64,000 nucleotides of DNA from assembly GCA_021835845.1 (NCBI GenBank), contig JAKBJU010000009.1, positions 1 to 64,000 on the forward strand, in the 5' to 3' direction. Shown in pieces: positions 1-64,000 of the stretch. The position numbers and the translations under genes are program-made. Source of the DNA: Pseudomonadota bacterium (GTDB taxonomy: Bacteria > Pseudomonadota > Gammaproteobacteria > Burkholderiales > JABEVD01). Each line of letters begins with the position of its first letter. Position 1 is the stretch's first letter. The notes beneath the pieces are model-generated. The model was given only the letters and a program-made list of their open reading frames with translations. It had not been told where the DNA came from and searched no databases.

Positions 1-59
1 ACCCGCTTGACTGCCAACTCACGGAACTCTGTCGTGTATTCCGGCTTCGGTATCTTCAT
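1..59 (-). CDS. IS3-type transposase OrfA, N-terminal fragment (runs off the window)
   Basis: Only about 19 codons are visible. Minus-strand translation begins MKIPKPEYTTEFRELAVKRV, the characteristic N-terminus of IS3/IS911-type OrfA helix-turn-helix proteins (basic start, then Y-T-x-E-F-R-x-x-A-V-K). Two adjacent ATG codons (62 and 59) are possible; an AAGGAAG Shine-Dalgarno sequence lies directly upstream and suits the second. OrfA binds the element's terminal repeats and, with OrfB, forms the transposase. Whether the element is intact cannot be judged from here. Confidence 0.6.
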   Translation of the reverse strand, partial: MKIPKPEYTTEFRELAVKR

Positions 60-127
60 CATCTTCCTTTCCAAGGTGATCGTAATTTTACATCACCCTT
101 GGAAAACGATTTTTCGGGGGAAGGTCA
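1..127 (-). mobile_element. End of an IS3-family insertion sequence (partial)
   Basis: The left edge holds the first codons of an IS3-type OrfA on the minus strand (see the CDS entry). About 65 bases upstream of that start, the minus strand reads TGACCTTCCCCCGAAAAA from position 127, which resembles the TGACCTGCCCCC-type terminal repeat of some IS3-family elements. I take 127 as the probable outer boundary of the element, with the remainder lying left of the window. The boundary is inferred from resemblance only, because the other inverted repeat and the target duplication are outside the window. Confidence 0.5.
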
Positions 128-226
128 ATTCCTATTGCCCTATTAAATTCATTAAAAACCAACAAGTAATATTGGTTTTACATCATTCTGAATCCCATGT
201 GATATCCTTGGTGCAGGAGACAAGAC

Positions 227-856
227 ATGCTCGGGATCGCTGCGCTCACCATCAAGAAAACCATCACGCTTTTCGCCCTGGTCGGCCCGGTCTCCATGAT
301 CCCCATTTTTCTCGCCACGGTGGAAAATCTGGGCGTTCGGGAGAGGGAGCGCTTTGCGCGAACCATAGGCATCAGCGTCACGGTCGCGCTCCTCGTTGCG
401 ACATTCCTCGGCATGCCCCTGCTCGGACTGCTCGGCGTATCTTTCGGGGCGATGCAGGTCGGCGGAGGCATCATCGTCCTGCTGCTGGCGATAGCCATGG
501 TTCTCGGCAAGGAAACCAGCTTCAAGGGTTCCCTCTCCGTCGCCACCGAAACGCCGGAGGCATCGATCATCCCGCTCGCCGTTCCCCTTCTGGCGGGACC
601 TGCAGCATTCAGCTACGTCATGGGCAGCGGCGCATGGCGCACCTATGCCGACCTCGTCCCGGTCGTGGCCCCCATCCTCGTCGTGGGCGGCGCATGCTGG
701 CTGACTTTCCACATGGCATGCAGGGCGGGAAAAGAGATCAGGCAATCCTCGCTCGACGTGGTGGAGCGCGTGGGAGGATTCATACTTTCGGCGATGGCAG
801 TCGAAATGATGGCTTCCGGATTGCGCGGCCTGTTCCCCGTGCTCACCCCGGGTTAG
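227..856 (+). CDS. MarC-family integral membrane protein
   Basis: 209 residues, nearly all hydrophobic, with about six predicted membrane segments. The start ITLFALVGPVSMIPIFLA, the central LGMPLLGLLGVSFGAMQVGG and a later IPLAVPLLAGPAAF match the MarC/UPF0056 layout, in which two similar three-helix halves each carry a P-rich motif. MarC proteins sit in the inner membrane; their function is unknown, and the old link to multiple antibiotic resistance was not upheld. A GGAG ribosome site lies eight bases before the ATG. The preceding 100 bases are AT-rich and could hold its promoter. The next gene is 177 bases downstream, so it is probably monocistronic. Confidence 0.85.
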   Translation: MLGIAALTIKKTITLFALVGPVSMIPIFLATVENLGVRERERFARTIGISVTVALLVATFLGMPLLGLLGVSFGAMQVGGGIIVLLLAIAMVLGKETSFKGSLSVATETPEASIIPLAVPLLAGPAAFSYVMGSGAWRTYADLVPVVAPILVVGGACWLTFHMACRAGKEIRQSSLDVVERVGGFILSAMAVEMMASGLRGLFPVLTPG

Positions 857-1033
857 AAGGATTTCCGCGATCCTCTTGTGAGCCGTTCCAATGTGCCTTA
901 GAATCCACCGGATTGCAGCAGCTGGCGCTGCCCCCTAAAAATGGCAATCATGACGATGGCAGTTGACTCCACCTTGAATAGCCGCAAACCCACCACCCAC
1001 CCTGCAGGCAGGATGGATATGGAGCATTGAGAT

Positions 1034-1456
1034 TTGGACCCTTCGCAACAGGAACTGTCCGAAGCCCAGGGAGAGATTCGGCAATTCCAGCAGACCGTGC
1101 TGGCGCTGCGCAACCAGCTCGAGCATGTCGGCATCGAACACGAGCGCCAGATGCAGGCCCTGCGGGCAGAACATGCGCAGGAAATCGTCCATTTCAAATC
1201 GACGATCACGGAACTGCGGGACAAGCTCGAAGAAGAGCGCTCGAATCGGGAAGCGCTCATCCAGCAGGCAGCCGCCTTTTTACAGGACGAAATGAAGCAG
1301 ATCAGAGAAACTGCCGTTTTCCTGCGCAACAGCCTCGAACTGGCAAGAATCGAGCAGGAAGATGCCGTTTCCATTGAAAGACAGAATGCCGGGAAGGAAA
1401 ATGCCGAACTGAGGCAGACCATTGCATTGCTGCGCCATAGGCTGGAAGAAAAATGA
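1034..1456 (+). CDS. Short coiled-coil protein coupled to the adenylate cyclase gene
   Basis: 140 residues, rich in E, Q, R and L with heptad-like spacing throughout (for example ELSEAQGEIRQFQQTVLALR), so probably one long coiled coil; no enzymatic motif. The start is TTG at 1034 with GGAG nine bases upstream; an in-frame TGA at 1028-1030 closes a five-codon ATG reading frame just before it, so no upstream ATG can extend the protein. Its stop overlaps the cyclase start (ATGA at 1453-1456), implying translational coupling. I infer that it is a partner or scaffold for the cyclase. No homologue recognised. Confidence 0.65.
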   Translation: MDPSQQELSEAQGEIRQFQQTVLALRNQLEHVGIEHERQMQALRAEHAQEIVHFKSTITELRDKLEEERSNREALIQQAAAFLQDEMKQIRETAVFLRNSLELARIEQEDAVSIERQNAGKENAELRQTIALLRHRLEEK

Positions 1457-3729
1457 CTGCAAGCGAGATGCCGAAAAAACCCTTCAGCGCGCAGAAACAG
1501 AGACTGCACCGGGCCGAAATGCTGCTCGATCTTTCGAAGCGCATCGCAACCCAGGAATCGCTGGACGCGGTGCTGCAGACCCTGATCGAGTTCATCACCA
1601 GCGAACTCCAGACGGAAAGAAGCTCCCTTTTCCTCAACGACCCCGATACCAACGAACTCTATTCGCGCGTGGCCCAGGGAAACTTCCTGCGCGAAATCCG
1701 CATGTCCAACAACGTCGGCATCGCAGGCTATGTCTTCTCCACGGGAAAAGGCCAGATCATCCTCGACGCCTATTCCGATCCCCGCTTCAACAGGAGCGTG
1801 GACGAGCAGACGGGATTCGTCACGCGCAACATCCTGTGCGTGCCGATCACATCCCACAAGGGCGAAGTCATTGGCGTCGCGCAGACGCTCAACAGGAACA
1901 ACGGCCATTTCACCCAAAACGACCAGGCGCTTCTCGAAGACATGGTGAGCCAGTGCTCCCTCGCATTGCAAAGCACCCAGTTCATCGAACGCATGCAGAA
2001 GCTGCGCAGGCAGGAAATGGAATTCGTCAATATCGTCTCCGAAGTCACCGCGGACATCAAACTGGGCTCCCTGCTGCAAAAGGTGATGGGGGAGGCGACG
2101 AAAATGCTCAATGCCGAGCGCTCCACCCTTTTCCTCAACGACGAGAAAACCAACCAACTCTGGTCTGAAGTCGGGCAGGGGCTCGATGCCCTGCAAATCA
2201 GGCTTCCCAACCACCTGGGCATCGCAGGAACGGTTTTCACTTCCGGCAAGACCGTCAACATTCCCCATGCCTATGCGGATTTGCGCTTCAACCCGGCCTT
2301 CGACAAGAAAACGGGGTTCTTCACCCGCTCCATTCTTTGCGTACCCGTGGTCAACAAGAGCGGAAAGATCATCGGCGTCACCCAGGTTCTCAACAAGCGG
2401 GGCGGAGCCTTTACGTCCGAGGATGAAGCGAGGCTCAGGGCTTTTACTGCCCAGGTTTCCATCGCTCTCGAAAACGCGAAGCTTTTCGCCGACGTTCACA
2501 ACATGAAGAACTACAACGAGGCGATGCTCGAAAACATGTCGAACGGCCTCATCACCCTCGACGAAACGGAAAAGATCGTCACCTGCAACTCGGCCGGACT
2601 CGATATCCTCAAGGTCTCTCCCGACAAGATCCTGAACCTGGGCGTGAGCGACTTCTTCACCGGAAAGAATGCCTGGGTCGCGGAAAAAATCAGGGCGGTG
2701 ACGGAGTCCCAGAAGCCGGAAGTGACCATGGATGCGAACATCGACGTCGATGGTGAAACGCTCTCCGTCAACCTCACCGTCCAGCCCCTTCTGAGCGGCG
2801 AAAAGAAGCGTATGGGCTCGATGCTGGTGATCGAGGACATCAGCTCCGAAAAGCGCCTCAAGTCCACCATGGCGCGCTACATGGACCCTTCCCTCGCGGA
2901 CAGGGTGGTGGCTCAGGGCGGTGAAATTCTCGGCGGGCAAAGCGTCGAATGCACCGTGCTGTTCTCGGACGTGCGCGGCTTCACCACCGTCACCGAGCAG
3001 CTCGGCGCCCAGGCCACGGTTTCCCTGCTCAACGAATATTTCACCCTGATGGTCGATTGCATCCAGAACGAGGGTGGAATGCTCGACAAGTTCATCGGGG
3101 ACGCCATCATGGCCGTATTCGGCATTCCGGAAGCCGCTGGCGACGAAGAGGACCGGGCGGTCAGGACTGCAATTGCCATGCTGAAATCGTTGTTTTTCTG
3201 GAACGAAACACGCATCGCGGAAGGAAAAATGCCCGTCGACATCGGCATCGGCCTCAATACCGATCTCGTCGTATCGGGCAACATCGGGTCGAAGAAACGC
3301 ATGGACTACACCATCATCGGAGACGGGGTGAATCTCGCCGCGCGCCTCGAATCGGCATGCAAGCAATACGGCGCGAGAATCCTGGTGAGCGAGGGAACCT
3401 ACAGGAAACTGAAGGGAACCTACAGGAGCCGCGAAGTCGACCTCGTGGTGGTGAAGGGAAAGACCCGGCCGGTCGCCGTTTTCGAGATCCTGGACTACCA
3501 TTCGGAACAGACTTTCCCGAACATCGTCGAAGTCCTTTCCCACTTTCGCGACGGGCTCGCGAAATACCGCCAGCAGAAATGGGATCAGGCCATTGCCGAG
3601 TTCAGGCAAGCCCTGGCGCTCAACGAGAAGGACAAGCTTTCCTCTCTCTACCTGGAGCGCTGCGAGGCGCTCAAGGCTTCCCCGCCTCCGGACGACTGGG
3701 ACGGGGTGTGGGTGATGGAATCGAAATAA
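1453..3729 (+). CDS. GAF-GAF-PAS class III adenylate cyclase
   Basis: 758 residues, no membrane segment. Two GAF domains (about 15-165 and 190-345; the paired LFLND and ILCVP motifs recur in both), a PAS domain (about 355-460), a class III nucleotide cyclase domain (about 495-680) and a TPR-like helical tail (about 695-740). The cyclase keeps both metal aspartates (D506 in LFSDVRGFT, D550 in FIGD), the adenine-selecting lysine K546 and D618 (MDYT), and the N/R transition-state residues in DGVNLAARLE. These predict ATP to cAMP conversion controlled by ligands or redox at the GAF/PAS domains. Translationally coupled to the preceding coiled-coil gene; convergent with the next gene, four bases away. 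Confidence 0.88.
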   Translation: MTASEMPKKPFSAQKQRLHRAEMLLDLSKRIATQESLDAVLQTLIEFITSELQTERSSLFLNDPDTNELYSRVAQGNFLREIRMSNNVGIAGYVFSTGKGQIILDAYSDPRFNRSVDEQTGFVTRNILCVPITSHKGEVIGVAQTLNRNNGHFTQNDQALLEDMVSQCSLALQSTQFIERMQKLRRQEMEFVNIVSEVTADIKLGSLLQKVMGEATKMLNAERSTLFLNDEKTNQLWSEVGQGLDALQIRLPNHLGIAGTVFTSGKTVNIPHAYADLRFNPAFDKKTGFFTRSILCVPVVNKSGKIIGVTQVLNKRGGAFTSEDEARLRAFTAQVSIALENAKLFADVHNMKNYNEAMLENMSNGLITLDETEKIVTCNSAGLDILKVSPDKILNLGVSDFFTGKNAWVAEKIRAVTESQKPEVTMDANIDVDGETLSVNLTVQPLLSGEKKRMGSMLVIEDISSEKRLKSTMARYMDPSLADRVVAQGGEILGGQSVECTVLFSDVRGFTTVTEQLGAQATVSLLNEYFTLMVDCIQNEGGMLDKFIGDAIMAVFGIPEAAGDEEDRAVRTAIAMLKSLFFWNETRIAEGKMPVDIGIGLNTDLVVSGNIGSKKRMDYTIIGDGVNLAARLESACKQYGARILVSEGTYRKLKGTYRSREVDLVVVKGKTRPVAVFEILDYHSEQTFPNIVEVLSHFRDGLAKYRQQKWDQAIAEFRQALALNEKDKLSSLYLERCEALKASPPPDDWDGVWVMESK

Positions 3730-3732
3730 CGG

Positions 3733-5793
3733 TCACCTCATCACCACCCTGATCAGCAGGATCAGCAGAACGATCATGGCGACGATGGCATAGCCTATCC
3801 AGGCTCTCTTCTTCTCGGCGTAGGGATCGGTGAGCGCACGCTCCGCTCCTTCAGGCAGCTTCGCGAGGCCGGTCAGGGAAGTGCCGAACGGAATGTTGAT
3901 TTTCGCCCTGGAATTGATCGCCCAGCCGTTCGCATCGAGTATGGGGCCCAGGTTCCGCTGCCTCAGCTTGAGCCAGGCGATCAGCATGGAAGGGCCTGAA
4001 ACCGCCATCATCAGAAAGAAAAGAGCGAACGGGACCTGCCAGAACTTCAGGCCGAGCAGCCCCGTGACCACCGATGCGAGCGCGGTTCCGATCGCGCCTA
4101 CCGCAAGGCCGATCGCCGCGAAGATCCCGGCGAATTTCCCCACGTCGAATGCCTGCTGCGCCTTAGAATCCGCCTTTCCCGATTCGAGCACGGCCCGGGT
4201 CGCGCTCTGCTGCATAGCCATGGTTTTGGAGGCTGCGATTTTCTGGATCTGCTCCCCGACCATCCTGCCTATCGTCTTGTAGGGGGACATGAAAGCCTGG
4301 CGGATGCTGATCGGATGGTCCACGATCCTGACGATCGTCGCATCCCAGCCCTGCCCCTTCCTGTCGTAGAAAACGCCGTTTCTTCCCGTCATCAGCTGGT
4401 CGGAATCCCCTGCCGTGAAGGCGGCCGCGATCGTCCGCTTCTCCTCGCCCCGCCGGCATTCGCAATAGACGAGGCAGATCCGGCTCAAGGTGGCGAGGGC
4501 GGCGTGCCTGCCCACGTCCCCCGCCACCTCCACGCAAAGCTCGCAGCTCCTCCCATCCAGGAAAAGGGTTCCGGCCTGGAAAATCGCCTTGTCGCGGCGG
4601 GTGTAGAAATCCCTGAAGGATGCGAAATTATTGGCGAGCAAATAAAGGTCCCGGCAATAGCGGAGCAGCTGCTCGACCTCGGCGATCGCCTTCATCTCTG
4701 GCTCCAGCTTCAGATCCTGCTCTATCAGCCCGTAGATTCCGGCCTTTTCGTTGCCGGATGCGATCTGGAGAATGCGCGCTTCCCCGAGTCTTTCGACGGC
4801 GGTCGCAGGCTTTTCAAGCTGCCATGCTTCGAAGGGCTGCAATTTCGAGGAAATCGACCGCCATTCTTCTTCCGTCAGCTTCTCCCTATCCCCGAGGAGA
4901 GGCAGGACGGCCTGTTCGCGGAACAAAGCGACGGCGTCCGCCCAGAGGGGATTCAGTCCACGGATGAGGGGAAGCGGCTTTCCGGCCTCGGCACTCGCTA
5001 TCGGAAAGGCGGAAATTTCCTCGTCCGCGCGGGCCAGGTCGAGAGACGCGAGCCTTGCGAGGTCTTCTTCCGAACGGTTGATCAGAAGCGCGGCGCGCGC
5101 ATCGTAAGCTGCGATCCTGCATCGCCTGAAATAGTCCTCGACCTTTTCCTTCAGCGCAAGCCATGCCCGGGCGGCCCCTTCAGTATTTTCACCCAGGACC
5201 AGGATCTCCGGGCCAGCAAGGCTGGCCCAGGCAGAGTAGCTTTCGATCTCGACAAAAAAGGCGTCCGCATTTTCGCGGGATATGCCCGATGCTCCGGTGC
5301 AATCCAGAATTTCCTGCATGAGCCTGCGCTGCGAGTCGCTCCCGGCAGCCTCAAGCGGAACGATCCCGTCGCCGTTGAAGGGCAGTTGCGCGAACAGGCC
5401 GTTCATTTCGATGCAGTCCGAAAGAGCGATTTCATCCTGTTTTTCCCGGCCCAGCGTTTTGAGGATGTGTCTCGCAGCGGCAACGATCTTTTCGTCGCCT
5501 ATTGCCGAAAGCGGCAGGGCATCCTTCCCCTTCGCGAGCCACTCCGCATCCTTCAGCCTGATGGCGGCCCATTTCACCGCGCCGATGATCTCCCCATCGC
5601 GAACATGGCCGTCCCCGTCCGAATCGATCAGGGCCAGCGTTTCGCTGTCGAACTCGATTCCGGCGGTCGGCAAGCTCAGCGCGACCCAGAGCTTGCGGTC
5701 GAGCTCATCCAGGAAGACGAGATCCTCGCCCGTCTCGATCCGGACCTGGTCGAAGCCTCCCGCCCTGAAAAACCGCCATATGTGCTTAGCCAT
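3733..5793 (-). CDS. EF-hand protein with C-terminal membrane segments, function unknown
   Basis: 686 residues from the ATG at 5793, chosen because AGGGGC lies about eight bases before it; the frame stays open for 18 more codons upstream. Near residue 55 is a canonical 12-residue EF-hand loop, DSDGDGHVRDGE, with acidic ligands at 1, 3, 5, 10 and 12, so calcium binding is likely. A weaker FNGDGIVPLE follows near 140. The middle is helical and soluble. The C-terminal 150 residues contain three hydrophobic stretches (AIGLAVGAIGTALASVV; FALFFLMMAVSGPSMLIAWL; IVAMIVLLILLIRVV), indicating membrane anchoring. I do not recognise the family. Confidence 0.7.
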   Translation of the reverse strand: MAKHIWRFFRAGGFDQVRIETGEDLVFLDELDRKLWVALSLPTAGIEFDSETLALIDSDGDGHVRDGEIIGAVKWAAIRLKDAEWLAKGKDALPLSAIGDEKIVAAARHILKTLGREKQDEIALSDCIEMNGLFAQLPFNGDGIVPLEAAGSDSQRRLMQEILDCTGASGISRENADAFFVEIESYSAWASLAGPEILVLGENTEGAARAWLALKEKVEDYFRRCRIAAYDARAALLINRSEEDLARLASLDLARADEEISAFPIASAEAGKPLPLIRGLNPLWADAVALFREQAVLPLLGDREKLTEEEWRSISSKLQPFEAWQLEKPATAVERLGEARILQIASGNEKAGIYGLIEQDLKLEPEMKAIAEVEQLLRYCRDLYLLANNFASFRDFYTRRDKAIFQAGTLFLDGRSCELCVEVAGDVGRHAALATLSRICLVYCECRRGEEKRTIAAAFTAGDSDQLMTGRNGVFYDRKGQGWDATIVRIVDHPISIRQAFMSPYKTIGRMVGEQIQKIAASKTMAMQQSATRAVLESGKADSKAQQAFDVGKFAGIFAAIGLAVGAIGTALASVVTGLLGLKFWQVPFALFFLMMAVSGPSMLIAWLKLRQRNLGPILDANGWAINSRAKINIPFGTSLTGLAKLPEGAERALTDPYAEKKRAWIGYAIVAMIVLLILLIRVVMR

Positions 5794-5892
5794 GTTTTTA
5801 GCCCCTGGTTCTTTTCGCCATTTTATACCCAAAACTGCTCGGGACAACCGGGTATCGGCGAAGCGAACGGGGACTCGCCCATGGAGCGGGTC

Positions 5893-6485
5893 CTAGCGCA
5901 TCAAGGCGCTCTCGATTTCGGCGAAGCTTCTCGCGGTTCTGACGATGTCCATCTGTATTCCCAGCGCCTGCTCCACCCTCGTCGCAGAGAAAATGCCGCG
6001 GACCATGCCGTTCTCGGTAACCACGAGATGCCTTCTTCCTGCGACCCTGAAGGATTCGACGACGTGGGAAACCCTGGCTCTTTCGACATCGGAATAATCG
6101 CTCACTTCCCATTGCTCGAACGGGATCATGACATGGCGCACCAGAACGTCCTCACGCGAGCAACTCGCCAGCGTGCAATCCACCGATTGAAGATAGCGCA
6201 GCGGCTTCTCGCCCTGTATGTCCGTCGAGGTGACGAGTCCGGCCAGCCTGTTCTCGCTGTCCAGGACGAACAGGAATCTGACGCCGACCGCTTTCATGTA
6301 AAGCAGCGCCTAGTCGATCGCCGCATCCCCCCCCCGATCGAGAGAATGGCATTTTTCGTAAAATCGGTCATGACGCTGACAGCCGGATCATTCGGGGACA
6401 CCCTGGGAACTTCCGGCATGCCCGAATGAGGCAGGGAAAGCCGACCTTCGGCACGCTCCAGGGGCAACGCAGCAAGAGTATTCAT
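5893..6485 (-). pseudogene. CBS-domain protein, broken by a frameshift and an amber codon
   Basis: Two minus-strand pieces make one tandem-CBS protein. The first starts at ATG 6485 (GGAGGA site upstream), runs MNTLAALPLERAEGRL and enters a first CBS domain at VMTDF. At a run of nine G (6325-6333 as C on the plus strand) the frame is lost. The second piece resumes with ALLYMKAVGVRFLFVLD and continues to 5893 with a second CBS domain (HVVESFRVAGRRHLVVT). Besides the frameshift, the resumed frame contains TAG (6312-6314) where related proteins have Q in the I-D-x-A-L motif. Two independent lesions make decay more likely than sequencing error alone. CBS pairs usually bind adenosyl ligands. Confidence 0.75.
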
Positions 6486-6495
6486 GGCATCCTCC

Positions 6496-6726
6496 TCATT
6501 CGCGCCTACCCAGCATCGCATCGATTTCAGCCTCGGCCCGAAGCCAGTCCTCGACATGATCTCCGCCGTTGCCCAAGCCGCGCCTCTCGAAGCGGTAATA
6601 CGCCGCATCCGCTATCATTTTCTGCCTCATTCCAGGATCGGGCTGCCCGATCTGGCCAAGCCTGTCGGGAGCCGCCTGCCTGCGCGTCACCCGCCTTTTC
6701 TGGGGCAGGGTTTTTTCCTTTTCCAT
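6496..6726 (-). CDS. DUF2934 small protein
   Basis: 76 residues from ATG 6726, which has GGAG about seven bases upstream. The C-terminal half IADAAYYRFERRGLGNGGD followed by VEDWLRAEAEID matches the DUF2934 pattern (A-Y-x-x-x-E-x-R-G, then W-L-x-A-E-x-E-I). The first 30 residues are basic and probably disordered (KRRVTRRQAAPDR). Function is unknown. It lies 10 bases upstream of the broken CBS gene on the same strand, so the two were probably co-transcribed. Confidence 0.75.
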   Translation of the reverse strand: MEKEKTLPQKRRVTRRQAAPDRLGQIGQPDPGMRQKMIADAAYYRFERRGLGNGGDHVEDWLRAEAEIDAMLGRRE

Positions 6727-6843
6727 CTGATTCTCCTCAACATGGTCCACACATTCATTTCTAGCACAGAATCCCGGCCCTACCAGGCTCACCCATTCCG
6801 CCCATTCCGGGTTAGAATGCGAAAATATCACGGGAGAACACGC

Positions 6844-7404
6844 ATGAACCGAAAGTGGCTTTTTTCCTTTCTTTGCTTCCTGTCCGCCATGCTCGTCTTG
6901 TCTGCAAGCGCGAAGGAGGAAGACACCTACGATCAGGACTCCATCGTCAGGGATGCGACGGCATTTTTCGGGAGCACCACGGAAGGGCTTGCCAAACTCA
7001 TAGCGAAGGCGTTCAGGGAGCACGGCCGGCCCAATGGCTATATCAAGGGAGAGGAAGCGAGCGGAGCGATAGGCGTCGGATTGCGCTACGGCGACGGAAA
7101 CCTGATACTGAAAAGCGGGGGCGGCGAGAAAGTCTACTGGACCGGGCCATCGGTCGGTTTCGATTTCGGGGGGAACGCCTCCAAGGTGTTCATCCTGGTC
7201 TACCATCTCCCTTCGGCAAGCAAGATATTCCAGCGCTTCCCCGGGGTGGACGGCAGCCTCTATTTTGTCGGCGGCGCCGGAATCAATTACCAGCAGCGGG
7301 GCAACATCATCCTCGCGCCGATCAGGCTGGGAGTCGGCCTGCGCGAGGGAGCAAGCGTCGGCTACATGCACTACACGAGAAAGAAGACCTGGCTTCCTTT
7401 CTAG
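6844..7404 (+). CDS. EipA/DUF1134-family exported protein
   Basis: 186 residues from ATG 6844, which is preceded by GGGAGA. The N-terminal signal peptide MNRKWLFSFLCFLSAMLVLS ends near SASA-KE. The rest matches DUF1134: RDATAFFGSTTEGLAKLIAK, GVGLRYGDG, YWTGPSVGFDFGGNASKVF and VGGAGINYQQRGNIILAPIR. The Brucella homologue EipA is a periplasmic protein needed for envelope integrity; a similar role here is by family only. The frame stays open upstream of the signal peptide but that part has no coding character and overlaps DUF2934. Convergent with the PsiF-like gene. Confidence 0.85.
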   Translation: MNRKWLFSFLCFLSAMLVLSASAKEEDTYDQDSIVRDATAFFGSTTEGLAKLIAKAFREHGRPNGYIKGEEASGAIGVGLRYGDGNLILKSGGGEKVYWTGPSVGFDFGGNASKVFILVYHLPSASKIFQRFPGVDGSLYFVGGAGINYQQRGNIILAPIRLGVGLREGASVGYMHYTRKKTWLPF

Positions 7405-7420
7405 GTATTCCCTAGTTTTT
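7401..7420 (+). terminator. Short hairpin terminator shared by convergent genes
   Basis: CTAGG-TATTC-CCTAG followed by TTTTT. The stem overlaps the stop codons of both convergent genes (stops at 7402-7404 and 7412-7414). A five-base-pair stem is short, so efficiency is uncertain. Confidence 0.4.
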
Positions 7421-7621
7421 CCCGGAAAGGCAGGACTTCATGAATTTCTTGCGCTCATCCCCTTTCAGCTTCTTTTCCCTGGCCTCGCCATTGCATTTCT
7501 TCATTTTCATCTGCTGCCTGGTGAGCTTCTTTTCCGGAGCAGGCTTCTGCGCATCCGATGCTGCCAGCGCACAGTTCGATGTCATGAAGGCGAAAAGAAC
7601 TGCAAGCGCGATCTTATTCAT
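7412..7621 (-). CDS. PsiF-like small secreted protein
   Basis: 69 residues. A signal peptide (MNKIALAVLFAFMTSNCALA) is followed by a basic mature region, MKMKKCNGEAREKKLKGDER then KKFMKSCLSGK. The spacing C-N-x-E-A-x-x-K-x-L-K-G-x-x-R-x-x-F-M-x-x-C is the PsiF repeat, seen in a phosphate-starvation-inducible protein of E. coli. One repeat instead of two. Probably periplasmic; the function of the family is unknown, and no Pho box was identified upstream. Confidence 0.8.
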   Translation of the reverse strand: MNKIALAVLFAFMTSNCALAASDAQKPAPEKKLTRQQMKMKKCNGEAREKKLKGDERKKFMKSCLSGKN

Positions 7622-7715
7622 GATTTTCCCCTCGTGATTGGACGAGCTTCAGCATAGCCGGGGAAATCCGAAAATCAAGGATCATCTCCCAGAATAATGT
7701 TGCGCCCCCGGCTTT

Positions 7716-8144
7716 TCAATTCTGGAGGCAGAATACTTCGGCCATTCTGCCGTATGGAGCAATCTGGCCGAATTCCGGCGATATGCCCATGTTGTTATCG
7801 AAAGTATAAGGAATCCCGCCGCTTTCCAGGATCGCACTTGCAGCCTCCTCCGGAGAGTCCTCGGCAATCACCGCCAGGAAAGCGGGTACCTCTCCCACGA
7901 TCACGTCCGAGATCTTCTCCTTCTTCCACAGCAGTTCCTTCACCCGATACCATTTCCTGCCTCCCTCCGACTTGTACGGCGGGCCGAAGAACGTTTGCAG
8001 GTAGCTTTCGAAGTAGGCCGGCTCGATCTTGTCCAGGCAAAGCACCGCATTGCCTATGGTGGTAGAAAAATCCGACGGCACACCCTCCGATGCCCTGGCT
8101 GCCGGAACAAACAAAACAAACCATGCAAGCAGCAGATACCTCAT
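7716..8144 (-). CDS. Hypothetical secreted protein
   Basis: 142 residues from ATG 8144 (AGGGGGC upstream). It begins with a signal peptide, MRYLLLAWFVLFVPAARA. The mature part contains GNAVLCLDKIEPAYFESYL and FGPPYKSEGGRKWYRVKELL and ends in a Cys-bearing tail (AEVFCLQN); two cysteines could form a disulfide in the periplasm. Not recognised. It stands alone, divergent from the repeat protein at 8303. Confidence 0.6.
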   Translation of the reverse strand: MRYLLLAWFVLFVPAARASEGVPSDFSTTIGNAVLCLDKIEPAYFESYLQTFFGPPYKSEGGRKWYRVKELLWKKEKISDVIVGEVPAFLAVIAEDSPEEAASAILESGGIPYTFDNNMGISPEFGQIAPYGRMAEVFCLQN

Positions 8145-8302
8145 ATTTCGCCCCCTGGCGCACAAGAAGGATGGAACTGCCGCAGTGTATCAAGGAAATG
8201 ACCCGCATGAAATCGGTGGCTGCTTGCGTCGACAGGAACTTTCCTCAATACTGACTATCCAATTCCGGAACAATTGCATTTCTGACGCGAAGGGGAAAAA
8301 TA

Positions 8303-8809
8303 ATGAAGAAGAATCTGATTGCGCTCGTTCTGATGACCTTGATGGCCAATCTGGCTCACGCCGATGGCTGGCGCGGCGGTGATGGCTGGCGCGGTGGCTG
8401 GGGAGGCGGCGATGGCTGGCGCGGCGGCTGGGGGGAAGACGGCGGCGATGACTGGCGCGGCGGCTGGGGGGAAGACGGCGGCGATGACTGGGGAGGCGGA
8501 CTGGGATTGCTGCTCGGCATGGGCATGGCGGGAGCGGTGATGTCGCAGCCTGCTCCGGCATATGTCCAACCCGCTCCGGTGTATGTGCAGCCTGCGCCGG
8601 CCTATGTGCAGCAAGCTCCCGTCTACGCGCAACCCGCACCCGCTTACCAGCCTCCTGCGGCTTATGCCCAGCCCCCTGCTACTTATGCCCAGCCGGCACC
8701 AGCCTACCGGCAACCGCCTGTCCCCCAGGGGCAGATCACTTACGGGCCGCCCACTTACTACAACGGCTACGGCCCTCAGAGGTCGGTCGGAAAAAATGGA
8801 GTCCAATGA
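8303..8809 (+). CDS. Secreted Gly/Trp- and Pro/Ala/Tyr-repeat protein
   Basis: 168 residues with a signal peptide (MKKNLIALVLMTLMANLAHA). Residues 21-65 are imperfect repeats of D-G-W-R-G-G-W-G with acidic insertions (GEDGGDDWRGGWGEDGGDDW). A hydrophobic segment GLLLGMGMAGAVM follows, then about ten copies of a P-A-P-A-Y-V-Q type pentamer to residue 150. This is low-complexity, probably disordered and cell-surface or envelope associated. The DNA repeats (GGCGCGGCGGCTGG units) suggest length variation. Function unknown. Confidence 0.65.
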   Translation: MKKNLIALVLMTLMANLAHADGWRGGDGWRGGWGGGDGWRGGWGEDGGDDWRGGWGEDGGDDWGGGLGLLLGMGMAGAVMSQPAPAYVQPAPVYVQPAPAYVQQAPVYAQPAPAYQPPAAYAQPPATYAQPAPAYRQPPVPQGQITYGPPTYYNGYGPQRSVGKNGVQ

Positions 8810-9101
8810 TTCTGTAAACCGAGGGGAATCGGAGGATAGAAATGACACGGATACCCCATGAATCTTCATCTCTTGGTCGAGTTGATGATTCACATGACCG
8901 CACAGGTCAAACCACAGGGAGTCCCCCGGCATACATGGACGCCCACTTTTTGCCAAGCTTTCAATCCATGATTTTGAGTAGGTAACGATTGCTGCCATAC
9001 ATCCGGACTTTGTATGGGGCTCTTGCCCCTGTCCCTGATGGAATCCGCAAATCGAGTCCTCAGCAGAGCCTCGCACTCCATGGTGCTATGCCGGGGCCAC
9101 C
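8810..9101. other. 292-base stretch without a recognised gene
   Basis: Lies between the plus-strand repeat protein and the 3' end of cbbQ. Minus-strand reading frames are open across it but merge into antisense of the repeat protein and show no family resemblance. I see no tRNA, strong hairpin terminator or IS end. Confidence 0.5.
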
Positions 9102-9902
9102 CTAGAAATAGGTGGTCACTGCGGCGTCCAGCGCATCGCGCATGTCCGGGTCGTCGGTGATGGGCCTGACCAGGGCGACGCGGCAGGCGTTCTTCGGCTC
9201 CACTCCCTTGGCAATCAGGCTGCCCGCATACACCAGCATCCGGGTCGAAACGCCCTCGTCCAGACCATGGCCCTTGAGATTCCTGGAGCGCTCCGCAATC
9301 GATACCAGCTTCTCCGCAACCTCGCGCTGAACTCCCGATTCGTGCGCCACGATCTCGGATTCAATCGCATGCTCGGGATAATTGAAGTCGAGCGCTCCAA
9401 AACGCTGCTTGGTCGACTGCTTCAGATCCTTCATCAGGCTCTGATAGCCCGGATTGTACGAAATCACCAGCTGGAAGTCCGGATGCGCATGCACCAGCTC
9501 GCCCTTCTTCTCCAAAGGCAGAACCCGCCTGTTGTCGGTCAGGGGATGGATCACCACCGTGGTGTCCTGCCTCGCTTCCACCACCTCGTCCAGATAGCAG
9601 ATCGCCCCATATCTCGCCGCAATCGCAAGCGGCCCGTCCTGCCAGCGCGTGCCCGAAGCATCCAGCAGGAAACGCCCCACCAGGTCGGACGCGGTCATGT
9701 CCTCGTTGCAGGCCACCGTGATCAGCGGCTTGCCCAATTTCCAGGCCATGTATTCCACGAAGCGCGTCTTGCCGCATCCCGTCGGCCCTTTCAGCATCAT
9801 CGGCATCCTCACCGAATACGCCGCTTCGTATAGCGCCACTTCGTCAGATACCGCGCGATAATAGGGTTCTCTTTCGATGACGTACTGATCGATGACATTC
9901 AT
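9102..9902 (-). CDS. cbbQ: CbbQ, AAA+ subunit of the CbbQO RuBisCO activase
   Basis: 266 residues. Walker A GPTGCGKT at 39-46, Walker [11 protein letters not shown], a sensor segment VISYNPGYQ and the C-terminal [14 protein letters not shown] typical of the CbbQ/NirQ/NorQ MoxR-type ATPases. With CbbO it forms a motor that removes inhibitory sugar phosphates from RuBisCO. It is the last gene of the string dabB1 to cbbQ, 49 bases after the CPII gene, while its partner cbbO lies 16 kb away in the carboxysome operon. NorQ is the alternative assignment, but no nor genes are present and the surroundings favour CbbQ. Confidence 0.9.
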
Positions 9903-9951
9903 AATATTTCCCGAACTAGTTGATTGAAATGGACTGTCTTGCGCTTCGCGC

Positions 9952-10278
9952 TCAATTCTTGAATTTCACCAGCCTCGTGACCTGGATATCGGAAATGAAC
10001 ACGACGCCGGTATGCTTGTTGAAAAATGGCGCAAACCCTTCGAGGATGGGATCCACGAGCTCTTCCGGCACGGCAACGATGATCATGATCAGCACCGCCT
10101 CTTCATTGAACATCAGATGCCCCTCATGGAAGCCGTGGCGTCCCTTTCCCGAAAGGTTGTTGACGATGGTGTAGCCTGTCACGCCCGCCATGTCGAGCAG
10201 GTCTGTGGCAAATTGCTGGTGCTCCCCTTCAAGGATGATCTCGAGCTTCTTGAGGGGGTTCCTGTTCAGATTCTTCAT
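9952..10278 (-). CDS. CPII, carboxysome-associated PII-like protein
   Basis: 108 residues, PII-like ferredoxin fold: [19 protein letters not shown], then [40 protein letters not shown] and a C-terminal strand [15 protein letters not shown]. The T-loop region is short and lacks the uridylylated Tyr of GlnB/GlnK. Proteins of this type next to dabA are described as CPII, which binds ADP/AMP together with bicarbonate. The ATG overlaps the dabA1 stop by four bases, so production is coupled to the transporter. Likely role: sensing energy or inorganic-carbon state and adjusting DAB activity (inference). Confidence 0.82.
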
Positions 10279-13200
10279 GCCTTGATCTCCTTCTCTTCTG
10301 TGGCCCTGTCTTCCGAATGCATCGTAAGCTGGAGCCATTCGCCTTCCTGGAATACGTGAAACTTGCGACTCTCGGGGTCGAGGATGGCCATGCGGACCCA
10401 TCCGTTGTGCACCAGGTTCCTGACCTTGGCAACGCCCTCTATGGCCTGCCTGGCGCGCGCAAGAGGCGCTTCTATAACGGTCAGGAGACGCATCGGCTCA
10501 TGGTAGGGCAACCCGTTCTTCAGCACCGTCTGCGAGGGCAATCCGGTGCGCAGGTCGCTCAGGTTCCCGGTCATGACCCCGAAGCGCCCGGCGACATTGT
10601 GATAAACCTTGCTGCCGCTTCCGTAATGCGCATTGTCGACTGTGGAAAAGTAATGCTCCATGTTGATCCACTGGCCGACCACCAAAGGGCCAGTCAGGAT
10701 GTTTTCCAGGAGCCGTCCCTTGGGGTCGCAATGATAGTCGTAGGAATGCAGAAACACCCGCCCGTCCAGATTCATCTGCTCCGTCAGGTTCCTGCGCCCG
10801 ATGAGGAAAGCGGCATTGCGCGACAATCCCCATTCCGGGCGCACCTGAGACCAGTCCATGGCATTGCGCTGCGCATGGCGATAGGCTTTCGAGGGACGCT
10901 CGATGCGCCCCGAATCTTCCAGCGTGCCCACTCTTTCCGCCGCGCAAAGGCGCGATGCCGCACGCAGACCGTTGTTCAGCCTCTCCAGATAGACGAGATG
11001 GCTTGACGGCAGGAGGTCAAGATCGTAAAGGCGCAACTCATCCGTGGTGGTATTGTGAAAGGCCGGAATGAACCAGGTGTCGTCATTGATGGCTATGCCT
11101 TGCGCACGCAGACGCTCCCGAATAGCCGGCTTGTTGGCAATCTGGCTCAGCACCCGCGCATTGATGATGCCATGGTTTCCGCCGCAGGCACCGCAGTCCA
11201 GGGCGGATTCGTAGGGATTGTTTTCGGAAGTGCTGCCGTGTCCCGCAAGCAGCACGAAGCGCGAAAATTCCCGGGTGAGCCCGATCGAGCGGAGCGACTG
11301 GCCGACGAAATTGACCTGCTCGTCGAGCGTGAACCCTATTCTTCCGAGGCGTTCGAGCTGGATCTTCGCATAGCCGCGATTGATGCGGTAGACACGCTGC
11401 AGGCGATCCACGAAGCTTCTTTCGGCCTGTTCGTCCAGGTTGAATTCGCGCGCAATACGGGTCGGCCCTGAATGGTTCGCCAACGCAGCATCCCTGAGTT
11501 CGCGGATCATCTCGTCGGTGACGGCTTCCCGCTGGATGCCGAGCTCTCGCCCGATGGCCTTGACGATCATGGCGCGCTGCAGCGAACGGATGATGGATTC
11601 GGCCTGATCGCGGCTCAGCTTGTCGAGAAGCAGGCGGCTGTCCTGCTTCTCCGGATGCAGGCGCTGGCGCCAGCGGTTGTAGGCGAGCGGCGCAAGGCTT
11701 TTCCCGAACATGTCGAAGCCGAATAGCAGACCGATTGCCTCGACGGTGATGAAAGGCGAAAGGATGGATGCCTTCAGTTCGTGAAAAACATGTTCCAGAA
11801 CGGAGAAAAGCGCCTGTTCGTCGGGGCTGCGTGCGATGGCAAGCTCGAGCACCAGATTTTTCGGGCTGACCACGACCGGACAGAGCTGGGTTTCGCTGCC
11901 TTTCTCCAGTCCGATGAAGCCCACGGGAATGCCGAAGAATCCGGCAATGCCATAGGTCTGATAATCGCCGACCTTTTCAAGATGGCGCCTGATGCGCTCG
12001 GAGCGGACATCGATGCAGAACAGCATCTGCGCGAAAGGGCGTTTTTCGCGCTGCACGGCTTCATCCAGATTCAATCCCGACATCAGCTGCTTCATGTAGC
12101 GTGATTCCTGTGCATTCAGCCACATCCTTCCTTCTTCCCGCTCGAAGGCTATCAGCATCGAAAGCAGCTGGCCCAATGCTTCAGGCGACAACTGCCCGAT
12201 CTGGCGATTCATGCCCGAGGCATCGGCAAGCGCGCTTATTTTTGCCGCGGCAAGCTTCGCTTCCTTCTCTCTTCTCAGTTCCAGATATTTGGGCAGAAGG
12301 CGCTTCGCGCGCTGGCCGCGTCTGGCGGAAATGGCCGCCTCGACTTCCCCTGCGAGCTCCGGCACGACTTTCCCGCGATGAAATTCATGGCGAAGGAAAT
12401 ATTCTTCCGGCTGGGCTTCGACGAGCCGCACGACATCCGCCAGGCTGGCAGGCGTGCCTTTGCGCTGGGCATGTTCGCGCAGCAATGCAAGCCCCAGCAC
12501 CTGGCGGATGGCGAGATAATCGACCAGATCCGCCGGGTAGCTTCGGCTCCAGTGATAATCCTTTGCGCTGGATCGCCAGCGGATGAATCCGGCCCATCCG
12601 TGCAGGCGGGTCAGCTCGCTGGTAAAGCAGTCCATCCAGTCGTCTTCCGGTATGCCCAGTTCGCGCATGACATGGCCGATGATGCCTTCAGGCGTTTGAT
12701 CGACGCCGAGTATCTTCTTGATGTGCAGTCCGCGCATGAAGAGCCTCAAGTTGCTTCTTGCAAGCGCGCTCCATGCGCTGAAAAGTCCCTTTTCCCGACC
12801 CGGCATCTGCCATACGGACTGCCCTTCATCGAAAAAATCGAGGCAGCTCTTGATCAGGAGCTCGTTCAGATCGTTGCCGATTTCTGTGCCGTAAAGCTCG
12901 TCGACGATGGTGTAAACGGGCCTGCTGGAGAGCACTTGCGCCTTGATCTGTCCCTTCAGCCATGCGGCATCGACACCCGGCTTCGGAAACGGCTGCTCGG
13001 TCAGCACCGCATGGATTTCCTCGCCAGTCGCGATCACTGAGCCCACGGGCTCGCTGATCTTCGTTGCCAGAGCGAGCAGCAAGCGATGCCGATCCAGCCC
13101 GGGAATTTCGGGTTGATCTTCCAGGAACCGTTCGATTTGCCCGGACAGGCGCTCCGGATCGATCTTGCCTTCGGCAAGATAGCGTTGATACATGGCGCGC

Positions 13201-13388
13201 GGGAGATAGCCTTTGCCGTGAAAGAGCCGACTTCCTTCGAGAACAGCCTCGTGGAAGGAAAGATGCTCCAGTCCATAAAGCGGATTGTGGTGGATGAAGG
13301 TCCTCATCGGCCAGAAAAAGGGAATGGCCTCTCCTGCCACGTGGACCATGGCTCGAATCTTCAGCCTTCCTCCGAGTTCGGTCTTCAT
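10275..13388 (-). CDS. dabA: DabA1, beta-carbonic-anhydrase-like subunit of DAB inorganic-carbon pump
   Basis: 1037 residues, UPF0753/DUF2309 (DabA) family, the longer of two copies here. The zinc site of the family is complete: C458 and D460 in FCIDVRSE, H717 in GHGSTSENNP and C732 in LDCGACGG. It begins IPFFWPMRTFIHHNPLYGLE, also typical. DabA with the membrane protein DabB is thought to hydrate CO2 unidirectionally to bicarbonate, driven by cation gradient energy, and so accumulates cytosolic bicarbonate. The ATG overlaps the previous gene by four bases and its stop overlaps CPII. DabA1-type copies often accompany carboxysome and CbbQ genes. Confidence 0.92.
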   Translation of the reverse strand: MKTELGGRLKIRAMVHVAGEAIPFFWPMRTFIHHNPLYGLEHLSFHEAVLEGSRLFHGKGYLPRAMYQRYLAEGKIDPERLSGQIERFLEDQPEIPGLDRHRLLLALATKISEPVGSVIATGEEIHAVLTEQPFPKPGVDAAWLKGQIKAQVLSSRPVYTIVDELYGTEIGNDLNELLIKSCLDFFDEGQSVWQMPGREKGLFSAWSALARSNLRLFMRGLHIKKILGVDQTPEGIIGHVMRELGIPEDDWMDCFTSELTRLHGWAGFIRWRSSAKDYHWSRSYPADLVDYLAIRQVLGLALLREHAQRKGTPASLADVVRLVEAQPEEYFLRHEFHRGKVVPELAGEVEAAISARRGQRAKRLLPKYLELRREKEAKLAAAKISALADASGMNRQIGQLSPEALGQLLSMLIAFEREEGRMWLNAQESRYMKQLMSGLNLDEAVQREKRPFAQMLFCIDVRSERIRRHLEKVGDYQTYGIAGFFGIPVGFIGLEKGSETQLCPVVVSPKNLVLELAIARSPDEQALFSVLEHVFHELKASILSPFITVEAIGLLFGFDMFGKSLAPLAYNRWRQRLHPEKQDSRLLLDKLSRDQAESIIRSLQRAMIVKAIGRELGIQREAVTDEMIRELRDAALANHSGPTRIAREFNLDEQAERSFVDRLQRVYRINRGYAKIQLERLGRIGFTLDEQVNFVGQSLRSIGLTREFSRFVLLAGHGSTSENNPYESALDCGACGGNHGIINARVLSQIANKPAIRERLRAQGIAINDDTWFIPAFHNTTTDELRLYDLDLLPSSHLVYLERLNNGLRAASRLCAAERVGTLEDSGRIERPSKAYRHAQRNAMDWSQVRPEWGLSRNAAFLIGRRNLTEQMNLDGRVFLHSYDYHCDPKGRLLENILTGPLVVGQWINMEHYFSTVDNAHYGSGSKVYHNVAGRFGVMTGNLSDLRTGLPSQTVLKNGLPYHEPMRLLTVIEAPLARARQAIEGVAKVRNLVHNGWVRMAILDPESRKFHVFQEGEWLQLTMHSEDRATEEKEIKA

Positions 13389-14107
13389 AGCTCCCCCCCT
13401 TTCAGATAAAGGCTCGCGACGACAACGATCCCGAACAGACAGGCGAACATCAGGGTGGCCCCCCTCCCTATGTCGTTGGCAGGATGAGGTTCATTGCTGC
13501 CTGATTGAAAGCCTTGCACCAGCTTGATCGCAGCCCAGCCCCAGAGCAGCCAGATGAAAAGGATGGCCGGTTCAGTGCTCGCCCCCTGCAGCAATCCCAG
13601 CATTGCGAAAAAGCCCGGAAAAGGCGGAGTGGCGACGGCTGCCAGGAGGGTCAGGACCAGCAGGCCGGAGAGCCTCGGGAAGCGGGTTGCGAGGCCGCCG
13701 GAAAGGCCTGCATAGGCAGCGCCGCAACGCTTCTCTATCGCCCCTGACAGCAGGAACAGCAGCGCCGAAGGCAGACTCAGCCAGAATGCCAGAATGTGCC
13801 TGTCGGATTCGCTCGATATCCAGACGAGCACAACGGCGGAAGAAGCCAGAAATCCCGCCCAGATGCCGAGATCCCGCACAGTCAAGAGGCGCAAGGCGTA
13901 GAAACCGGAGCTCGCAATCGACCATGCGACGAAGCCTTCAGGCACCGGCTGCTTTGCCGCATGCAGAACGAATATCCCGACCTGGGGCCACAAAAGCGTG
14001 AGCAGGAACCTGGCCAAAGGACTTCCCATCCTGGAGAGCAGGCCGTTCAGCAACATGCTGAACGGAAACAAGGGCAAGAACAGGGCGGCTGCCAGGATCT
14101 CGATCAT
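13385..14107 (-). CDS. Small membrane protein between dabB1 and dabA1
   Basis: 240 residues from ATG 14107, which overlaps the dabB1 stop (ATGA); a GTG two codons earlier is possible. About seven hydrophobic helices, including LFLPLFPFSMLLNGLL, FAWSIASSGFYALRLLTVRD-like and LLVLTLLAAVATPPFPGFFA. The PPFPGF motif resembles the discontinuous helix of NuoL/NuoM/Mrp-type antiporter subunits, so it may be a reduced proton-channel-like subunit that completes a shortened DabB. Its four-base overlaps on both sides argue for a fixed stoichiometric role in the DAB1 complex. I cannot name it. Confidence 0.7.
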   Translation of the reverse strand: MIEILAAALFLPLFPFSMLLNGLLSRMGSPLARFLLTLLWPQVGIFVLHAAKQPVPEGFVAWSIASSGFYALRLLTVRDLGIWAGFLASSAVVLVWISSESDRHILAFWLSLPSALLFLLSGAIEKRCGAAYAGLSGGLATRFPRLSGLLVLTLLAAVATPPFPGFFAMLGLLQGASTEPAILFIWLLWGWAAIKLVQGFQSGSNEPHPANDIGRGATLMFACLFGIVVVASLYLKGGEL

Positions 14108-15792
14108 AGCCACCTCGACCAGACATTCATGCGCCTGGACATCGAGAGCACTGCCTGGGCGAACAGGGCATAGACGTCTGCTGCGTAGAACTCACGAGAG
14201 ACCATGGAATACAGCGCCAGCCTTGCAGGGGAGGGATCCGCGCTGCGGGATCTGCCGCTCGCCGCTGCATAATAGGTTGCAAGCCAGCCCACCACGATCG
14301 TGACGGTCAATATGGCCACAAGGGCATCGAAGGTGGAAAGCGGAATGCTGGCCGCTCTATAGATCTGTTCCCTGATCGTTCTGTCCGGATACATGAACAG
14401 ATCGAAGGCGTGTTCGATCAGGGTATAGCCTGCCACGACGATGATCAGCGACAGGACGATCATGACCATCGTGCGCCACGGGTTTTCCGCCCGGAGGCGG
14501 TAGGTCGCGAAAAGCAGCTGTGCGCCTGTTGCCCAGCCGAAGAAAAGCAGGATGATCGCGCCCTGCTGGCCGACGAATTCTCCGCCCACCAGCCAGCGCG
14601 AAAGCCCCAGCACGAGGAATGGCACCACCACGGTCACGACGGCAGCGAGCATCCAGGGCAACCGGGAAGCGACCGGCTTGCGCTCGACGACAAAGGTGTA
14701 AACGTCGTCATGGGGAACGCCATCCTGCTTCCTGGCTTCTCCGATCATGCTCCCTGCGCCGAGAAAAAGCGTGCCTTTGAAAAGGCCATGCGCGATCAGA
14801 TGATAAATCGCCAGAGAGAAGGCACCGACGCCGCATTCCACGAACATGAATCCCATCTGCCCCATGGTCGAATAGCCCAGGGATTTCTTGATGTCGTTCT
14901 GGGTCAGCATCAGGATCGAACCCATCACGGCCGTGACCATCCCGACCGCAAATACCAGGTGCAGCACGCCGCCTGCATGGATGAATACGGGAGCGAAACG
15001 GTTGACGATGAAGCCGCCCGCATTGACGATCCCTGCATGCATCAGAGCTGACACCGGCGTCGGCCCTTCCATGGTATAGGGAAGCCAGGTGTGCAACGGA
15101 AACTGCGCCGAGCGCGCGAATGCGGCAAGCGCGACCAGAAGACCGACCGCAACAGGAAGGGACATGCCGAATACCGGATAGGCATCGGGGGTTGCGGCAA
15201 TGCGCTCGAACAGAGCGGGAAGCGAAAATGTTCCGTAGGCCTTGTAGAGCAGCACTGCGGCAAGGATCAGGGGAAGATCGCCGATTCGGTAGGTGAAGAA
15301 TGTCCAGAAGGCGTAGCGCTGAGCTGCGGGGCGCTCCAGATCATGGCCCAGCAGAAAATAAAGCAGCACGCCTACAAGATGCCATGCAATCAACAGCGTG
15401 ATGAGATCTCCTGCTGCCACCATCAGAAAAATGGTGCCAGTCATCAGGTCGAGCAGGGTATAGAATCGCGCATAGCCAGGTTCTTCCGCCATGTAGCGCA
15501 CGGCGTAGACATGCACCACGAGGCTGATGCCAGAAACTGCCAGTGCCATCACGCTCTCCAGGGGATCGAGATAGAGACTGCCCCAGGCCTCGCCTGACGA
15601 AAGCCATTGGGGATGGGGATTTGCAACATAAAGGACGAGCGAAGCCGCGCTCATGAAAAAGGCAATCGCACTCATGCCAACGCTCAGATGGGCCACGCTG
15701 CGCTGCGCCCTGAAGGAGATGAGCGTGATCAGCAGGGCTGAAAGCATAGGTACGGCCACGATGCACGAAGGCATCAGACCGCCGATGGACAA
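14104..15792 (-). CDS. dabB: DabB1, NuoL-like membrane subunit of DAB pump
   Basis: About 562 residues, proton-translocating antiporter (PF00361-type) fold with some 13 helices. Diagnostic segments: FARSAQFPLHTWLPYTMEGP, TPVSALMHAGIVNAGGF and LMLTQNDIKKSLGYSTMGQM. It could be misread as NADH dehydrogenase chain 5, but no other nuo genes are present and it is followed by dabA. Start choice: AAGGGAGG precedes TTG codons at 15798 and 15792; 15792 has the better spacing (10 bases); ATG 15774 is too far. DabB is thought to supply ion-motive force to DabA. Confidence 0.88.
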   Translation of the reverse strand: MSIGGLMPSCIVAVPMLSALLITLISFRAQRSVAHLSVGMSAIAFFMSAASLVLYVANPHPQWLSSGEAWGSLYLDPLESVMALAVSGISLVVHVYAVRYMAEEPGYARFYTLLDLMTGTIFLMVAAGDLITLLIAWHLVGVLLYFLLGHDLERPAAQRYAFWTFFTYRIGDLPLILAAVLLYKAYGTFSLPALFERIAATPDAYPVFGMSLPVAVGLLVALAAFARSAQFPLHTWLPYTMEGPTPVSALMHAGIVNAGGFIVNRFAPVFIHAGGVLHLVFAVGMVTAVMGSILMLTQNDIKKSLGYSTMGQMGFMFVECGVGAFSLAIYHLIAHGLFKGTLFLGAGSMIGEARKQDGVPHDDVYTFVVERKPVASRLPWMLAAVVTVVVPFLVLGLSRWLVGGEFVGQQGAIILLFFGWATGAQLLFATYRLRAENPWRTMVMIVLSLIIVVAGYTLIEHAFDLFMYPDRTIREQIYRAASIPLSTFDALVAILTVTIVVGWLATYYAAASGRSRSADPSPARLALYSMVSREFYAADVYALFAQAVLSMSRRMNVWSRWL

Positions 15793-15882
15793 TGTCAAAT
15801 TGCCTCCCTTAAGAATGACACGGTTTTGCGATCGGCTGGACGACAATCGCCGAATACAAGTTTAAGGAAGGCGAAGCAAAAT

Positions 15883-15898
15883 TAATAATGATTTATTA
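15883..15898. promoter_or_regulatory. Palindrome upstream of dabB1
   Basis: TAATAA-TGAT-TTATTA, a perfect 6-4-6 inverted repeat about 90 bases before the dabB1 start, in an AT-rich stretch (15860-15945). A similar 6-4-6 palindrome lies next to cbbL/cbbR at 36166. LysR-type regulators such as CbbR bind T-N11-A-like palindromes, so this may be a CbbR operator (inference). Confidence 0.45.
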
Positions 15899-15989
15899 TG
15901 ATGTTCACAATATACATTTGTCTATGATCATGCCTGAACTGGCGATGAAAATTCGGACTGCCGCGATCTCGGCGTGAACCGATCCGGCA

Positions 15990-16643
15990 TTACTGTAGAT
16001 GGCCTGTCTTGACCAGAATGACGCAGCCTTGCGTGCTGAAAGGATGGTGGGCGCTCATGTGCGGGCTGCGCATCCACGTGCCCGCAGGGTATCTCCCATG
16101 CTCGTCTTCGAAAACCCCTTGCAGCACATAGATTTCCTCTCCGCCATAGTGCCGGTGCGGATTGAACAAGGTTCCCGGATCCCAGCGCACCATGGCCGTA
16201 TGGCAGACTCCGGATTCGGAAAGCGGCATCACCCAGAGGCCCGGAACGAGTCCGGGAAGCCATGGACTCTGCTTCGTATCGACGACAATGCGCCGATCGT
16301 CTTCGGGATCGAGGTGGCCGAGCTTGACGAAAAGCCTGCATCCCGTCTCGGAACCGGGGGCATGCGAGGAGCCCGGAGGGTTCTTGATATAGGTTCCGGG
16401 GCCATATTCTCCATGCTCGTCCTGGAATAGCCCTTCCAGCACCAGGATTTCCTCGCCTCCCGGGTGGGCATGGCGAGAAAATCTCGAACCGGGCTCGTAG
16501 CGCACGCAGGAAGTGGCGCGCCCTTCTTCCGCCCCGTCACGCTCGAGCATCAGCCGCATGATCCCGGCAATCGGCGAATCGACCCATTGCAGGGCCGAAG
16601 AATCGATGACGACTCGTTTCGACAGATCCGCGTTGATCTTCAT
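15990..16643 (-). CDS. ChrR-like double-cupin protein in the dab2 operon
   Basis: 217 residues from ATG 16643 (GGAGGG upstream). Two cupin domains of the ChrR anti-sigma-factor type: RFSRHAHPGGEEILVLEG in the first half and LFNPHRHYGGEEIYVLQG in the second, each with an H-x-H...E metal triad, and each followed by a PxGTxxxxPxxSxH segment. There is no N-terminal zinc-binding anti-sigma domain, so it is not ChrR itself. It follows dabA2 by 14 bases and is the last gene before the dabB1 promoter. Likely a metal-binding sensor or enzyme; a DAB2 accessory role is inferred from position. Confidence 0.78.
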   Translation of the reverse strand: MKINADLSKRVVIDSSALQWVDSPIAGIMRLMLERDGAEEGRATSCVRYEPGSRFSRHAHPGGEEILVLEGLFQDEHGEYGPGTYIKNPPGSSHAPGSETGCRLFVKLGHLDPEDDRRIVVDTKQSPWLPGLVPGLWVMPLSESGVCHTAMVRWDPGTLFNPHRHYGGEEIYVLQGVFEDEHGRYPAGTWMRSPHMSAHHPFSTQGCVILVKTGHLQ

Positions 16644-16657
16644 GAAGCCCTCCGAAT

Positions 16658-19168
16658 TCAGAGAGATACTGTAGCATGAAGTCCTGCGGATCGCTCCTCG
16701 AAAGCAGCAGTTGTCCAGCCAGAATCGGGATGCCATTTCGAAACCTGGCCCGAGGCGCCATCGATTTGAAACAGGTGAATCCAGGCATTCTCGACCAGAT
16801 TCTTCACGACTTCATGCCTGCCGATGATGTCTTCGATTGCTTCCCTGGGTGCTTCTATGAATACGCTCAGCCTGATCGGTTCGTGCACCCAACGCCTGCC
16901 GTCGTGCAGAGACTGCATGGGAAGCCCCACCCTCAGGTCTCCGCCGTTTCCTTCCAGAACGCCGATCGCCCCGCCCACGATATTGTGCAGCACCTTGTTT
17001 CCGCTCCCGAAATGCTGATTGTCGACGACCGAACCGTAGTACTGCATGTTGATCCAGTTTCCGACCACCATGGGCGCAGTCATGATCAGTTCGAGTATCT
17101 TGAAACCCCGGTCTTCTTTCCGGTCATATTCATGCAGGAAGGCGCGCCCGCCAAGATCCAATTCTGCCGTCCTCGATCGCGGCGCTGCGATGAATGCCGC
17201 GTTTCCTGCAAGCGCCCATTCGGGCCTGATTTCCGACCAGTCGCGGCTGCGGCGACGCACATCCGACTCCACCTCCCTGTCCGAGAGCCCCGAAACGCCA
17301 AGAAGAGCGGAGCGCTGCATGCGGGTCAGATCCCCCGCCTGTTCCAGCCATTGGCGAAGCTGCGCCAGGTCTTTGAGAAGACCATGAGGAACCCTTTCCG
17401 CCTCAAAGAGCTTCAGCTCGTCGGTAGTGGTATCGTGCAGGCCCGCGATGAACCAGGTGTCTTCGGGTATCGCGATGCCTCGCGCTTCGAGACCTCTGCG
17501 GACTTCCGGCTGGTTAAGCAGCGCCGCCACCACCCGTGCGCTCGCCTCTCCCGTCTGCCCTGCACAGGCGCCGCAATCGAGCCCGGTGGCATGCGGGTTG
17601 TTGGCAGTGCTGCTGCCGTGACCGGCGAGCAGCACCAGGCGGGCGAAATTCTCGGTCATGGACATGGCGCGCAGAATGCGCTCGGCATGCTCCACCCGGT
17701 CCCCTTCCGGCATTCCCGAAGCGGGCAGATCTCCCCGCGGGGCAAGAGATGGTCCGGTTCTCGTCGATTTATCCAGCCCCTGCCTCAAGGGATCCGGGAC
17801 GGGCCTGCTCCATCCGAAGCTGTCGGCAAGCAGCTTCAATGCGTAGAGAATGCCCGCAGACTCGACGAAAGAAAAGCAGGAAGAGGCTGAAAGCTTGAAG
17901 ATTTTCCATGCCTTGGAAATTCCGATGCGCATGCGGCGCCTCTTCTCTTCGGCAGCCTGATCTCCATCTCTGACTTCTTCGTAAATCCTGTAGGCAGGAT
18001 TGAAAATGACCGGGACATGGGAATTTCCGCAGCTTGCACCGAGCGGGACATATTCGATGAAAATGCCGAAGAATCCCGCGAACCCGATGGTCTGCACGGT
18101 GGGCGCGACGGTTTCGAGGGCTCGGCGAAACACCTCGGAACGCACGTCGATGCAGAAGGCTGCCTGGACTGATGGCCTGACTCCGACTTTCTTGATGCCA
18201 CCGGATGCGGCAAGCCCCGAGATGACCGAACGCTGGAATCCGATTTCCATGGCGTTGAGCATGATCCTGTCCAGTTCTGCCGCATTCCTCCTCTTGTCGG
18301 AAGGGGCGCGCATGCTTGATGCAAGCATGTCCCGCCACCTGGCGATCAGCGCAGCAGATCTTTTTTCCTCGAAAAGCAGGACGTCCCATGCCATGCGGAT
18401 GGCAAGCAGGTCGATCAGGGAATCATCCTGCCCGCCCCGCAATTCCGCCTGCCAGCGCAGATATCTGGCCCAGGATGCCCATCCTCCTATCCCGAGCAGG
18501 GAAGCGTGCAGGTAGCGCTCGATCGCATCCTCCGGAATGCCGAGTTGCGCAGCGGCCCAATCAATCGCGGCGCGTGGATCGGTTGGCAACTTGGCGACAT
18601 GCTTCTTGAACTGGGCGAGTCCCATCATGGCCGGGCTGTTGTCTATCGAGGCAGTCTTCAGCCAGGACTGATATAGGGTCATGCCTTTCCACGGATAGGC
18701 AAAAAGCGCCTGCCCGAGATCGAAATGGGCAGCGCAATGCAGGCTGATGCGCTCCATCACGAATCTCGTCCAGATTGCCCCTTCCACCTTGTCCAACACC
18801 TCGCTCACGGAGGCCATGCCCACATTCGGCACGGGCGCCGGAAGATAAAGTTCGTGCCTGACTTGCTCCAACGTCTTGCTGCTGCCGCAGGCACGGATCG
18901 CCTGCTCGATGTCCTGATCGGTGATCCGCCCGGACTCCATCTGCTCGAGATAATAGGAACGCGGCATGTAGAGGCTGGTGCCGATCACTCTGGCAAGCGT
19001 GTCCGAGGCATCCTGGAACGAATGATCCATCATCCCGAAGAAGGGATTGACAGCGACGAAGTGCTTGAGCGGCCAGAGTGGCGCAATTCTCGAGCAGGCC
19101 GCATCGATGCAATGATCGATTTCGGCACCGCCGGACCCGAAGGCGATTTCATTTCTTTCTGCGTGCAT
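16658..19168 (-). CDS. dabA: DabA2, second carbonic-anhydrase-like DAB subunit
   Basis: 836 residues from ATG 19168 (GGAG upstream), the shorter DabA type. Zinc ligands conserved: C339 and D341 in FCIDVRSE, H517 in GHGSSTANNP and C532 in LDCGACAG. Other family blocks: LKHFVAVNPFFGMMDHSFQD near the start and VVGNWINMQYYGSVVDNQHF near the end. It is clearly a paralogue of the 1037-residue copy but divergent, so the two pumps are not a recent duplication. Lies 10 bases after dabB2; divergent from a CbbR gene, which may control it. Confidence 0.92.
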   Translation of the reverse strand: MHAERNEIAFGSGGAEIDHCIDAACSRIAPLWPLKHFVAVNPFFGMMDHSFQDASDTLARVIGTSLYMPRSYYLEQMESGRITDQDIEQAIRACGSSKTLEQVRHELYLPAPVPNVGMASVSEVLDKVEGAIWTRFVMERISLHCAAHFDLGQALFAYPWKGMTLYQSWLKTASIDNSPAMMGLAQFKKHVAKLPTDPRAAIDWAAAQLGIPEDAIERYLHASLLGIGGWASWARYLRWQAELRGGQDDSLIDLLAIRMAWDVLLFEEKRSAALIARWRDMLASSMRAPSDKRRNAAELDRIMLNAMEIGFQRSVISGLAASGGIKKVGVRPSVQAAFCIDVRSEVFRRALETVAPTVQTIGFAGFFGIFIEYVPLGASCGNSHVPVIFNPAYRIYEEVRDGDQAAEEKRRRMRIGISKAWKIFKLSASSCFSFVESAGILYALKLLADSFGWSRPVPDPLRQGLDKSTRTGPSLAPRGDLPASGMPEGDRVEHAERILRAMSMTENFARLVLLAGHGSSTANNPHATGLDCGACAGQTGEASARVVAALLNQPEVRRGLEARGIAIPEDTWFIAGLHDTTTDELKLFEAERVPHGLLKDLAQLRQWLEQAGDLTRMQRSALLGVSGLSDREVESDVRRRSRDWSEIRPEWALAGNAAFIAAPRSRTAELDLGGRAFLHEYDRKEDRGFKILELIMTAPMVVGNWINMQYYGSVVDNQHFGSGNKVLHNIVGGAIGVLEGNGGDLRVGLPMQSLHDGRRWVHEPIRLSVFIEAPREAIEDIIGRHEVVKNLVENAWIHLFQIDGASGQVSKWHPDSGWTTAAFEERSAGLHATVSL

Positions 19169-19178
19169 GATGGGTCTC

Positions 19179-20777
19179 CTATGCTCTGATTTTTCGAGTA
19201 ACCGGCCAAAGTTTCTGCAGCATCCGCGTGATATAGACATCGACGTACATGCCGTTGTAGAGGTGAACATAGATCGCTTCCCATGCCCTTCCTTTCGCAT
19301 TCCTGAAAATATGCTGCAGCACCAGAAGGAAGATGAAGAAGATCACCACGAGCACCGCCAGGGTGTATTGAAACCGTCCAGTGGCGAGAACGGGCAGCGC
19401 GCTGTCCTGCATGAGCTTCGCAAAAACATCGTGCAGCGCGAAGTAGGACGCGCAGGTCAGTATGCTCATGCCCAGCGCGCGGAACAGAAACATTGGCGTT
19501 CTGTCCGTGTTTACCGCCTGCAGCATAAGCTGGGTGAGCGCAATTGCCACAATTGCCGTCGTTGCAAGTATCGCCGGCTGCTGACCGGGAGTCAGGCCGA
19601 ACAGGTAGGCAATCGCGCCTGTGATCAGGATGGAAAGGGAAAGGGAAAGGATCATCCTGCCCGGCCTGAATCCGGAAGGCGCGTAGGACATCTGCGGAGC
19701 TCGGAAAGCGTCCACCCCGCTGCCCGATGCGAGGAAGGCGTGCGCCTTGTAGAACGAATGGGCAACGAGATGCAACATGGCCAGGCTGTACAAACCCAGT
19801 CCGCATTCAAGCAGCATAAATCCCATCTGCGCTACCGTCGACCATGCCAACGAAACCTTGATGCTGGTCTGGGTCAGCATCACGAGCGAAGCCAGCGCCA
19901 GGGTGACGAGGCCGATTGCAGCCAGCATCCCCAGCGCTTCTGGCGAACGGGAAAGAATCGGGCTCATGCGGATCACCAGAAATGCCCCGGCATTGACGAT
20001 CCCTGCATGCAACAATGCGGAAACGGGAGTCGGCGCTTCGATCACCTGTATCAGCCATCCATGCAGGGGAAACTGGGCGGACTTCAGCGCTGCGCTCAGC
20101 ACAACCAGAAAAGCGGCCAGTCTCAAGGCAATCGGCAGGTTGCCCTGATAGCCGGCCATGACCCGAAAGATTTCCGAGAATTCGAAGGTATGCAGGCTCG
20201 ATCCGATCAGCACGATGGCTGCAACCAGGCTGAAATCCCCGATGCGACTGGCGACGAATTTCTTGTGTGCCGCAAGGACCGCAGCCGGCCGTTCTCCATA
20301 GAACATCAGCAGCTGATGCAAACAAAGACTGGTGGCAACCCATGCAGCCATGAACATGATCAGGTTGCCGGACACGATGAGCCCAAGGATCGAGGCAAGC
20401 GTCAGGCTCAGCCATTTGAAAAACCGGCCCTGGTCAGGCTCGCCCCGAAGATAGCGAATCGAATACCGGCTCACGATCATCCCCACGAATGACACAAGCA
20501 CCAGCAGGATCATCGTGACGCTGTTGTAGAACACGTCGATGGTCAGTTCGGTCGGCCCGAAGGGCAACTCGATGGCGCGTTGAGCAACAAGCCTGGCGGG
20601 CAAAGTTTCCCTGAAAACCGCCGCAAGAATGGATACCAGCAAGGCCGCCGTGGCAGCCCTGTAGCAAAGGCTTCCTGTCAATACCGGATTCCTGTTGACC
20701 CATCTGGTGGGCAGCATCCCGACCAGAATGAGAAGCATCGGTGCCAGCAGAACGGACAAGGACACATTGATCGACAT
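19179..20777 (-). CDS. dabB: DabB2, NuoL-like membrane subunit of second DAB pump
   Basis: 532 residues from ATG 20777 with AAGGAG seven bases upstream. Antiporter-like polytopic protein with ALKSAQFPLHGWLIQVIEAP, TPVSALLHAGIVNAGAFLVI and VMLTQTSIKVSLAWSTVAQM. First gene of dabB2-dabA2-cupin; the promoter region is shared with the divergent cbbR at 20905. Pairing with dabA2 excludes a complex I role. Confidence 0.9.
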   Translation of the reverse strand: MSINVSLSVLLAPMLLILVGMLPTRWVNRNPVLTGSLCYRAATAALLVSILAAVFRETLPARLVAQRAIELPFGPTELTIDVFYNSVTMILLVLVSFVGMIVSRYSIRYLRGEPDQGRFFKWLSLTLASILGLIVSGNLIMFMAAWVATSLCLHQLLMFYGERPAAVLAAHKKFVASRIGDFSLVAAIVLIGSSLHTFEFSEIFRVMAGYQGNLPIALRLAAFLVVLSAALKSAQFPLHGWLIQVIEAPTPVSALLHAGIVNAGAFLVIRMSPILSRSPEALGMLAAIGLVTLALASLVMLTQTSIKVSLAWSTVAQMGFMLLECGLGLYSLAMLHLVAHSFYKAHAFLASGSGVDAFRAPQMSYAPSGFRPGRMILSLSLSILITGAIAYLFGLTPGQQPAILATTAIVAIALTQLMLQAVNTDRTPMFLFRALGMSILTCASYFALHDVFAKLMQDSALPVLATGRFQYTLAVLVVIFFIFLLVLQHIFRNAKGRAWEAIYVHLYNGMYVDVYITRMLQKLWPVTRKIRA

Positions 20778-20856
20778 GATATTCTCCTTCAGGAATGATT
20801 CGTTCAATTTCTGAAGTCGATTCTATGGAAGGCATGGAAAAAATAAAAATGAATTG

Positions 20857-20886
20857 TTATAATGAAAACCATAACCTTTTGGCTAT
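20857..20886. promoter_or_regulatory. Palindromes between dabB2 and cbbR
   Basis: The 127-base divergent region holds TTAT-N10-ATAA (20857-20874) and an overlapping imperfect 6-4-6 repeat ATAACC-TTTT-GGCTAT (20871-20886, one mismatch), just upstream of the cbbR start. LysR-type regulators normally bind such sites between themselves and their divergent target. Candidate CbbR operator for dabB2 and autoregulation. Confidence 0.5.
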
Positions 20887-20904
20887 GATAACGAGGCGCC
20901 GGAA

Positions 20905-21819
20905 ATGATGCGGGTGACCATGCGCCAGCTGCAGGTTTTCGAGGCAGTTGCAAGACTCAGAAGCTATTCCCGGGCAGCGGAGGAAATTCATGTCGCCCAA
21001 CCCACCGTTTCGAAGCAGATGAGGCTGCTTCACGAAGAGATCGGGTTGCCGCTCATCGAGCTGATCGGCAAAAAGGTGTTTCTTACCCAGGCAGGCGAAG
21101 AACTCTATTCAACCTGCAGCGCCTGGCTCGATTCCTGGGGAAGATTCGAGCAGACCATCTCCGATCTGAAGGGAGTAAAGCAGGGACGTTTGAGCATTGC
21201 TGCGGTCACGACAACAAAGTACTTCATGCCCAGGATTCTTGGCCCATTCTGCAGCCATTATCCAGGGATCGACATCGCCCTCGAAGTGGTCAACAGGGAC
21301 CGCCTTCTGGAAAGAATGTCTCACAACCAGGATGATCTTTATGTCATGGGCGTTCCCCCTGAAGACATGCCTTGCCAATCTGAGCCTTTTCTCGACAATC
21401 CGCTCGTCGTCCTGGCGCCGCAATTTCACCGGCTTGCGACAAAAAAGCACATCCGGTTTTCCGAGATCGCCGGCGAGCAGTTCATACTGCGCGAACATGG
21501 CTCCGGCACTCGACTCGCCATTGAGAAGGTATTCAAGGAGCGCGGCTTTCCGCTCAGGATTAAAATGGAACTCGGCAGCAACGAGGCGATCAAGCAGGCA
21601 GTGGCGGGAGGACTCGGCCTTTCCGTGCTGTCCATGAGCACCCTCAACCTCGACATTGCCCAGCGCGACATCGCTGTCCTCGATGTGGAGGGGTTTCCGA
21701 TCATGCGCTCATGGTATCTGGTCACGCCGAAGGACAAGCAGATCTCGGTAGTGGCAAGAGCCTTCATGGATTTTCTCAGAAATCATGTCGACTTGCTGAA
21801 TCCCTATGGCAGCAGATAA
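20905..21819 (+). CDS. cbbR: CbbR-type LysR regulator (beside dab2)
   Basis: 304 residues. N-terminal winged helix-turn-helix: RQLQVFEAVARLRSYSRAAE and VAQPTVSKQMRLL, then a type 2 periplasmic-binding-like effector domain containing TTKYFMPRILGPFCSHYPGI and FILREHGSGTRLAIE, both CbbR hallmarks. ATG at 20905, with a second ATG directly after; the region before is AT-rich with a weak GGCGCCGG site. It is divergent from dabB2 and convergent with DUF6671, so inducible control of bicarbonate uptake is the likely job. Confidence 0.85.
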   Translation: MMRVTMRQLQVFEAVARLRSYSRAAEEIHVAQPTVSKQMRLLHEEIGLPLIELIGKKVFLTQAGEELYSTCSAWLDSWGRFEQTISDLKGVKQGRLSIAAVTTTKYFMPRILGPFCSHYPGIDIALEVVNRDRLLERMSHNQDDLYVMGVPPEDMPCQSEPFLDNPLVVLAPQFHRLATKKHIRFSEIAGEQFILREHGSGTRLAIEKVFKERGFPLRIKMELGSNEAIKQAVAGGLGLSVLSMSTLNLDIAQRDIAVLDVEGFPIMRSWYLVTPKDKQISVVARAFMDFLRNHVDLLNPYGSR

Positions 21820-21825
21820 CCCATT

Positions 21826-22671
21826 TCAGGGATTGCAGTAATCGCAATGCTGGGGGGAAGCCGAACCCAGGTTCAAATCCCTTTGCTCTTGATGGCTGCA
21901 GGCAGGGCATTTCCAGATTTCTGATCTCGCTCGCTGGGTGGGCAGGCCGCAATCTGCACAGGGCAATCCCTTCACCTGCTCAGACAACCAGAAGCCCCGT
22001 GCCCCGCAAGCGGGGCACGGGGACAAGGCCTTTCTGCACAGATCCAGCGCAGCAAGCCTGATGGTTTCCATGCGCTCCGGATTGGCATGAGCCCTCAGAT
22101 CATTTTCCATGAAGACAATGCCATTGCCGGAATCGCGAAGCGCCCTTGCGAAGCCCGACTTCAATGCGCCCCAGTCGGAGATTCCCTTTTCGATGCGTGC
22201 ATCTTCCTGGTGGGATGGCCTCACAACGAGATAATATTCAGGGAACCCGGCCTGGATGGCAAATGCTTCCACTTCTGCCCAGCTTGTGCACGAGCGGTGT
22301 TCGAATCTCGCCGGACGCTGCGCAATCCCGGTCAGCTCAAGGCCATTCTCATCGTCAACCAGCACAAGCAGTTCCACATTCCACTGCAATAGCCCGGTAA
22401 AAGGATCGGGGGCGAAAGCGCCTTCGCTGGCAATCCCATGCCTGAGACCGGTGAGCTGCATCCCGATCCTGGCTTTGCTTCGGGCGGCTTCGAGTTGGCT
22501 GCCGATCCTCCTCGACTCCCGGCTGAATGTTCCCAGGCGGTCGGTATCATAAGCGTCGGTATGATAGATCTTGCAGCCGAGTGCTGCTTCCAGCACCGGA
22601 GAGACGACCTTTTCCTTGCCATGTCGGGTCAGAAAGCTGAATGTCGTGCCCGAATAGGAAAAACCGCTCAT
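21826..22671 (-). CDS. DUF6671-like protein with C-terminal zinc ribbons
   Basis: 281 residues. The N-terminal half begins FLTRHGKEKVVSPVLEAALG and includes DTDRLGTFSRE, which I associate with DUF6671. The C-terminal 75 residues carry four Cys pairs (CPACGARGFW, CADCGLP, CPACSHQEQ, CDYC), two zinc ribbons. It starts directly after the purK stop with no gap and is the last gene of the carboxysome/pur string. Biochemical function is unknown; the ribbons suggest nucleic-acid or protein binding. Confidence 0.7.
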   Translation of the reverse strand: MSGFSYSGTTFSFLTRHGKEKVVSPVLEAALGCKIYHTDAYDTDRLGTFSRESRRIGSQLEAARSKARIGMQLTGLRHGIASEGAFAPDPFTGLLQWNVELLVLVDDENGLELTGIAQRPARFEHRSCTSWAEVEAFAIQAGFPEYYLVVRPSHQEDARIEKGISDWGALKSGFARALRDSGNGIVFMENDLRAHANPERMETIRLAALDLCRKALSPCPACGARGFWLSEQVKGLPCADCGLPTQRARSEIWKCPACSHQEQRDLNLGSASPQHCDYCNP

Positions 22672-23802
22672 CTACAACAGGCTGTCCCTGAACCGTTGCC
22701 CGGCACTGGCGATTTCGCCGCAATCCCTGCCTAGCAGGGTTAAATGCCCCATCTTCCTGCCGGGCCTGGCCGTTTTCTTGCCGTAGAGATGCAGCTTCAG
22801 CCCATCCGCGGCAAGCAGTTTCGACCAGTCCGGCTCGCAAGCCTCATCCTGTTCGAACCAGAGATCGCCGAGCAGGTTGAACATGGCAGCATTGGACAGC
22901 AATTCCGTGCTTCCCAGCGGAAGCCCGCAGATCGCCCTGACCTGCTGTTCGAACTGGCTGGTGATGCAGGCGTCCAGGCTGAAATGGCCCGAGTTGTGCG
23001 GGCGGGGTGCAAGTTCGTTGAGGCAGAGCTTGCCCCCCACGATGAAGAATTCGATCGCGAGCACGCCGACGTAGGCGAGCCTCTCGGCAATGCCGAGCGC
23101 CATACGGCGGATTTCCTCAGCCAGCTCTGGCGGAAGCGCTGCAGGCGCCAGGGAAAAATCGAGAATGCCGCCCTTATGCCGGTTCTCGACAATCGGATAG
23201 GCGGCGCAGTTGCCCGACGGATCCCTGACCAGGATCATCGACACTTCGCTGTCCAATTGCAGCTTGCGCTCGAGGACGCACAGCGCTCCGCCAAAGTCGA
23301 GAAAGGCATCGCGTGCGGCTTGCCTGTCCTGGACGACGGTCTGCCCCTTCCCGTCGTAGCCGAATCTCGAGACCTTCAGGACTCCCGGAAACAGTCCGGA
23401 ATCGGCCCCCATGATGTCAGCCTCGCTTCTGATCACTGAAAAGGGCGCATGAGGAAGACCCTGCATGGCGAAGAACGACTTTTCGAGCAGCCTGTCCTGA
23501 CATATCTCCAAGATCCTGGCTCCCGGTCGAACCGGCAGATACGCTTCGAGCCTTGCCAGCGAAGCCGAGGGCACGTTCTCGAATTCCGTCGTCACCACCC
23601 GGCAGCGGCCAGCCAGATGCATGAGCGCTTTCTCGTCTTCGTAGGAAGCAATCAGATGTTCGTCCGCGATCCTGCCCGCAACCGAATCGGGATCGGGATC
23701 GAGGACGATCACTTCGTATCCGAGCTCATGGGCAGCCATGACGAAATATCGGCCCAGTTGTCCGCCGCCCAGCAATCCCAGCTTGGCCGGAGGAAGAATC
23801 AT
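22672..23802 (-). CDS. purK: PurK, N5-carboxyaminoimidazole ribonucleotide synthase
   Basis: 376 residues, ATP-grasp fold. Starts [20 protein letters not shown], with [30 protein letters not shown] and the C-terminal [20 protein letters not shown] that closes the AIR-binding site. Reaction: AIR + ATP + bicarbonate gives N5-CAIR in de novo purine synthesis. ATG overlaps the purE stop by four bases. Because it uses bicarbonate rather than CO2, its place at the end of a CO2-concentrating operon may be meaningful. Usual length for the family. Confidence 0.95.
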
Positions 23803-24287
23803 GCCTGCTTCGAAAGCGCCATCTGCATCACCCTTTCCGCCTGCCGCTCGCGGAAGCCGGAAAGGGCATCGCCGATTGCAGGATCATTGTTGGCCAGCAT
23901 CGCTACCGCATACAGGGCAGCATTGGCAGCACCTGCTTCCCCTATGGCGAAAGTCGCGACGGGGATCCCTTTCGGCATCTGCACGATGGAAAGCAACGAA
24001 TCCAGACCCTGGAGATGCCTGCTCGGTATCGGAACCCCCAATATGGGGATCGTGGTTTTCGATGCGAGCATGCCGGGAAGATGGGCCGCACCTCCCGCCC
24101 CGGCGATGATCGCCTTCAATCCGCGCGTGCGCGCGCTTGCCGCATATTCGAAAAGCAGGTCGGGAGTGCGGTGCGCGGACACCACCCTGGCTTCGTGAGG
24201 GATGCCGAATTCCTCCAGGATGGAGGCTGCAGCCTGCATCACCGGCCAGTCCGAATCCGACCCCATGACAAGACCTATATCAGCCAT
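23799..24287 (-). CDS. purE: PurE, N5-CAIR mutase
   Basis: 162 residues from ATG 24287 (GGGGGAG upstream), the normal class I length. Motifs: [23 protein letters not shown] (with the catalytic His), [13 protein letters not shown] and ILGVPIPS. Converts N5-CAIR, the PurK product, to CAIR. Its start lies inside the last codons of the aldolase-like gene (8-base overlap), tying it translationally to the carboxysome operon. Confidence 0.95.
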
Positions 24288-25485
24288 GATGCACTCCCCC
24301 TTTGACTTGCCATCTCTTCTCCGAATTCCGGTTTCCGGCATCGGCGGAATGCGCGATCGAAACAGGAAGCTGATCTGCGCCCGTCTCCTGATCGGCTATG
24401 GTGTAGTCGCCCACGATCCGGTCAGCGGTTGCAGGCCTCAGGAGCTTTTCCTCGAATGCGGCCTGATCCGGATGCTTCCTGAAGTTTTCCAGGGCTGCGG
24501 GGGATGAGAGCAGAACCAGCCAGCAATGCCTGTAGCGCGCGCTTTTTTCCGTCACGCTCCCGGCCACGACTGCCCGAACCCCCGGAATGCCGCCAAGAAT
24601 CCGCTGTCCTTCCTTCATCGCAAAGCGCAGTTCCTCTTCCGAGCATAAGGGGGCATTGAAAGCCACGATATGCTCGACGTTGAGCCATATCCTGGACTGG
24701 GCGAGAATTTCGGCTGCCCTTCCTGCTGCGCCGAGAAGCAGCATGCATTTCCCCACTTCCTCTTCTGCCGCCTGCCTGAGTCCCGAAAGAAGCGACTGCA
24801 GGTCCGATTTGCCGCGGATCAGCTTCTGAGCAACCTCTTCAAGGGGAATCTTGCACCCCACCTTGGCCACGCCGAGGGCCGAGAGCTTGCGATACTGCTC
24901 ATCAGACAATTCGCTTCCCGCTTCGGCGGAAAGGGGGATATCGACTGCCTCCCCGATCTCCCTAAGCCTTGCCCAGTCGAGCTTTACCTTGCCGCCAGGA
25001 ATTTTGTTGCTGAAGGAAACTTCGAGATAGTCGATCCCCGTCTTCTCGGAAAAACCCTTTGCTTCGGCGACATGGGTAGGCCCTTCTCCGCCCAGCCCCC
25101 CCCCGCAGGCGATGCCGCAGGTTTTGGCCATGGCGCAAGTTTTCCTCGTCAGTTCGATGTGATCCCCCAGCGGAAGACTGGAGCCGTCGACCGATATCCC
25201 GTTGCATCCGATTCTTGCCGCGTGCAGTGCGGAATCGGAATCGTATCCCCATCTGCAGTGAAGCGTAACGGGAACACTGGCGCGGCGGGCAGCCATTTCG
25301 GCTGCAGCCATGAGCAGTTCGCAATTCTCTCCCTCGGGAATGTCGAGAATGACAGGCGCCCTGTGCTGCTCTGCGGCACTCACGATTGCCTGGAGCACAT
25401 CCAGGCTGGAGACCTCGAATGCGCCGACGGCATATCCGTTCTGCCTGGCATGGTTCAGCATGTCCTTCATATCGATTATCGGCAC
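24280..25485 (-). CDS. Class II aldolase-like pseudoenzyme fused to a Dabb domain
   Basis: 401 residues from a GTG start at 25485 (AAGGAG upstream). Residues 1-265 align with class II fructose-bisphosphate/tagatose aldolases: [53 protein letters not shown] and [20 protein letters not shown]. Yet LHLDHG has become LHCRWG (catalytic Asp to Arg, zinc His to Trp), the following Glu site is CGGGLG, and the later two zinc His positions read FSNKIPGG and LSAEAGSE. Thus no metal site remains. Residues 275-370 ([20 protein letters not shown] through [12 protein letters not shown] and [15 protein letters not shown]) form a Dabb-type alpha/beta barrel. Ten bases after cbbO. Probably a binding or regulatory protein in CO2 fixation; not a standard CbbA. 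Confidence 0.75.
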
Positions 25486-25495
25486 GGCATTCTCC

Positions 25496-27808
25496 TTATC
25501 TCGTCAGGCTCATGTAAAGGGTGGGAAGCTTCTCCGGCAACCTGGAAACATGGTCGAGCACCATGTAATTTCTGAAGCCGAATATCCTTGAAACATAATC
25601 GTCGGCATGGGGATCCAGGCTCAGGCAGAAGGTGGTGATCCCCTGTCTGGCAAGTTCCTCCACGGCCTTTTTCGTATCATGGCGAAGATACTGGGGGTCC
25701 CTCACGTCGTTGTCTGCAGGCTCTCCGTCGGTCAGCAGGAATATCATCTTCCTCTGGCTCGCCCTTCTCGAAAGGAGCGATCCCGCATGACGGAGCGCCG
25801 TGCCCATCCTCGTGGAGAGCTTTCCCGTCATGCCCGCCAGCCTTGCCTTAACCTTCTCGTCGTAAGGCCCGTCGAAATCCTTGAACCTGAAATATTCCAC
25901 CTCGTGCCTGCCGTTGGAATCGAAGCCATGGATGGCGAAAGGATCTCCGATTCTGGAGAGCGCGTCAGCCAGCAGTGCCGCAGCTTCTCTCGCGAGATCG
26001 AGCACCTTCACTTCTCCGTCGCCATTTCTGACAGGATCGTTGGTCGACTCGGAAAGGTCGATCAGCAGCAGAACCGAAAGATCCCTGATCTGGAGGCGGG
26101 TCCTGATCCCAATCCTGGGGTCGGGCTGCATCCCCATGCGCAGGTCCACTGCGGCATGGATTGCGGCATTGATGTCGATGTCGTCCCCATCCTCCACCTT
26201 GCGCTGCCTGATGACGCCCTGCGGCTGAATCGCCTCTATGAGATATTTGAGCTTGCTGATCAGCGGTTTGTGCTTTTCTATCAGCTCGTCGATTTTTCCC
26301 GGGTCGCCGTATTTGGGGCGCTTCTCGAGCAGCGTCGCCCAGTTCGGCCGCTCGAGCTGGGTCTGGTAATCCCATTCCCTGTAATGGACCGGGGAGGCGG
26401 CAGGCTCGCGCCCTTCCCGCTCGTTGAAGCTCACCCCGTCGTCGTCGTAAAGCTCGGTGGGCAGGACCCATATCTCTTCTGCATCTTCCCCGGCAAATTC
26501 GACATCGACGGCATTGATCATTTCCATCAGGCTGACGTACTTTCTCACCTGGGGGCGCATTCCTGTCAGCAGGAGCATTTCGTCTTCGTCAGCCTCAGCC
26601 CAGAGATGGCGATTGTCGTCCCGGTACGGGCAGCTCGCGAAATCCGTTCTGGGATTGAAGGGGATGCCGGCCGCGATTTTCGCAAGTTCGAGACCGATTT
26701 CCCTTGCGAGCGTCTTGTCTTCGAGCCTCTTCACGGCGTCAGAAAAGGCTTTTCTCGCCGCTTCGACGAGGGGATGGTCATCCTTGTATGCTTCATCCAG
26801 AAGCGCACGCGCGATGCCATCGAGCAATGCGCCAAAGCGCTCGTCCCCGGGCGCTCTCGGCGCAAGAAGCCCCAGCCAGATCGATCTCAGCCCGGGAAAG
26901 GCGCGGCAAGCCAGGGATTCCACTCTGGCATCCTCTATCGCACCGATCAGGGCGCGCTCGACCGGACTCAAGGATTCAGGATCTGCATCCCGGCCGGAAT
27001 GGACGATGTGTGCTGCAGCATGGGCTGCCGCTGCGCGATATATTTCCAGCCCCGATATGTCTCCTCTATTGTCGAATGCATCCGGAAGATGGATGAAATA
27101 CGATTCGACATAGGGTCTGTAGCCCTCGCGCGTCTCGAAGTCCCCCGATGTCGGGCGAAGGAAGAAATCCCTTCCCCAAAGCGCCCTGAGGTACATGATC
27201 AGCCTGCGCTGCACGTCGACGAAGAGTACGCCGCGCTGCTCCTTCTTCATGACGGCAAGGGAATCCTCGCTTTCAAGTCCGAAATAGCTGGCCTGGTTTT
27301 CGAAATTGCTGCGATGAGCGGAAGCTCCCCACATCGCCCAGCGCCTGAGGCCGCCGAGGGTCAGATGCGCGAGCAGCACGTCCAGCTTCTCGAGCATCGG
27401 GCGCAAAGCTCTGGGCACCTGGGAAAGCAGTACATCCAACAGCGCCAGATAAGCCCTGAACAATTCGAGCTCGCCCAGCCTGGCAGCCGCCGTCGGGGCC
27501 GTGGAAAAAAGCAGGACGAGCACGCCCGCGCTCGTCTTCGAATACATCCTGATGGCTGCAGAGAACAGGTCGGCTACCGCCTGCTCTCCGATTTCCTTGG
27601 CGACCTGAGGGGCGCTCTCGATGAAGGATTCCACGAGGTCTGTTCCCCGCCCGAGCGCCTTGAGGCTGGCCGCCGCCCTGACATAGGCGTCTAGCCCCCG
27701 GGGCGAGAAGGCCCTTGCCGCATCCTTCCAGGCGGCCTCGAGGACAGTGCGAGGTCCCTCGCCCAGTTCCTCGAGCAGGTCTTCATATTCAGCCAGCTGA
27801 ATCGCCAT
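25496..27808 (-). CDS. cbbO: CbbO, VWA-domain adaptor of the RuBisCO activase
   Basis: 770 residues. Long helical N-terminus and a C-terminal von Willebrand A domain with the MIDAS motif DLSESTND (D-x-S-x-S) in LLIDLSES, followed by FLLTDGEPADNDVRDPQYLR. Matches CbbO/NorD proteins; position in the carboxysome operon selects CbbO. In the CbbQO machine CbbO recognises RuBisCO through its VWA domain and bridges it to the CbbQ hexamer. ATG at 27808 follows the small mcdB-like ORF by five bases. Confidence 0.9.
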   Translation of the reverse strand: MAIQLAEYEDLLEELGEGPRTVLEAAWKDAARAFSPRGLDAYVRAAASLKALGRGTDLVESFIESAPQVAKEIGEQAVADLFSAAIRMYSKTSAGVLVLLFSTAPTAAARLGELELFRAYLALLDVLLSQVPRALRPMLEKLDVLLAHLTLGGLRRWAMWGASAHRSNFENQASYFGLESEDSLAVMKKEQRGVLFVDVQRRLIMYLRALWGRDFFLRPTSGDFETREGYRPYVESYFIHLPDAFDNRGDISGLEIYRAAAAHAAAHIVHSGRDADPESLSPVERALIGAIEDARVESLACRAFPGLRSIWLGLLAPRAPGDERFGALLDGIARALLDEAYKDDHPLVEAARKAFSDAVKRLEDKTLAREIGLELAKIAAGIPFNPRTDFASCPYRDDNRHLWAEADEDEMLLLTGMRPQVRKYVSLMEMINAVDVEFAGEDAEEIWVLPTELYDDDGVSFNEREGREPAASPVHYREWDYQTQLERPNWATLLEKRPKYGDPGKIDELIEKHKPLISKLKYLIEAIQPQGVIRQRKVEDGDDIDINAAIHAAVDLRMGMQPDPRIGIRTRLQIRDLSVLLLIDLSESTNDPVRNGDGEVKVLDLAREAAALLADALSRIGDPFAIHGFDSNGRHEVEYFRFKDFDGPYDEKVKARLAGMTGKLSTRMGTALRHAGSLLSRRASQRKMIFLLTDGEPADNDVRDPQYLRHDTKKAVEELARQGITTFCLSLDPHADDYVSRIFGFRNYMVLDHVSRLPEKLPTLYMSLTR

Positions 27809-27813
27809 GCCAT

Positions 27814-27981
27814 TCAGTCCGGCCAGACTCGGCTTGGATGGAGCTGCATGTCGGAGGCATTCGGGTCGGTTTCGCGAACCACGGCCTTTTTCGGCGAGCC
27901 GCTTCTGGGCTGAGCCTTTGCTCTTGCAGCGGGCTGCTTGGGTTGAATGCTTGCCTTAAGCTTTTCTTCCATTTTGCTCAT
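27814..27981 (-). CDS. Candidate alpha-McdB, 55-residue partner of McdA
   Basis: Too short for ordinary ORF calling. ATG 27981 overlaps the mcdA stop by four bases (ATGA) and TGA ends at 27814, five bases before cbbO. The product begins MSKMEEKLKASIQPKQPAAR, is rich in K, A, P, Q and S (predicted disordered), and ends SDMQLHPSRVWPD with a Trp third from the end. Alpha-McdB proteins are known as small, disordered products encoded right after mcdA with an invariant Trp near the C-terminus. Position and this Trp are the evidence; 55 residues is short for the family. If correct, it links McdA to the carboxysome, probably through CsoS2. Confidence 0.65.
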   Translation of the reverse strand: MSKMEEKLKASIQPKQPAARAKAQPRSGSPKKAVVRETDPNASDMQLHPSRVWPD

Positions 27982-28592
27982 TTGACGGATACCTCCTTCA
28001 GGATGGATTCGATCTCTACAACTGCCTCTCGCCCTCTCGCCCCCATCTGGTAGACGCTTTTTCCTTCGAGAAGCGCAAGCCTGTAGACAGCCCTTCTCCT
28101 GACTGCCGTGTTCAGCAGGGGGAGAGGCTGCTGGTCAAGCACTTTCGCCATTGCATCAGACAATGCGCTACGCTTCTCGGCCTGGTTCTGCACGAGCCAT
28201 GCCTTGAGAGCGGGATTGAAGCGCCTTGCCCTGTCGATGGCGGATGCTGCATCATGCGTCGCCCATAGATCGAGCGGAGAGGGAATGACGGGAAGCAGCG
28301 CCATTTCCACGGATTCGAGCACCTTTCCGGTGAGGTTCCAGTCGACCGAAGGGGGGCAATCGACCACCACATGATCGAAGCTGGCCCTGGCATCCTGCAG
28401 ATGCCCCAGACCTGACAGCACGCTGAGACTGGAAATGTCAGCCGCCCATTCTGCCCAGTGCGCAAGTGCGCCCTGGGGATCGACATCGATCAGGGCAACC
28501 CTGCCCCGCTTTGCGAGGCCTGCGGCGATATTCAATGCCAGCGTCGATTTCCCGCACCCGCCCTTGAGATTGGCCAGCGCAATGCTCGCCAT
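27978..28592 (-). CDS. mcdA: McdA, ParA-type ATPase that positions carboxysomes
   Basis: 204 residues from ATG 28592. Deviant Walker A KGGCGKST (10-17) with the signature first Lys of the ParA/MinD group, then LIDVDPQGALAHW and VVVDCPPS (Walker B region). Much shorter than plasmid ParA and without an N-terminal HTH. Location between acRAF and the McdB candidate identifies it as the alpha-carboxysome McdA, which binds the nucleoid when ATP-bound and forms gradients that space carboxysomes. Gap of five bases from acRAF. Confidence 0.88.
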   Translation of the reverse strand: MASIALANLKGGCGKSTLALNIAAGLAKRGRVALIDVDPQGALAHWAEWAADISSLSVLSGLGHLQDARASFDHVVVDCPPSVDWNLTGKVLESVEMALLPVIPSPLDLWATHDAASAIDRARRFNPALKAWLVQNQAEKRSALSDAMAKVLDQQPLPLLNTAVRRRAVYRLALLEGKSVYQMGARGREAVVEIESILKEVSVK

Positions 28593-28597
28593 TCCCG

Positions 28598-28825
28598 TCA
28601 GCCCTGGCTCAGTGCGTCCACCCCGGCCGCGAAAGCGCCTCGATCGGGATTGTCCAGGGCGATGCTGACATTGGCATGGGTCTTTCCGAAATTGAGGTCG
28701 GGATAGTACCCCTGCTCCTTCGAATATTCCGCCAGCCTGTCCAGAAAGGTCCGCGTTTCCCCGTAGGAAGCGAATTCGTAGCGCCGAGTCATGGAAGACT
28801 GGCCGGTTTCCCATCCATTGCTCAT
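28598..28825 (-). CDS. acRAF, pterin-dehydratase-like RuBisCO assembly factor
   Basis: 75 residues from ATG 28825 (GGAG eight bases upstream); ATG 28831, which overlaps the previous stop, is the alternative. Pterin-4a-carbinolamine-dehydratase-like fold: TRRYEFASYGETRTFLDRLA then GYYPDLNFGKTHANVSIALD. True dehydratases use an E-x-H-H-P motif, but here the equivalent segment reads GYYPDLNFG, so catalysis is unlikely. In alpha-carboxysome operons this protein, acRAF, helps form the RuBisCO L8 core. Confidence 0.85.
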   Translation of the reverse strand: MSNGWETGQSSMTRRYEFASYGETRTFLDRLAEYSKEQGYYPDLNFGKTHANVSIALDNPDRGAFAAGVDALSQG

Positions 28826-28827
28826 GT

Positions 28828-29259
28828 TCATTGCTCCTTTCCTTTCAGGCTCGCCAGCATCTTGTCCAGTTCGCCCAAGTGATGTTCTTCGTCCTGCATC
28901 AGACCGAGGAAAAAACCTGCCATTGCCGCATCGCCGAAGCGCTCGCAATAACCCGCGGCTTCTCCATAGAGACGGATCGCCTCCAGTTCGAGCTGGCGGT
29001 CTATGCCCAGCATCTCGGCGAGATTCCGCCCGGGCCTTGCAGGAGCGAGCCGCGTGGCATTGGGAGAGACGCCGAATTTCAGTAGAACCTCTATCAGCTG
29101 CGCCGCATGCCCCAATTCCTCGCCTGCTTCGCGCCGGAAATAATGCTCTTCCGGCAGACCCAGGAGAGCGCACAATCTCGACTGAGCGAGGTATTGCTGC
29201 ACGATGCTCATTTCATGGGAAAGCGCATCCGTCAGGTAGCTGGTCACGCGGGCTTTCAT
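28828..29259 (-). CDS. Carboxysome-operon ferritin-like (bacterioferritin-type) protein
   Basis: 143 residues forming a four-helix ferritin-like bundle: LSHEMSIVQQYLAQSRL, HYFRREAGEELGHAAQLIEV and LMQDEEHHLGELDKMLA carry the E...E-x-x-H and E-x-x-H metal motifs of diiron carboxylate proteins. Ferritin-like genes are regular members of alpha-carboxysome operons; their role is not settled (iron or oxygen handling is a guess). It sits nine bases after the first csoS1 copy and overlaps the alternative acRAF start. Confidence 0.8.
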   Translation of the reverse strand: MKARVTSYLTDALSHEMSIVQQYLAQSRLCALLGLPEEHYFRREAGEELGHAAQLIEVLLKFGVSPNATRLAPARPGRNLAEMLGIDRQLELEAIRLYGEAAGYCERFGDAAMAGFFLGLMQDEEHHLGELDKMLASLKGKEQ

Positions 29260-29268
29260 CTTGCTGCC

Positions 29269-29607
29269 TCAGCTCTGCTCCATCGCGACTTCGGCATCCC
29301 TTCCGCCTCCGCCGGATTTCGCGGAAGTGGGCAGGATGTTTTCCACTTCGCTGTGAACCCTCGCGATGATGTGCGCAGCGACAAGACCGTCGCCCACGCG
29401 CTCGCACGCGTCAGCCCCGGCCCTCACTGCCGCGTTGACAGCGCCCGTCTCGCCGCGGACCAGCACAGTCACGTATCCGCCGCCGACAAACTGGCGGCCT
29501 ACCAGGCGAACTTCCGCTGCTTTGGTCATCGCGTCAGCCGCTTCGATCGCGGGCACGAGACCCCTCGTTTCAATCATGCCAAGGGCAATTCCAGTCACTT
29601 CAGCCAT
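29269..29607 (-). CDS. csoS1: CsoS1 hexameric shell protein with C-terminal extension
   Basis: 112 residues, BMC-H domain: [40 protein letters not shown] and [20 protein letters not shown]. The first 92 residues equal those of the two other copies; the tail [19 protein letters not shown] is an extra 15 residues, as in CsoS1B of Halothiobacillus. CsoS1 hexamers tile the carboxysome facets; a central pore passes bicarbonate and sugar phosphates. Third and most distal of the csoS1 genes. Confidence 0.92.
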
Positions 29608-29637
29608 TTTCTTCTCCCTATCGATTCAAGAACTGCT

Positions 29638-29931
29638 TCAGGCGGGCGCCTTGGGCAGGATGTTTTCCACTTCGCTGTGAACCCTCGCGATGATGTGCGC
29701 AGCGACAAGACCGTCGCCCACGCGCTCGCACGCGTCGGCCCCGGCCCTCACTGCCGCGTTGACAGCGCCCGTCTCGCCGCGGACCAGCACAGTCACGTAT
29801 CCGCCGCCGACAAACTGGCGGCCTACCAGGCGAACTTCCGCTGCTTTGGTCATCGCGTCAGCCGCTTCGATCGCGGGCACGAGACCCCTCGTTTCAATCA
29901 TGCCAAGGGCAATTCCAGTCACTTCAGCCAT
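29638..29931 (-). CDS. csoS1: CsoS1 hexameric shell protein (middle copy)
   Basis: 97 residues, a minimal BMC-H protein. It is identical in sequence to the copy at 29962-30255, and both end ENILPKAPA. Facet-forming shell hexamer. The 30 bases before its start repeat those before the distal copy, so the whole unit was duplicated. Confidence 0.93.
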
Positions 29932-29961
29932 TTTCTTCTCCCTATCGATTCAAGAACTGCT

Positions 29962-30255
29962 TCAGGCGGGCGCCTTGGGCAGGATGTTTTCCACTTCGCT
30001 GTGAACCCTCGCGATGATGTGCGCAGCGACAAGACCGTCGCCCACGCGCTCGCACGCGTCGGCCCCGGCCCTCACTGCCGCGTTGACAGCGCCCGTCTCG
30101 CCGCGGACCAGCACAGTCACGTATCCGCCGCCGACAAACTGGCGGCCTACCAGGCGAACTTCCGCTGCTTTGGTCATCGCGTCAGCCGCTTCGATCGCGG
30201 GCACGAGACCCCTCGTTTCAATCATGCCAAGGGCAATTCCAGTCACTTCAGCCAT
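29962..30255 (-). CDS. csoS1: CsoS1 hexameric shell protein (first copy)
   Basis: 97 residues, identical to the middle copy. It is the first of three csoS1 genes after csoS4B and has its own distinct leader (GGAGAG site in the 38-base gap). Same shell role as the others. Confidence 0.93.
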
Positions 30256-30293
30256 GCTTCTCTCCTTTACAGAAATGAATCAAAAAACAACTA

Positions 30294-30545
30294 TCAAACA
30301 GCTTCTTCCCACTCATCGATGATCCCCGCTATGGTGAGATCGGTGAGCAGTTTCGGATCCCCGGAAGCGTAGCGCCCGGCAGAACCGCTTACCGTGAACA
30401 CCCATTTCCCTTCCGGTACGCCTACCGGGTCGCAAGCCACGCTGAGCGCCCCTTTGGCGTCTGTCAGGACACGCAGGGAGATGTTTTTCAGGCCCTCCAC
30501 CCTGCGGGTCGCCACCAGGTCGGATTTGACCTTCATGATTTCCAC
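30294..30545 (-). CDS. csoS4B: CsoS4B pentameric vertex protein
   Basis: 83 residues, BMC-P (EutN/CcmL) family: MKVKSDLVATRRVEGLKNIS, ACDPVGVPEGKWVFTVSGS and LTIAGIIDEWEE. Pentamers cap the vertices of the carboxysome. One base separates it from csoS4A. Confidence 0.92.
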   Translation of the reverse strand: MEIMKVKSDLVATRRVEGLKNISLRVLTDAKGALSVACDPVGVPEGKWVFTVSGSAGRYASGDPKLLTDLTIAGIIDEWEEAV

Positions 30546-30546
30546 G

Positions 30547-30798
30547 TCAGTCTCCGTTCCAGTGATCGATGATCCCCACGATCGTCAGATCGGAAGGAAA
30601 TTCCTTGCTTCCCGCCGCCTCCCGCGCTGCAGAAGAGCCGACGCAAATCACCCAGTCTCCGGGGATGCATCCGATCGGATCCACCGCAACCTGTCTCGCT
30701 CCGCCTGCCTTTTCCCTGACCACGAGCAGCGGCCTGTGGCCGAGATCGGCAATGCGATTGGTCGAAACCAGCGTCTTTTCAACCTGCATGATCTTCAT
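30547..30798 (-). CDS. csoS4A: CsoS4A pentameric vertex protein
   Basis: 83 residues from ATG 30798. BMC-P fold: MKIMQVEKTLVSTNRIADLG, AVDPIGCIPGDWVICVGSSA and LTIVGIIDHW. The start lies inside the end of csoSCA (20-base overlap), so the two are coupled. Paralogue of the following csoS4B. Confidence 0.92.
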   Translation of the reverse strand: MKIMQVEKTLVSTNRIADLGHRPLLVVREKAGGARQVAVDPIGCIPGDWVICVGSSAAREAAGSKEFPSDLTIVGIIDHWNGD

Positions 30799-32305
30799 CA
30801 ATGATCTCCTCAATCATGCTTCCCGCAGGCATATCCTGAACGGTCAGGTGGCAGGCCAGCAGGCCTGCGGCCTCAAGGTCCGCATATCTCGACCGGATTG
30901 CCTCCTCGACCCCTCTAGTCCTGCTCACCGCGCGCGCCCTTGAACCGGGAACCCTTGCGTCATACCTGAAATGAATGGCGATCGGCACGGGCAATCCGCG
31001 CTTTCCCATCAGGTGCCTGAAAATCTTGATGCCGATATCCATGTCCGACAACCCCTCCTCGAGGGTCTGGAGGTGCGCATAGTAGGCAACGTTGCGCATC
31101 TGCACTTCCTCGAATCCGTCGCCGACGCTGATGTAGCGCTCGGCGTGGCCGATATCCGGATAGCGTCCGCCGTAGTATTCGGCCACATATTCGATCTGCG
31201 AGAGATTGTTGATCAGGAGGTTTGCGACCAGCCTCCTCATGCCCTCGTGCGGCCTGGATGCTCCGGCATCCAGGATCGCCTGGTGAACCGCTATCCTCGC
31301 CTCGTTTTCGCCATAGCCCAGGGAGGCCGCATAGAGCGCAGCGTTGTCGACATACCGGCTTGCCGAGAGATTCCCTTCCTCGTCAGGCACATGGACGCGA
31401 ATCGCATCCGTATCCGTATCCACGCCGATCAGAAGGATGTCGGTCCCTGCCCCGCAGCAGAACGAATTCTCTATTGCCTGCCTGAATTCAAGAAGCCGCC
31501 GCAGTCCCGCATCGATCGCCGCACTGTCGTCGCTTCCATGCGCAGCGCACCCTTCATGATGCGGCCTGGAAGAACTGAAGTGATAGACGGCAATCTTCAG
31601 ATAGCGCGTCCCGGCCTCCGCAAAATTGGGCACCCCTTCCCGGTACCGGCTGAGTTCCACGGCCATCCACTGCCTGACATCCGTCTCGATGTCGAACATC
31701 GCGCCTGCATAAGCCTTGCGCCTGATGAAGGGCGTGCTGGGCAGGCGCAGGATGTAAGGCAGCAACCCCTTCAGGCGACCGTCCGCGCAGGGACTGATGT
31801 CAACTGCGTGAAACCCGCAATCCAGGAAGAAACTGTGCAGATCCTGCCAGGAGCCGTTCTTGCTCCGGTAATCGGAAGCATATTCCTCCGCGGAAAGAAG
31901 CAGGGCTTGGAACACGCAGCGTGAATAGAGCGCTTTCACGTCGAGGCCGTTCGACCAGGCATTTTCCAGGATATCCTCCGGCAATGCGTATCCGAGCTGC
32001 TGCCGGGCCAAGAGCTGTGCACGTTCCACGAAATCCGTATGGTGCTGCAGGGCCGAGATCGCTTTCAGCAGTGGCACGATTGCATCGAACCGTCCCTTCA
32101 CTGCCTCTTCCCGGGCGTTCAGCCTGGCATTCTCGCCCCTGTCTGCGAGCGCATGACGGCATACCCGCTCGGGTAGCGTGGCGCAGGCAGGGTGGGGGGG
32201 CACCCCCTCCGGCACAGGCAAGGGCCGATGGGCGGCCCCCAGTCCGAAAGGGGCAACCTGCCTGGTCTGGCGCGCTCTCAGTGCGTAGGCATTGCGGGTA
32301 TTCAT
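30779..32305 (-). CDS. csoSCA: CsoSCA, carboxysomal carbonic anhydrase
   Basis: 508 residues, the usual size. The zinc site and catalytic dyad fall at the same numbers known in the Halothiobacillus enzyme: C173 and D175 in SPCADGRLKG, H242 in YHFSSS and C253 in EGCAAHG. The N-terminal 60 residues are basic and disordered (TRNAYALRARQTRQVAPFG), the part that tethers the enzyme to RuBisCO. It converts bicarbonate to CO2 inside the shell. One base after csoS2. Confidence 0.95.
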   Translation of the reverse strand: MNTRNAYALRARQTRQVAPFGLGAAHRPLPVPEGVPPHPACATLPERVCRHALADRGENARLNAREEAVKGRFDAIVPLLKAISALQHHTDFVERAQLLARQQLGYALPEDILENAWSNGLDVKALYSRCVFQALLLSAEEYASDYRSKNGSWQDLHSFFLDCGFHAVDISPCADGRLKGLLPYILRLPSTPFIRRKAYAGAMFDIETDVRQWMAVELSRYREGVPNFAEAGTRYLKIAVYHFSSSRPHHEGCAAHGSDDSAAIDAGLRRLLEFRQAIENSFCCGAGTDILLIGVDTDTDAIRVHVPDEEGNLSASRYVDNAALYAASLGYGENEARIAVHQAILDAGASRPHEGMRRLVANLLINNLSQIEYVAEYYGGRYPDIGHAERYISVGDGFEEVQMRNVAYYAHLQTLEEGLSDMDIGIKIFRHLMGKRGLPVPIAIHFRYDARVPGSRARAVSRTRGVEEAIRSRYADLEAAGLLACHLTVQDMPAGSMIEEIIDEDHAG

Positions 32306-32306
32306 G

Positions 32307-34199
32307 CTATCCCCTCGCCCCCCCCGAGACCGTGATCATGGCGCCTTTTCCGGTGTTGCCGCTGCTTCCTGTCACTTTCGCCGACTGAATCTCCGGGCGC
32401 TCGATCTCCATGTTGGCGCGAGCCCCTGAAGCCATCTTGCGATTCTCTCCGCGCTGTGTCGGGTTGCGGCCCTGCGACCACATGCCTTCCGTGCCGGTAA
32501 TCCTGCCGCCTCTTGCCCAGTCGTCTCCGGTAATGCGCGTACTCTCCCTGCCTTCCCCGGTGACCTTTTTGGGAATCTGGACGGGCTCGACAGGCGCTTC
32601 GTCGCGATAGCGGAATTCAGGGGTGCCCGAAACCAGACCGCCAGCCCTGTCGCCAGGACCCGTGATGCGCTCGGCGCTGCCGTACCGCGTTCCCGTCACG
32701 CGCCCCTGGGCCTGGCGAGCCGGACTCACTATGCTGAACTCGGCTGATGCAGGCTCGAATTCCGGCAGCTTCGCAACAGGCTCCCTGGGAACGAAGCGGC
32801 TCGACTGCGCCGCCACTCGAGCCGATTGCGCCGCATGACGGCAGCCGCAATCGCCCTGGTTCGCATAGGGCGTACCGCTGATGGCAAGCTTGCCGCTTTC
32901 GCCCCCCGTCACCCTGCCCGTTCCCTCCAGCGCCGTTCCGGAAACGGCATAGCCTTTTCCGTGACCGGCCCCGGATGAAGCGGACGATTCCTGGCCGCTG
33001 TAATTGTCGTTTCCGGTGACGAGGCGGCAGCCAATGCCCTCGTCACCGGTCGGCTTTGGGCCGGGAGTTGCCATGACGCCAGTGATCCTCTGCCCGCTGC
33101 GGCTCCGCGACTCGGACACTTTCGAAGGCGCAGCAGCAGGACGGCTGTTGCAGAGCGATACGAACTGCTCGTTTGAGAGATATTCCGATCCGGAAACCTG
33201 GATGCATTCCCCAGCTTCGTCTCCCGTCACCTTCACGGAGCGCCCGACTTCCGTCCCTGTCACAGGCCTGCCCGCAACGGTATGGGTCAGCGCGACCTTT
33301 GCAGGACCGTTGATCGTCATTCTGGCAACGCCGGCATCGGAATACTGTGCGCCGGTAATGGCGCGGGAAGAGCCGGGTTCGGTGCCCGTCACGCGGGATG
33401 CACGCGCTTCGTCGGAACCGGTAACCGTCATCCCCTTGACTTGGGTCGAGCCCACAACCACCTTTTCGGGCCGCTCCGCGAATCCCCTGCGCTGGCAGAA
33501 TTCATCGAAGCGCTCGGCACCCAGATATTCCGTGCCAGTCACTGTCTTGCAGCTCCCGGATTCGTCCCCTGTCACCCTGACGGATCTGCCGATTTGGCTG
33601 CCGGTGACAAAACCGCCGCGGCTTGTCTCGCTCACGCCGCTCTTGGGCTCGGCAGGTTCTGGGCGCGTACCGCAGAACTGGTCGAACTGCTCGGACCCGA
33701 CATATTCGGTTCCGGTCACCGTTCTGCATGTTCCTGCCTCGTTTCCGGTCACCTGAAAAGTGCGCTCCACCTGGCTGCCGCTCACGAGACTGCCGGAAAG
33801 GGTCGTGCCGAATTCCACCTTTTTGGGACCGGGACGAATCCTCCCCGAGGGACGGCAGCCCGGCGCATCCCCCCTGCCCATGCATTGCCTCGCACGGTGC
33901 TGCCTGGCGGCTGTCCGCCCGTTCTGCATTTCCACCTGAGGCGCGCCCTCTTCGGGCTGCGGTTCCGGCCTGGCATATTCCACCTCCGCGGCCACCGTGG
34001 CGGCTGCAGGCGGAAACGACAAGTTCTTGCCGCCTTTTGCCAGCATTGCCCGCCTTGCCCGAGCCAGTTCGTTCCCGCTCAATCCTGCCAGCGCCGAATC
34101 CGACTTCGAAACGGCTCCTGCGCCGCCTTTTGAGATGGCGCGGCGCCTCGCCATGGCAGAATTGCGCGCCTCGCTGCTTGAAGTTTGTCCAGACATCAT
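32307..34199 (-). CDS. csoS2: CsoS2, disordered carboxysome scaffold (short form)
   Basis: 630 residues (ATG 34199, or the adjacent ATG 34196). N-terminal basic repeats that bind RuBisCO: MARRRAISKGGAGA, ARARRAMLAKGGKN and a weaker AARQHRARQCMGRGD. Middle repeats of V-T-G-x-E...T-V-T-G-T-E-Y...F-C: about four, three ending in Cys and one without. The C-terminal region from about 400 ends SGNTGKGAMITVSGGARG, the conserved shell-binding tail. At 630 residues it is smaller than the 869 of Halothiobacillus, from fewer N and M repeats. I saw no clear slippery heptamer, so frameshifted isoforms were not established. Confidence 0.9.
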   Translation of the reverse strand: MMSGQTSSSEARNSAMARRRAISKGGAGAVSKSDSALAGLSGNELARARRAMLAKGGKNLSFPPAAATVAAEVEYARPEPQPEEGAPQVEMQNGRTAARQHRARQCMGRGDAPGCRPSGRIRPGPKKVEFGTTLSGSLVSGSQVERTFQVTGNEAGTCRTVTGTEYVGSEQFDQFCGTRPEPAEPKSGVSETSRGGFVTGSQIGRSVRVTGDESGSCKTVTGTEYLGAERFDEFCQRRGFAERPEKVVVGSTQVKGMTVTGSDEARASRVTGTEPGSSRAITGAQYSDAGVARMTINGPAKVALTHTVAGRPVTGTEVGRSVKVTGDEAGECIQVSGSEYLSNEQFVSLCNSRPAAAPSKVSESRSRSGQRITGVMATPGPKPTGDEGIGCRLVTGNDNYSGQESSASSGAGHGKGYAVSGTALEGTGRVTGGESGKLAISGTPYANQGDCGCRHAAQSARVAAQSSRFVPREPVAKLPEFEPASAEFSIVSPARQAQGRVTGTRYGSAERITGPGDRAGGLVSGTPEFRYRDEAPVEPVQIPKKVTGEGRESTRITGDDWARGGRITGTEGMWSQGRNPTQRGENRKMASGARANMEIERPEIQSAKVTGSSGNTGKGAMITVSGGARG

Positions 34200-34242
34200 T
34201 CTGTCCTCATGCTCGTCTCTCGATTGACCGGAAATCCGGTCT

Positions 34243-34575
34243 TCAGGCTCCCCTGTAAACCACGAAGGCCGTACCCTGGCACTGCGAGTAGTTGTCGTAG
34301 CCGATCAGCCGGACATGGTGACCGGGGTGCTCGCGATGGCAGGCCTCGAGTTCGGAGAGAATGCGGTCCACGCTCTGTTCGCCGAACATCGGGAGCTTCC
34401 ACATGTACCAGTAGTAGCTGAAGGAGCGTTGCGGTTCGACGTGCTCGACCGCAGGATTCCAACCCTGATTGACGATATATTTGATCTGCTCCCTGATCTC
34501 CTCTGGGGACAGCGCCGGCAGATAGGAGAAAGTTTCGTATTTGATTGCCTGCTTGTAATCCTGTACGTCAGCCAT
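34243..34575 (-). CDS. cbbS: CbbS, RuBisCO small subunit (form IA)
   Basis: 110 residues: [39 protein letters not shown] and [20 protein letters not shown]. Typical carboxysomal form IA small subunit, with a short N-terminus lacking the six-residue insertion of the non-carboxysomal IAq type as far as I can judge by eye. Twenty-four bases after cbbL and 43 before csoS2. Confidence 0.95.
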
Positions 34576-34599
34576 GATTCAATTCCTTATAAAATGGTC

Positions 34600-36018
34600 T
34601 CAGCGGTTCTGCACATCGAGCTTGTCGACGGTGTCGAACTCGAATTTGATCTCTTTCCATGTTTCCATGGCGATCTTCAATTCCGGGCTGCTGGCTGCCG
34701 CCTTGGTGAGAATTTCCTTGCCTTCGCGCTCGAGGTTGCGACCGCGGTTCCTGGCTTCCACGCAGGCTTCCAACGCAACGCGGTTGGCGGCAGCACCCGC
34801 TGCATTGCCCCAGGGGTGGCCGAGGGTACCGCCGCCGAACTGGAGAACAGAGTCGTCGCCGAAGATGGTCACCAGCGCAGGCATGTGCCAGACGTGAATG
34901 CCGCCGGATGCCACTGCGAACGCCCCGGGCATGGAACCCCAGTCCTGGTCGAAGAAGATCCCGCGCGAGCGGTCTTCGGGGATGTACGATTCACGCAGCA
35001 GGTCGATCCAGCCCAGCGTTGCCGCACGGTCGCCTTCGAGCTTGCCGACGACGGTTCCAGTATGCAGGTGGTCGCCGCCGGAAAGACGCAGGATCTTGGT
35101 CAGCACGCGGAAGTGGATCCCGTGGTGCGGATTGCGATCGAGCACGGCGTGCATGGCGCGGTGGATGTGCAGCAGCAGGCCGTTCTTGCGGCACCAGCGC
35201 GCAAGACCCGTATTCGCCGTGAAGCCGCCCGTGATGTAGTCGTGCATGATGATGGGCATCTTGAGTTCCTTCGCGAACTCGGCGCGCTCGTACATCTCTT
35301 CCGGTGAAGGAGCGGTGACGTTCAGGTAATGGCCCTTGCGCTCTCCAGTCTGCGCCTCCGCATTGTGGATGGCGTCGGCAACGAACAGGAAGCGGTCCCT
35401 CCAGCGCATGAATGGCTGGCTGTTGACGTTCTCGTCATCCTTGGTAAAATCGAGACCGCCCCTCAGACATTCGTAGACAGCACGGCCGTAGTTCTTGGCG
35501 GAAAGGCCGAGCTTGGGCTTGATGGTGCAGCCCAGCATCGGGCGGCCATACTTGTTCATCTTGTCGCGCTCGACCTGGATGCCGTGGGGAGGACCATTGC
35601 AGGTCTTGACATAGTGCAGCGGGAAGCGCACGTCTTCCAGCCTCAGCGCGCGAACCGCCTTGAAGCCGAACACGTTGCCCACCAGGGAGGTGAACACGTT
35701 GACCACGGAGCCCTCCTCGAACAGGTCGATGGGATAGGCGATGAAGGCATAGAAGCAGGTGTCGTCCCCGGGAACGTCCTCGATCGCATAGGCGCGGCCC
35801 TTGTAGTAGTCGAGGTCGGTCAGCAGGTCGGTCCAGACGGTGGTCCAGGTTCCGGTGGAGGATTCAGCAGCAACAGCCGCAGCGGCTTCTTCGCGATCCA
35901 CTCCCGGCTGAGGGGTGATCTTGAAGCAAGCCAGTATGTCCGAGTCCAAGGGAACATAGTCCGGCGCCCAGTATGTTTGCCGGTATTCCTTGACACCCGC
36001 TTGGTAGGTTTTTGCCAT
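34600..36018 (-). CDS. cbbL: CbbL, RuBisCO large subunit (form IA)
   Basis: 472 residues. Starts [20 protein letters not shown] and holds active-site blocks [20 protein letters not shown], the carbamylated Lys in [17 protein letters not shown], the [20 protein letters not shown] phosphate loop and loop 6-type elements. Carboxylates ribulose bisphosphate. First gene of the carboxysome operon; the promoter lies in the 161-base gap to the divergent cbbR. Confidence 0.97.
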
Positions 36019-36165
36019 GTCTTACTCCTTGTATTAAGGTGAGCATCATCAAATCGGCGGGCTGGCTCGGCCTCGCCTTCTTGCAAATCGCTTATTCATT
36101 GCCTGCGGGATTGACTTTAACCCAACACATGTAATAAAAAGAACTTAATATTTCAAATTTACGGG

Positions 36166-36181
36166 ATTTACAAAAGTAAAT
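36166..36181. promoter_or_regulatory. Perfect palindrome at the cbbR start, cbbL/cbbR control region
   Basis: ATTTAC-AAAA-GTAAAT, a perfect 6-4-6 inverted repeat that overlaps the ATG of cbbR (36180). A TTTACGGGATTTAC direct repeat and AATATTTCAAATTTA lie beside it. The position suits an autoregulatory CbbR site, with the cbbL promoter about 40-140 bases away on the other strand. No standard Shine-Dalgarno precedes the cbbR ATG. Confidence 0.55.
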
Positions 36182-37109
36182 GATTCATCACTGGACACTG
36201 CAGCAGCTGCGGCTTTTCGAAGCCGTTGCCCGCCTTAAAAGCTATACCCGCGCAGCGGAAGAGCTGAATCTCAGCCAGCCTGCGGTTTACATCCAGGTGA
36301 AGCGCCTCGAGGAAAGCATGGGAATTCCGCTGATCGAGCAGGCCGGAAAAAAGCTGCTCATCACGAGGGCAGGCGATCTGGTTTACGAAGCCGTCGTGGA
36401 GGTCCTATCCAGGCTCTCGTCGCTTCACATGTCCCTGAACGACATGAAGGGAAAGGTGGCAGGGCCGCTCAAGCTCGCCGTAGTGACTTCGGCGAAATTT
36501 TTCATGCCGCACATCCTGGGGCGCTTTCTGCGCATCTATCCCGATGTTCACCCCCAACTGATTGTCACGAACCGCCTGCGCATTTCGGAGAGACTGGCCG
36601 ACAATCTCGACGATTTCGTGATACTGGGCCAGCAGATTCCCGAGTCGCTCGATCTGACGATGTACCCCTTCATGGACAACCCCCTCGTCCTGGCGGCGCA
36701 CCCCGACCACCCGCTAAGGAACAGGAAGAAGATCAAGATTTCCGAGCTTGCAGAGGAAAGACTCCTGGTCAGGGAACCCGGATCAGGAACAAGGGGGGCC
36801 ACCGAAGAGCTCTTTGCAGAGGCCGGGATTGCCCTCACCCCATACATGGAGCTTGGTTCGGGAGAAGCGATCAAGCAGGCCATCATGGCAGGAATCGGCA
36901 TATCCGTCGTGCCGCTCGCGAGCCTGAGCCTCGAATTGCGCTACGAGCAAATCGTTCTCCTCAATGTCGAGAACTTTCCGCTGCACAGGACCTGGCATGC
37001 GGCCCACCTGAAAGGCAAGCAGCTCGGATTGACTGCAAAGGTATTCCTGGATTTCCTGATCGAGGAAGGCAAGCTGAACCAATCCAAGTCTGACGAGTCC
37101 CAGTCTTGA
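36180..37109 (+). CDS. cbbR: CbbR, LysR regulator of the RuBisCO operon
   Basis: 309 residues. HTH region QQLRLFEAVARLKSYTRAAE and LSQPAVYIQVKRLEE, effector domain SAKFFMPHILGRFLRIYPDV and REPGSGTRGATEELF. Divergent from cbbL, the standard CbbR arrangement; related to the second CbbR at 20905 but clearly distinct. CbbR activates cbb genes in response to metabolites such as phosphoenolpyruvate or NADPH (family knowledge). Confidence 0.92.
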   Translation: MIHHWTLQQLRLFEAVARLKSYTRAAEELNLSQPAVYIQVKRLEESMGIPLIEQAGKKLLITRAGDLVYEAVVEVLSRLSSLHMSLNDMKGKVAGPLKLAVVTSAKFFMPHILGRFLRIYPDVHPQLIVTNRLRISERLADNLDDFVILGQQIPESLDLTMYPFMDNPLVLAAHPDHPLRNRKKIKISELAEERLLVREPGSGTRGATEELFAEAGIALTPYMELGSGEAIKQAIMAGIGISVVPLASLSLELRYEQIVLLNVENFPLHRTWHAAHLKGKQLGLTAKVFLDFLIEEGKLNQSKSDESQS

Positions 37110-37126
37110 ATGCCCCTCTTTCCAAG

Positions 37127-37495
37127 CTAGAGGTTGCCGCTCGATGGTGCCTGTCGGGAAACTGGTTCGGTCCAGATGCTGCGCGAGATCCGCACTCCCA
37201 CCCGCACGCGATTCCCCAGTGCACCGGGCTTTTCGATGCCGATCACAACGCGGCAGCAGGGCCATTCCTGCAGCACGCGCTGCGCAAGATGCTCGGCCAG
37301 CGCTTCCAGCAAACGGTAGCGGCAGGATTGGAGCCATGCTGCCATCCTGGCTTCAAGCTCGGATCGGGAAAGCTCGAACGAATCCGGCGCAGTCAACTGC
37401 ACATCGAAAACGAGAGGCCGCAAGGACTTCCTCTCCCATTCGAACACGCCGATCAGGGTTGGCAATTCGATGTCCGTGTAGCATCGAATTATCAT
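37127..37495 (-). CDS. FolB/FolX-like dihydroneopterin aldolase, divergent
   Basis: 122 residues. [20 protein letters not shown] and [20 protein letters not shown] match the FolB fold, including the Glu after VF and the Lys of KPGA. The central helix, where FolB has a conserved Tyr, reads [12 protein letters not shown], so the active site is altered and activity uncertain. It overlaps the metE stop by four bases (ATGA), so it is expressed with methionine synthase, which uses a folate methyl donor. Convergent with cbbR. Confidence 0.68.
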
Positions 37496-39801
37496 GCAGC
37501 GCCCGGCGCATGCGCCGAATCACGCAGGATCTTGGCGGCAGCGACCATGCTGCTCAATGCCGGTATGACCTCGGCCCATTGGCGAGTCTTCAGTCCGCAG
37601 TCCGGATTCACCCAAAGGCGTTCCGCAGGGATGCGCTCGGCAGCTTTCTTCATCAGTTCGACCATGTGCTCCCGAGTGGGAATGTTCGGCGAGTGGATGT
37701 CATAGACGCCGGGGCCGATCTCGTTCGGGTACCTGAAATGGTCGAAGACATCCAGCAGTTCCATGTCGGAGCGCGAAGTCTCTATGGTGATGACATCGGC
37801 ATCCATGTCGGCGATGGCCGCGATGATGTCGTTGAATTCCGAGTAGCACATATGGGTGTGGATCTGAGTTTCATCCTGCACGCCGTTTGCGGCGATGCGA
37901 AATGACCCCACCGCCCAGTCCAGATAGGTTTTCCACTGCGACTTGCGCAGCGGCAATCCTTCACGCAGAGCGGCTTCGTCGATCTGGATCACGCGCACCC
38001 CGGCCTTCTCCAGATCCAGCACTTCCTCGCGAATCGCCAGCGCCAGCTGACAACAGGACACCGAGCGGGGCTGGTCGTCGCGCACGAAAGACCAGTTGAG
38101 GATGGTCACAGGTCCGGTCAGCATGCCCTTCATCGGCTTTTCGGTCAGCGATTGCGCATACCTGATCCATTCCACGGTCATCGCTTCCGGGCGTCTGATG
38201 TCACCGAACAGGATGGGGGGCTTCACACAGCGGGAGCCGTAGGACTGCACCCAGCCGAACTGGCTGAAGGCGTAGCCTTCCAGCTGCTCGCCGAAATATT
38301 CCACCATGTCGTTGCGCTCGGCTTCGCCATGCACCAGCACGTCAAGCCCCAGCGCCTCCTGCTCGCGCACGCTGCGCTCGATTTCGGCTTTCATCGCAGA
38401 CTTGTAGGACGCCTCGTCGATCTCCCCAGCCTTGAATCGGCTGCGCGTCTGCCTGATTTCCGCAGTCTGCGGGAAGGAGCCGATGGTCGTGGTCGGATAA
38501 AGCGGCAACCTGAGAAGGGCTGCCTGCTTCCTGGCGCGAACCGGATAAGCATGCCTGCGCTGGCCCAGTGCCGGGGTGACGGCGGCAAGCGCCTTCTTCA
38601 CCGCAGGATTGCTCACGCGCGGCGAAGCGCGGCGACTTGCGATCGCTGCCTGGTTCGCCGCCAATGCCGAAGCGACTGCCGCACGCCCATCATTCAGGGC
38701 GGTTGCGAGAACCCTCAGCTCTTCAAGCTTCTGAATGGAAAATGCCAGCCAGGACCTGATCTCGCCATCCAGCCCACGTTCGCTCCCCAGGTCCACAGGA
38801 ACATGAATCAGCGAGCAGGAAGGAGCAATCCACAGACGGCTACCCAGCCGCGCGGCGAAAGGCTCCAGCCAGTCGAGCGTGGCATTGAGATCGGTCTTCC
38901 AGATATTGCGGCCGTTGATGACTCCCAGCGATACCGCCTTGTGCGAAGGCAGAAGATCCAGCAGCGGCAGGATTTCGTCGCGCGCATTGATGGCATCGAG
39001 ATGGATGCCGGCAACCGGGAGATTGCAGGCGAGATGCAGGTTCTCCTGCAAGGTTCCGAAATAGGTCGCGAGCAGTATCCTGATTCGGCAGCTCTTGAGG
39101 TGATGGTATGCCAGGTTGAAGGCATGCCGCCAGACGGGGTCAAGCTCGGTGACCAATGCCGGCTCGTCGATCTGCACCCATTCGACGCCATGGGCAGCCA
39201 TTGCCTCCAGCAGCTCCGAATAGACGGGGAGCAGTCGCTCCAGCAAGGCCAGCCTGTCGGAACCGTCTTTGGATTTTCCCAGCCAGAGATAGGTGACCGG
39301 GCCGATGATGACGGGTTTGGCCTTGACTCCCTGCTCCCCGGCTTCTGCGATTTGCTCGAGAAGGCGCGAAGGATCCAGCTTGAATTCGGTATCGGCCGAG
39401 AATTCCGGAACGATGTAGTGGTAGTTGGTATCGAACCATTTGGTCATTTCGCCTGCGGAGATGCCGTCGCAACAGGCCGCGTGATCTTCTGCGCCTTGCA
39501 CGGAGCGGCCGCGCGCCACGCGAAAATAGCTGTCGAGCATGTCACCTTGAAAGCCTCGGGCGCGCCGGGGCAGATTGCCCAGCGTGAAGCTCATGTCCAG
39601 CACATGATCGTAGAAGGAAAAATCGCCTGCGGGTATCCAGTCCAGTCCGGATTGCGCCTGCCAGTGCCGCTTGCGCAGCTGCGCGCCGAGCCCTTCAAGC
39701 TCGGCGCGTGATGACTGACCTTTCCAGTAGGATTCCAGGGCGAATTTCAGTTCGCGCATCGCGCCTATGCGCGGAAAACCGAGATTGTGCGTCTTAACCA
39801 T
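37492..39801 (-). CDS. metE: MetE, cobalamin-independent methionine synthase
   Basis: 769 residues, full length. N-terminal barrel starts [21 protein letters not shown]-terminal barrel holds [47 protein letters not shown] and the zinc ligands His in HTHMCYSEF, Cys in MCYSEF and Cys in [11 protein letters not shown]. Transfers methyl from 5-methyltetrahydropteroyltriglutamate to homocysteine. Divergent from metR, which probably activates it. Confidence 0.97.
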
Positions 39802-39859
39802 GTCGTTCCTTCATTCATTTCCTGATGTGTGGTGCAGGCATGGTAGGCTTTTTATTGAA

Positions 39860-39903
39860 TGAAATAAAATGGTATTATTTCAACATTCGATGAATATTTT
39901 TCA
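39860..39903. promoter_or_regulatory. MetR-type operators between metE and metR
   Basis: TGAATATTTTTCA at 39891-39903 fits the MetR consensus TGAA-N5-TTCA exactly. A second site, TGAAATAA-N7-TTATTTCA (39860-39882), is a perfect 8-bp inverted repeat. Both lie in the 111-base divergent region, so homocysteine-responsive control of metE is likely. Confidence 0.75.
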
Positions 39904-39912
39904 CTTATTGCG

Positions 39913-40812
39913 ATGCTTGAGAAAATTCATCTGTCCATCATCAGGGAAGTCGAGCGCCAGGGTTCGCTGACGGCGGCAGCCGATGTGCTGTGCCTGACCC
40001 AGTCAGCCCTGAGCCATTCGATGAAAAAGCTCGAGCGGAAGGTGGGCGCGGATATCTGGTTGCGCGAAGGTCGCAGTCTCAGATTGACCCAGGCGGGGAA
40101 ATACTTGCTCTCGCTCGCCGAGCGGCTGCTGCCCCAGCTGGAGCGGGCTGAAGAGCGCCTGAAGCAGTATGCGGAAGGCGCGCGCGGCACGCTGTGCATC
40201 GGCATGGAATGCCATCCCTGCTACCAGTGGCTACTCAAGGTGGTGTCGCCTTATCTTGCCGACTGGCCGGACGTGGATGTGGACGTCAAGCAGAAATTCC
40301 AGTTCGGCGGCATCGGCGCTTTGTTCGCCTACGAAATCGACCTGCTCGTGACGCCTGATCCCTTGTACAAGTCCGGGTTGCGTTTCGAGCCCGTGTTCGA
40401 CTACGAGCAGGTGCTGGTCGTGAGCCGGCAGCACATCCTGGCAGGCGCCTCCCATGTCGATCCGGAACAGCTTGGCGGCGAAGTGCTGATCACCTACCCG
40501 GTCGAGATCGAACGCCTCGACATCTACAATCAATTCCTGATGCCTGCCGGCATCAGCCCCAAGCGCCACAGGGTCATCGAAACGACCGAGATCATGCTGC
40601 AAATGGTCGCCAGCGGGCGAGGGGTCGCGGCCTTGCCGCGCTGGCTGGTGGAAGAATACGCCGGCAAAATGGAAGTCGTTCCGCTGCGCCTCGGAAAAAG
40701 CGGGATCGCCAAGCAGATTTTCCTCGGCATCCGGGAGAGCGACGCCGACATCGACTATCTGAAAGCCTTTGTCGATCTGGCGCGGCGACCGGCGATCGCC
40801 CGATCCGCTTAG
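39913..40812 (+). CDS. metR: MetR, LysR activator of metE
   Basis: 299 residues. HTH VLCLTQSALSHSMKKLERKV and a LysR effector domain with GMECHPCYQWLLKVVSPYLA, the MetR signature, and VASGRGVAALPRWLVEEYAG near the end. Divergent from metE. ATG 39913 follows a short AT-rich leader with no strong Shine-Dalgarno. Confidence 0.92.
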   Translation: MLEKIHLSIIREVERQGSLTAAADVLCLTQSALSHSMKKLERKVGADIWLREGRSLRLTQAGKYLLSLAERLLPQLERAEERLKQYAEGARGTLCIGMECHPCYQWLLKVVSPYLADWPDVDVDVKQKFQFGGIGALFAYEIDLLVTPDPLYKSGLRFEPVFDYEQVLVVSRQHILAGASHVDPEQLGGEVLITYPVEIERLDIYNQFLMPAGISPKRHRVIETTEIMLQMVASGRGVAALPRWLVEEYAGKMEVVPLRLGKSGIAKQIFLGIRESDADIDYLKAFVDLARRPAIARSA

Positions 40813-40814
40813 AA

Positions 40815-41228
40815 TCAGGCAGCGGTTTTCTTGCCGCAGATCAGCCTGTCCACGCTCCAGGCGCCGCCTCCGGCAGCCGCCATGTACAGGAACACGAAGC
40901 AATAGAACACTGCCGCTTCGCCGTGGTTGAGCACGGGCCAGAAGCCTTGCGGCGCATGCATCATGAAATAGGCGAACGCCATTTCTCCCGACAGGACGAA
41001 GGCAACCAGCCGCGTGAACAGGCCGATCAGGATCAGGAACCCGCCCAACACCTCGAGCACGCCGGCGAACCAGATCAGCGAGAATGCCGGGACATGGAAC
41101 ATGAACGGCGCAGGAAAGCTGAACAGCTTCTCGCCGCCATGCTGCATGAACAGGAAAGCCACCATGATGCGCAGAACACTCAATAGCTGCGGCGCCCATT
41201 GGGTGCACCGGTTGCAAAGATCAGACAT
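40815..41228 (-). CDS. DoxX-family membrane protein
   Basis: 137 residues, four hydrophobic helices. LLSVLRIMVAFLFMQHGGEK, VLEVLGGFLILIGLFTRLVA, MAFAYFMMHAPQGFWPVLNH and GEAAVFYCFVFLYMAAAGGG match the DoxX/DoxD-like pattern. Function varies in the family (redox and quinone-related proteins are known). Convergent with metR with two bases between the stops; divergent from selO. Confidence 0.85.
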   Translation of the reverse strand: MSDLCNRCTQWAPQLLSVLRIMVAFLFMQHGGEKLFSFPAPFMFHVPAFSLIWFAGVLEVLGGFLILIGLFTRLVAFVLSGEMAFAYFMMHAPQGFWPVLNHGEAAVFYCFVFLYMAAAGGGAWSVDRLICGKKTAA

Positions 41229-41346
41229 ATTGTCTCCTTCGTTAGGTTATGGTGCGCGAACAGCCATGTGGTCTATTATATGCGATTGTCCGCTTTTGTC
41301 GACTGAATTACTCTGGTAATATTCCCAGACAATCTTTGATCCTCCC

Positions 41347-42804
41347 ATGTTCACCTTCGACAACAGCTACGTGCGCGAACTGGAAGGCCTGTATGTTTTT
41401 GGCTGCGCCGAGCCCAAGGTTGCGCCGAGAATTTCCAGGCTGAATTATTCCCTGGCGGAAGAGCTCGGGCTGGCACCTGACGAGCTCGATTCCCCGGCAT
41501 GGGCGCAGTATCTTTCGGGAAATGCCGTGGCGCCCGGATCGCAGCCGATTGCTCAGGCGTACGCCGGGCATCAGTTCGGAAACTTCGTGCCGCAGCTCGG
41601 CGATGGCCGCGCGCTGCTTCTCGGCGAAGTGTTCGACGGCTCCGGGCATCGCCGCGACATCCAGCTCAAAGGCAGCGGCCCCACGGCATTTTCGCGCAAC
41701 GGCGATGGCAAGGCCGCGCTGGGGCCGATGCTGCGCGAATACCTGATGGGAGAAGCCATGCACCGCCTCGGCATCGCCACCTCGCGGGCGCTCGCCGTGG
41801 TTGAGACCGGAGAACCGGTATACCGCGAAACGGCGCTGCCGGGCGCCGTGCTCACCCGCGTCGCGGCAAGCCATATCCGCATCGGCACCTTCGAGTATGT
41901 CGCCGCGCGCAGCGACTTCCCTTTGCTGAAGCGCCTCGCCGACTACACCATTGCGCGTCACTATCCCGAGTTGCAGGGGCAGCCTTACATCGAGTTCCTG
42001 CGCGCCTTCTCGATGCGCCTCGCGGGGCTCGTCGCCCAATGGATGGGTGCCGGGTTCATCCACGGCGTGATGAATACCGACAACATGGCGCTTTCCGGCG
42101 AGACGATGGATTACGGGCCCTGCGCATTCATGGAACACTACGATCCGCTCGCCGTTTTCAGCTCGATAGATCGCCGCGGACGCTACGCCTACGGCAACCA
42201 GCCGGCAATTGCGCAGTGGAACCTGGCACGCTTTGCCGAGGCGCTGCTGCCGCTGCTGGATGAAGACGGCGAACGCGCCGTCGAGCTTGCGACGCAAGAG
42301 GTGGATGCGTTCGCCGGCCATTACCGGGGCGCCTGGCTCTCGGTGATGCGACGAAAACTGGGGCTGAAGCGCGAAGAGGAGGAAGATGCCTCGCTCGCCG
42401 ATGGCTTTCTGGAAGCGATGCTCGCCGGGGAAGCCGACCATACGCTTGCCTGGCGCTCCCTTGCCGATGCCGCCGAAGGAGGCGAATCGCTCTTTGGCCT
42501 GTTCGTCGGCAATCGGGAAAAACTGGATGCCTGGCTGCCGCGCTGGCAGGCAAGACTGGCCCGGGAAGAACGGCTGCGGGACGGGATCGCGGCCGACCTT
42601 CGCCGAACCAACCCCTTCGTCATCCCGCGCAACTACCTGGTCGAAGAGGCCCTGGAAGCCGCCAGCAATGGCAACATGGAGCCGTTCGACAGGCTGCTCG
42701 ATGCGCTGGCTGAGCCTTATGCCGAAAACGATGCCACGCGATCTTACGCCCTGCCGGCGCCAAGAGAACACACGGCGTGCTATCAGACGTTCTGCGGGAC
42801 GTGA
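41347..42804 (+). CDS. selO: SelO/YdiU protein adenylyltransferase
   Basis: 485 residues, pseudokinase-fold enzyme that transfers AMP from ATP to Ser, Thr or Tyr of target proteins, linked to redox homeostasis. Motifs: YAGHQFGNFVPQLGDGRA, DIQLKGSGPTAFSRNGDGKA, LREYLMGEAMHRLGI, HGVMNTDNMALSGETMDYG and the C-terminal YQTFCGT with the redox Cys. Complete in length. Divergent from doxX (118 bases) and ending before a strong terminator. Confidence 0.93.
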   Translation: MFTFDNSYVRELEGLYVFGCAEPKVAPRISRLNYSLAEELGLAPDELDSPAWAQYLSGNAVAPGSQPIAQAYAGHQFGNFVPQLGDGRALLLGEVFDGSGHRRDIQLKGSGPTAFSRNGDGKAALGPMLREYLMGEAMHRLGIATSRALAVVETGEPVYRETALPGAVLTRVAASHIRIGTFEYVAARSDFPLLKRLADYTIARHYPELQGQPYIEFLRAFSMRLAGLVAQWMGAGFIHGVMNTDNMALSGETMDYGPCAFMEHYDPLAVFSSIDRRGRYAYGNQPAIAQWNLARFAEALLPLLDEDGERAVELATQEVDAFAGHYRGAWLSVMRRKLGLKREEEEDASLADGFLEAMLAGEADHTLAWRSLADAAEGGESLFGLFVGNREKLDAWLPRWQARLAREERLRDGIAADLRRTNPFVIPRNYLVEEALEAASNGNMEPFDRLLDALAEPYAENDATRSYALPAPREHTACYQTFCGT

Positions 42805-42864
42805 GGGTGTAAGAATTTTTGTGTAAACGGTCACTTTAGATGCGCTTGCGGCGACCATGCAACA

Positions 42865-42901
42865 AATAAAAATGGGCACCGATCAAGTGCCCACTTTTAT
42901 T
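42865..42901. terminator. Strong bidirectional terminator after selO
   Basis: TGGGCAC-CGATCAA-GTGCCCA flanked by AATAAAAA on one side and CTTTTATT on the other; a perfect 7-bp GC-rich stem with A/T tails on both strands. A second copy of one arm, ATAAAAGTGGGCAC, occurs at about 42924-42937, giving a larger inverted repeat. Confidence 0.8.
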
Positions 42902-42991
42902 CATGACTGGCGCGCCCGACAGGATAAAAGTGGGCACTGGGAACAAAGTATTGTTCTTCCATGAAGCCTATACAGTAAAGGCCGGATTTCG

Positions 42992-43265
42992 GTAGAGTAG
43001 GAATGTGGCGCGGTAGCGGTAGGTTTGGTTTGTCTGTTGCCGCCTCTTTCGTCTGGCGGTGCCCGAGTAACTTCGCCATAACCCCGTTTCCACATCCCCC
43101 TCATCGAACCGGACATGCAGATCTCCCGCATCCGGCTCTCGGACAAGACATCACACCGTCGCACACGCCCGGCTGCGTTTGTACCGGACCAGGCAGATGA
43201 GTCTGAAATACCCATATAGGTGCGGGTAGGGAAAAGCCCCGCCCTTACGTCGCCTGAGACGGGCA
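42992..43265 (-). mobile_element. Group II intron 3' remnant (domains V and VI)
   Basis: Minus-strand RNA-like sequence. Positions 43106-43138 read GAGCCGGATGC, a short loop and GCATGTCCGGTTC: an 8-bp stem, a two-base bulge, then a 3-bp distal stem with the AGC catalytic triad, as in group II domain V. Downstream, GGATGTGG pairs with CCACATTCC and is followed by CCTACTCTAC at 42992-43001, a domain VI-like 3' end with an A seven bases from the end. No reverse transcriptase ORF remains; the upstream limit is uncertain. Confidence 0.55.
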
Positions 43266-43382
43266 GCGGGAAAAGCCGTGCAGGTATCCGATTTTCCTCA
43301 CTATCATACATTCCTCATCATTTGTAGCTGTCATTGCGTAATGCGCAAGATGTATTAGAATGTAAAGAATTATGGAATTACT

Positions 43383-43964
43383 ATGGCCAGACCAGTTGAA
43401 TACAATCGTGAAGAAGTCGTCGAGAAGGCCATGCAGACCTTCTGGAAAAAGGGCTATCATGCGACCAGCATAGCCGACTTGGTCGAGGCAACCGGGCTGA
43501 ACCCCGGCAGCATCTATGCGGCATTCAAATCCAAGGAAAATTTCTTCATCACGACCATAGACTACTACGGGGAGAAGGGGATAATTGCCGTGCAGCGCAT
43601 GCTGATTGAATCGCCGTCATTTCTCGAAGGGGTCAGGGCATTCATTCAGAGAATCGAGGAGGATGTGGCCGATCCCGGGTCAAAACGCAGCTGCTTTCTG
43701 GTCAACACGCTTCTTGAACTTTCAAGCCAGAGCGAAACTGCGAGGCAAAGGGTCAAGCGCTATCTCGACCTCATCGAAAACCTGATCAGGCATGCCCTGG
43801 AAATGGCTCAGCAGAATGGCGAACTGTCGGCAATGCTGGATACGGCTTCCCTCGCCGCATTCATCATGTGCACCGTCTGGGGATTGCGCGTTCTCGGGGG
43901 CACGCTTCCCAGTCGCGAGAGGACTCAAATGGTTACTTCGCACCTTCTCGCCATGATCGGCTGA
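43383..43964 (+). CDS. TetR-family transcriptional regulator
   Basis: 193 residues. N-terminal HTH: EKAMQTFWKKGYHATSIADL and ATGLNPGSIYAAFKSKENFF, typical of the TetR group with C-terminal ligand pocket (RSCFLVNTLLELSSQ). No adjacent target gene is obvious: upstream is a scar and downstream a convergent bacteriohemerythrin, so the target may have been lost or be elsewhere. Resembles AcrR/NemR-like regulators of electrophile response. Confidence 0.85.
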   Translation: MARPVEYNREEVVEKAMQTFWKKGYHATSIADLVEATGLNPGSIYAAFKSKENFFITTIDYYGEKGIIAVQRMLIESPSFLEGVRAFIQRIEEDVADPGSKRSCFLVNTLLELSSQSETARQRVKRYLDLIENLIRHALEMAQQNGELSAMLDTASLAAFIMCTVWGLRVLGGTLPSRERTQMVTSHLLAMIG

Positions 43965-44025
43965 AATCTACCTCAGGCGTCTGGCTCGATGAATCGGCAT
44001 GATTGCGCCAGAACCTGGATCAGGG

Positions 44026-44442
44026 TCAATGGGTCTCCAGTCCGTGGTCGACCAAATAACGGCCATACTGCCTGTCGATGGTCAAGATGTGGGAAACCAG
44101 CCAGGTTTTGAGAAGAAAAGCCATCAGATTCGCAGCCTCGAGCTTCTTTCCGGATTGAAACAATTTCCTGTAGATCTCGATCTGCTCCCGCAATTGGTCG
44201 TGCTGTTCCTTGTGCTCGCTGAAACCGGGATATCCGATTTCCTTCAGAAGATCTTCCTCGACCTTCAGATGCTTTTCGACATAATCGTCAAGGAATACAA
44301 AGGATCTATCCAGCGCGTCTTCCGCATTACCTTCCAGAACGCCTTCCCTCAACTGGTTGATTGCCTGGAAAAGCTCCTGATGATGCCTGTCCATCAGCGC
44401 GTTGTGGACGGAATAGTTCGGATACCAATCGACAAATGCCAT
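44026..44442 (-). CDS. Bacteriohemerythrin
   Basis: 138 residues from ATG 44442, a single-domain hemerythrin. Diiron ligands are spread as expected: His in YSVHNALMDRHHQELF, KHLKVEEDLL (H...E), FSEHKEQHDQL (two His) and VSHILTIDRQYG (H...D). Binds O2 reversibly; in microaerophiles it can deliver or sense oxygen. Thirty bases after cheB and probably in the same operon, linking oxygen handling with chemotaxis. Confidence 0.9.
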   Translation of the reverse strand: MAFVDWYPNYSVHNALMDRHHQELFQAINQLREGVLEGNAEDALDRSFVFLDDYVEKHLKVEEDLLKEIGYPGFSEHKEQHDQLREQIEIYRKLFQSGKKLEAANLMAFLLKTWLVSHILTIDRQYGRYLVDHGLETH

Positions 44443-44471
44443 AGTGCCCTCAATAATTCGTTGTTGACCAG

Positions 44472-45542
44472 TTAAACACGGAAAGCTCTCGTTCCCAGGC
44501 TGGCGAGATGGCTCATGACCCTGGACGCCATCTCGGAAAGCGGCACCACCTCGTCGACGCCGCCGGCGAGGATCGCTTCCTTGGGCATGCCGAACACGAC
44601 GCAGCTCGCCTCGTCCTGGGCGAAATTGTATGCCCCTGCCTGCTTCATCTCGAGCATGCCGGCTGCTCCATCCTTGCCCATCCCGGTCAGGATCACGCCT
44701 ATCGCATTCTTTCCCACGCAGTTGGCCGCAGAGCGGAAAAGCACATCGACAGATGGGCGGTGCCTGTTTACCGGCGGTCCGTCGGAGAGCTCGCATACAT
44801 AATTTGCGCCGCTTCTCCTGACGAGAAGGTGGGAATGACCAGGGGCGATGAAGGCGTGCCCTGGAAGGATCCGGTCGCCATCCTCCGCTTCCTTGACCGA
44901 AATTGTGCACAACTTGTCGAGTCGTTCGGCAAAGGATTTCGTGAATGCTTCGGGCATGTGCTGCGTGACGGCTATTCCCGGACAGTCCGGGGGAAGCCTG
45001 GTCAGGAAATCCTTGATGGCTTCGGTCCCTCCCGTCGAAGCCCCGACAATGATGAGCTTTTCAGTCGATGCGACGGAATTGGCCAATGAAGGCAGAACCG
45101 CATCGGCGGACAATTTCCTCGGAACAGAGGCAGCCGCCTTGGGTCTGGAGCGCGCCGCAGCCCTGATCTTGTCGGCTATTTCAGCAGCATAGTCCTGCAT
45201 GCCGTGCTGTATGTCGAACTTGGGCTTCGACACGTAGTCCACGGCTCCCAGTTCGAGCGCCCTGAACGTGATGTCCGAGCCTCGCTCGGTCAGCGACGAA
45301 ATCATCACGACAGGCATGGGCCTCAGCCGCATGAGTTTTTCAAGGAAATCCAGGCCATCCATCTTGGGCATTTCGACATCGAGGGTCAGAACGTCAGGAT
45401 TCAATGCCTTGATCATCTCCCTCGCCACCAGCGGGTTGGGCGCAGCGCCAACCATTTTCATGTCCTTATGACTGTCGATGATCTCCTTCAGAATGCTTCT
45501 GATCAGCGCGGAATCGTCTACAACGAGCACTTTGATAGTCAT
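44472..45542 (-). CDS. cheB: CheB, chemoreceptor glutamate methylesterase
   Basis: 356 residues from ATG 45542. Receiver domain ([35 protein letters not shown], phospho-Asp in LDVEMP, KPKFD) and methylesterase domain with the S-H-D triad in [23 protein letters not shown] and [10 protein letters not shown]. Demethylates receptor glutamates when phosphorylated by CheA. One base after cheD. Confidence 0.95.
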
Positions 45543-45543
45543 G

Positions 45544-46161
45544 TCAGGTAAACAGCTCCACGTCGCCTTCGACCTTTCCGAAATCCAGGCGTGATTCGTA
45601 GAGCTTTTCGCGATCGACAATGGTATTGTTGTGAACGCTCTTCAGCTTCTTCACCAGGACTTTTCCGGTGCGGGGAAAGAAGTAGACCTTTCTGGGGTAG
45701 ATGTCGAGCAGATCCTTGGCCACCACGCTGATGTTCTCTTCCCTGAGGTAGTGCAGCACGAAATCCGAATTTCTCTCTCCGACATTCGTGACGGTGAAGC
45801 CTCTCAACACATTCCCGCCGCCGAACACCTTCGCTTCGAAATTGCCTTTCTTTGCCCCGAGCTTCATCAGATGGTTGATCAGCACTTCCATCGCGTAGGT
45901 TCCATACCGGGCGGAGGTGGAAAGCGGATTGTCAGGACTCTTGTCGCTGTGAGGGAGCATGAAATGGTTCATTCCGCCGATCCCCGTGGTCTTGTCGCGT
46001 ATGCAGGCTGACACGCATGAGCCCAGAACCGTGACCAGCATCATGTCTCGGGAGCTCACGTAATATTCTCCTGGCAGTATCTTGGCGGCTTCCATGTCGA
46101 ACTGGCGATCATAGTAAATGTTCGGCGCCAGAACTTCCTCGAAACCGGTTTCGATTTTCAT
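45544..46161 (-). CDS. cheD: CheD, receptor glutamine deamidase
   Basis: 205 residues. Catalytic Cys in [20 protein letters not shown], His in NHFMLP and the T-x-x-G-x-x segment [20 protein letters not shown]. Deamidates specific glutamines on chemoreceptors. Ends GDVELFT. ATG-TGA overlap of four bases with cheR. Confidence 0.93.
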
Positions 46162-47006
46162 GCCTTGGCCTTGCCGGCTTGCGACCTGGATGCAATCTCG
46201 TAAACCGTCTTGCCTCGAGACCTGAAAAGGTCGGCAGCATGATAGAAACTTTCAGAATGTCCTGCGAACAGCAATCCGTCAGGATGAAGCAGCGGAATGA
46301 ATTTCTTCAGAATGTCGTACTGCGTCTTCTTGTCGAAATAGATCATGACATTCCGGCAGAATATGGCGTCGAAGGGCCCCCGCATCGGCCATTTTTCGTC
46401 GAGCAGATTGAGGCGCCTGAACGTGATCATTTCCTTGAGCTCAGGCCTCACCATTGCGTGGCCTGCAGACTTTCCCGTCCCCTTGAGGAAGAAGCGCCTG
46501 AGCTGTTCCGGTGCAAGCTTGTCGAGCTTGTCCATCGAATAGATCCCCTTTTGCGCATGCTCAAGGACATGCGTGTCGATATCGGTAGCAAGAATCCGCA
46601 CGTCAGGGGTTAAGCTTCCATACAGATCGGCCATGGTCATCGCCATCGAATAGGCTTCCTCGCCCGTCGAGCATGCCGAGCACCACAGCGTCACCTGCCG
46701 CTTTCCGACATGCTGCCTGACATGATCGGCCAATGCCGGAAAATGATGCCCTTCGCGAAAGAAGGATGTCAGGTTGGTGGTCAGGGCATTCGTGAATGCC
46801 TCGAGCTCCGCTTCATCCCCCTTTTCGAGATGGGAGAGATAAGCCTCGAAGGAAGTCAGGCCGGTCGCCCTGAGTCGGCGCGACAGCCTGCTGTAGACCA
46901 TGTCCCGCTTGGCAGGGTTGAGCGAAATCCCGACCCTGCCGTATATCAGCTTGCGTACCTGCTCGAAATCACGATCCGTGAAGGCAAATTCGCGTTCCTT
47001 CTCCAT
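46158..47006 (-). CDS. cheR: CheR, receptor methyltransferase
   Basis: 282 residues. N-terminal helical domain and SAM-binding fold: TLWCSACSTGEEAYSMAMTM, ILATDIDTHVLEHAQKG, FDAIFCRNVMIYFDKKTQYD and HPDGLLFAGHSESFY. Methylates receptor glutamates. Three bases after the four-PAS receptor, whose C-terminal pentapeptide probably tethers it. Confidence 0.94.
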   Translation of the reverse strand: MEKEREFAFTDRDFEQVRKLIYGRVGISLNPAKRDMVYSRLSRRLRATGLTSFEAYLSHLEKGDEAELEAFTNALTTNLTSFFREGHHFPALADHVRQHVGKRQVTLWCSACSTGEEAYSMAMTMADLYGSLTPDVRILATDIDTHVLEHAQKGIYSMDKLDKLAPEQLRRFFLKGTGKSAGHAMVRPELKEMITFRRLNLLDEKWPMRGPFDAIFCRNVMIYFDKKTQYDILKKFIPLLHPDGLLFAGHSESFYHAADLFRSRGKTVYEIASRSQAGKAKA

Positions 47007-47009
47007 AGA

Positions 47010-49580
47010 TCAGAATTCCTGCCATTCTCCATCTTCGTCGTTGACCTTGGCGACCTTCTTCTGCGCCGGCTTGGGGGCAGCCCCAGCCGGCTGCTTGTGC
47101 AGGGCGGGTTTGGCGGCAGGCTTGCTGGCGATCTGATGCGCGGATTGAGCGGCCTTCTGCGTCTGGTCGAGCTTGAATACCGCGACAGACTGGCTGAGAT
47201 TGTCAGCCTGCTCCTGCAGCGATTCGGCTGCTGCTGCAGCTTCCTCAACGAGCGCTGCGTTCTGCTGGGTCACTTCGTCCATCTGAGTGATCGCCTGATT
47301 GACCTGCTCGATTCCCGAGCTCTGTTCGATGGAAGCTGCCGAGATCTCGGCCATGATGTCGGTCACGCGCTTCACCGAAGTCACGATCTCATCCATTGTC
47401 TTGCCTGCCTCCTCGACCAACTTGGTGCCGCCTTCGACCTTGCTCACCGAGTCCGAAATCAGCTGCTTGATTTCCTTGGCGGCCGCCGCAGATCGCTGCG
47501 CAAGGTTGCGCACTTCAGCCGCAACGACAGCGAATCCCCTGCCCTGCTCACCGGCCCTCGCCGCTTCAACGGCAGCATTCAGGGCCAAGATGTTGGTCTG
47601 GAAGGCGATGCCGTCGATCACGGAAATGATGTCGACGATCTTTCTGGACGATTCGTTGATGCCGGACATGGTATTCACGACTTCGCCCACGACTTCCCCG
47701 CCCTTGACCGCAATGGTCGAGGCGGCTGCCGCCATCTGGTTGGCCTGCTTGGCATTTTCGGCGTTCTGCTTGACCGTCGAGGAAAGCTCCTCCATGCTGG
47801 AAGCCGTCTCTTCCAGACTTGACGCCTGTTCCTCGGTGCGCTGCGAAAGGTTGGTGTTGCCCGCAGCAATTTCCCCTGAAGCGGTCGTGATGAGATCCAC
47901 GGCCTCGGTGATCTGGCCGATGATTTCGCGCAGATTGTCGATGGTCTTGACCACCGCATCGCGCAGAATCGCAAATTCTCCGGTGAACTGCCCTTCCATG
48001 GACTTGGTCAGGTCGCCTTCCGCGATGAGCTCCATGATCCGCCTGGTCTCCTTGAGGACCGCTTCGACTTCGAGCTGGTAATTCTTCTGCGCAGTGATGT
48101 CGGATGCGTACTTGACGACCTTGTAGGGCTTGCCGTTGAGATCCATGATCGGATTGTAGGAAGCCTGAATCCACACTTCCTTGCCGCCCTTGGCGATGCG
48201 CTTGTATTCCCCGGCATCGTATTCGCCACGGTTGAGCTTTTCCCAGAAGGCGCGGTAGTCGTTGCTGTTGGCGTAGGCCGCATCGACGAACAGGCGGTGA
48301 TGCTTGCCCTTCACTTCGTCGAGCGTGTAGTTGATCACGGAAAGGAAGTTGGGATTGGCCGTGATCACCGTGCCGTCCATGGCAAACTCGATCACCCCCT
48401 GCGATTTGCCGATCGCGTCGATCTGTCCCTGGGAATCCGCGTTCTTCAGCTTCTGGGCGGTGATGTCGGTGGCGTATTTCACCACCTTGAAGGGCTTGCC
48501 GTTGAGATCCATGATCGGATTATAGGAAGCCTGAATCCACACTTCCTTGCCGCCCTTGGCGATGCGCTTGTATTCCCCGGCATCGTATACGCCGCGGTTG
48601 AGCTTGTCCCAGAAGGCCCTATAGTCAGGGCTGTTGGCATAGGCCGCATCGACGAACAGGCTGTGGTGCTTGCCCTTGACTTCATCGAGCGTGTAGTTGA
48701 TCACGGAAAGGAAGTTCGGATTGGCGTTGAGCACCGTGCCGTCCATGGCGAACTCGATCACGCCCTGCGATTTGCCGATCGCCTCTATCTGCCCTGCGAA
48801 GTCGGCATTCTTCAGTTTCTGGGCGGTGATGTCTGTGGCGTATTTCACCACCTTGAAGGGCTTGCCGTTGAGATCCATGATCGGATTGTAGGAAGCCTGA
48901 ATCCACACTTCCTTGCCCCCCTTTCCGATGCGCTTGTATTCGCCGGCATCGTATTCGCCGCGGTTGAGTTTGTCCCAGAAGGCGCGGTAATCCGGGCTGT
49001 TGGCGTATGCCGCATCGACGAACAGGCGGTGATGCTTGCCTTTCACTTCGTCGAGCGTGTAGTTGATCGCGGAGAGGAAATTCGGGTTGGCGTTGAGCAC
49101 CGTGCCGTCCATGCCGAACTCGATCACCCCCTGGGATTTGCCGATGGCGTCGATCTGCCCATGAAAATCAGCAGTCTTCAGCTTCTGCGCAGTGATGTCG
49201 GTGGCGAACTTGATGACCTTGTAGGGCCTGCCGTTGCGGTCGAGTATGGGATTGTAGGAAGCCTGAATCCACACTTCCTTGCCCCCCTTTCCGATGCGCT
49301 TGTATTCGCCGGCATCGTATTCGCCGCGGTTGAGTTTTTCCCAGAAGGCGCGGTAGTCAGGGCTGTTGGCGTAGGCAGGATCGACGAACATGCGATGATG
49401 CTTGCCTTTCACTTCTTCCATCGAATAATTGAGGACGCCGAGAAAATTCTGGTTTGCTGAAATCACCGTGCCGTCCATGGCAAATTCGATCATTCCCATG
49501 GATTTGCCGATCGCCGCAACCTGGGAACGCAAATCGGCCAATTCTTCCGAATGATCATCGCGTGAGGAAAAGAAGCCCAT
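47010..49580 (-). CDS. Soluble chemoreceptor with four tandem PAS domains
   Basis: 856 residues, no membrane segment. Four PAS-PAC units of about 122 residues (15-135, 137-257, 259-379, 381-501), each containing the sequence MDGTVxxANxNFL, EVKGKHHR(L)FVD, AYANSxDYRAFW and [14 protein letters not shown] methyl-accepting signalling domain follows ([20 protein letters not shown] at the tip). The C-terminus ends DGEWQEF, a W-x-x-F type pentapeptide that recruits CheR/CheB in enteric receptors. The architecture resembles Aer/BdlA-like redox or ligand sensing in the cytoplasm. Confidence 0.9.
47980..49560 (-). repeat. Four PAS-coding units with an exact 366-bp period
   Basis: Matching AAGCCTGAATCCACACTTCC occurrences at 48161, 48527, 48893 and 49259 are each 366 bases apart. 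The units are strongly similar at the DNA level, so they arose by recent tandem duplication and may recombine. Confidence 0.85.
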
Positions 49581-49626
49581 TTCATTTCTCCTTAAAATTG
49601 ATTGACCCGCTGCATGTATGTTTCAA

Positions 49627-50094
49627 TTAAGCTGCAATGCTTTCGACAAGCTCCATTTCGCTGCTCGTCATCAACCTTTCAATGTCGACAAGAATCAGCA
49701 TTCTTTCATCCACTGTCCCGATCCCCATGACATACTTGGTGTCGATCCCCGAGCCGAATTCGGGGGCCGACTTGATCTGCTCGGCATTGAGCGTCAGGAC
49801 GTCAGACACGCCGTCCACGACCATGCCGACCACCCGGTTGGCCACATTCAGAATGATCACCACGGTGAATTCGTCGTAATCCATCTTGCCAAGGTGGAAC
49901 TTGATGCGCATGTCGATGATCGGCACGATGATTCCCCTTAGGTTGATCACGCCCTTGATGAATTGCGGCGTGTTCGCGATCTGGGTCACGGCATCGTATC
50001 CCCTGATTTCCTGAACCTTCAGTATCTCGATGCCGTATTCCTCGTGGCCGAGGGTGAAGGTCAGAAACTCCCTGCTCAATTCTTCGATGCTCAT
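49627..50094 (-). CDS. cheW: CheW, chemotaxis coupling protein
   Basis: 155 residues, SH3-like fold: [38 protein letters not shown] and [20 protein letters not shown]. Links receptors to CheA. Lies between cheA and the four-PAS receptor. Confidence 0.94.
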
Positions 50095-50119
50095 AGAAGC
50101 CTCCCTCGATATTGAAAAT

Positions 50120-52141
50120 TCAACTCTTTGTCAATTTGGCAAGCGCCCCGACGTCCAGGATCAGGGCCACCGTACCGTCTCCCATGATGGTCGCGGCGGA
50201 AATGCATTCGACCTTGCGGTAATTGGTTTCCAGCGCCTTGATGACGACCTGGTGCTGGCCCACCAGTTCGTCCACGAGCAGGGCTGCCTTCCTGCCTTCG
50301 GCTTCGATCAGAACCACGATGCCCTGATGGGGCTCGGTGATTCTGGGTTCGATGTTGAAGACCTGATGCAGGGCGATGAGCGGAATGTATTCTCCGCGCA
50401 CGTGAACGACCCGGCCCTTGCCTGCTACCGTTTTCACTTCCTCGGGTTTGGGTTGGAGCGATTCGGTGATGAAGGTCAGCGGCAGTATGAATATCTGATT
50501 TCCCACCGCGATCGACATGCCGTCGAGAATCGCCAGCGTCAATGGCAGTCTGATGGTGATGCATGAGCCCTGGTCCGGATAGGAATCGACTTCCACTTTT
50601 CCGTTCATGGCGGCGATGTTCTTCTTCACCACGTCCATGCCTACGCCGCGTCCTGACACGTCGGTGACGGTTTCCGCAGTCGAGAATCCGGGCGCGAAGA
50701 TGAGCTGCCAGACTTCGGCATCGGACATGTCGTCGCTCACGGGAATGCCTTTTTCCCTGGCCTTTGCCAGGATTCTCTGGCGGTTGAGTCCGGCGCCGTC
50801 GTCGCTCACCGAGATGACGATGTTCCCGCCCTGGTGCGCGGCCTGCAGCGTAACCTTCCCCTGGGCGGGCTTGCCCTTGGCGATTCTGGCCTCGGGCATT
50901 TCGATGCCGTGATCCAGGCTGTTTCTCACCAGATGGGTGAGCGGATCCGTGATTTTTTCGATGAGGCTCTTGTCGAGTTCAGTGCCTTCGCCAACTGTGA
51001 CGAGCTCGATGTCCTTGCCGAGCTTGGAAGCGAGATCCCTGACCAGCCTGGGAAAACGGCTGAACACGAAGCTGATCGGCATCATGCGTATGGACATCAC
51101 CGATTCCTGCAGATCGCGGGTATTCCGCTCCAACTGGGAAAGCCCGTTCGAAAGTCTTTCGCTGAGGCTCGGATCGAGCCCGTTGGCCGTCTGGGCAAGC
51201 ATGGCCTGGGTGATGACAAGCTCTCCGACCAGATTGATCAGCTGGTCTACCTTGTCGATGCCCACCCGGATGGAAGCAGCCTCGGCGCCGCCTTGCTTGT
51301 CGGACGATCTGCGGCCGGTCTTGGCCTCCTGCTGAACCGGGCTGTCCGAAGTCGGCTCTGGCGCTGAAGCGACTTCCCTGGGTGGCTCGGGGATGGGCTC
51401 GAAAAAACCGTAGCCTTCCGGCTCCTGTTGTTGGGGGGGGGCTTCGAAAAAACCGTAGCCGGGATCTTCCTGAACGTCCGCATCCGAGAAAAAGCCGTAG
51501 CCCGGGTCTTCTGCGCTGATTTCGACTTCATCAGGCTGGGCATGGAATGAAAAGATTTCTTCGATCTCGCCCTTACCGGATGCGGTTTCGAGCGTCATCG
51601 CCCACCCGCCTTGGTCGCTTTTCGCATGCTCCAGCTTTCCGAGCTGCCCAAGGGCTGAAATCAGATCATCCAGCTTGACGTTCTCGGGCTCCCTGGGGAC
51701 GAAACTGATCCGGAAGCACTCCGTGGCGGGTGGAGCGCTTTCCTTGACTTGAGCATCGTCGGTAAGCCGGTGCAGCCTTTCTGAAACAGCCCTGGCCTCT
51801 TCAGGATTGACTTCCGAGCCATGCTGATGCCCATCGAGCTGGCCGCGCAGCACGTCGACTGCCTCGAGGAACACATCGACCATTTCGCTTCTCAGTCGCA
51901 GTTCGCTCTTTCTCAACCGGTCGAGGAGCGATTCGAGAATATGGGTCACCTCGGTCATGTCGCTGAAGCCAAATGTGCCGCTGTTGCCCTTGATCGAGTG
52001 GGCTGCGCGGAAAATCGCATTGAGGTCGTCGGGAGAGGGGGAGGCGACATCCATGGCGAGCAGAAGCTGCTCCATTTCGTTCAGGTGCTCCGCGGTTTCC
52101 TCGAAAAACACCTGATAGAACTGGCTCAAATCGCTCGTCAT
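50120..52141 (-). CDS. cheA: CheA, chemotaxis histidine kinase
   Basis: 673 residues from ATG 52141. P1 HPt domain with H48 in [15 protein letters not shown]; a P2-like region; a linker (about 220-290) with three GYGFF motifs in acidic, Pro-rich sequence; P3 dimerisation ([18 protein letters not shown]); P4 kinase with [16 protein letters not shown] and [12 protein letters not shown]; and P5 CheW-like domain (ending ALAKLTKS). Phosphorylates CheY and CheB. Eleven bases after cheY. Confidence 0.95.
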
Positions 52142-52152
52142 TCCAGATCCCC

Positions 52153-52518
52153 CTAACCGATGACTTTTTTCACGACTTCGAGAAGACGCTGCGGGTCGAA
52201 TGGCTTGACCAGCCACCCGGTAGCCCCCGCAGTTCTCCCTTGCGCCTTCATTGCTTCGCTGGATTCGGTAGTGAGCATCAGTATCGGAACGCTCTTGTAC
52301 TGGGGCAGGGCGCGAAGCGACTTGATCATGGTGAGTCCGTCCATGTTCGGCATGTTCTGATCGGTGAGAATCAGGTTGAATGATTTCGACTTCGCCTTGT
52401 TCAGTCCATCCTGTCCATCGCTTGCTTCGACTACTTCGTACCCGGCCCCCTTCAGGGTGAATCCGACCATCTGCCTGATCGATGCCGAATCATCCACTGC
52501 AAGAATTGACTTAGCCAT
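52153..52518 (-). CDS. cheY: CheY, chemotaxis response regulator
   Basis: 121 residues, single receiver: ILAVDDSASIRQMVGFTLKG, phospho-Asp in LILTDQNMPNMDGL, TTESSEAMKAQG and the KPFD Lys. Signals to the flagellar motor. Second gene of the che operon. Confidence 0.95.
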   Translation of the reverse strand: MAKSILAVDDSASIRQMVGFTLKGAGYEVVEASDGQDGLNKAKSKSFNLILTDQNMPNMDGLTMIKSLRALPQYKSVPILMLTTESSEAMKAQGRTAGATGWLVKPFDPQRLLEVVKKVIG

Positions 52519-52536
52519 TTTTAATCCTCAAATTTC

Positions 52537-53751
52537 CTAAAAAAGTTCTATATCGCCGGAATCCATGTGCGTCTGGGAAACCGGATTGTGCTTGGCGGTT
52601 TTGACAAGCTCGGATGCTTCCTCGATCGCCTTGTGAAAACGGTTGAGCCTGACGAGGCATTCTGCCCGGGAGCTGTCCGTCTTGTTGGCCTCTTCGAGAG
52701 AAAGCCCTGCTATGCTGTCAATGATCAGATTGATGTTGTCTATTCTGTTGCGGATGTGGCCCAGCAGCTGGGTTGCAAGATCCTGGAATTGCAGCGACGT
52801 GATCGCAACGCGAACGCTTTCGGCCACGTCCGCCGAGATGACGGACACTTCTTCCACGGCATGCTCCATTTCCGAATTCAATGAGCCGACATCCACCAAG
52901 GCGCGTTCAGCTTCCTCCTTGGCCTGAAGCGCATGATTCATGTCCTGGGAAGCCATGCCGCGTATGGCCGCTTCCGCGGTGGATACGGAAGAGTAGACCT
53001 CGTCTATCAGCGTCCTGATTTCCTGGCTGAGGCTGTTCGCCTTGTCCGAAAGCGAGCGGACCTCGTCTGCCACCACCGCAAATCCCCGTCCTGCTTCGCC
53101 TGCCCGGGCTGCCTCGATCGCGGCATTCAAGGCCAGCAGATTGGTTTGCCTTGATATGTCCTCGATGTCTCCCAGGATATTGCCGACCTTGCGCACCACA
53201 TCGGAGATTTCATCCATCATGATGACAAGGCCGGCCGCGGATGAACTTGTTTCAACGGTCGTATTCACGAAAAGCTGCAGGGTCGAGGTCATTTCCGTGA
53301 CAAATTCCTCGAATGAACGGTTTTCGCCATTCTGATCATCGGCACTGGCCTTTCCCATATTCAGAGCGATTTCCTGCTGGCGCCTCGCGCTCGAGTCCAT
53401 GCCGGTGAAGCTCGAAACCAGCTTCTCTATGGCATCGGCTAGGATGGATTGAACCTGCCTGATTTCCTCGATGCTTTCGCTGTTCAGCGCGTTCAATTCG
53501 ATGGAAAGCTGGTTGAAGAGCTGATGGGTTTTTCTGCTCAGCTCGTCGACTTCCTTGTCTACCGAATTCCAGTCCAGCAGATATTTCGCCTCGAGCTTCC
53601 TGAGCCCGATCATGAACATGCCCATCCAGCCGAAATAAACCAGGCCGACCAGAACGAGATCGAATTGGTCATTATGAAAAAGCGCGACCAAGGCCATCAA
53701 GACCAGGCCGCCAGCCCCCCCCAATGCCAGGAATTTTGATGAATCACTCAT
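52537..53751 (-). CDS. Membrane-anchored chemoreceptor with little or no periplasmic domain
   Basis: 404 residues. Two hydrophobic helices at 8-45 ([37 protein letters not shown]) with a short polar turn (HNDQFD), then a helical cytoplasmic part and a signalling domain with the tip [20 protein letters not shown] and [19 protein letters not shown]. Almost no external sensing region, so it must sense membrane or cytoplasmic signals, or a partner protein. Ends with SGDIELF. Probably first gene of the che operon. Confidence 0.87.
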
Positions 53752-53851
53752 TTATAGGCATCTGGCACCATTGTGCATTTTCATCTTCAGTACATTCATA
53801 TTGAGTATATCATCAATTAGAACAGATCAATATCCTTGTGGTCAATATGGA

Positions 53852-54406
53852 TTAACTCATTGCGATCAATGCGCGGAATGCCTGATTTGCCGAGCGGACA
53901 GCGCTGCTTGCCGAATTCCGGTCGGCAAGCTGATTGCGCAGCAATTCCAGAACCTTCTCCCACCGGCCATGTTCGTCGCGATGAATCCCGAAATAGCGAA
54001 GAGGCAGCGCATCGCCAAGGCGGCATCGGAGATGATCTGCGATGATCGCCGAACCTCCGCTTGACCCTTCCATCACGTAAACGAGGCCATATGCTTCATC
54101 AACCGAACTCAAGGAAAACGGCGGATCGACAACGTCCAGTGGCATTTCGTTGAGCGCATGCAAGTCTGCAAGAAGAAGCGGCAGTCTCGATCTGTACAGG
54201 GGCGAAAAAATGGTCGAGCCGAGCAGCGAGATCAGCTTGTCTTCGAAAGTCGACAGGAAGCGGAACAGCACCTTGAGTGCGGCCGCATAATCGGAAATGG
54301 CGACATCTGGCCGAAGCAATCTTGAAAAAGTGTCCTTTTCCTCCAGCTGACGGTGCAGCGGCATGATGCTCTCCCTGAGCAGGCACACGGCATCGAATTC
54401 AGGCAT
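53852..54406 (-). CDS. Biliverdin-producing heme oxygenase (internal start)
   Basis: 184 residues if read from ATG 54406, the normal size for a BphO/HemO-type enzyme. It has LRESIMPLHRQLEEKDTF with the likely heme-ligand His18, DEAYGLVYVMEGSSGGSAI near the distal helix and a W-x-x-x-L-x-L-L helix at the end. Cleaves heme to biliverdin, CO and iron; such genes usually sit beside bacteriophytochromes, but none is in the window. In the current sequence it is in frame with the upstream CheB-CheR remnant. Confidence 0.72.
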   Translation of the reverse strand: MPEFDAVCLLRESIMPLHRQLEEKDTFSRLLRPDVAISDYAAALKVLFRFLSTFEDKLISLLGSTIFSPLYRSRLPLLLADLHALNEMPLDVVDPPFSLSSVDEAYGLVYVMEGSSGGSAIIADHLRCRLGDALPLRYFGIHRDEHGRWEKVLELLRNQLADRNSASSAVRSANQAFRALIAMS

Positions 54407-55756
54407 GGATGAAGAGCTCGCGCATCTTGAAAAGCCTGAGCTTCGATTCGTTGTTCCATGGCCGACAATATCCCAGCCGCTTCTCGACCCATTTTTCGAA
54501 CGATCGCTGACCAGATTGTGTCTCGCGAAAACGATCATGTCACGCAACGTCTTTCCCGCTTCGAAAGAATGGCCTACCGGCCTGAAATAGCGTTCGAGAT
54601 CCTGGCCGGAAACCTGGTTCATCAAGGCAGCAGGATAGATGCCTCGCCTTGCGAAATTGAGCGCATCGTCGTCGAGATCGGTGGCGAAGATCTGGATCCG
54701 GTATTCGGGCAGTTGCGCCCCGAGGACGTTGGCGAAAATCATGGCGATCGAGTAGGCTTCTTCACCGGTTGCGCATCCGGACACCCAGACCCGGATTTCG
54801 CTCCCCGGAGCTTTTTGTCTGCAGATTTCCCTGGCAGTTTCCTCGAGGGCATCGAAGGCTTCCCTGTCCCTGAAGAATGCGGTGACCGAAATCAGGATGT
54901 CCTTGGCAAGCTTGTCGATTTCCTCGGGATGGTTTTCCACCCAGTCGAGATATTCGGCAAGGTCGCGACAGCCAGTTGCGATCTCCCTGCGCCGGATTCT
55001 CCTGGTCAGCGTGCTGGTCTTGTAGCCGGAAAAATCCGAATTCAGCTTGTCCTTGATCGCACCCAGCAGTCTTTCAAGGAGATCCGGCCTTATATCGCCC
55101 CTTTTCTCCGGCAAGACGGATTCGAACAGGGCGAGCAGGCTGGAGGCTATTTCCTCGGGAGACAGGATCTGGTCGACCACACCGGCCTCGATGGCCGATC
55201 TTGGCATGCCGTCGTATTTCGCTGATTCAGGCCGTTGCGCAAAGGTATACCCGCCTGCTGCCTGGATCGCACGCAGACCCGAAGTGCCGTCCGAGCCGGT
55301 ACCAGAGAGCACTATGCCGATCGCCGATTCGCCTCTTTCGGCAGCCAGAGAAACCAGAAAGTGATTGATGGAGGGCTTGGGCACCACTTCCGGCGGTGCC
55401 GCAGCAAGGCAGATTCGCCCATCCTTGATGGATGCATTCGAGTTCGACGGGACTACGTAAAGTGTGCCGTGTATCGGCAGATCGCCATCTTCCGCCTCCT
55501 TCACCGGCATGTGCGTCTCCCGGGACAGGATTTCGACCATCATGCTGCGGTGGCTGGGAGAAAGATGCTGCAGGATCACGTATGCGTAAGGCAAATCCGG
55601 GCGGAGGTAGCGAATCAGCTGGGTGATCGCCTCAAGCCCGCCAGCCGATGCGCCTATCCCTGCAATGTAGATTTCCTCATCCGCCAAGGCCGGAATGACC
55701 TCCCCTGAATCCGAACTGGATATGGCGGGTGTCGGCGAGGCAATGCTTTCATTCAT
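53852..55756 (-). CDS. CheB-CheR(truncated)-heme oxygenase fusion
   Basis: 634 residues from ATG 55756. Residues about 25-205 are a CheB methylesterase with the complete triad (GIGASAGGLEAI; LQHLSPSHRSMM; LSGTGSDGTSGL). Residues 215-418 are CheR with the SAM site (VSGCATGEEAYSIAM), but it stops after FARHNLVSD; the final CRN-x-x-I-Y segment and about 60 residues are missing. Residues 419-450 are non-domain sequence. From residue 451 (ATG 54406) is an entire heme oxygenase (proximal-type His in MPLHRQLEE, then YVMEGSSGGSAIIA). A deletion appears to have joined two genes; the oxygenase could also start at its own ATG. Confidence 0.78.
   Translation of the reverse strand: MNESIASPTPAISSSDSGEVIPALADEEIYIAGIGASAGGLEAITQLIRYLRPDLPYAYVILQHLSPSHRSMMVEILSRETHMPVKEAEDGDLPIHGTLYVVPSNSNASIKDGRICLAAAPPEVVPKPSINHFLVSLAAERGESAIGIVLSGTGSDGTSGLRAIQAAGGYTFAQRPESAKYDGMPRSAIEAGVVDQILSPEEIASSLLALFESVLPEKRGDIRPDLLERLLGAIKDKLNSDFSGYKTSTLTRRIRRREIATGCRDLAEYLDWVENHPEEIDKLAKDILISVTAFFRDREAFDALEETAREICRQKAPGSEIRVWVSGCATGEEAYSIAMIFANVLGAQLPEYRIQIFATDLDDDALNFARRGIYPAALMNQVSGQDLERYFRPVGHSFEAGKTLRDMIVFARHNLVSDRSKNGSRSGWDIVGHGTTNRSSGFSRCASSSSMPEFDAVCLLRESIMPLHRQLEEKDTFSRLLRPDVAISDYAAALKVLFRFLSTFEDKLISLLGSTIFSPLYRSRLPLLLADLHALNEMPLDVVDPPFSLSSVDEAYGLVYVMEGSSGGSAIIADHLRCRLGDALPLRYFGIHRDEHGRWEKVLELLRNQLADRNSASSAVRSANQAFRALIAMS
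54399..54502 (-). pseudogene. C-terminal tail of a lost gene at the fusion junction
   Basis: In the frame one base later than the fusion ORF, the minus strand from about 54502 reads RSFEKWVEKRLGYCRPWNN then ESKLRLFKMRELFIHA and ends with TGA at 54399-54401, overlapping the heme oxygenase ATG (ATGCCTGA). The sequence looks protein-like, while the fusion frame over it is Ser/Arg/Gly-rich nonsense. I interpret it as the end of a gene that used to precede the oxygenase and lost its 5' part. Confidence 0.5.
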
Positions 55757-55941
55757 TATTAGATTCTCTGTATCCGAATCCAGCTCACTTTGGCCAGGAA
55801 ATTGAGAGCAGGTTGAATCGTTCCAGGACAATCTCCCAACATGAAGTCTATCATCATATTGATCGTGCATTCATCAATTATTTTTGGGGATGGATCGGTT
55901 GGGAATTCATGGGCTGATGAAATGGATTTCTTTTCCCGATC

Positions 55942-56322
55942 TCAAGAAATCCTATGGCAACTGAGGAGGTTGGAATTGTTGAGTACCGATCCGACCGTCT
56001 CGCGCAGGGCTTCGTGATTCGCGCCTTTGTTCCAGTATCCGGCCACGCCAAGTGCTGCGCCCAGCACAGGGATTTCGAGATCCTGCACGCCAGAACACAA
56101 AATGACAGGCGCAATCTTCTTCAGTTCCGGGACGACTTCCTGGAAGAGCTCAGCATCTCGTTCGAGATAGAAATCTAGAATGATCAGGTCGGTTCGATCA
56201 ATCTGCTTCCTCGCCTCGGCCAGGCCGGATGCTGTCCTGACTTCTCCGAATTCGCCAAGAAATGTCCTGTAGAATTTGAGCATGTCCGGGTCGTCGTCGA
56301 TGGCCAGTATGATTTTCTTCAT
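55942..56322 (-). CDS. Stand-alone receiver (CheY-like) protein
   Basis: 126 residues from ATG 56322. Receiver signature: IILAIDDDPDMLKFYRTFLG, phospho-Asp in LIILDFYLERD and a Lys in GYWNKGANHEAL where KPFD usually is. Terse C-terminus with no output domain. Divergent from the receiver-metallo-hydrolase gene at 56449; target not evident. Confidence 0.82.
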   Translation of the reverse strand: MKKIILAIDDDPDMLKFYRTFLGEFGEVRTASGLAEARKQIDRTDLIILDFYLERDAELFQEVVPELKKIAPVILCSGVQDLEIPVLGAALGVAGYWNKGANHEALRETVGSVLNNSNLLSCHRIS

Positions 56323-56448
56323 GATCTCCCCGCTGATCCTGGAAGTTGAATGCGAATCTTCACGCACGCAGTCCCGGATTTGCCTCTGCATTATTGAACG
56401 TTTACTATACTACTATAATTTTGTCGCAAAGGCGGGGGGGCTTCAAGC

Positions 56449-57693
56449 ATGGGATTCATGGTTGTCGACGATAGCGAGGCCATCGTCAAGCTTGTCCGCT
56501 TTCTCCTCGAATTAGCTTCCCATGAAGTCGAGGTGAGGCATTCGCCGCTGCAGGCCTTGCGCGATGCAGCGAGGCTGGAACCCGATGTGATTTTGCTGGA
56601 TCTGATGATGCCGGAGCTTGACGGGTTCGAGTTGTGCAAGAAGCTCCGGGAGGATCCGCGGCTTTCCGGCACCAAGATCATCATCCTGTCGGGGAAGGCC
56701 TATGATTTCGACAAGCGGCGCGCCCGCCAGCTCGGCGCAGACGGGTACATCGTCAAGCCGATCGATCCAAGTACTTTCCTTGATGACTTGAATGCCATTC
56801 TCGCCAGCAAGATGGAACTGACTTACTGGGGAATACGCGGAACGCTCCCCGTTCCAGGTCAAGGGTCGTTGAGATACGGGGGCAACACTTCCTGCCTTTC
56901 CATCGAGGTCGAAGGCGAGCCCCTCCTGATCCTGGATGCGGGCAGCGGCATCAAGAAGCTGTCTGATGATCTGATGTCAAGGCGCAAAGGTCGGCTGACA
57001 GCGAAGATCCTCATCACCCATCCGCACTGGGACCATATCAATGCATTGCCCTTTTTTGTTCCGTTGTATGTCCAGGGCAACGAAATCGAGATCATGGGCG
57101 CAAGGCATGGCGACATGAATACCTACAAGACCATCTCCGCGCAAATGGACGACATCTATTTCCCCGTCACAATCCGCGAATTCGGCGCACGCGTGTTCTT
57201 CCGGGATTTGCGCGAGGAAAGCTTCGACATCGGAAATTTCGGGATAAACACCATGCTGCTGAGCCATCCGGGCAATTGCCTCGGATACCGGATCGCCTAC
57301 AAGGGCGCTTCCGTCTGCTACATCACCGACAACGAATTGTTCCGCGAGGAATCACCTTCCTACAATCCCGAATACAACGAGCGGCTCGCCGATTTCGTCA
57401 AAGATACTGACATCCTGGTTGCCGACACGACCTATCTTGACGAGGAATATGCATCCAAGGTCGGCTGGGGGCATTCCTGCGTCAACGAAGTGGTCAACCT
57501 CGCCGACAGGGCCGGGGTCAAGTCGCTCCACCTCTTTCACCACGATCCGAACCAGGACGATGACGCCATCGACAGGAAGCTGGATCAGGCGAAAAGTCTG
57601 CTCGCCTCGATGGGCAGTCCGGTCGAGTGCGTCTGCCCTGCCGAAGGCAGCAGCTATCTTCTCGGCATGGAATTGCATCCGGGAAGTCACTGA
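56449..57693 (+). CDS. Receiver fused to a metallo-beta-lactamase-fold hydrolase
   Basis: 414 residues. Residues 1-120 are a receiver (VVDDSEAIVKLVRFLLELA; phospho-Asp in ILLDLMMPELDG; KPID). Residues 125-410 are an MBL-fold domain: YWGIRGTLPVPGQGSLRYGG, ILDAGSGI, the metal motif THPHWDHINALP, LSHPGNCLGYRI, ITDNELF and WGHSCVNEVV. Family members hydrolyse phosphodiesters or lactones; the substrate is unknown. The kinase gene starts two bases after its stop, so it is probably a cognate output. Confidence 0.88.
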   Translation: MGFMVVDDSEAIVKLVRFLLELASHEVEVRHSPLQALRDAARLEPDVILLDLMMPELDGFELCKKLREDPRLSGTKIIILSGKAYDFDKRRARQLGADGYIVKPIDPSTFLDDLNAILASKMELTYWGIRGTLPVPGQGSLRYGGNTSCLSIEVEGEPLLILDAGSGIKKLSDDLMSRRKGRLTAKILITHPHWDHINALPFFVPLYVQGNEIEIMGARHGDMNTYKTISAQMDDIYFPVTIREFGARVFFRDLREESFDIGNFGINTMLLSHPGNCLGYRIAYKGASVCYITDNELFREESPSYNPEYNERLADFVKDTDILVADTTYLDEEYASKVGWGHSCVNEVVNLADRAGVKSLHLFHHDPNQDDDAIDRKLDQAKSLLASMGSPVECVCPAEGSSYLLGMELHPGSH

Positions 57694-57694
57694 A

Positions 57695-60600
57695 TTGAAG
57701 GCGCCCCTTGCCCCTGACGACGAGAATCAGCGCCTCGAGGCGCTGCGCAGGCTCGAAGTCCTGGATACCGAGCCCGAGCAGCGATACGACAGGCTGACCC
57801 GCATCGCCCGTCATCACTTCCAGGTTCCCATCGCGCTCGTCAGCCTGGTCGACGCCGAGCGCCAATGGTTCAAATCGAGGCAGGGCCTGGATGCCTGCGA
57901 AACTCCCCGCAGCATATCCTTCTGCGGCCATGCCATACTGTCCGAGGAAATCTTCATGATTCCCGATGCGCTGGAGGATTCCCGCTTCGCAGACAACCCT
58001 TTGGTGACTGGTGAGCCCCATATCCGCTTCTATGCCGGTGCGCCGTTGCATTCCCCGGAAGGTCAGCGAATCGGCACGCTGTGCATCATTGATGACCGGC
58101 CTCGACAATTCTCGGTGCAAGAATTGTCGGTGCTGCGCGACCTGGCCGATGCGGTGGAGGAGGAAATCAATCGAACAGAACTCCTTCATCTCGCTCAGGA
58201 ATCGAGCAGAAACGCCCGGCTGCTCGACGCGGCCGTGGAGAATCTGCCGGTCGCACTGTTCGTGAAACGCGCAGGCGACCTGAAGATGGAGCTCATCAAC
58301 AAGGCTGCCGAAGAAATCTTCGGGATCCGACGCGATGCACTGATAGGCAGGAACGACTGGGGAAATTTCCCGAAGGAAGAAGCCGATTCCTTCGCGTTCC
58401 ATGACCGCAGGGTGCTATACGAGACAGGCATCGAAGACATTCCGGAAGAAATCATCACAACCGGCGACGGGCGCAGGCTGATCCTGCATACCACCAAGGT
58501 GGCGATTCGGGACGAACAGGGAAATCCGCAGTTTCTGCTGGGCATTTCGCAAGACATCACCGAGCGCAAGAAATCCGAAGCAAGCAACCAGAGGCTTTCC
58601 CATGTGCTGGAGCGAAGCCTCAACGAAATTTACACTTTCGATACCGAAACGCTGAAATTCGAATACGTGAACGAGGGAGCTCGGCGCAATCTCGGCTACA
58701 CGATGGAAGAGCTTCTTCACATGAGAGCCTTCGACATCAAGCCCGGCTTTGACGAAGCGAAATTCCGGGCCATGCTTGCCCCGCTGCTCAATGCTGAAAA
58801 GGACAGGCTCGTTTTCGAGGCGGTCCATCGTCGTGCCGATGGAAGCGACTATCCGGTAGAAGTGCATCTCCAACTGGTGGAGGAAAATGAAAGGCCTGTT
58901 TTTCTTGCCATGATCATGGACATCTCTCAAAGAAGGTCGCTGGAAAAAATTCTCCAGCAGGAGCGCAACATCAGCAACTCGATCCTGCAGCTTGCCGGCC
59001 CGATCATTCTGGTCATCGATGAACATGGCTCGATTGTGAGATTCAACAGGGCGGCAGAGGAATTCACGGGATGCAGTTTCGACGAAGTGATAGGCAAGCC
59101 ATACATCTGGAAAAACTTCCTGCTGCCCGAAGAACGCGCGAATGTCGAAAAGGTGTTTTCTGCCGCCGTTTCAGGCAATGTGCCCGGCTATCATGAAAAT
59201 TTCTGGGTCAACCGTCATGGCGAAAAGCGTCTGATTGGATGGGCCAATTCGGTCCTCAGGGAGGAATCGAATGGCACGCGCTTGCTGATCACGGTAGGCA
59301 TCGACATTTCCGAACGCAGGCTGGCGGAAGCCAGGCTGCGCGAAAGCGAGGAAAAGCTGCGCGGATTGTACGAGCTTTCGCCTCTTGGCATTGCCCTGAC
59401 CGACATGAATGGCCGCTATATCGAGTTCAACCGCGCCTTCGAGGAAATATGCGGCTACCCGCTTGAGGAACTGAATCGGCTCGACTACTGGCAGCTGACG
59501 CCGGAAAAGTATGCTGACGATGAGGCAAGACAGCTGGAAATGCTGAGAACCAGAGGATTCTACGGGCCTTACGAAAAGGAATACATGCGCAGGGACGGCA
59601 GCCTGGTTCCTATTCGCCTCAACGGTCTTCTGCTAGAAGGGCGGGACGGGAATCAGTACATCTGGTCGATCGTCGAGGATATCACCGAACAAAAGCAGAA
59701 CCGGGACGCCTTGAATCAATTCGCTCTGGAAAATGAGGATCTTTACGACCACGCGCCATGCGGTTACCACTCGATCGACGAAAACGGAAGAATCGCCAAG
59801 GTCAATCAGACCGAGCTCGACTGGCTGGGTTACAGCCGGGAAGAAATGATCGGCAAACCGGTGCAGAATTTCTTCATGCTTTCCGATGAAGCTGTTTCCG
59901 CAGGTCTGAAGCAGCTCAGGAGAGACGGCAAGTTGCAAGGCGTCGAGCGTGAAGCCCTGCGCAAGGATGGCACAACATTTCCTGTCCAGCTCAACAGCAC
60001 TGCCATCTATGACTCAGGCGGCAAGTTCCTCATGAGCCGCTCGGTGCTTACCGACATCAGCGTGCAAAAGAAAATGGAGCGGATGATCCGTGACAAGATG
60101 CTCGAGTTGCAGACCATACTCAACGGAACCAGCGTGGCGATTGCTTTTGTCAGGGGGAGGCGGCTGATATGGAACAACAGACGCATGGGCGAATTGTTCG
60201 GATACAGTGAGGAGGAAATGGCCGGCCAGTCGACGAGCATTTTCTACAAGTCCGTAGAGGATTTTCATTCACTCGGTATCCATGCATATGCGGCCATGAT
60301 GCGTGGAGAAGTGTTCCAGAAAGAGCTGGAGATGCGCCATCGCGATGGCAATGCGATCTGGATCAACATTTCAGGCAAGGCCATTTCTCCCCAAGATTTG
60401 TCGCTCGGCAGCATATGGGTGCTCGAGGATATTTCAGCCCGCAAGGAATACGAGAACGCCTTGCGGGAAAACGCCGAATATGTGCATACCATACTGAGCA
60501 ACGTGGTGGACGGAATCATCACCATCGACGAGCACGGGATCATTTCTTCGTGGAACCCTTCTGCCGAGCGGATATTCGGTTATGCCCACGAGGAGGCGAT

Positions 60601-61540
60601 CGGCCGCAACGTAAGCATGCTCATGCCCGAACCCTATCATGGCTCGCACGACAGCTACCTCCGCAATTTCCTGGAAACAGGGGTGGCACGGGTAATCGGC
60701 ACCGGACGGGAAGTGGAGGGGCTGCGCAGAAACGGCGAAACCTTCCCGATGGATCTTGCGGTATCGGAGATCGCGTACAAGGGAAAGCGCATGTTCGTCG
60801 GGCTGGTACGCGACATCACCGAGCGCAAGCGGGTGGAGAAGATGAAGAACGAATTCGTCTCCACGGTGAGCCACGAGCTGCGCACGCCGCTGACTTCGAT
60901 ATCGGGCACGCTGGGTCTTCTGGCAGGCGGCGTGCTGGGGGAACTGCCGGACGCAGTGCGCGACCTGGTCGACATTGCGAACAGGAACAGCCTGAGGCTG
61001 ACCCACCTGATCAACGATCTCCTGGATATCGAGAAGATCGCCTCCGGCAATCTGAAGCTCAACATGAGGGATCTGGAACTGATGACGCTCGTGGAGCAGG
61101 CGCTTGAGGAGAACAAGAGCTATGCCGACCAGTACAGGGTGAGTTACGTTCTGGCGGAGCGGGCCGACGGTGTCCGGGTCAGGGCCGATGCGGATCGCCT
61201 GATGCAGGTTCTGGCGAATTTCCTTTCCAATGCTGCGAAATTCTCTCCGGCGGGCGATCAGGTGGAAGTGAGAGTTGCGCGGGAAAACGGACGTGTGCGA
61301 GTGACTGTTCGCGATCACGGGCCGGGCATTCCCGAGGAATTCAGATCGAGGATCTTTCAGAAATTCTCGCAGGCTGATTCGTCGGACACCCGGACAAAGG
61401 GCGGGACAGGTCTGGGGCTAGCGATTTCCAGGGAACTTGCCGAACGCATGGGCGGAGAGGTCGGTTTCGAATCCGAGCCGGGACAGGGAGCCGCTTTCCA
61501 TGTCGAATTTCCAGAAAAACGGGAGACGGCATCATCATGA
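57695..61540 (+). CDS. GAF-multi-PAS hybrid-type histidine kinase with FixL-like PAS
   Basis: 1281 residues from a TTG start at 57695 (GGGAAG eight bases upstream); an earlier frame is open but antisense-like. Domain order: GAF (about 15-165), six PAS (starting about 175, 300, 425, 555, 680, 805) and a seventh PAS (about 930-1045), HisKA with H1060 (VSHELRTPLTSISG) and HATPase (ANFLSNAAKFSP, DHGPGIP, GGTGLGLAISRELAERMGG). The seventh PAS contains MPEPYHGSHDSYLRNFLETG, closely like FixL, with H985 at the heme-ligand site, and IGTGREVEGLRR. Soluble. Senses oxygen or redox and probably phosphorylates the receivers around it. Confidence 0.87.
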   Translation: MKAPLAPDDENQRLEALRRLEVLDTEPEQRYDRLTRIARHHFQVPIALVSLVDAERQWFKSRQGLDACETPRSISFCGHAILSEEIFMIPDALEDSRFADNPLVTGEPHIRFYAGAPLHSPEGQRIGTLCIIDDRPRQFSVQELSVLRDLADAVEEEINRTELLHLAQESSRNARLLDAAVENLPVALFVKRAGDLKMELINKAAEEIFGIRRDALIGRNDWGNFPKEEADSFAFHDRRVLYETGIEDIPEEIITTGDGRRLILHTTKVAIRDEQGNPQFLLGISQDITERKKSEASNQRLSHVLERSLNEIYTFDTETLKFEYVNEGARRNLGYTMEELLHMRAFDIKPGFDEAKFRAMLAPLLNAEKDRLVFEAVHRRADGSDYPVEVHLQLVEENERPVFLAMIMDISQRRSLEKILQQERNISNSILQLAGPIILVIDEHGSIVRFNRAAEEFTGCSFDEVIGKPYIWKNFLLPEERANVEKVFSAAVSGNVPGYHENFWVNRHGEKRLIGWANSVLREESNGTRLLITVGIDISERRLAEARLRESEEKLRGLYELSPLGIALTDMNGRYIEFNRAFEEICGYPLEELNRLDYWQLTPEKYADDEARQLEMLRTRGFYGPYEKEYMRRDGSLVPIRLNGLLLEGRDGNQYIWSIVEDITEQKQNRDALNQFALENEDLYDHAPCGYHSIDENGRIAKVNQTELDWLGYSREEMIGKPVQNFFMLSDEAVSAGLKQLRRDGKLQGVEREALRKDGTTFPVQLNSTAIYDSGGKFLMSRSVLTDISVQKKMERMIRDKMLELQTILNGTSVAIAFVRGRRLIWNNRRMGELFGYSEEEMAGQSTSIFYKSVEDFHSLGIHAYAAMMRGEVFQKELEMRHRDGNAIWINISGKAISPQDLSLGSIWVLEDISARKEYENALRENAEYVHTILSNVVDGIITIDEHGIISSWNPSAERIFGYAHEEAIGRNVSMLMPEPYHGSHDSYLRNFLETGVARVIGTGREVEGLRRNGETFPMDLAVSEIAYKGKRMFVGLVRDITERKRVEKMKNEFVSTVSHELRTPLTSISGTLGLLAGGVLGELPDAVRDLVDIANRNSLRLTHLINDLLDIEKIASGNLKLNMRDLELMTLVEQALEENKSYADQYRVSYVLAERADGVRVRADADRLMQVLANFLSNAAKFSPAGDQVEVRVARENGRVRVTVRDHGPGIPEEFRSRIFQKFSQADSSDTRTKGGTGLGLAISRELAERMGGEVGFESEPGQGAAFHVEFPEKRETASS

Positions 61541-61923
61541 AATCCTTGCATAAAATATTGTACGTTGAAGATGAGCCGGGGATTCAGACCGTGGCGAAGC
61601 TCGCGCTGGAGATGGTGGGGAAATTCACCGTCAAGCTGTGCTCTTCCGGTGAGGAAGCATTGTCAGAGGTCGCCGGATTTGCTCCGGACATGATCCTGCT
61701 GGACGTGATGATGCCCGGCATGGATGGTCCTGACACGCTGGGCAGGCTGCGACAGATTCCCGGATTCGCGCAGGTTCCGGTCGCCTTCATGACCGCCAAG
61801 ATCCAGCCACATGAAGTCGAATACTACAAATCGCTGGGCGCGGTGGACGTGATCGCCAAGCCCTTCGATCCGATGCAGCTTTCCAATCAGGTGAGGCTGA
61901 TCTGGGAGAAGGCGCATGCTTGA
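61537..61923 (+). CDS. Single-domain response regulator
   Basis: 128 residues. Receiver: ILYVEDEPGIQTVAKLALEM, phospho-Asp in ILLDVMMPGMDGPDTLGRL, FMTAKIQPHEV and KPFDPMQL. The ATG overlaps the kinase stop (ATGA) and its end overlaps the next gene by eight bases; clearly part of one phosphorelay operon. Confidence 0.9.
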   Translation: MKSLHKILYVEDEPGIQTVAKLALEMVGKFTVKLCSSGEEALSEVAGFAPDMILLDVMMPGMDGPDTLGRLRQIPGFAQVPVAFMTAKIQPHEVEYYKSLGAVDVIAKPFDPMQLSNQVRLIWEKAHA

Positions 61924-63562
61924 TGACGCATTTGCAGCCGAGCTGGCCAACCTGCGCGATGCGTATCTCGGGCGCCTGCCAGAAGAGCTTTCCAGGATCA
62001 TCGATCTAGCCAGGAAGCTGGAAGAAGGTGACCGGTCGGTGCTGGATGAATTGCACATGAGCTTGCACAAGATCGCAGGATCCGGCGGCACGTTCGGATT
62101 AGCCGAGCTGAGCGAGAGCGCGAGAATGCTGGAGCAGCGATGCAAAGCATTCATGTCGGGGGAGAAGGACGGCATTCCGGACTTTCTTTCGGAACTTTCA
62201 TCCCTGCAATCCAGCCTGCCGCAATCGAGCGCGCCTGACCTGCCCAAGTCCGAAGCAGCCGAACCCGATGCGGTTGACGAGCGGGCTGCCCGTTTGTGGC
62301 TGGTGGATGATGACGATCGTTCCCAGAACGAATTGCCTCATCTTCTCGAGCAGTTCGGCTATCAGGTGAAATTCTTCAGGCGATTCGTTGATGCCGAATC
62401 CGCGCTCTCGCAGGACAATCCAGATTTGCTCATCATGGGCGTCAGCTTTGCCGAAGAAGGGCTGGATGCAACAGAGGAGATGCTGAGGCGCCCGGTTTTC
62501 AAGATGATGCGCTGTCCCATCCTGTTTGTTTCGGATCGGGGCGATTTTATGACCAGGCTTCGGGCGGTGCGCATGGGCGCCCAGGGGTTTCTGATGAAGC
62601 CGCTTGACGTGCCCAGGCTCGCCGAGCAGCTGGAGCAGATATTCGAGAAGCGGAACCCGGCATCCTGCCGAGTGCTGATCGTCGACGATGACGAAGCATT
62701 GAGCGCGCATTACCGTCTGGTGCTCATGGCGGCGGGAATGGAAGTGGATGTCCTGAATCGGCCGGAAGAAGTGATCGAGCGGGTGTACGAATTCCATCCG
62801 GAAATCGTTCTGATGGACATCCACATGGGCCATTGCAGCGGTGCTGAGCTTGCCGCCGTGATCCGCCAGCACGATGCCTGGGTTGGCCTGCCGATCGTAT
62901 ATCTCTCGGCCGAAACGGATCTGGACGAGCAGATCAGGGCAATGGGGGTCGGCGCTGACGACTTCCTGACCAAGCCGATTTCCAATGCCCAGCTGGTCGC
63001 CGCAGTCAAGGTGCGAGCCGCACGAGCAAAGCAGCTTTCCGACCTGATGTCCAAGGACAGCATGACCGGCCTCCTCAAGCATTCTCGCATCAAGGAGGAA
63101 CTGGCCCTCGAGCTGTCACGCGCGCAGCGCAGCGGCAAGCCGATGAGCGTGGTCATGACCGACATCGACCATTTCAAGAAGGTCAACGACACTTACGGAC
63201 ATGCTGTCGGCGACCGGGTGATCCGCGCCGTCGCCCACCTCCTTAAGCAGCGCCTGCGCAAGACCGACATCATTGGCCGCTACGGCGGTGAAGAGTTCGT
63301 CGCGGTGCTGCCCGAGTGCGATGCCGAAACCGCGCGGAGAATCATGGACGACATCAGGGAGCGCTTCTCCCAATTGCGCTTCAGGCAAGACGAAACCGAA
63401 TTCGGCTGCACGCTGAGCGCAGGAGTCGCCTGCAACCTGGAATCCCCTACGGCCGATCCCAGTGAACTGCTGGTTTCGGCCGACGAGGCGCTCTACCAGG
63501 CCAAGCACGGCGGACGCAACCAGGTACGCATTGCGCACGGCAGGCCGAATCATGGAAGATGA
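61916..63562 (+). CDS. HPt-REC-REC-GGDEF phosphorelay diguanylate cyclase
   Basis: 548 residues. HPt with H51 (LHKIAGSGGTFG), REC1 (about 120-240) in which the phospho-Asp is replaced (LLIMGVSFAEEG), REC2 (about 245-365) with intact Asp in IVLMDIHMGHCSG and KPISNAQL, and a GGDEF domain (390-545) with GGEEF in RYGGEEFVAVLPE. An RxxD (RKTD) lies five residues upstream of GGEEF, an inhibitory I-site. Makes cyclic di-GMP when REC2 is phosphorylated. REC1 is probably a protein-binding relic. Confidence 0.92.
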   Translation: MLDDAFAAELANLRDAYLGRLPEELSRIIDLARKLEEGDRSVLDELHMSLHKIAGSGGTFGLAELSESARMLEQRCKAFMSGEKDGIPDFLSELSSLQSSLPQSSAPDLPKSEAAEPDAVDERAARLWLVDDDDRSQNELPHLLEQFGYQVKFFRRFVDAESALSQDNPDLLIMGVSFAEEGLDATEEMLRRPVFKMMRCPILFVSDRGDFMTRLRAVRMGAQGFLMKPLDVPRLAEQLEQIFEKRNPASCRVLIVDDDEALSAHYRLVLMAAGMEVDVLNRPEEVIERVYEFHPEIVLMDIHMGHCSGAELAAVIRQHDAWVGLPIVYLSAETDLDEQIRAMGVGADDFLTKPISNAQLVAAVKVRAARAKQLSDLMSKDSMTGLLKHSRIKEELALELSRAQRSGKPMSVVMTDIDHFKKVNDTYGHAVGDRVIRAVAHLLKQRLRKTDIIGRYGGEEFVAVLPECDAETARRIMDDIRERFSQLRFRQDETEFGCTLSAGVACNLESPTADPSELLVSADEALYQAKHGGRNQVRIAHGRPNHGR

Positions 63563-64000
63563 TCCCCTTAAGGCCATGCTGGAGCAGCTGCGCCGCAGCT
63601 TTCTGGATGAGCTTCCGGACAAAGTTGGCCGCATAGAATCGCTGCTCATCCAAATGGAAAGGATCGGGCCTTCCACGGAAGATTTCAATGAAATCTACCG
63701 CATTGTTCACAGTCTGAAGGGCAGCGGCGGAACATTCGGCCTGCACGTCATCACAGCCATCAGCCATCAGCCATCAGTTCGAAGATCTGCTGAACATCGC
63801 TGAAGGCGGAAGGAAATTCAATTCGTCGCGGATTGCCCTGAGCCTCGAATACCTCGATTTGCTGAGACAGGCTGGCGAGCAGATTGAATCGGCAATGGAG
63901 AATTATTCCCAGATCGAAAAGCAGCTGGTCATGCTTCGCTCCAGGCTGATTCCGAAACAGTTTTCCGTGCTTCTTGCAAACGGGTCGAAACTGGAGACCA
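63552..64000 (+). pseudogene. HPt protein disrupted by a 7-bp repeat (runs off the window)
   Basis: ATG 63552 overlaps the previous stop by 11 bases. The product starts MEDDPLKAMLEQLRRSFLDE with H53 in RIVHSLKGSGGTFGLHV, an HPt domain, then diverges into SVRRSAEHR and stops at 63803. The sequence CAGCCAT occurs three times in a row at 63754-63774. Removing one copy restores an open frame TAISHQFEDLLNIAEGGRKF that stays open to position 64000 (VLLANGSKLET). Thus the gene is either phase-variable, a fresh frameshift or an assembly slip. Confidence 0.8.
63754..63777 (+). repeat. Three-copy CAGCCAT tandem repeat inside a coding region
   Basis: (CAGCCAT)x3 followed by CAG. Seven bases per unit, so each gain or loss shifts the frame. 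Two copies put the HPt gene in frame; three do not. Confidence 0.9.

Follow-up and report, generated by a model that had tools for sequence, protein, structure and literature searches.

The window analysed here, the whole stretch of 64,000 nucleotides, carries an alpha-carboxysome locus in which a very small open reading frame (ORF) is wedged between mcdA and a cbbO-like gene. The cso cluster, comprising cbbL, cbbS, csoS2, csoSCA, csoS4A, csoS4B and three csoS1 genes (29269–36018, minus strand; Pfam and NCBIfam matches), lies upstream of this ORF on the same strand, together with a bacterioferritin-like gene. Two of the csoS1 copies (29638–29931 and 29962–30255, minus strand) have equal NCBIfam scores of 188.2 bits and may encode identical proteins. 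An acRAF-like, pterin dehydratase-like protein is encoded at 28598–28792 (minus strand; Pfam Pterin_4a, a weak match under the cut-off with E 0.0017) and adjoins mcdA (27978–28592, minus strand). The latter encodes a ParA-type ATPase of 204 amino acids counted from its ATG (Pfam AAA_31, E 5e-16). Its Walker A motif, KGGCGKS, includes the signature lysine, and its best NCBIfam match is ParA_partition with 166.6 bits, under the model cut-off of 180.

The small ORF, mcdB (27814–27981, minus strand), encodes the 55-residue product MSKMEEKLKASIQPKQPAARAKAQPRSGSPKKAVVRETDPNASDMQLHPSRVWPD. It lies directly downstream of mcdA, a position that counts among the membership features of alpha-McdB type 1, and its ATG and the mcdA stop codon share four bases (ATGA, 27978–27981). 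A 5-base gap separates the mcdB stop from the start of the cbbO-like ORF (25496–27808, minus strand). These coordinates agree with a sequence-only reading of this DNA, which had described a small ORF that begins in the mcdA stop and finishes just before cbbO. The name cbbO is based on a Pfam VWA domain and on position, with no NCBIfam match at E ≤ 0.01. A strong ribosome-binding site, GAAGGAGG (27992–27999, minus strand), is placed 10 bases ahead of the mcdB ATG and is the same in the loci L014, L015 and L016. Lys, Ala and Pro each account for 13% of the product and Ser for 11%, the middle part being rich in these four residues. No Pfam or NCBIfam model matches the product at E ≤ 0.01, and thus no family name can be taken from those two libraries.

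Terminal motifs and type of the McdB

According to Basalla et al. (2024; PMC11321042), alpha-McdBs have WPD as an invariant element and R(V/I)WPD as their C-terminal consensus; in H. neapolitanus, the final 10 residues of McdB are sufficient to reach carboxysomes. The 55-residue protein fits this consensus with an RVWPD end that contains the invariant Trp. Its last 10 residues, QLHPSRVWPD (27817–27846, minus strand), are therefore annotated as a putative carboxysome-binding peptide, a role taken from H. neapolitanus. At the other end, a 2025 preprint (PMC12204374) places the McdA-binding region of H. neapolitanus McdB in the first 20, N-terminal residues and reports on K7, L8 and I12, as well as on K13A, which had an intermediate effect on McdA binding, and K17A, which had little effect. 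By analogy, residues 1–12 (27946–27981, minus strand) represent the candidate McdA-binding peptide of the protein described here. Matched by number and not by alignment, M4, K7, L8 and I12 are present in it, whereas K13 and K17 of H. neapolitanus are replaced by Q13 and P17. Five of its first 20 residues are Lys or Arg, and M1, S2, K7, L8 and S11 are invariant across 13 aligned sequences. An AlphaFold2 model based on these 13 sequences is of low confidence (mean pLDDT 66, pTM 0.18); it predicts a helix at residues 3–12 and no secondary structure after residue 12, which agrees with the descriptions of a helical N-terminus and of disorder in H. neapolitanus. With the peptide limits as defined in that organism, 25 residues remain between the 20-residue and the 10-residue peptide.

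Similar to the alpha-McdB type 1 of H. neapolitanus, as portrayed in PMC11321042 and PMC12204374, the protein is encoded behind mcdA near a cso operon and combines a lysine-bearing N-terminal helix with K7, L8 and I12, a putatively disordered middle and a WPD end. It differs in lacking K13 and K17 and in length: with Trp94 followed by two more residues, the H. neapolitanus protein has 96 amino acids, compared to 55 here. The mcdA-adjacent McdBs labelled Guyparkeria/Halothiobacillus (L026–L028, L030, L032 and L033) likewise resemble the 55-residue protein in their MSKLEDKLSASVKS start and LHPxRVWPD end, but are 112–125 amino acids long, and nearly all of the extra length is linker.

To place the gene in a broader context, 99 csoSCA-centred loci (23 named loci, 9 and 67 others, the 67 including seven of the nine regions of one set) were scanned for ORFs ending in WPD; a second, partial csoSCA match of genome G184 and a second, weak match of genome G057 were left out. 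Selection relied on the WPD end and on a position behind an ORF with the pattern [KR]GGxGK[ST], and start codons were chosen by nearness to the mcdA stop. A WPD ORF was found behind an mcdA-like ORF in 66 of the 99 loci and only elsewhere in 21, while 12 had neither. With at least four duplicates, the 66 loci yielded 62 distinct proteins, or 63 with that of the window. Since the WPD end served as a selection criterion, its conservation in this set is by construction, and the R[VI]WPD end of 61 of the 63 distinct proteins has to be read with WPD itself selected. KL or KM near the N-terminus, a feature that was free of selection, occurs in 57 of the 63, and 57 of the 66 mcdA-adjacent cases show the −4 overlap with mcdA. 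Among the 21 loci without a recognised adjacent mcdA, at least L044 and L053 look like type 1 cases whose mcdA escaped the search pattern.

Four loci (L019, L022, L069 and L102) have two WPD ORFs each, one behind mcdA and the other an orphan with a different N-terminus; in L019 they lie at 5277–5528 (plus strand) and 7988–8230 (minus strand), and in L022 at 13114–13524 (plus strand) and 16858–17097 (minus strand). This fits the arrangement of type 1 together with type 2 known from a review (PMC8262871).

In the definition of that review, type 1 is encoded behind mcdA and has a charged N-terminus, whereas type 2 is an orphan in the cso operon without a charged N-terminus; a WPD end is found in type 2 as well as in the 55-residue protein. 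The latter could be proposed to be a type 2 McdB that binds carboxysomes and not McdA: it is short, its gene sits in the cso operon, and the type 2-like ORFs of the survey include one of 52 (L104) and one of 53 amino acids (L103). It has, however, both elements that type 2 lacks by this definition, namely the adjacent mcdA and a lysine-bearing N-terminus, MSKMEEKLKASI. We have rejected the assignment to type 2 on these grounds and regard it as very improbable.

Conservation within the genus

csoSCA is present in four of nine genomes of the genus, the window's own included. The same four encode mcdA at 87% identity or more and mcdB with E < 1e-16. Further weak matches to mcdB in G002, G004 and G006 (E 0.02–0.4) each contain internal stops and are not credible. 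The orthologues in the three congeners comprise 55, 54 and 52 amino acids and align with 84, 67 and 75% identity, respectively; they have the gene position, the ribosome-binding site, identical in all four, and both termini in common. The six pairs among the four mcdB genes give dN/dS values of 0.19–0.33, rough estimates from Nei-Gojobori counts on 52–55 codons, versus 0.12–0.16 for mcdA. Conservation in close relatives, which the sequence-only reading had proposed as a check, is thus borne out by orthologues with both termini in three congeners.

The same data bear on the idea that mcdB is a decayed, truncated gene in the course of losing its function. Its product is among the shorter McdBs, and with 2.2 Mb the cells may have undergone genome reduction; yet the two functional ends have remained intact, all four carboxysome-bearing congeners share the short length and the dN/dS values speak for constraint. 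Given this conservation and these values, we have discarded decay as highly unlikely.

A true McdB elsewhere in the genome had been named beforehand as a further finding that would count against the identification. A protein search of the genome at E ≤ 10 returned the 55-residue McdB and no second one. At the DNA level, the pattern R[VI]WPD-stop has three matches in the 2.2 Mb genome versus one for a reversed control pattern, and the motif by itself is therefore weak evidence. Both other matches were dropped: the one labelled C26 lies in another reading frame of a longer same-strand ORF, which by eye we take to be HIT-like, and the one labelled C31 belongs to a 17-codon open stretch without an ATG between two longer ORFs. 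As the assembly is 95.55% complete, a second copy could lie in the missing part.

That mcdB is an untranslated chance ORF, a notion to which its mere 55 codons and the two chance occurrences of the RVWPD-stop pattern elsewhere in the genome might give rise, can be dismissed as having next to no probability in view of the ribosome-binding site, the translational overlap, the presence in the same four congeners as csoSCA and the purifying selection. Genomic context and conservation in congeners, along with the recurrence of its N-terminal motif in mcdA-adjacent ORFs from many families, place the ORF beyond chance; it is a real, conserved gene.

Length and putative function

Taken together, we are highly confident that the gene encodes a short form of the type 1 alpha-McdB, which acts as cargo adaptor in the McdAB system for positioning carboxysomes. 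The sequence-only reading had arrived at the same identity, and it is strengthened by the adjoining mcdA, the R(V/I)WPD end, the lysine-bearing N-terminal helix, the conservation and the co-occurrence with csoSCA in four of nine genomes. The gene represents an additional short member of the known McdB family and otherwise confirms the known picture.

The accompanying claim that the protein appears shorter than described examples did not hold. Published alpha-McdBs span 51–169 residues according to a passage of PMC11321042 that makes no distinction between type 1 and type 2, and 55 residues fall inside this range; moreover, mcdA-adjacent McdBs of 52–54 amino acids occur in our survey. The stronger wording, shorter than any described McdB, was rejected on the basis of the same range. 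Without the window's protein, the 62 distinct surveyed proteins measure 52–125 amino acids with a median of 76. The five shortest of all 63 have 52, 53, 54, 55 and 55 amino acids. Four of these five belong to this genus and the 53-residue protein (L069) to another family. Short McdBs thus characterise the genus, but they are not confined to it and remain within the published lengths. Among the papers listed by a literature search on McdB linker length and on the shortest McdB, none names that question.

The 55-residue protein is a natural near-minimal McdB, and its mode of action can be modeled on that of H. neapolitanus, from which its two binding steps and its role in positioning are transferred by analogy. 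The predicted N-terminal helix would attach to McdA dimers that carry ATP and sit on the nucleoid, causing them to detach from DNA, and the C-terminal RVWPD peptide would bind the carboxysome. About 25 presumably disordered residues would link the two binding ends, and carboxysomes would follow McdA gradients over the nucleoid in the manner of a Brownian ratchet. It is conceivable, albeit rather unlikely, that the McdB of this genus acts as a simple two-ended tether with its link of about 25 residues and lacks the ability to form condensates that has been ascribed to longer McdBs.

The length of McdB varies more than twofold in the survey (52–125 amino acids), and the 55-residue form adds a conserved near-minimal case. 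Such short natural McdBs could be used to test the need for the disordered linker and for the attributed phase separation in carboxysome positioning. For finding very short McdBs, genomic context (a position behind mcdA and a WPD end) is better suited than family models.

Further observations

When viral contigs were searched with McdA as the query, a single locus with 28% identity was returned. In the window, the ORF at 24280–25485 (minus strand) encodes a fusion of a class II aldolase domain (residues 5–256) with a Dabb stress-responsive A/B barrel domain (residues 270–362). A CbbQ_C match at 9111–9362, one of four in the whole genome, is about 16 kb away from the cbbO-like gene and does not adjoin it. 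In addition, the window contains two ORFs similar to NADH-quinone oxidoreductase subunit L (14104–15846 and 19179–20807, both minus strand), each with a large ORF nearby (10275–13388 and 16658–19300, respectively); we take these ORFs and their large neighbours to be perhaps two DAB-type inorganic carbon transporters.
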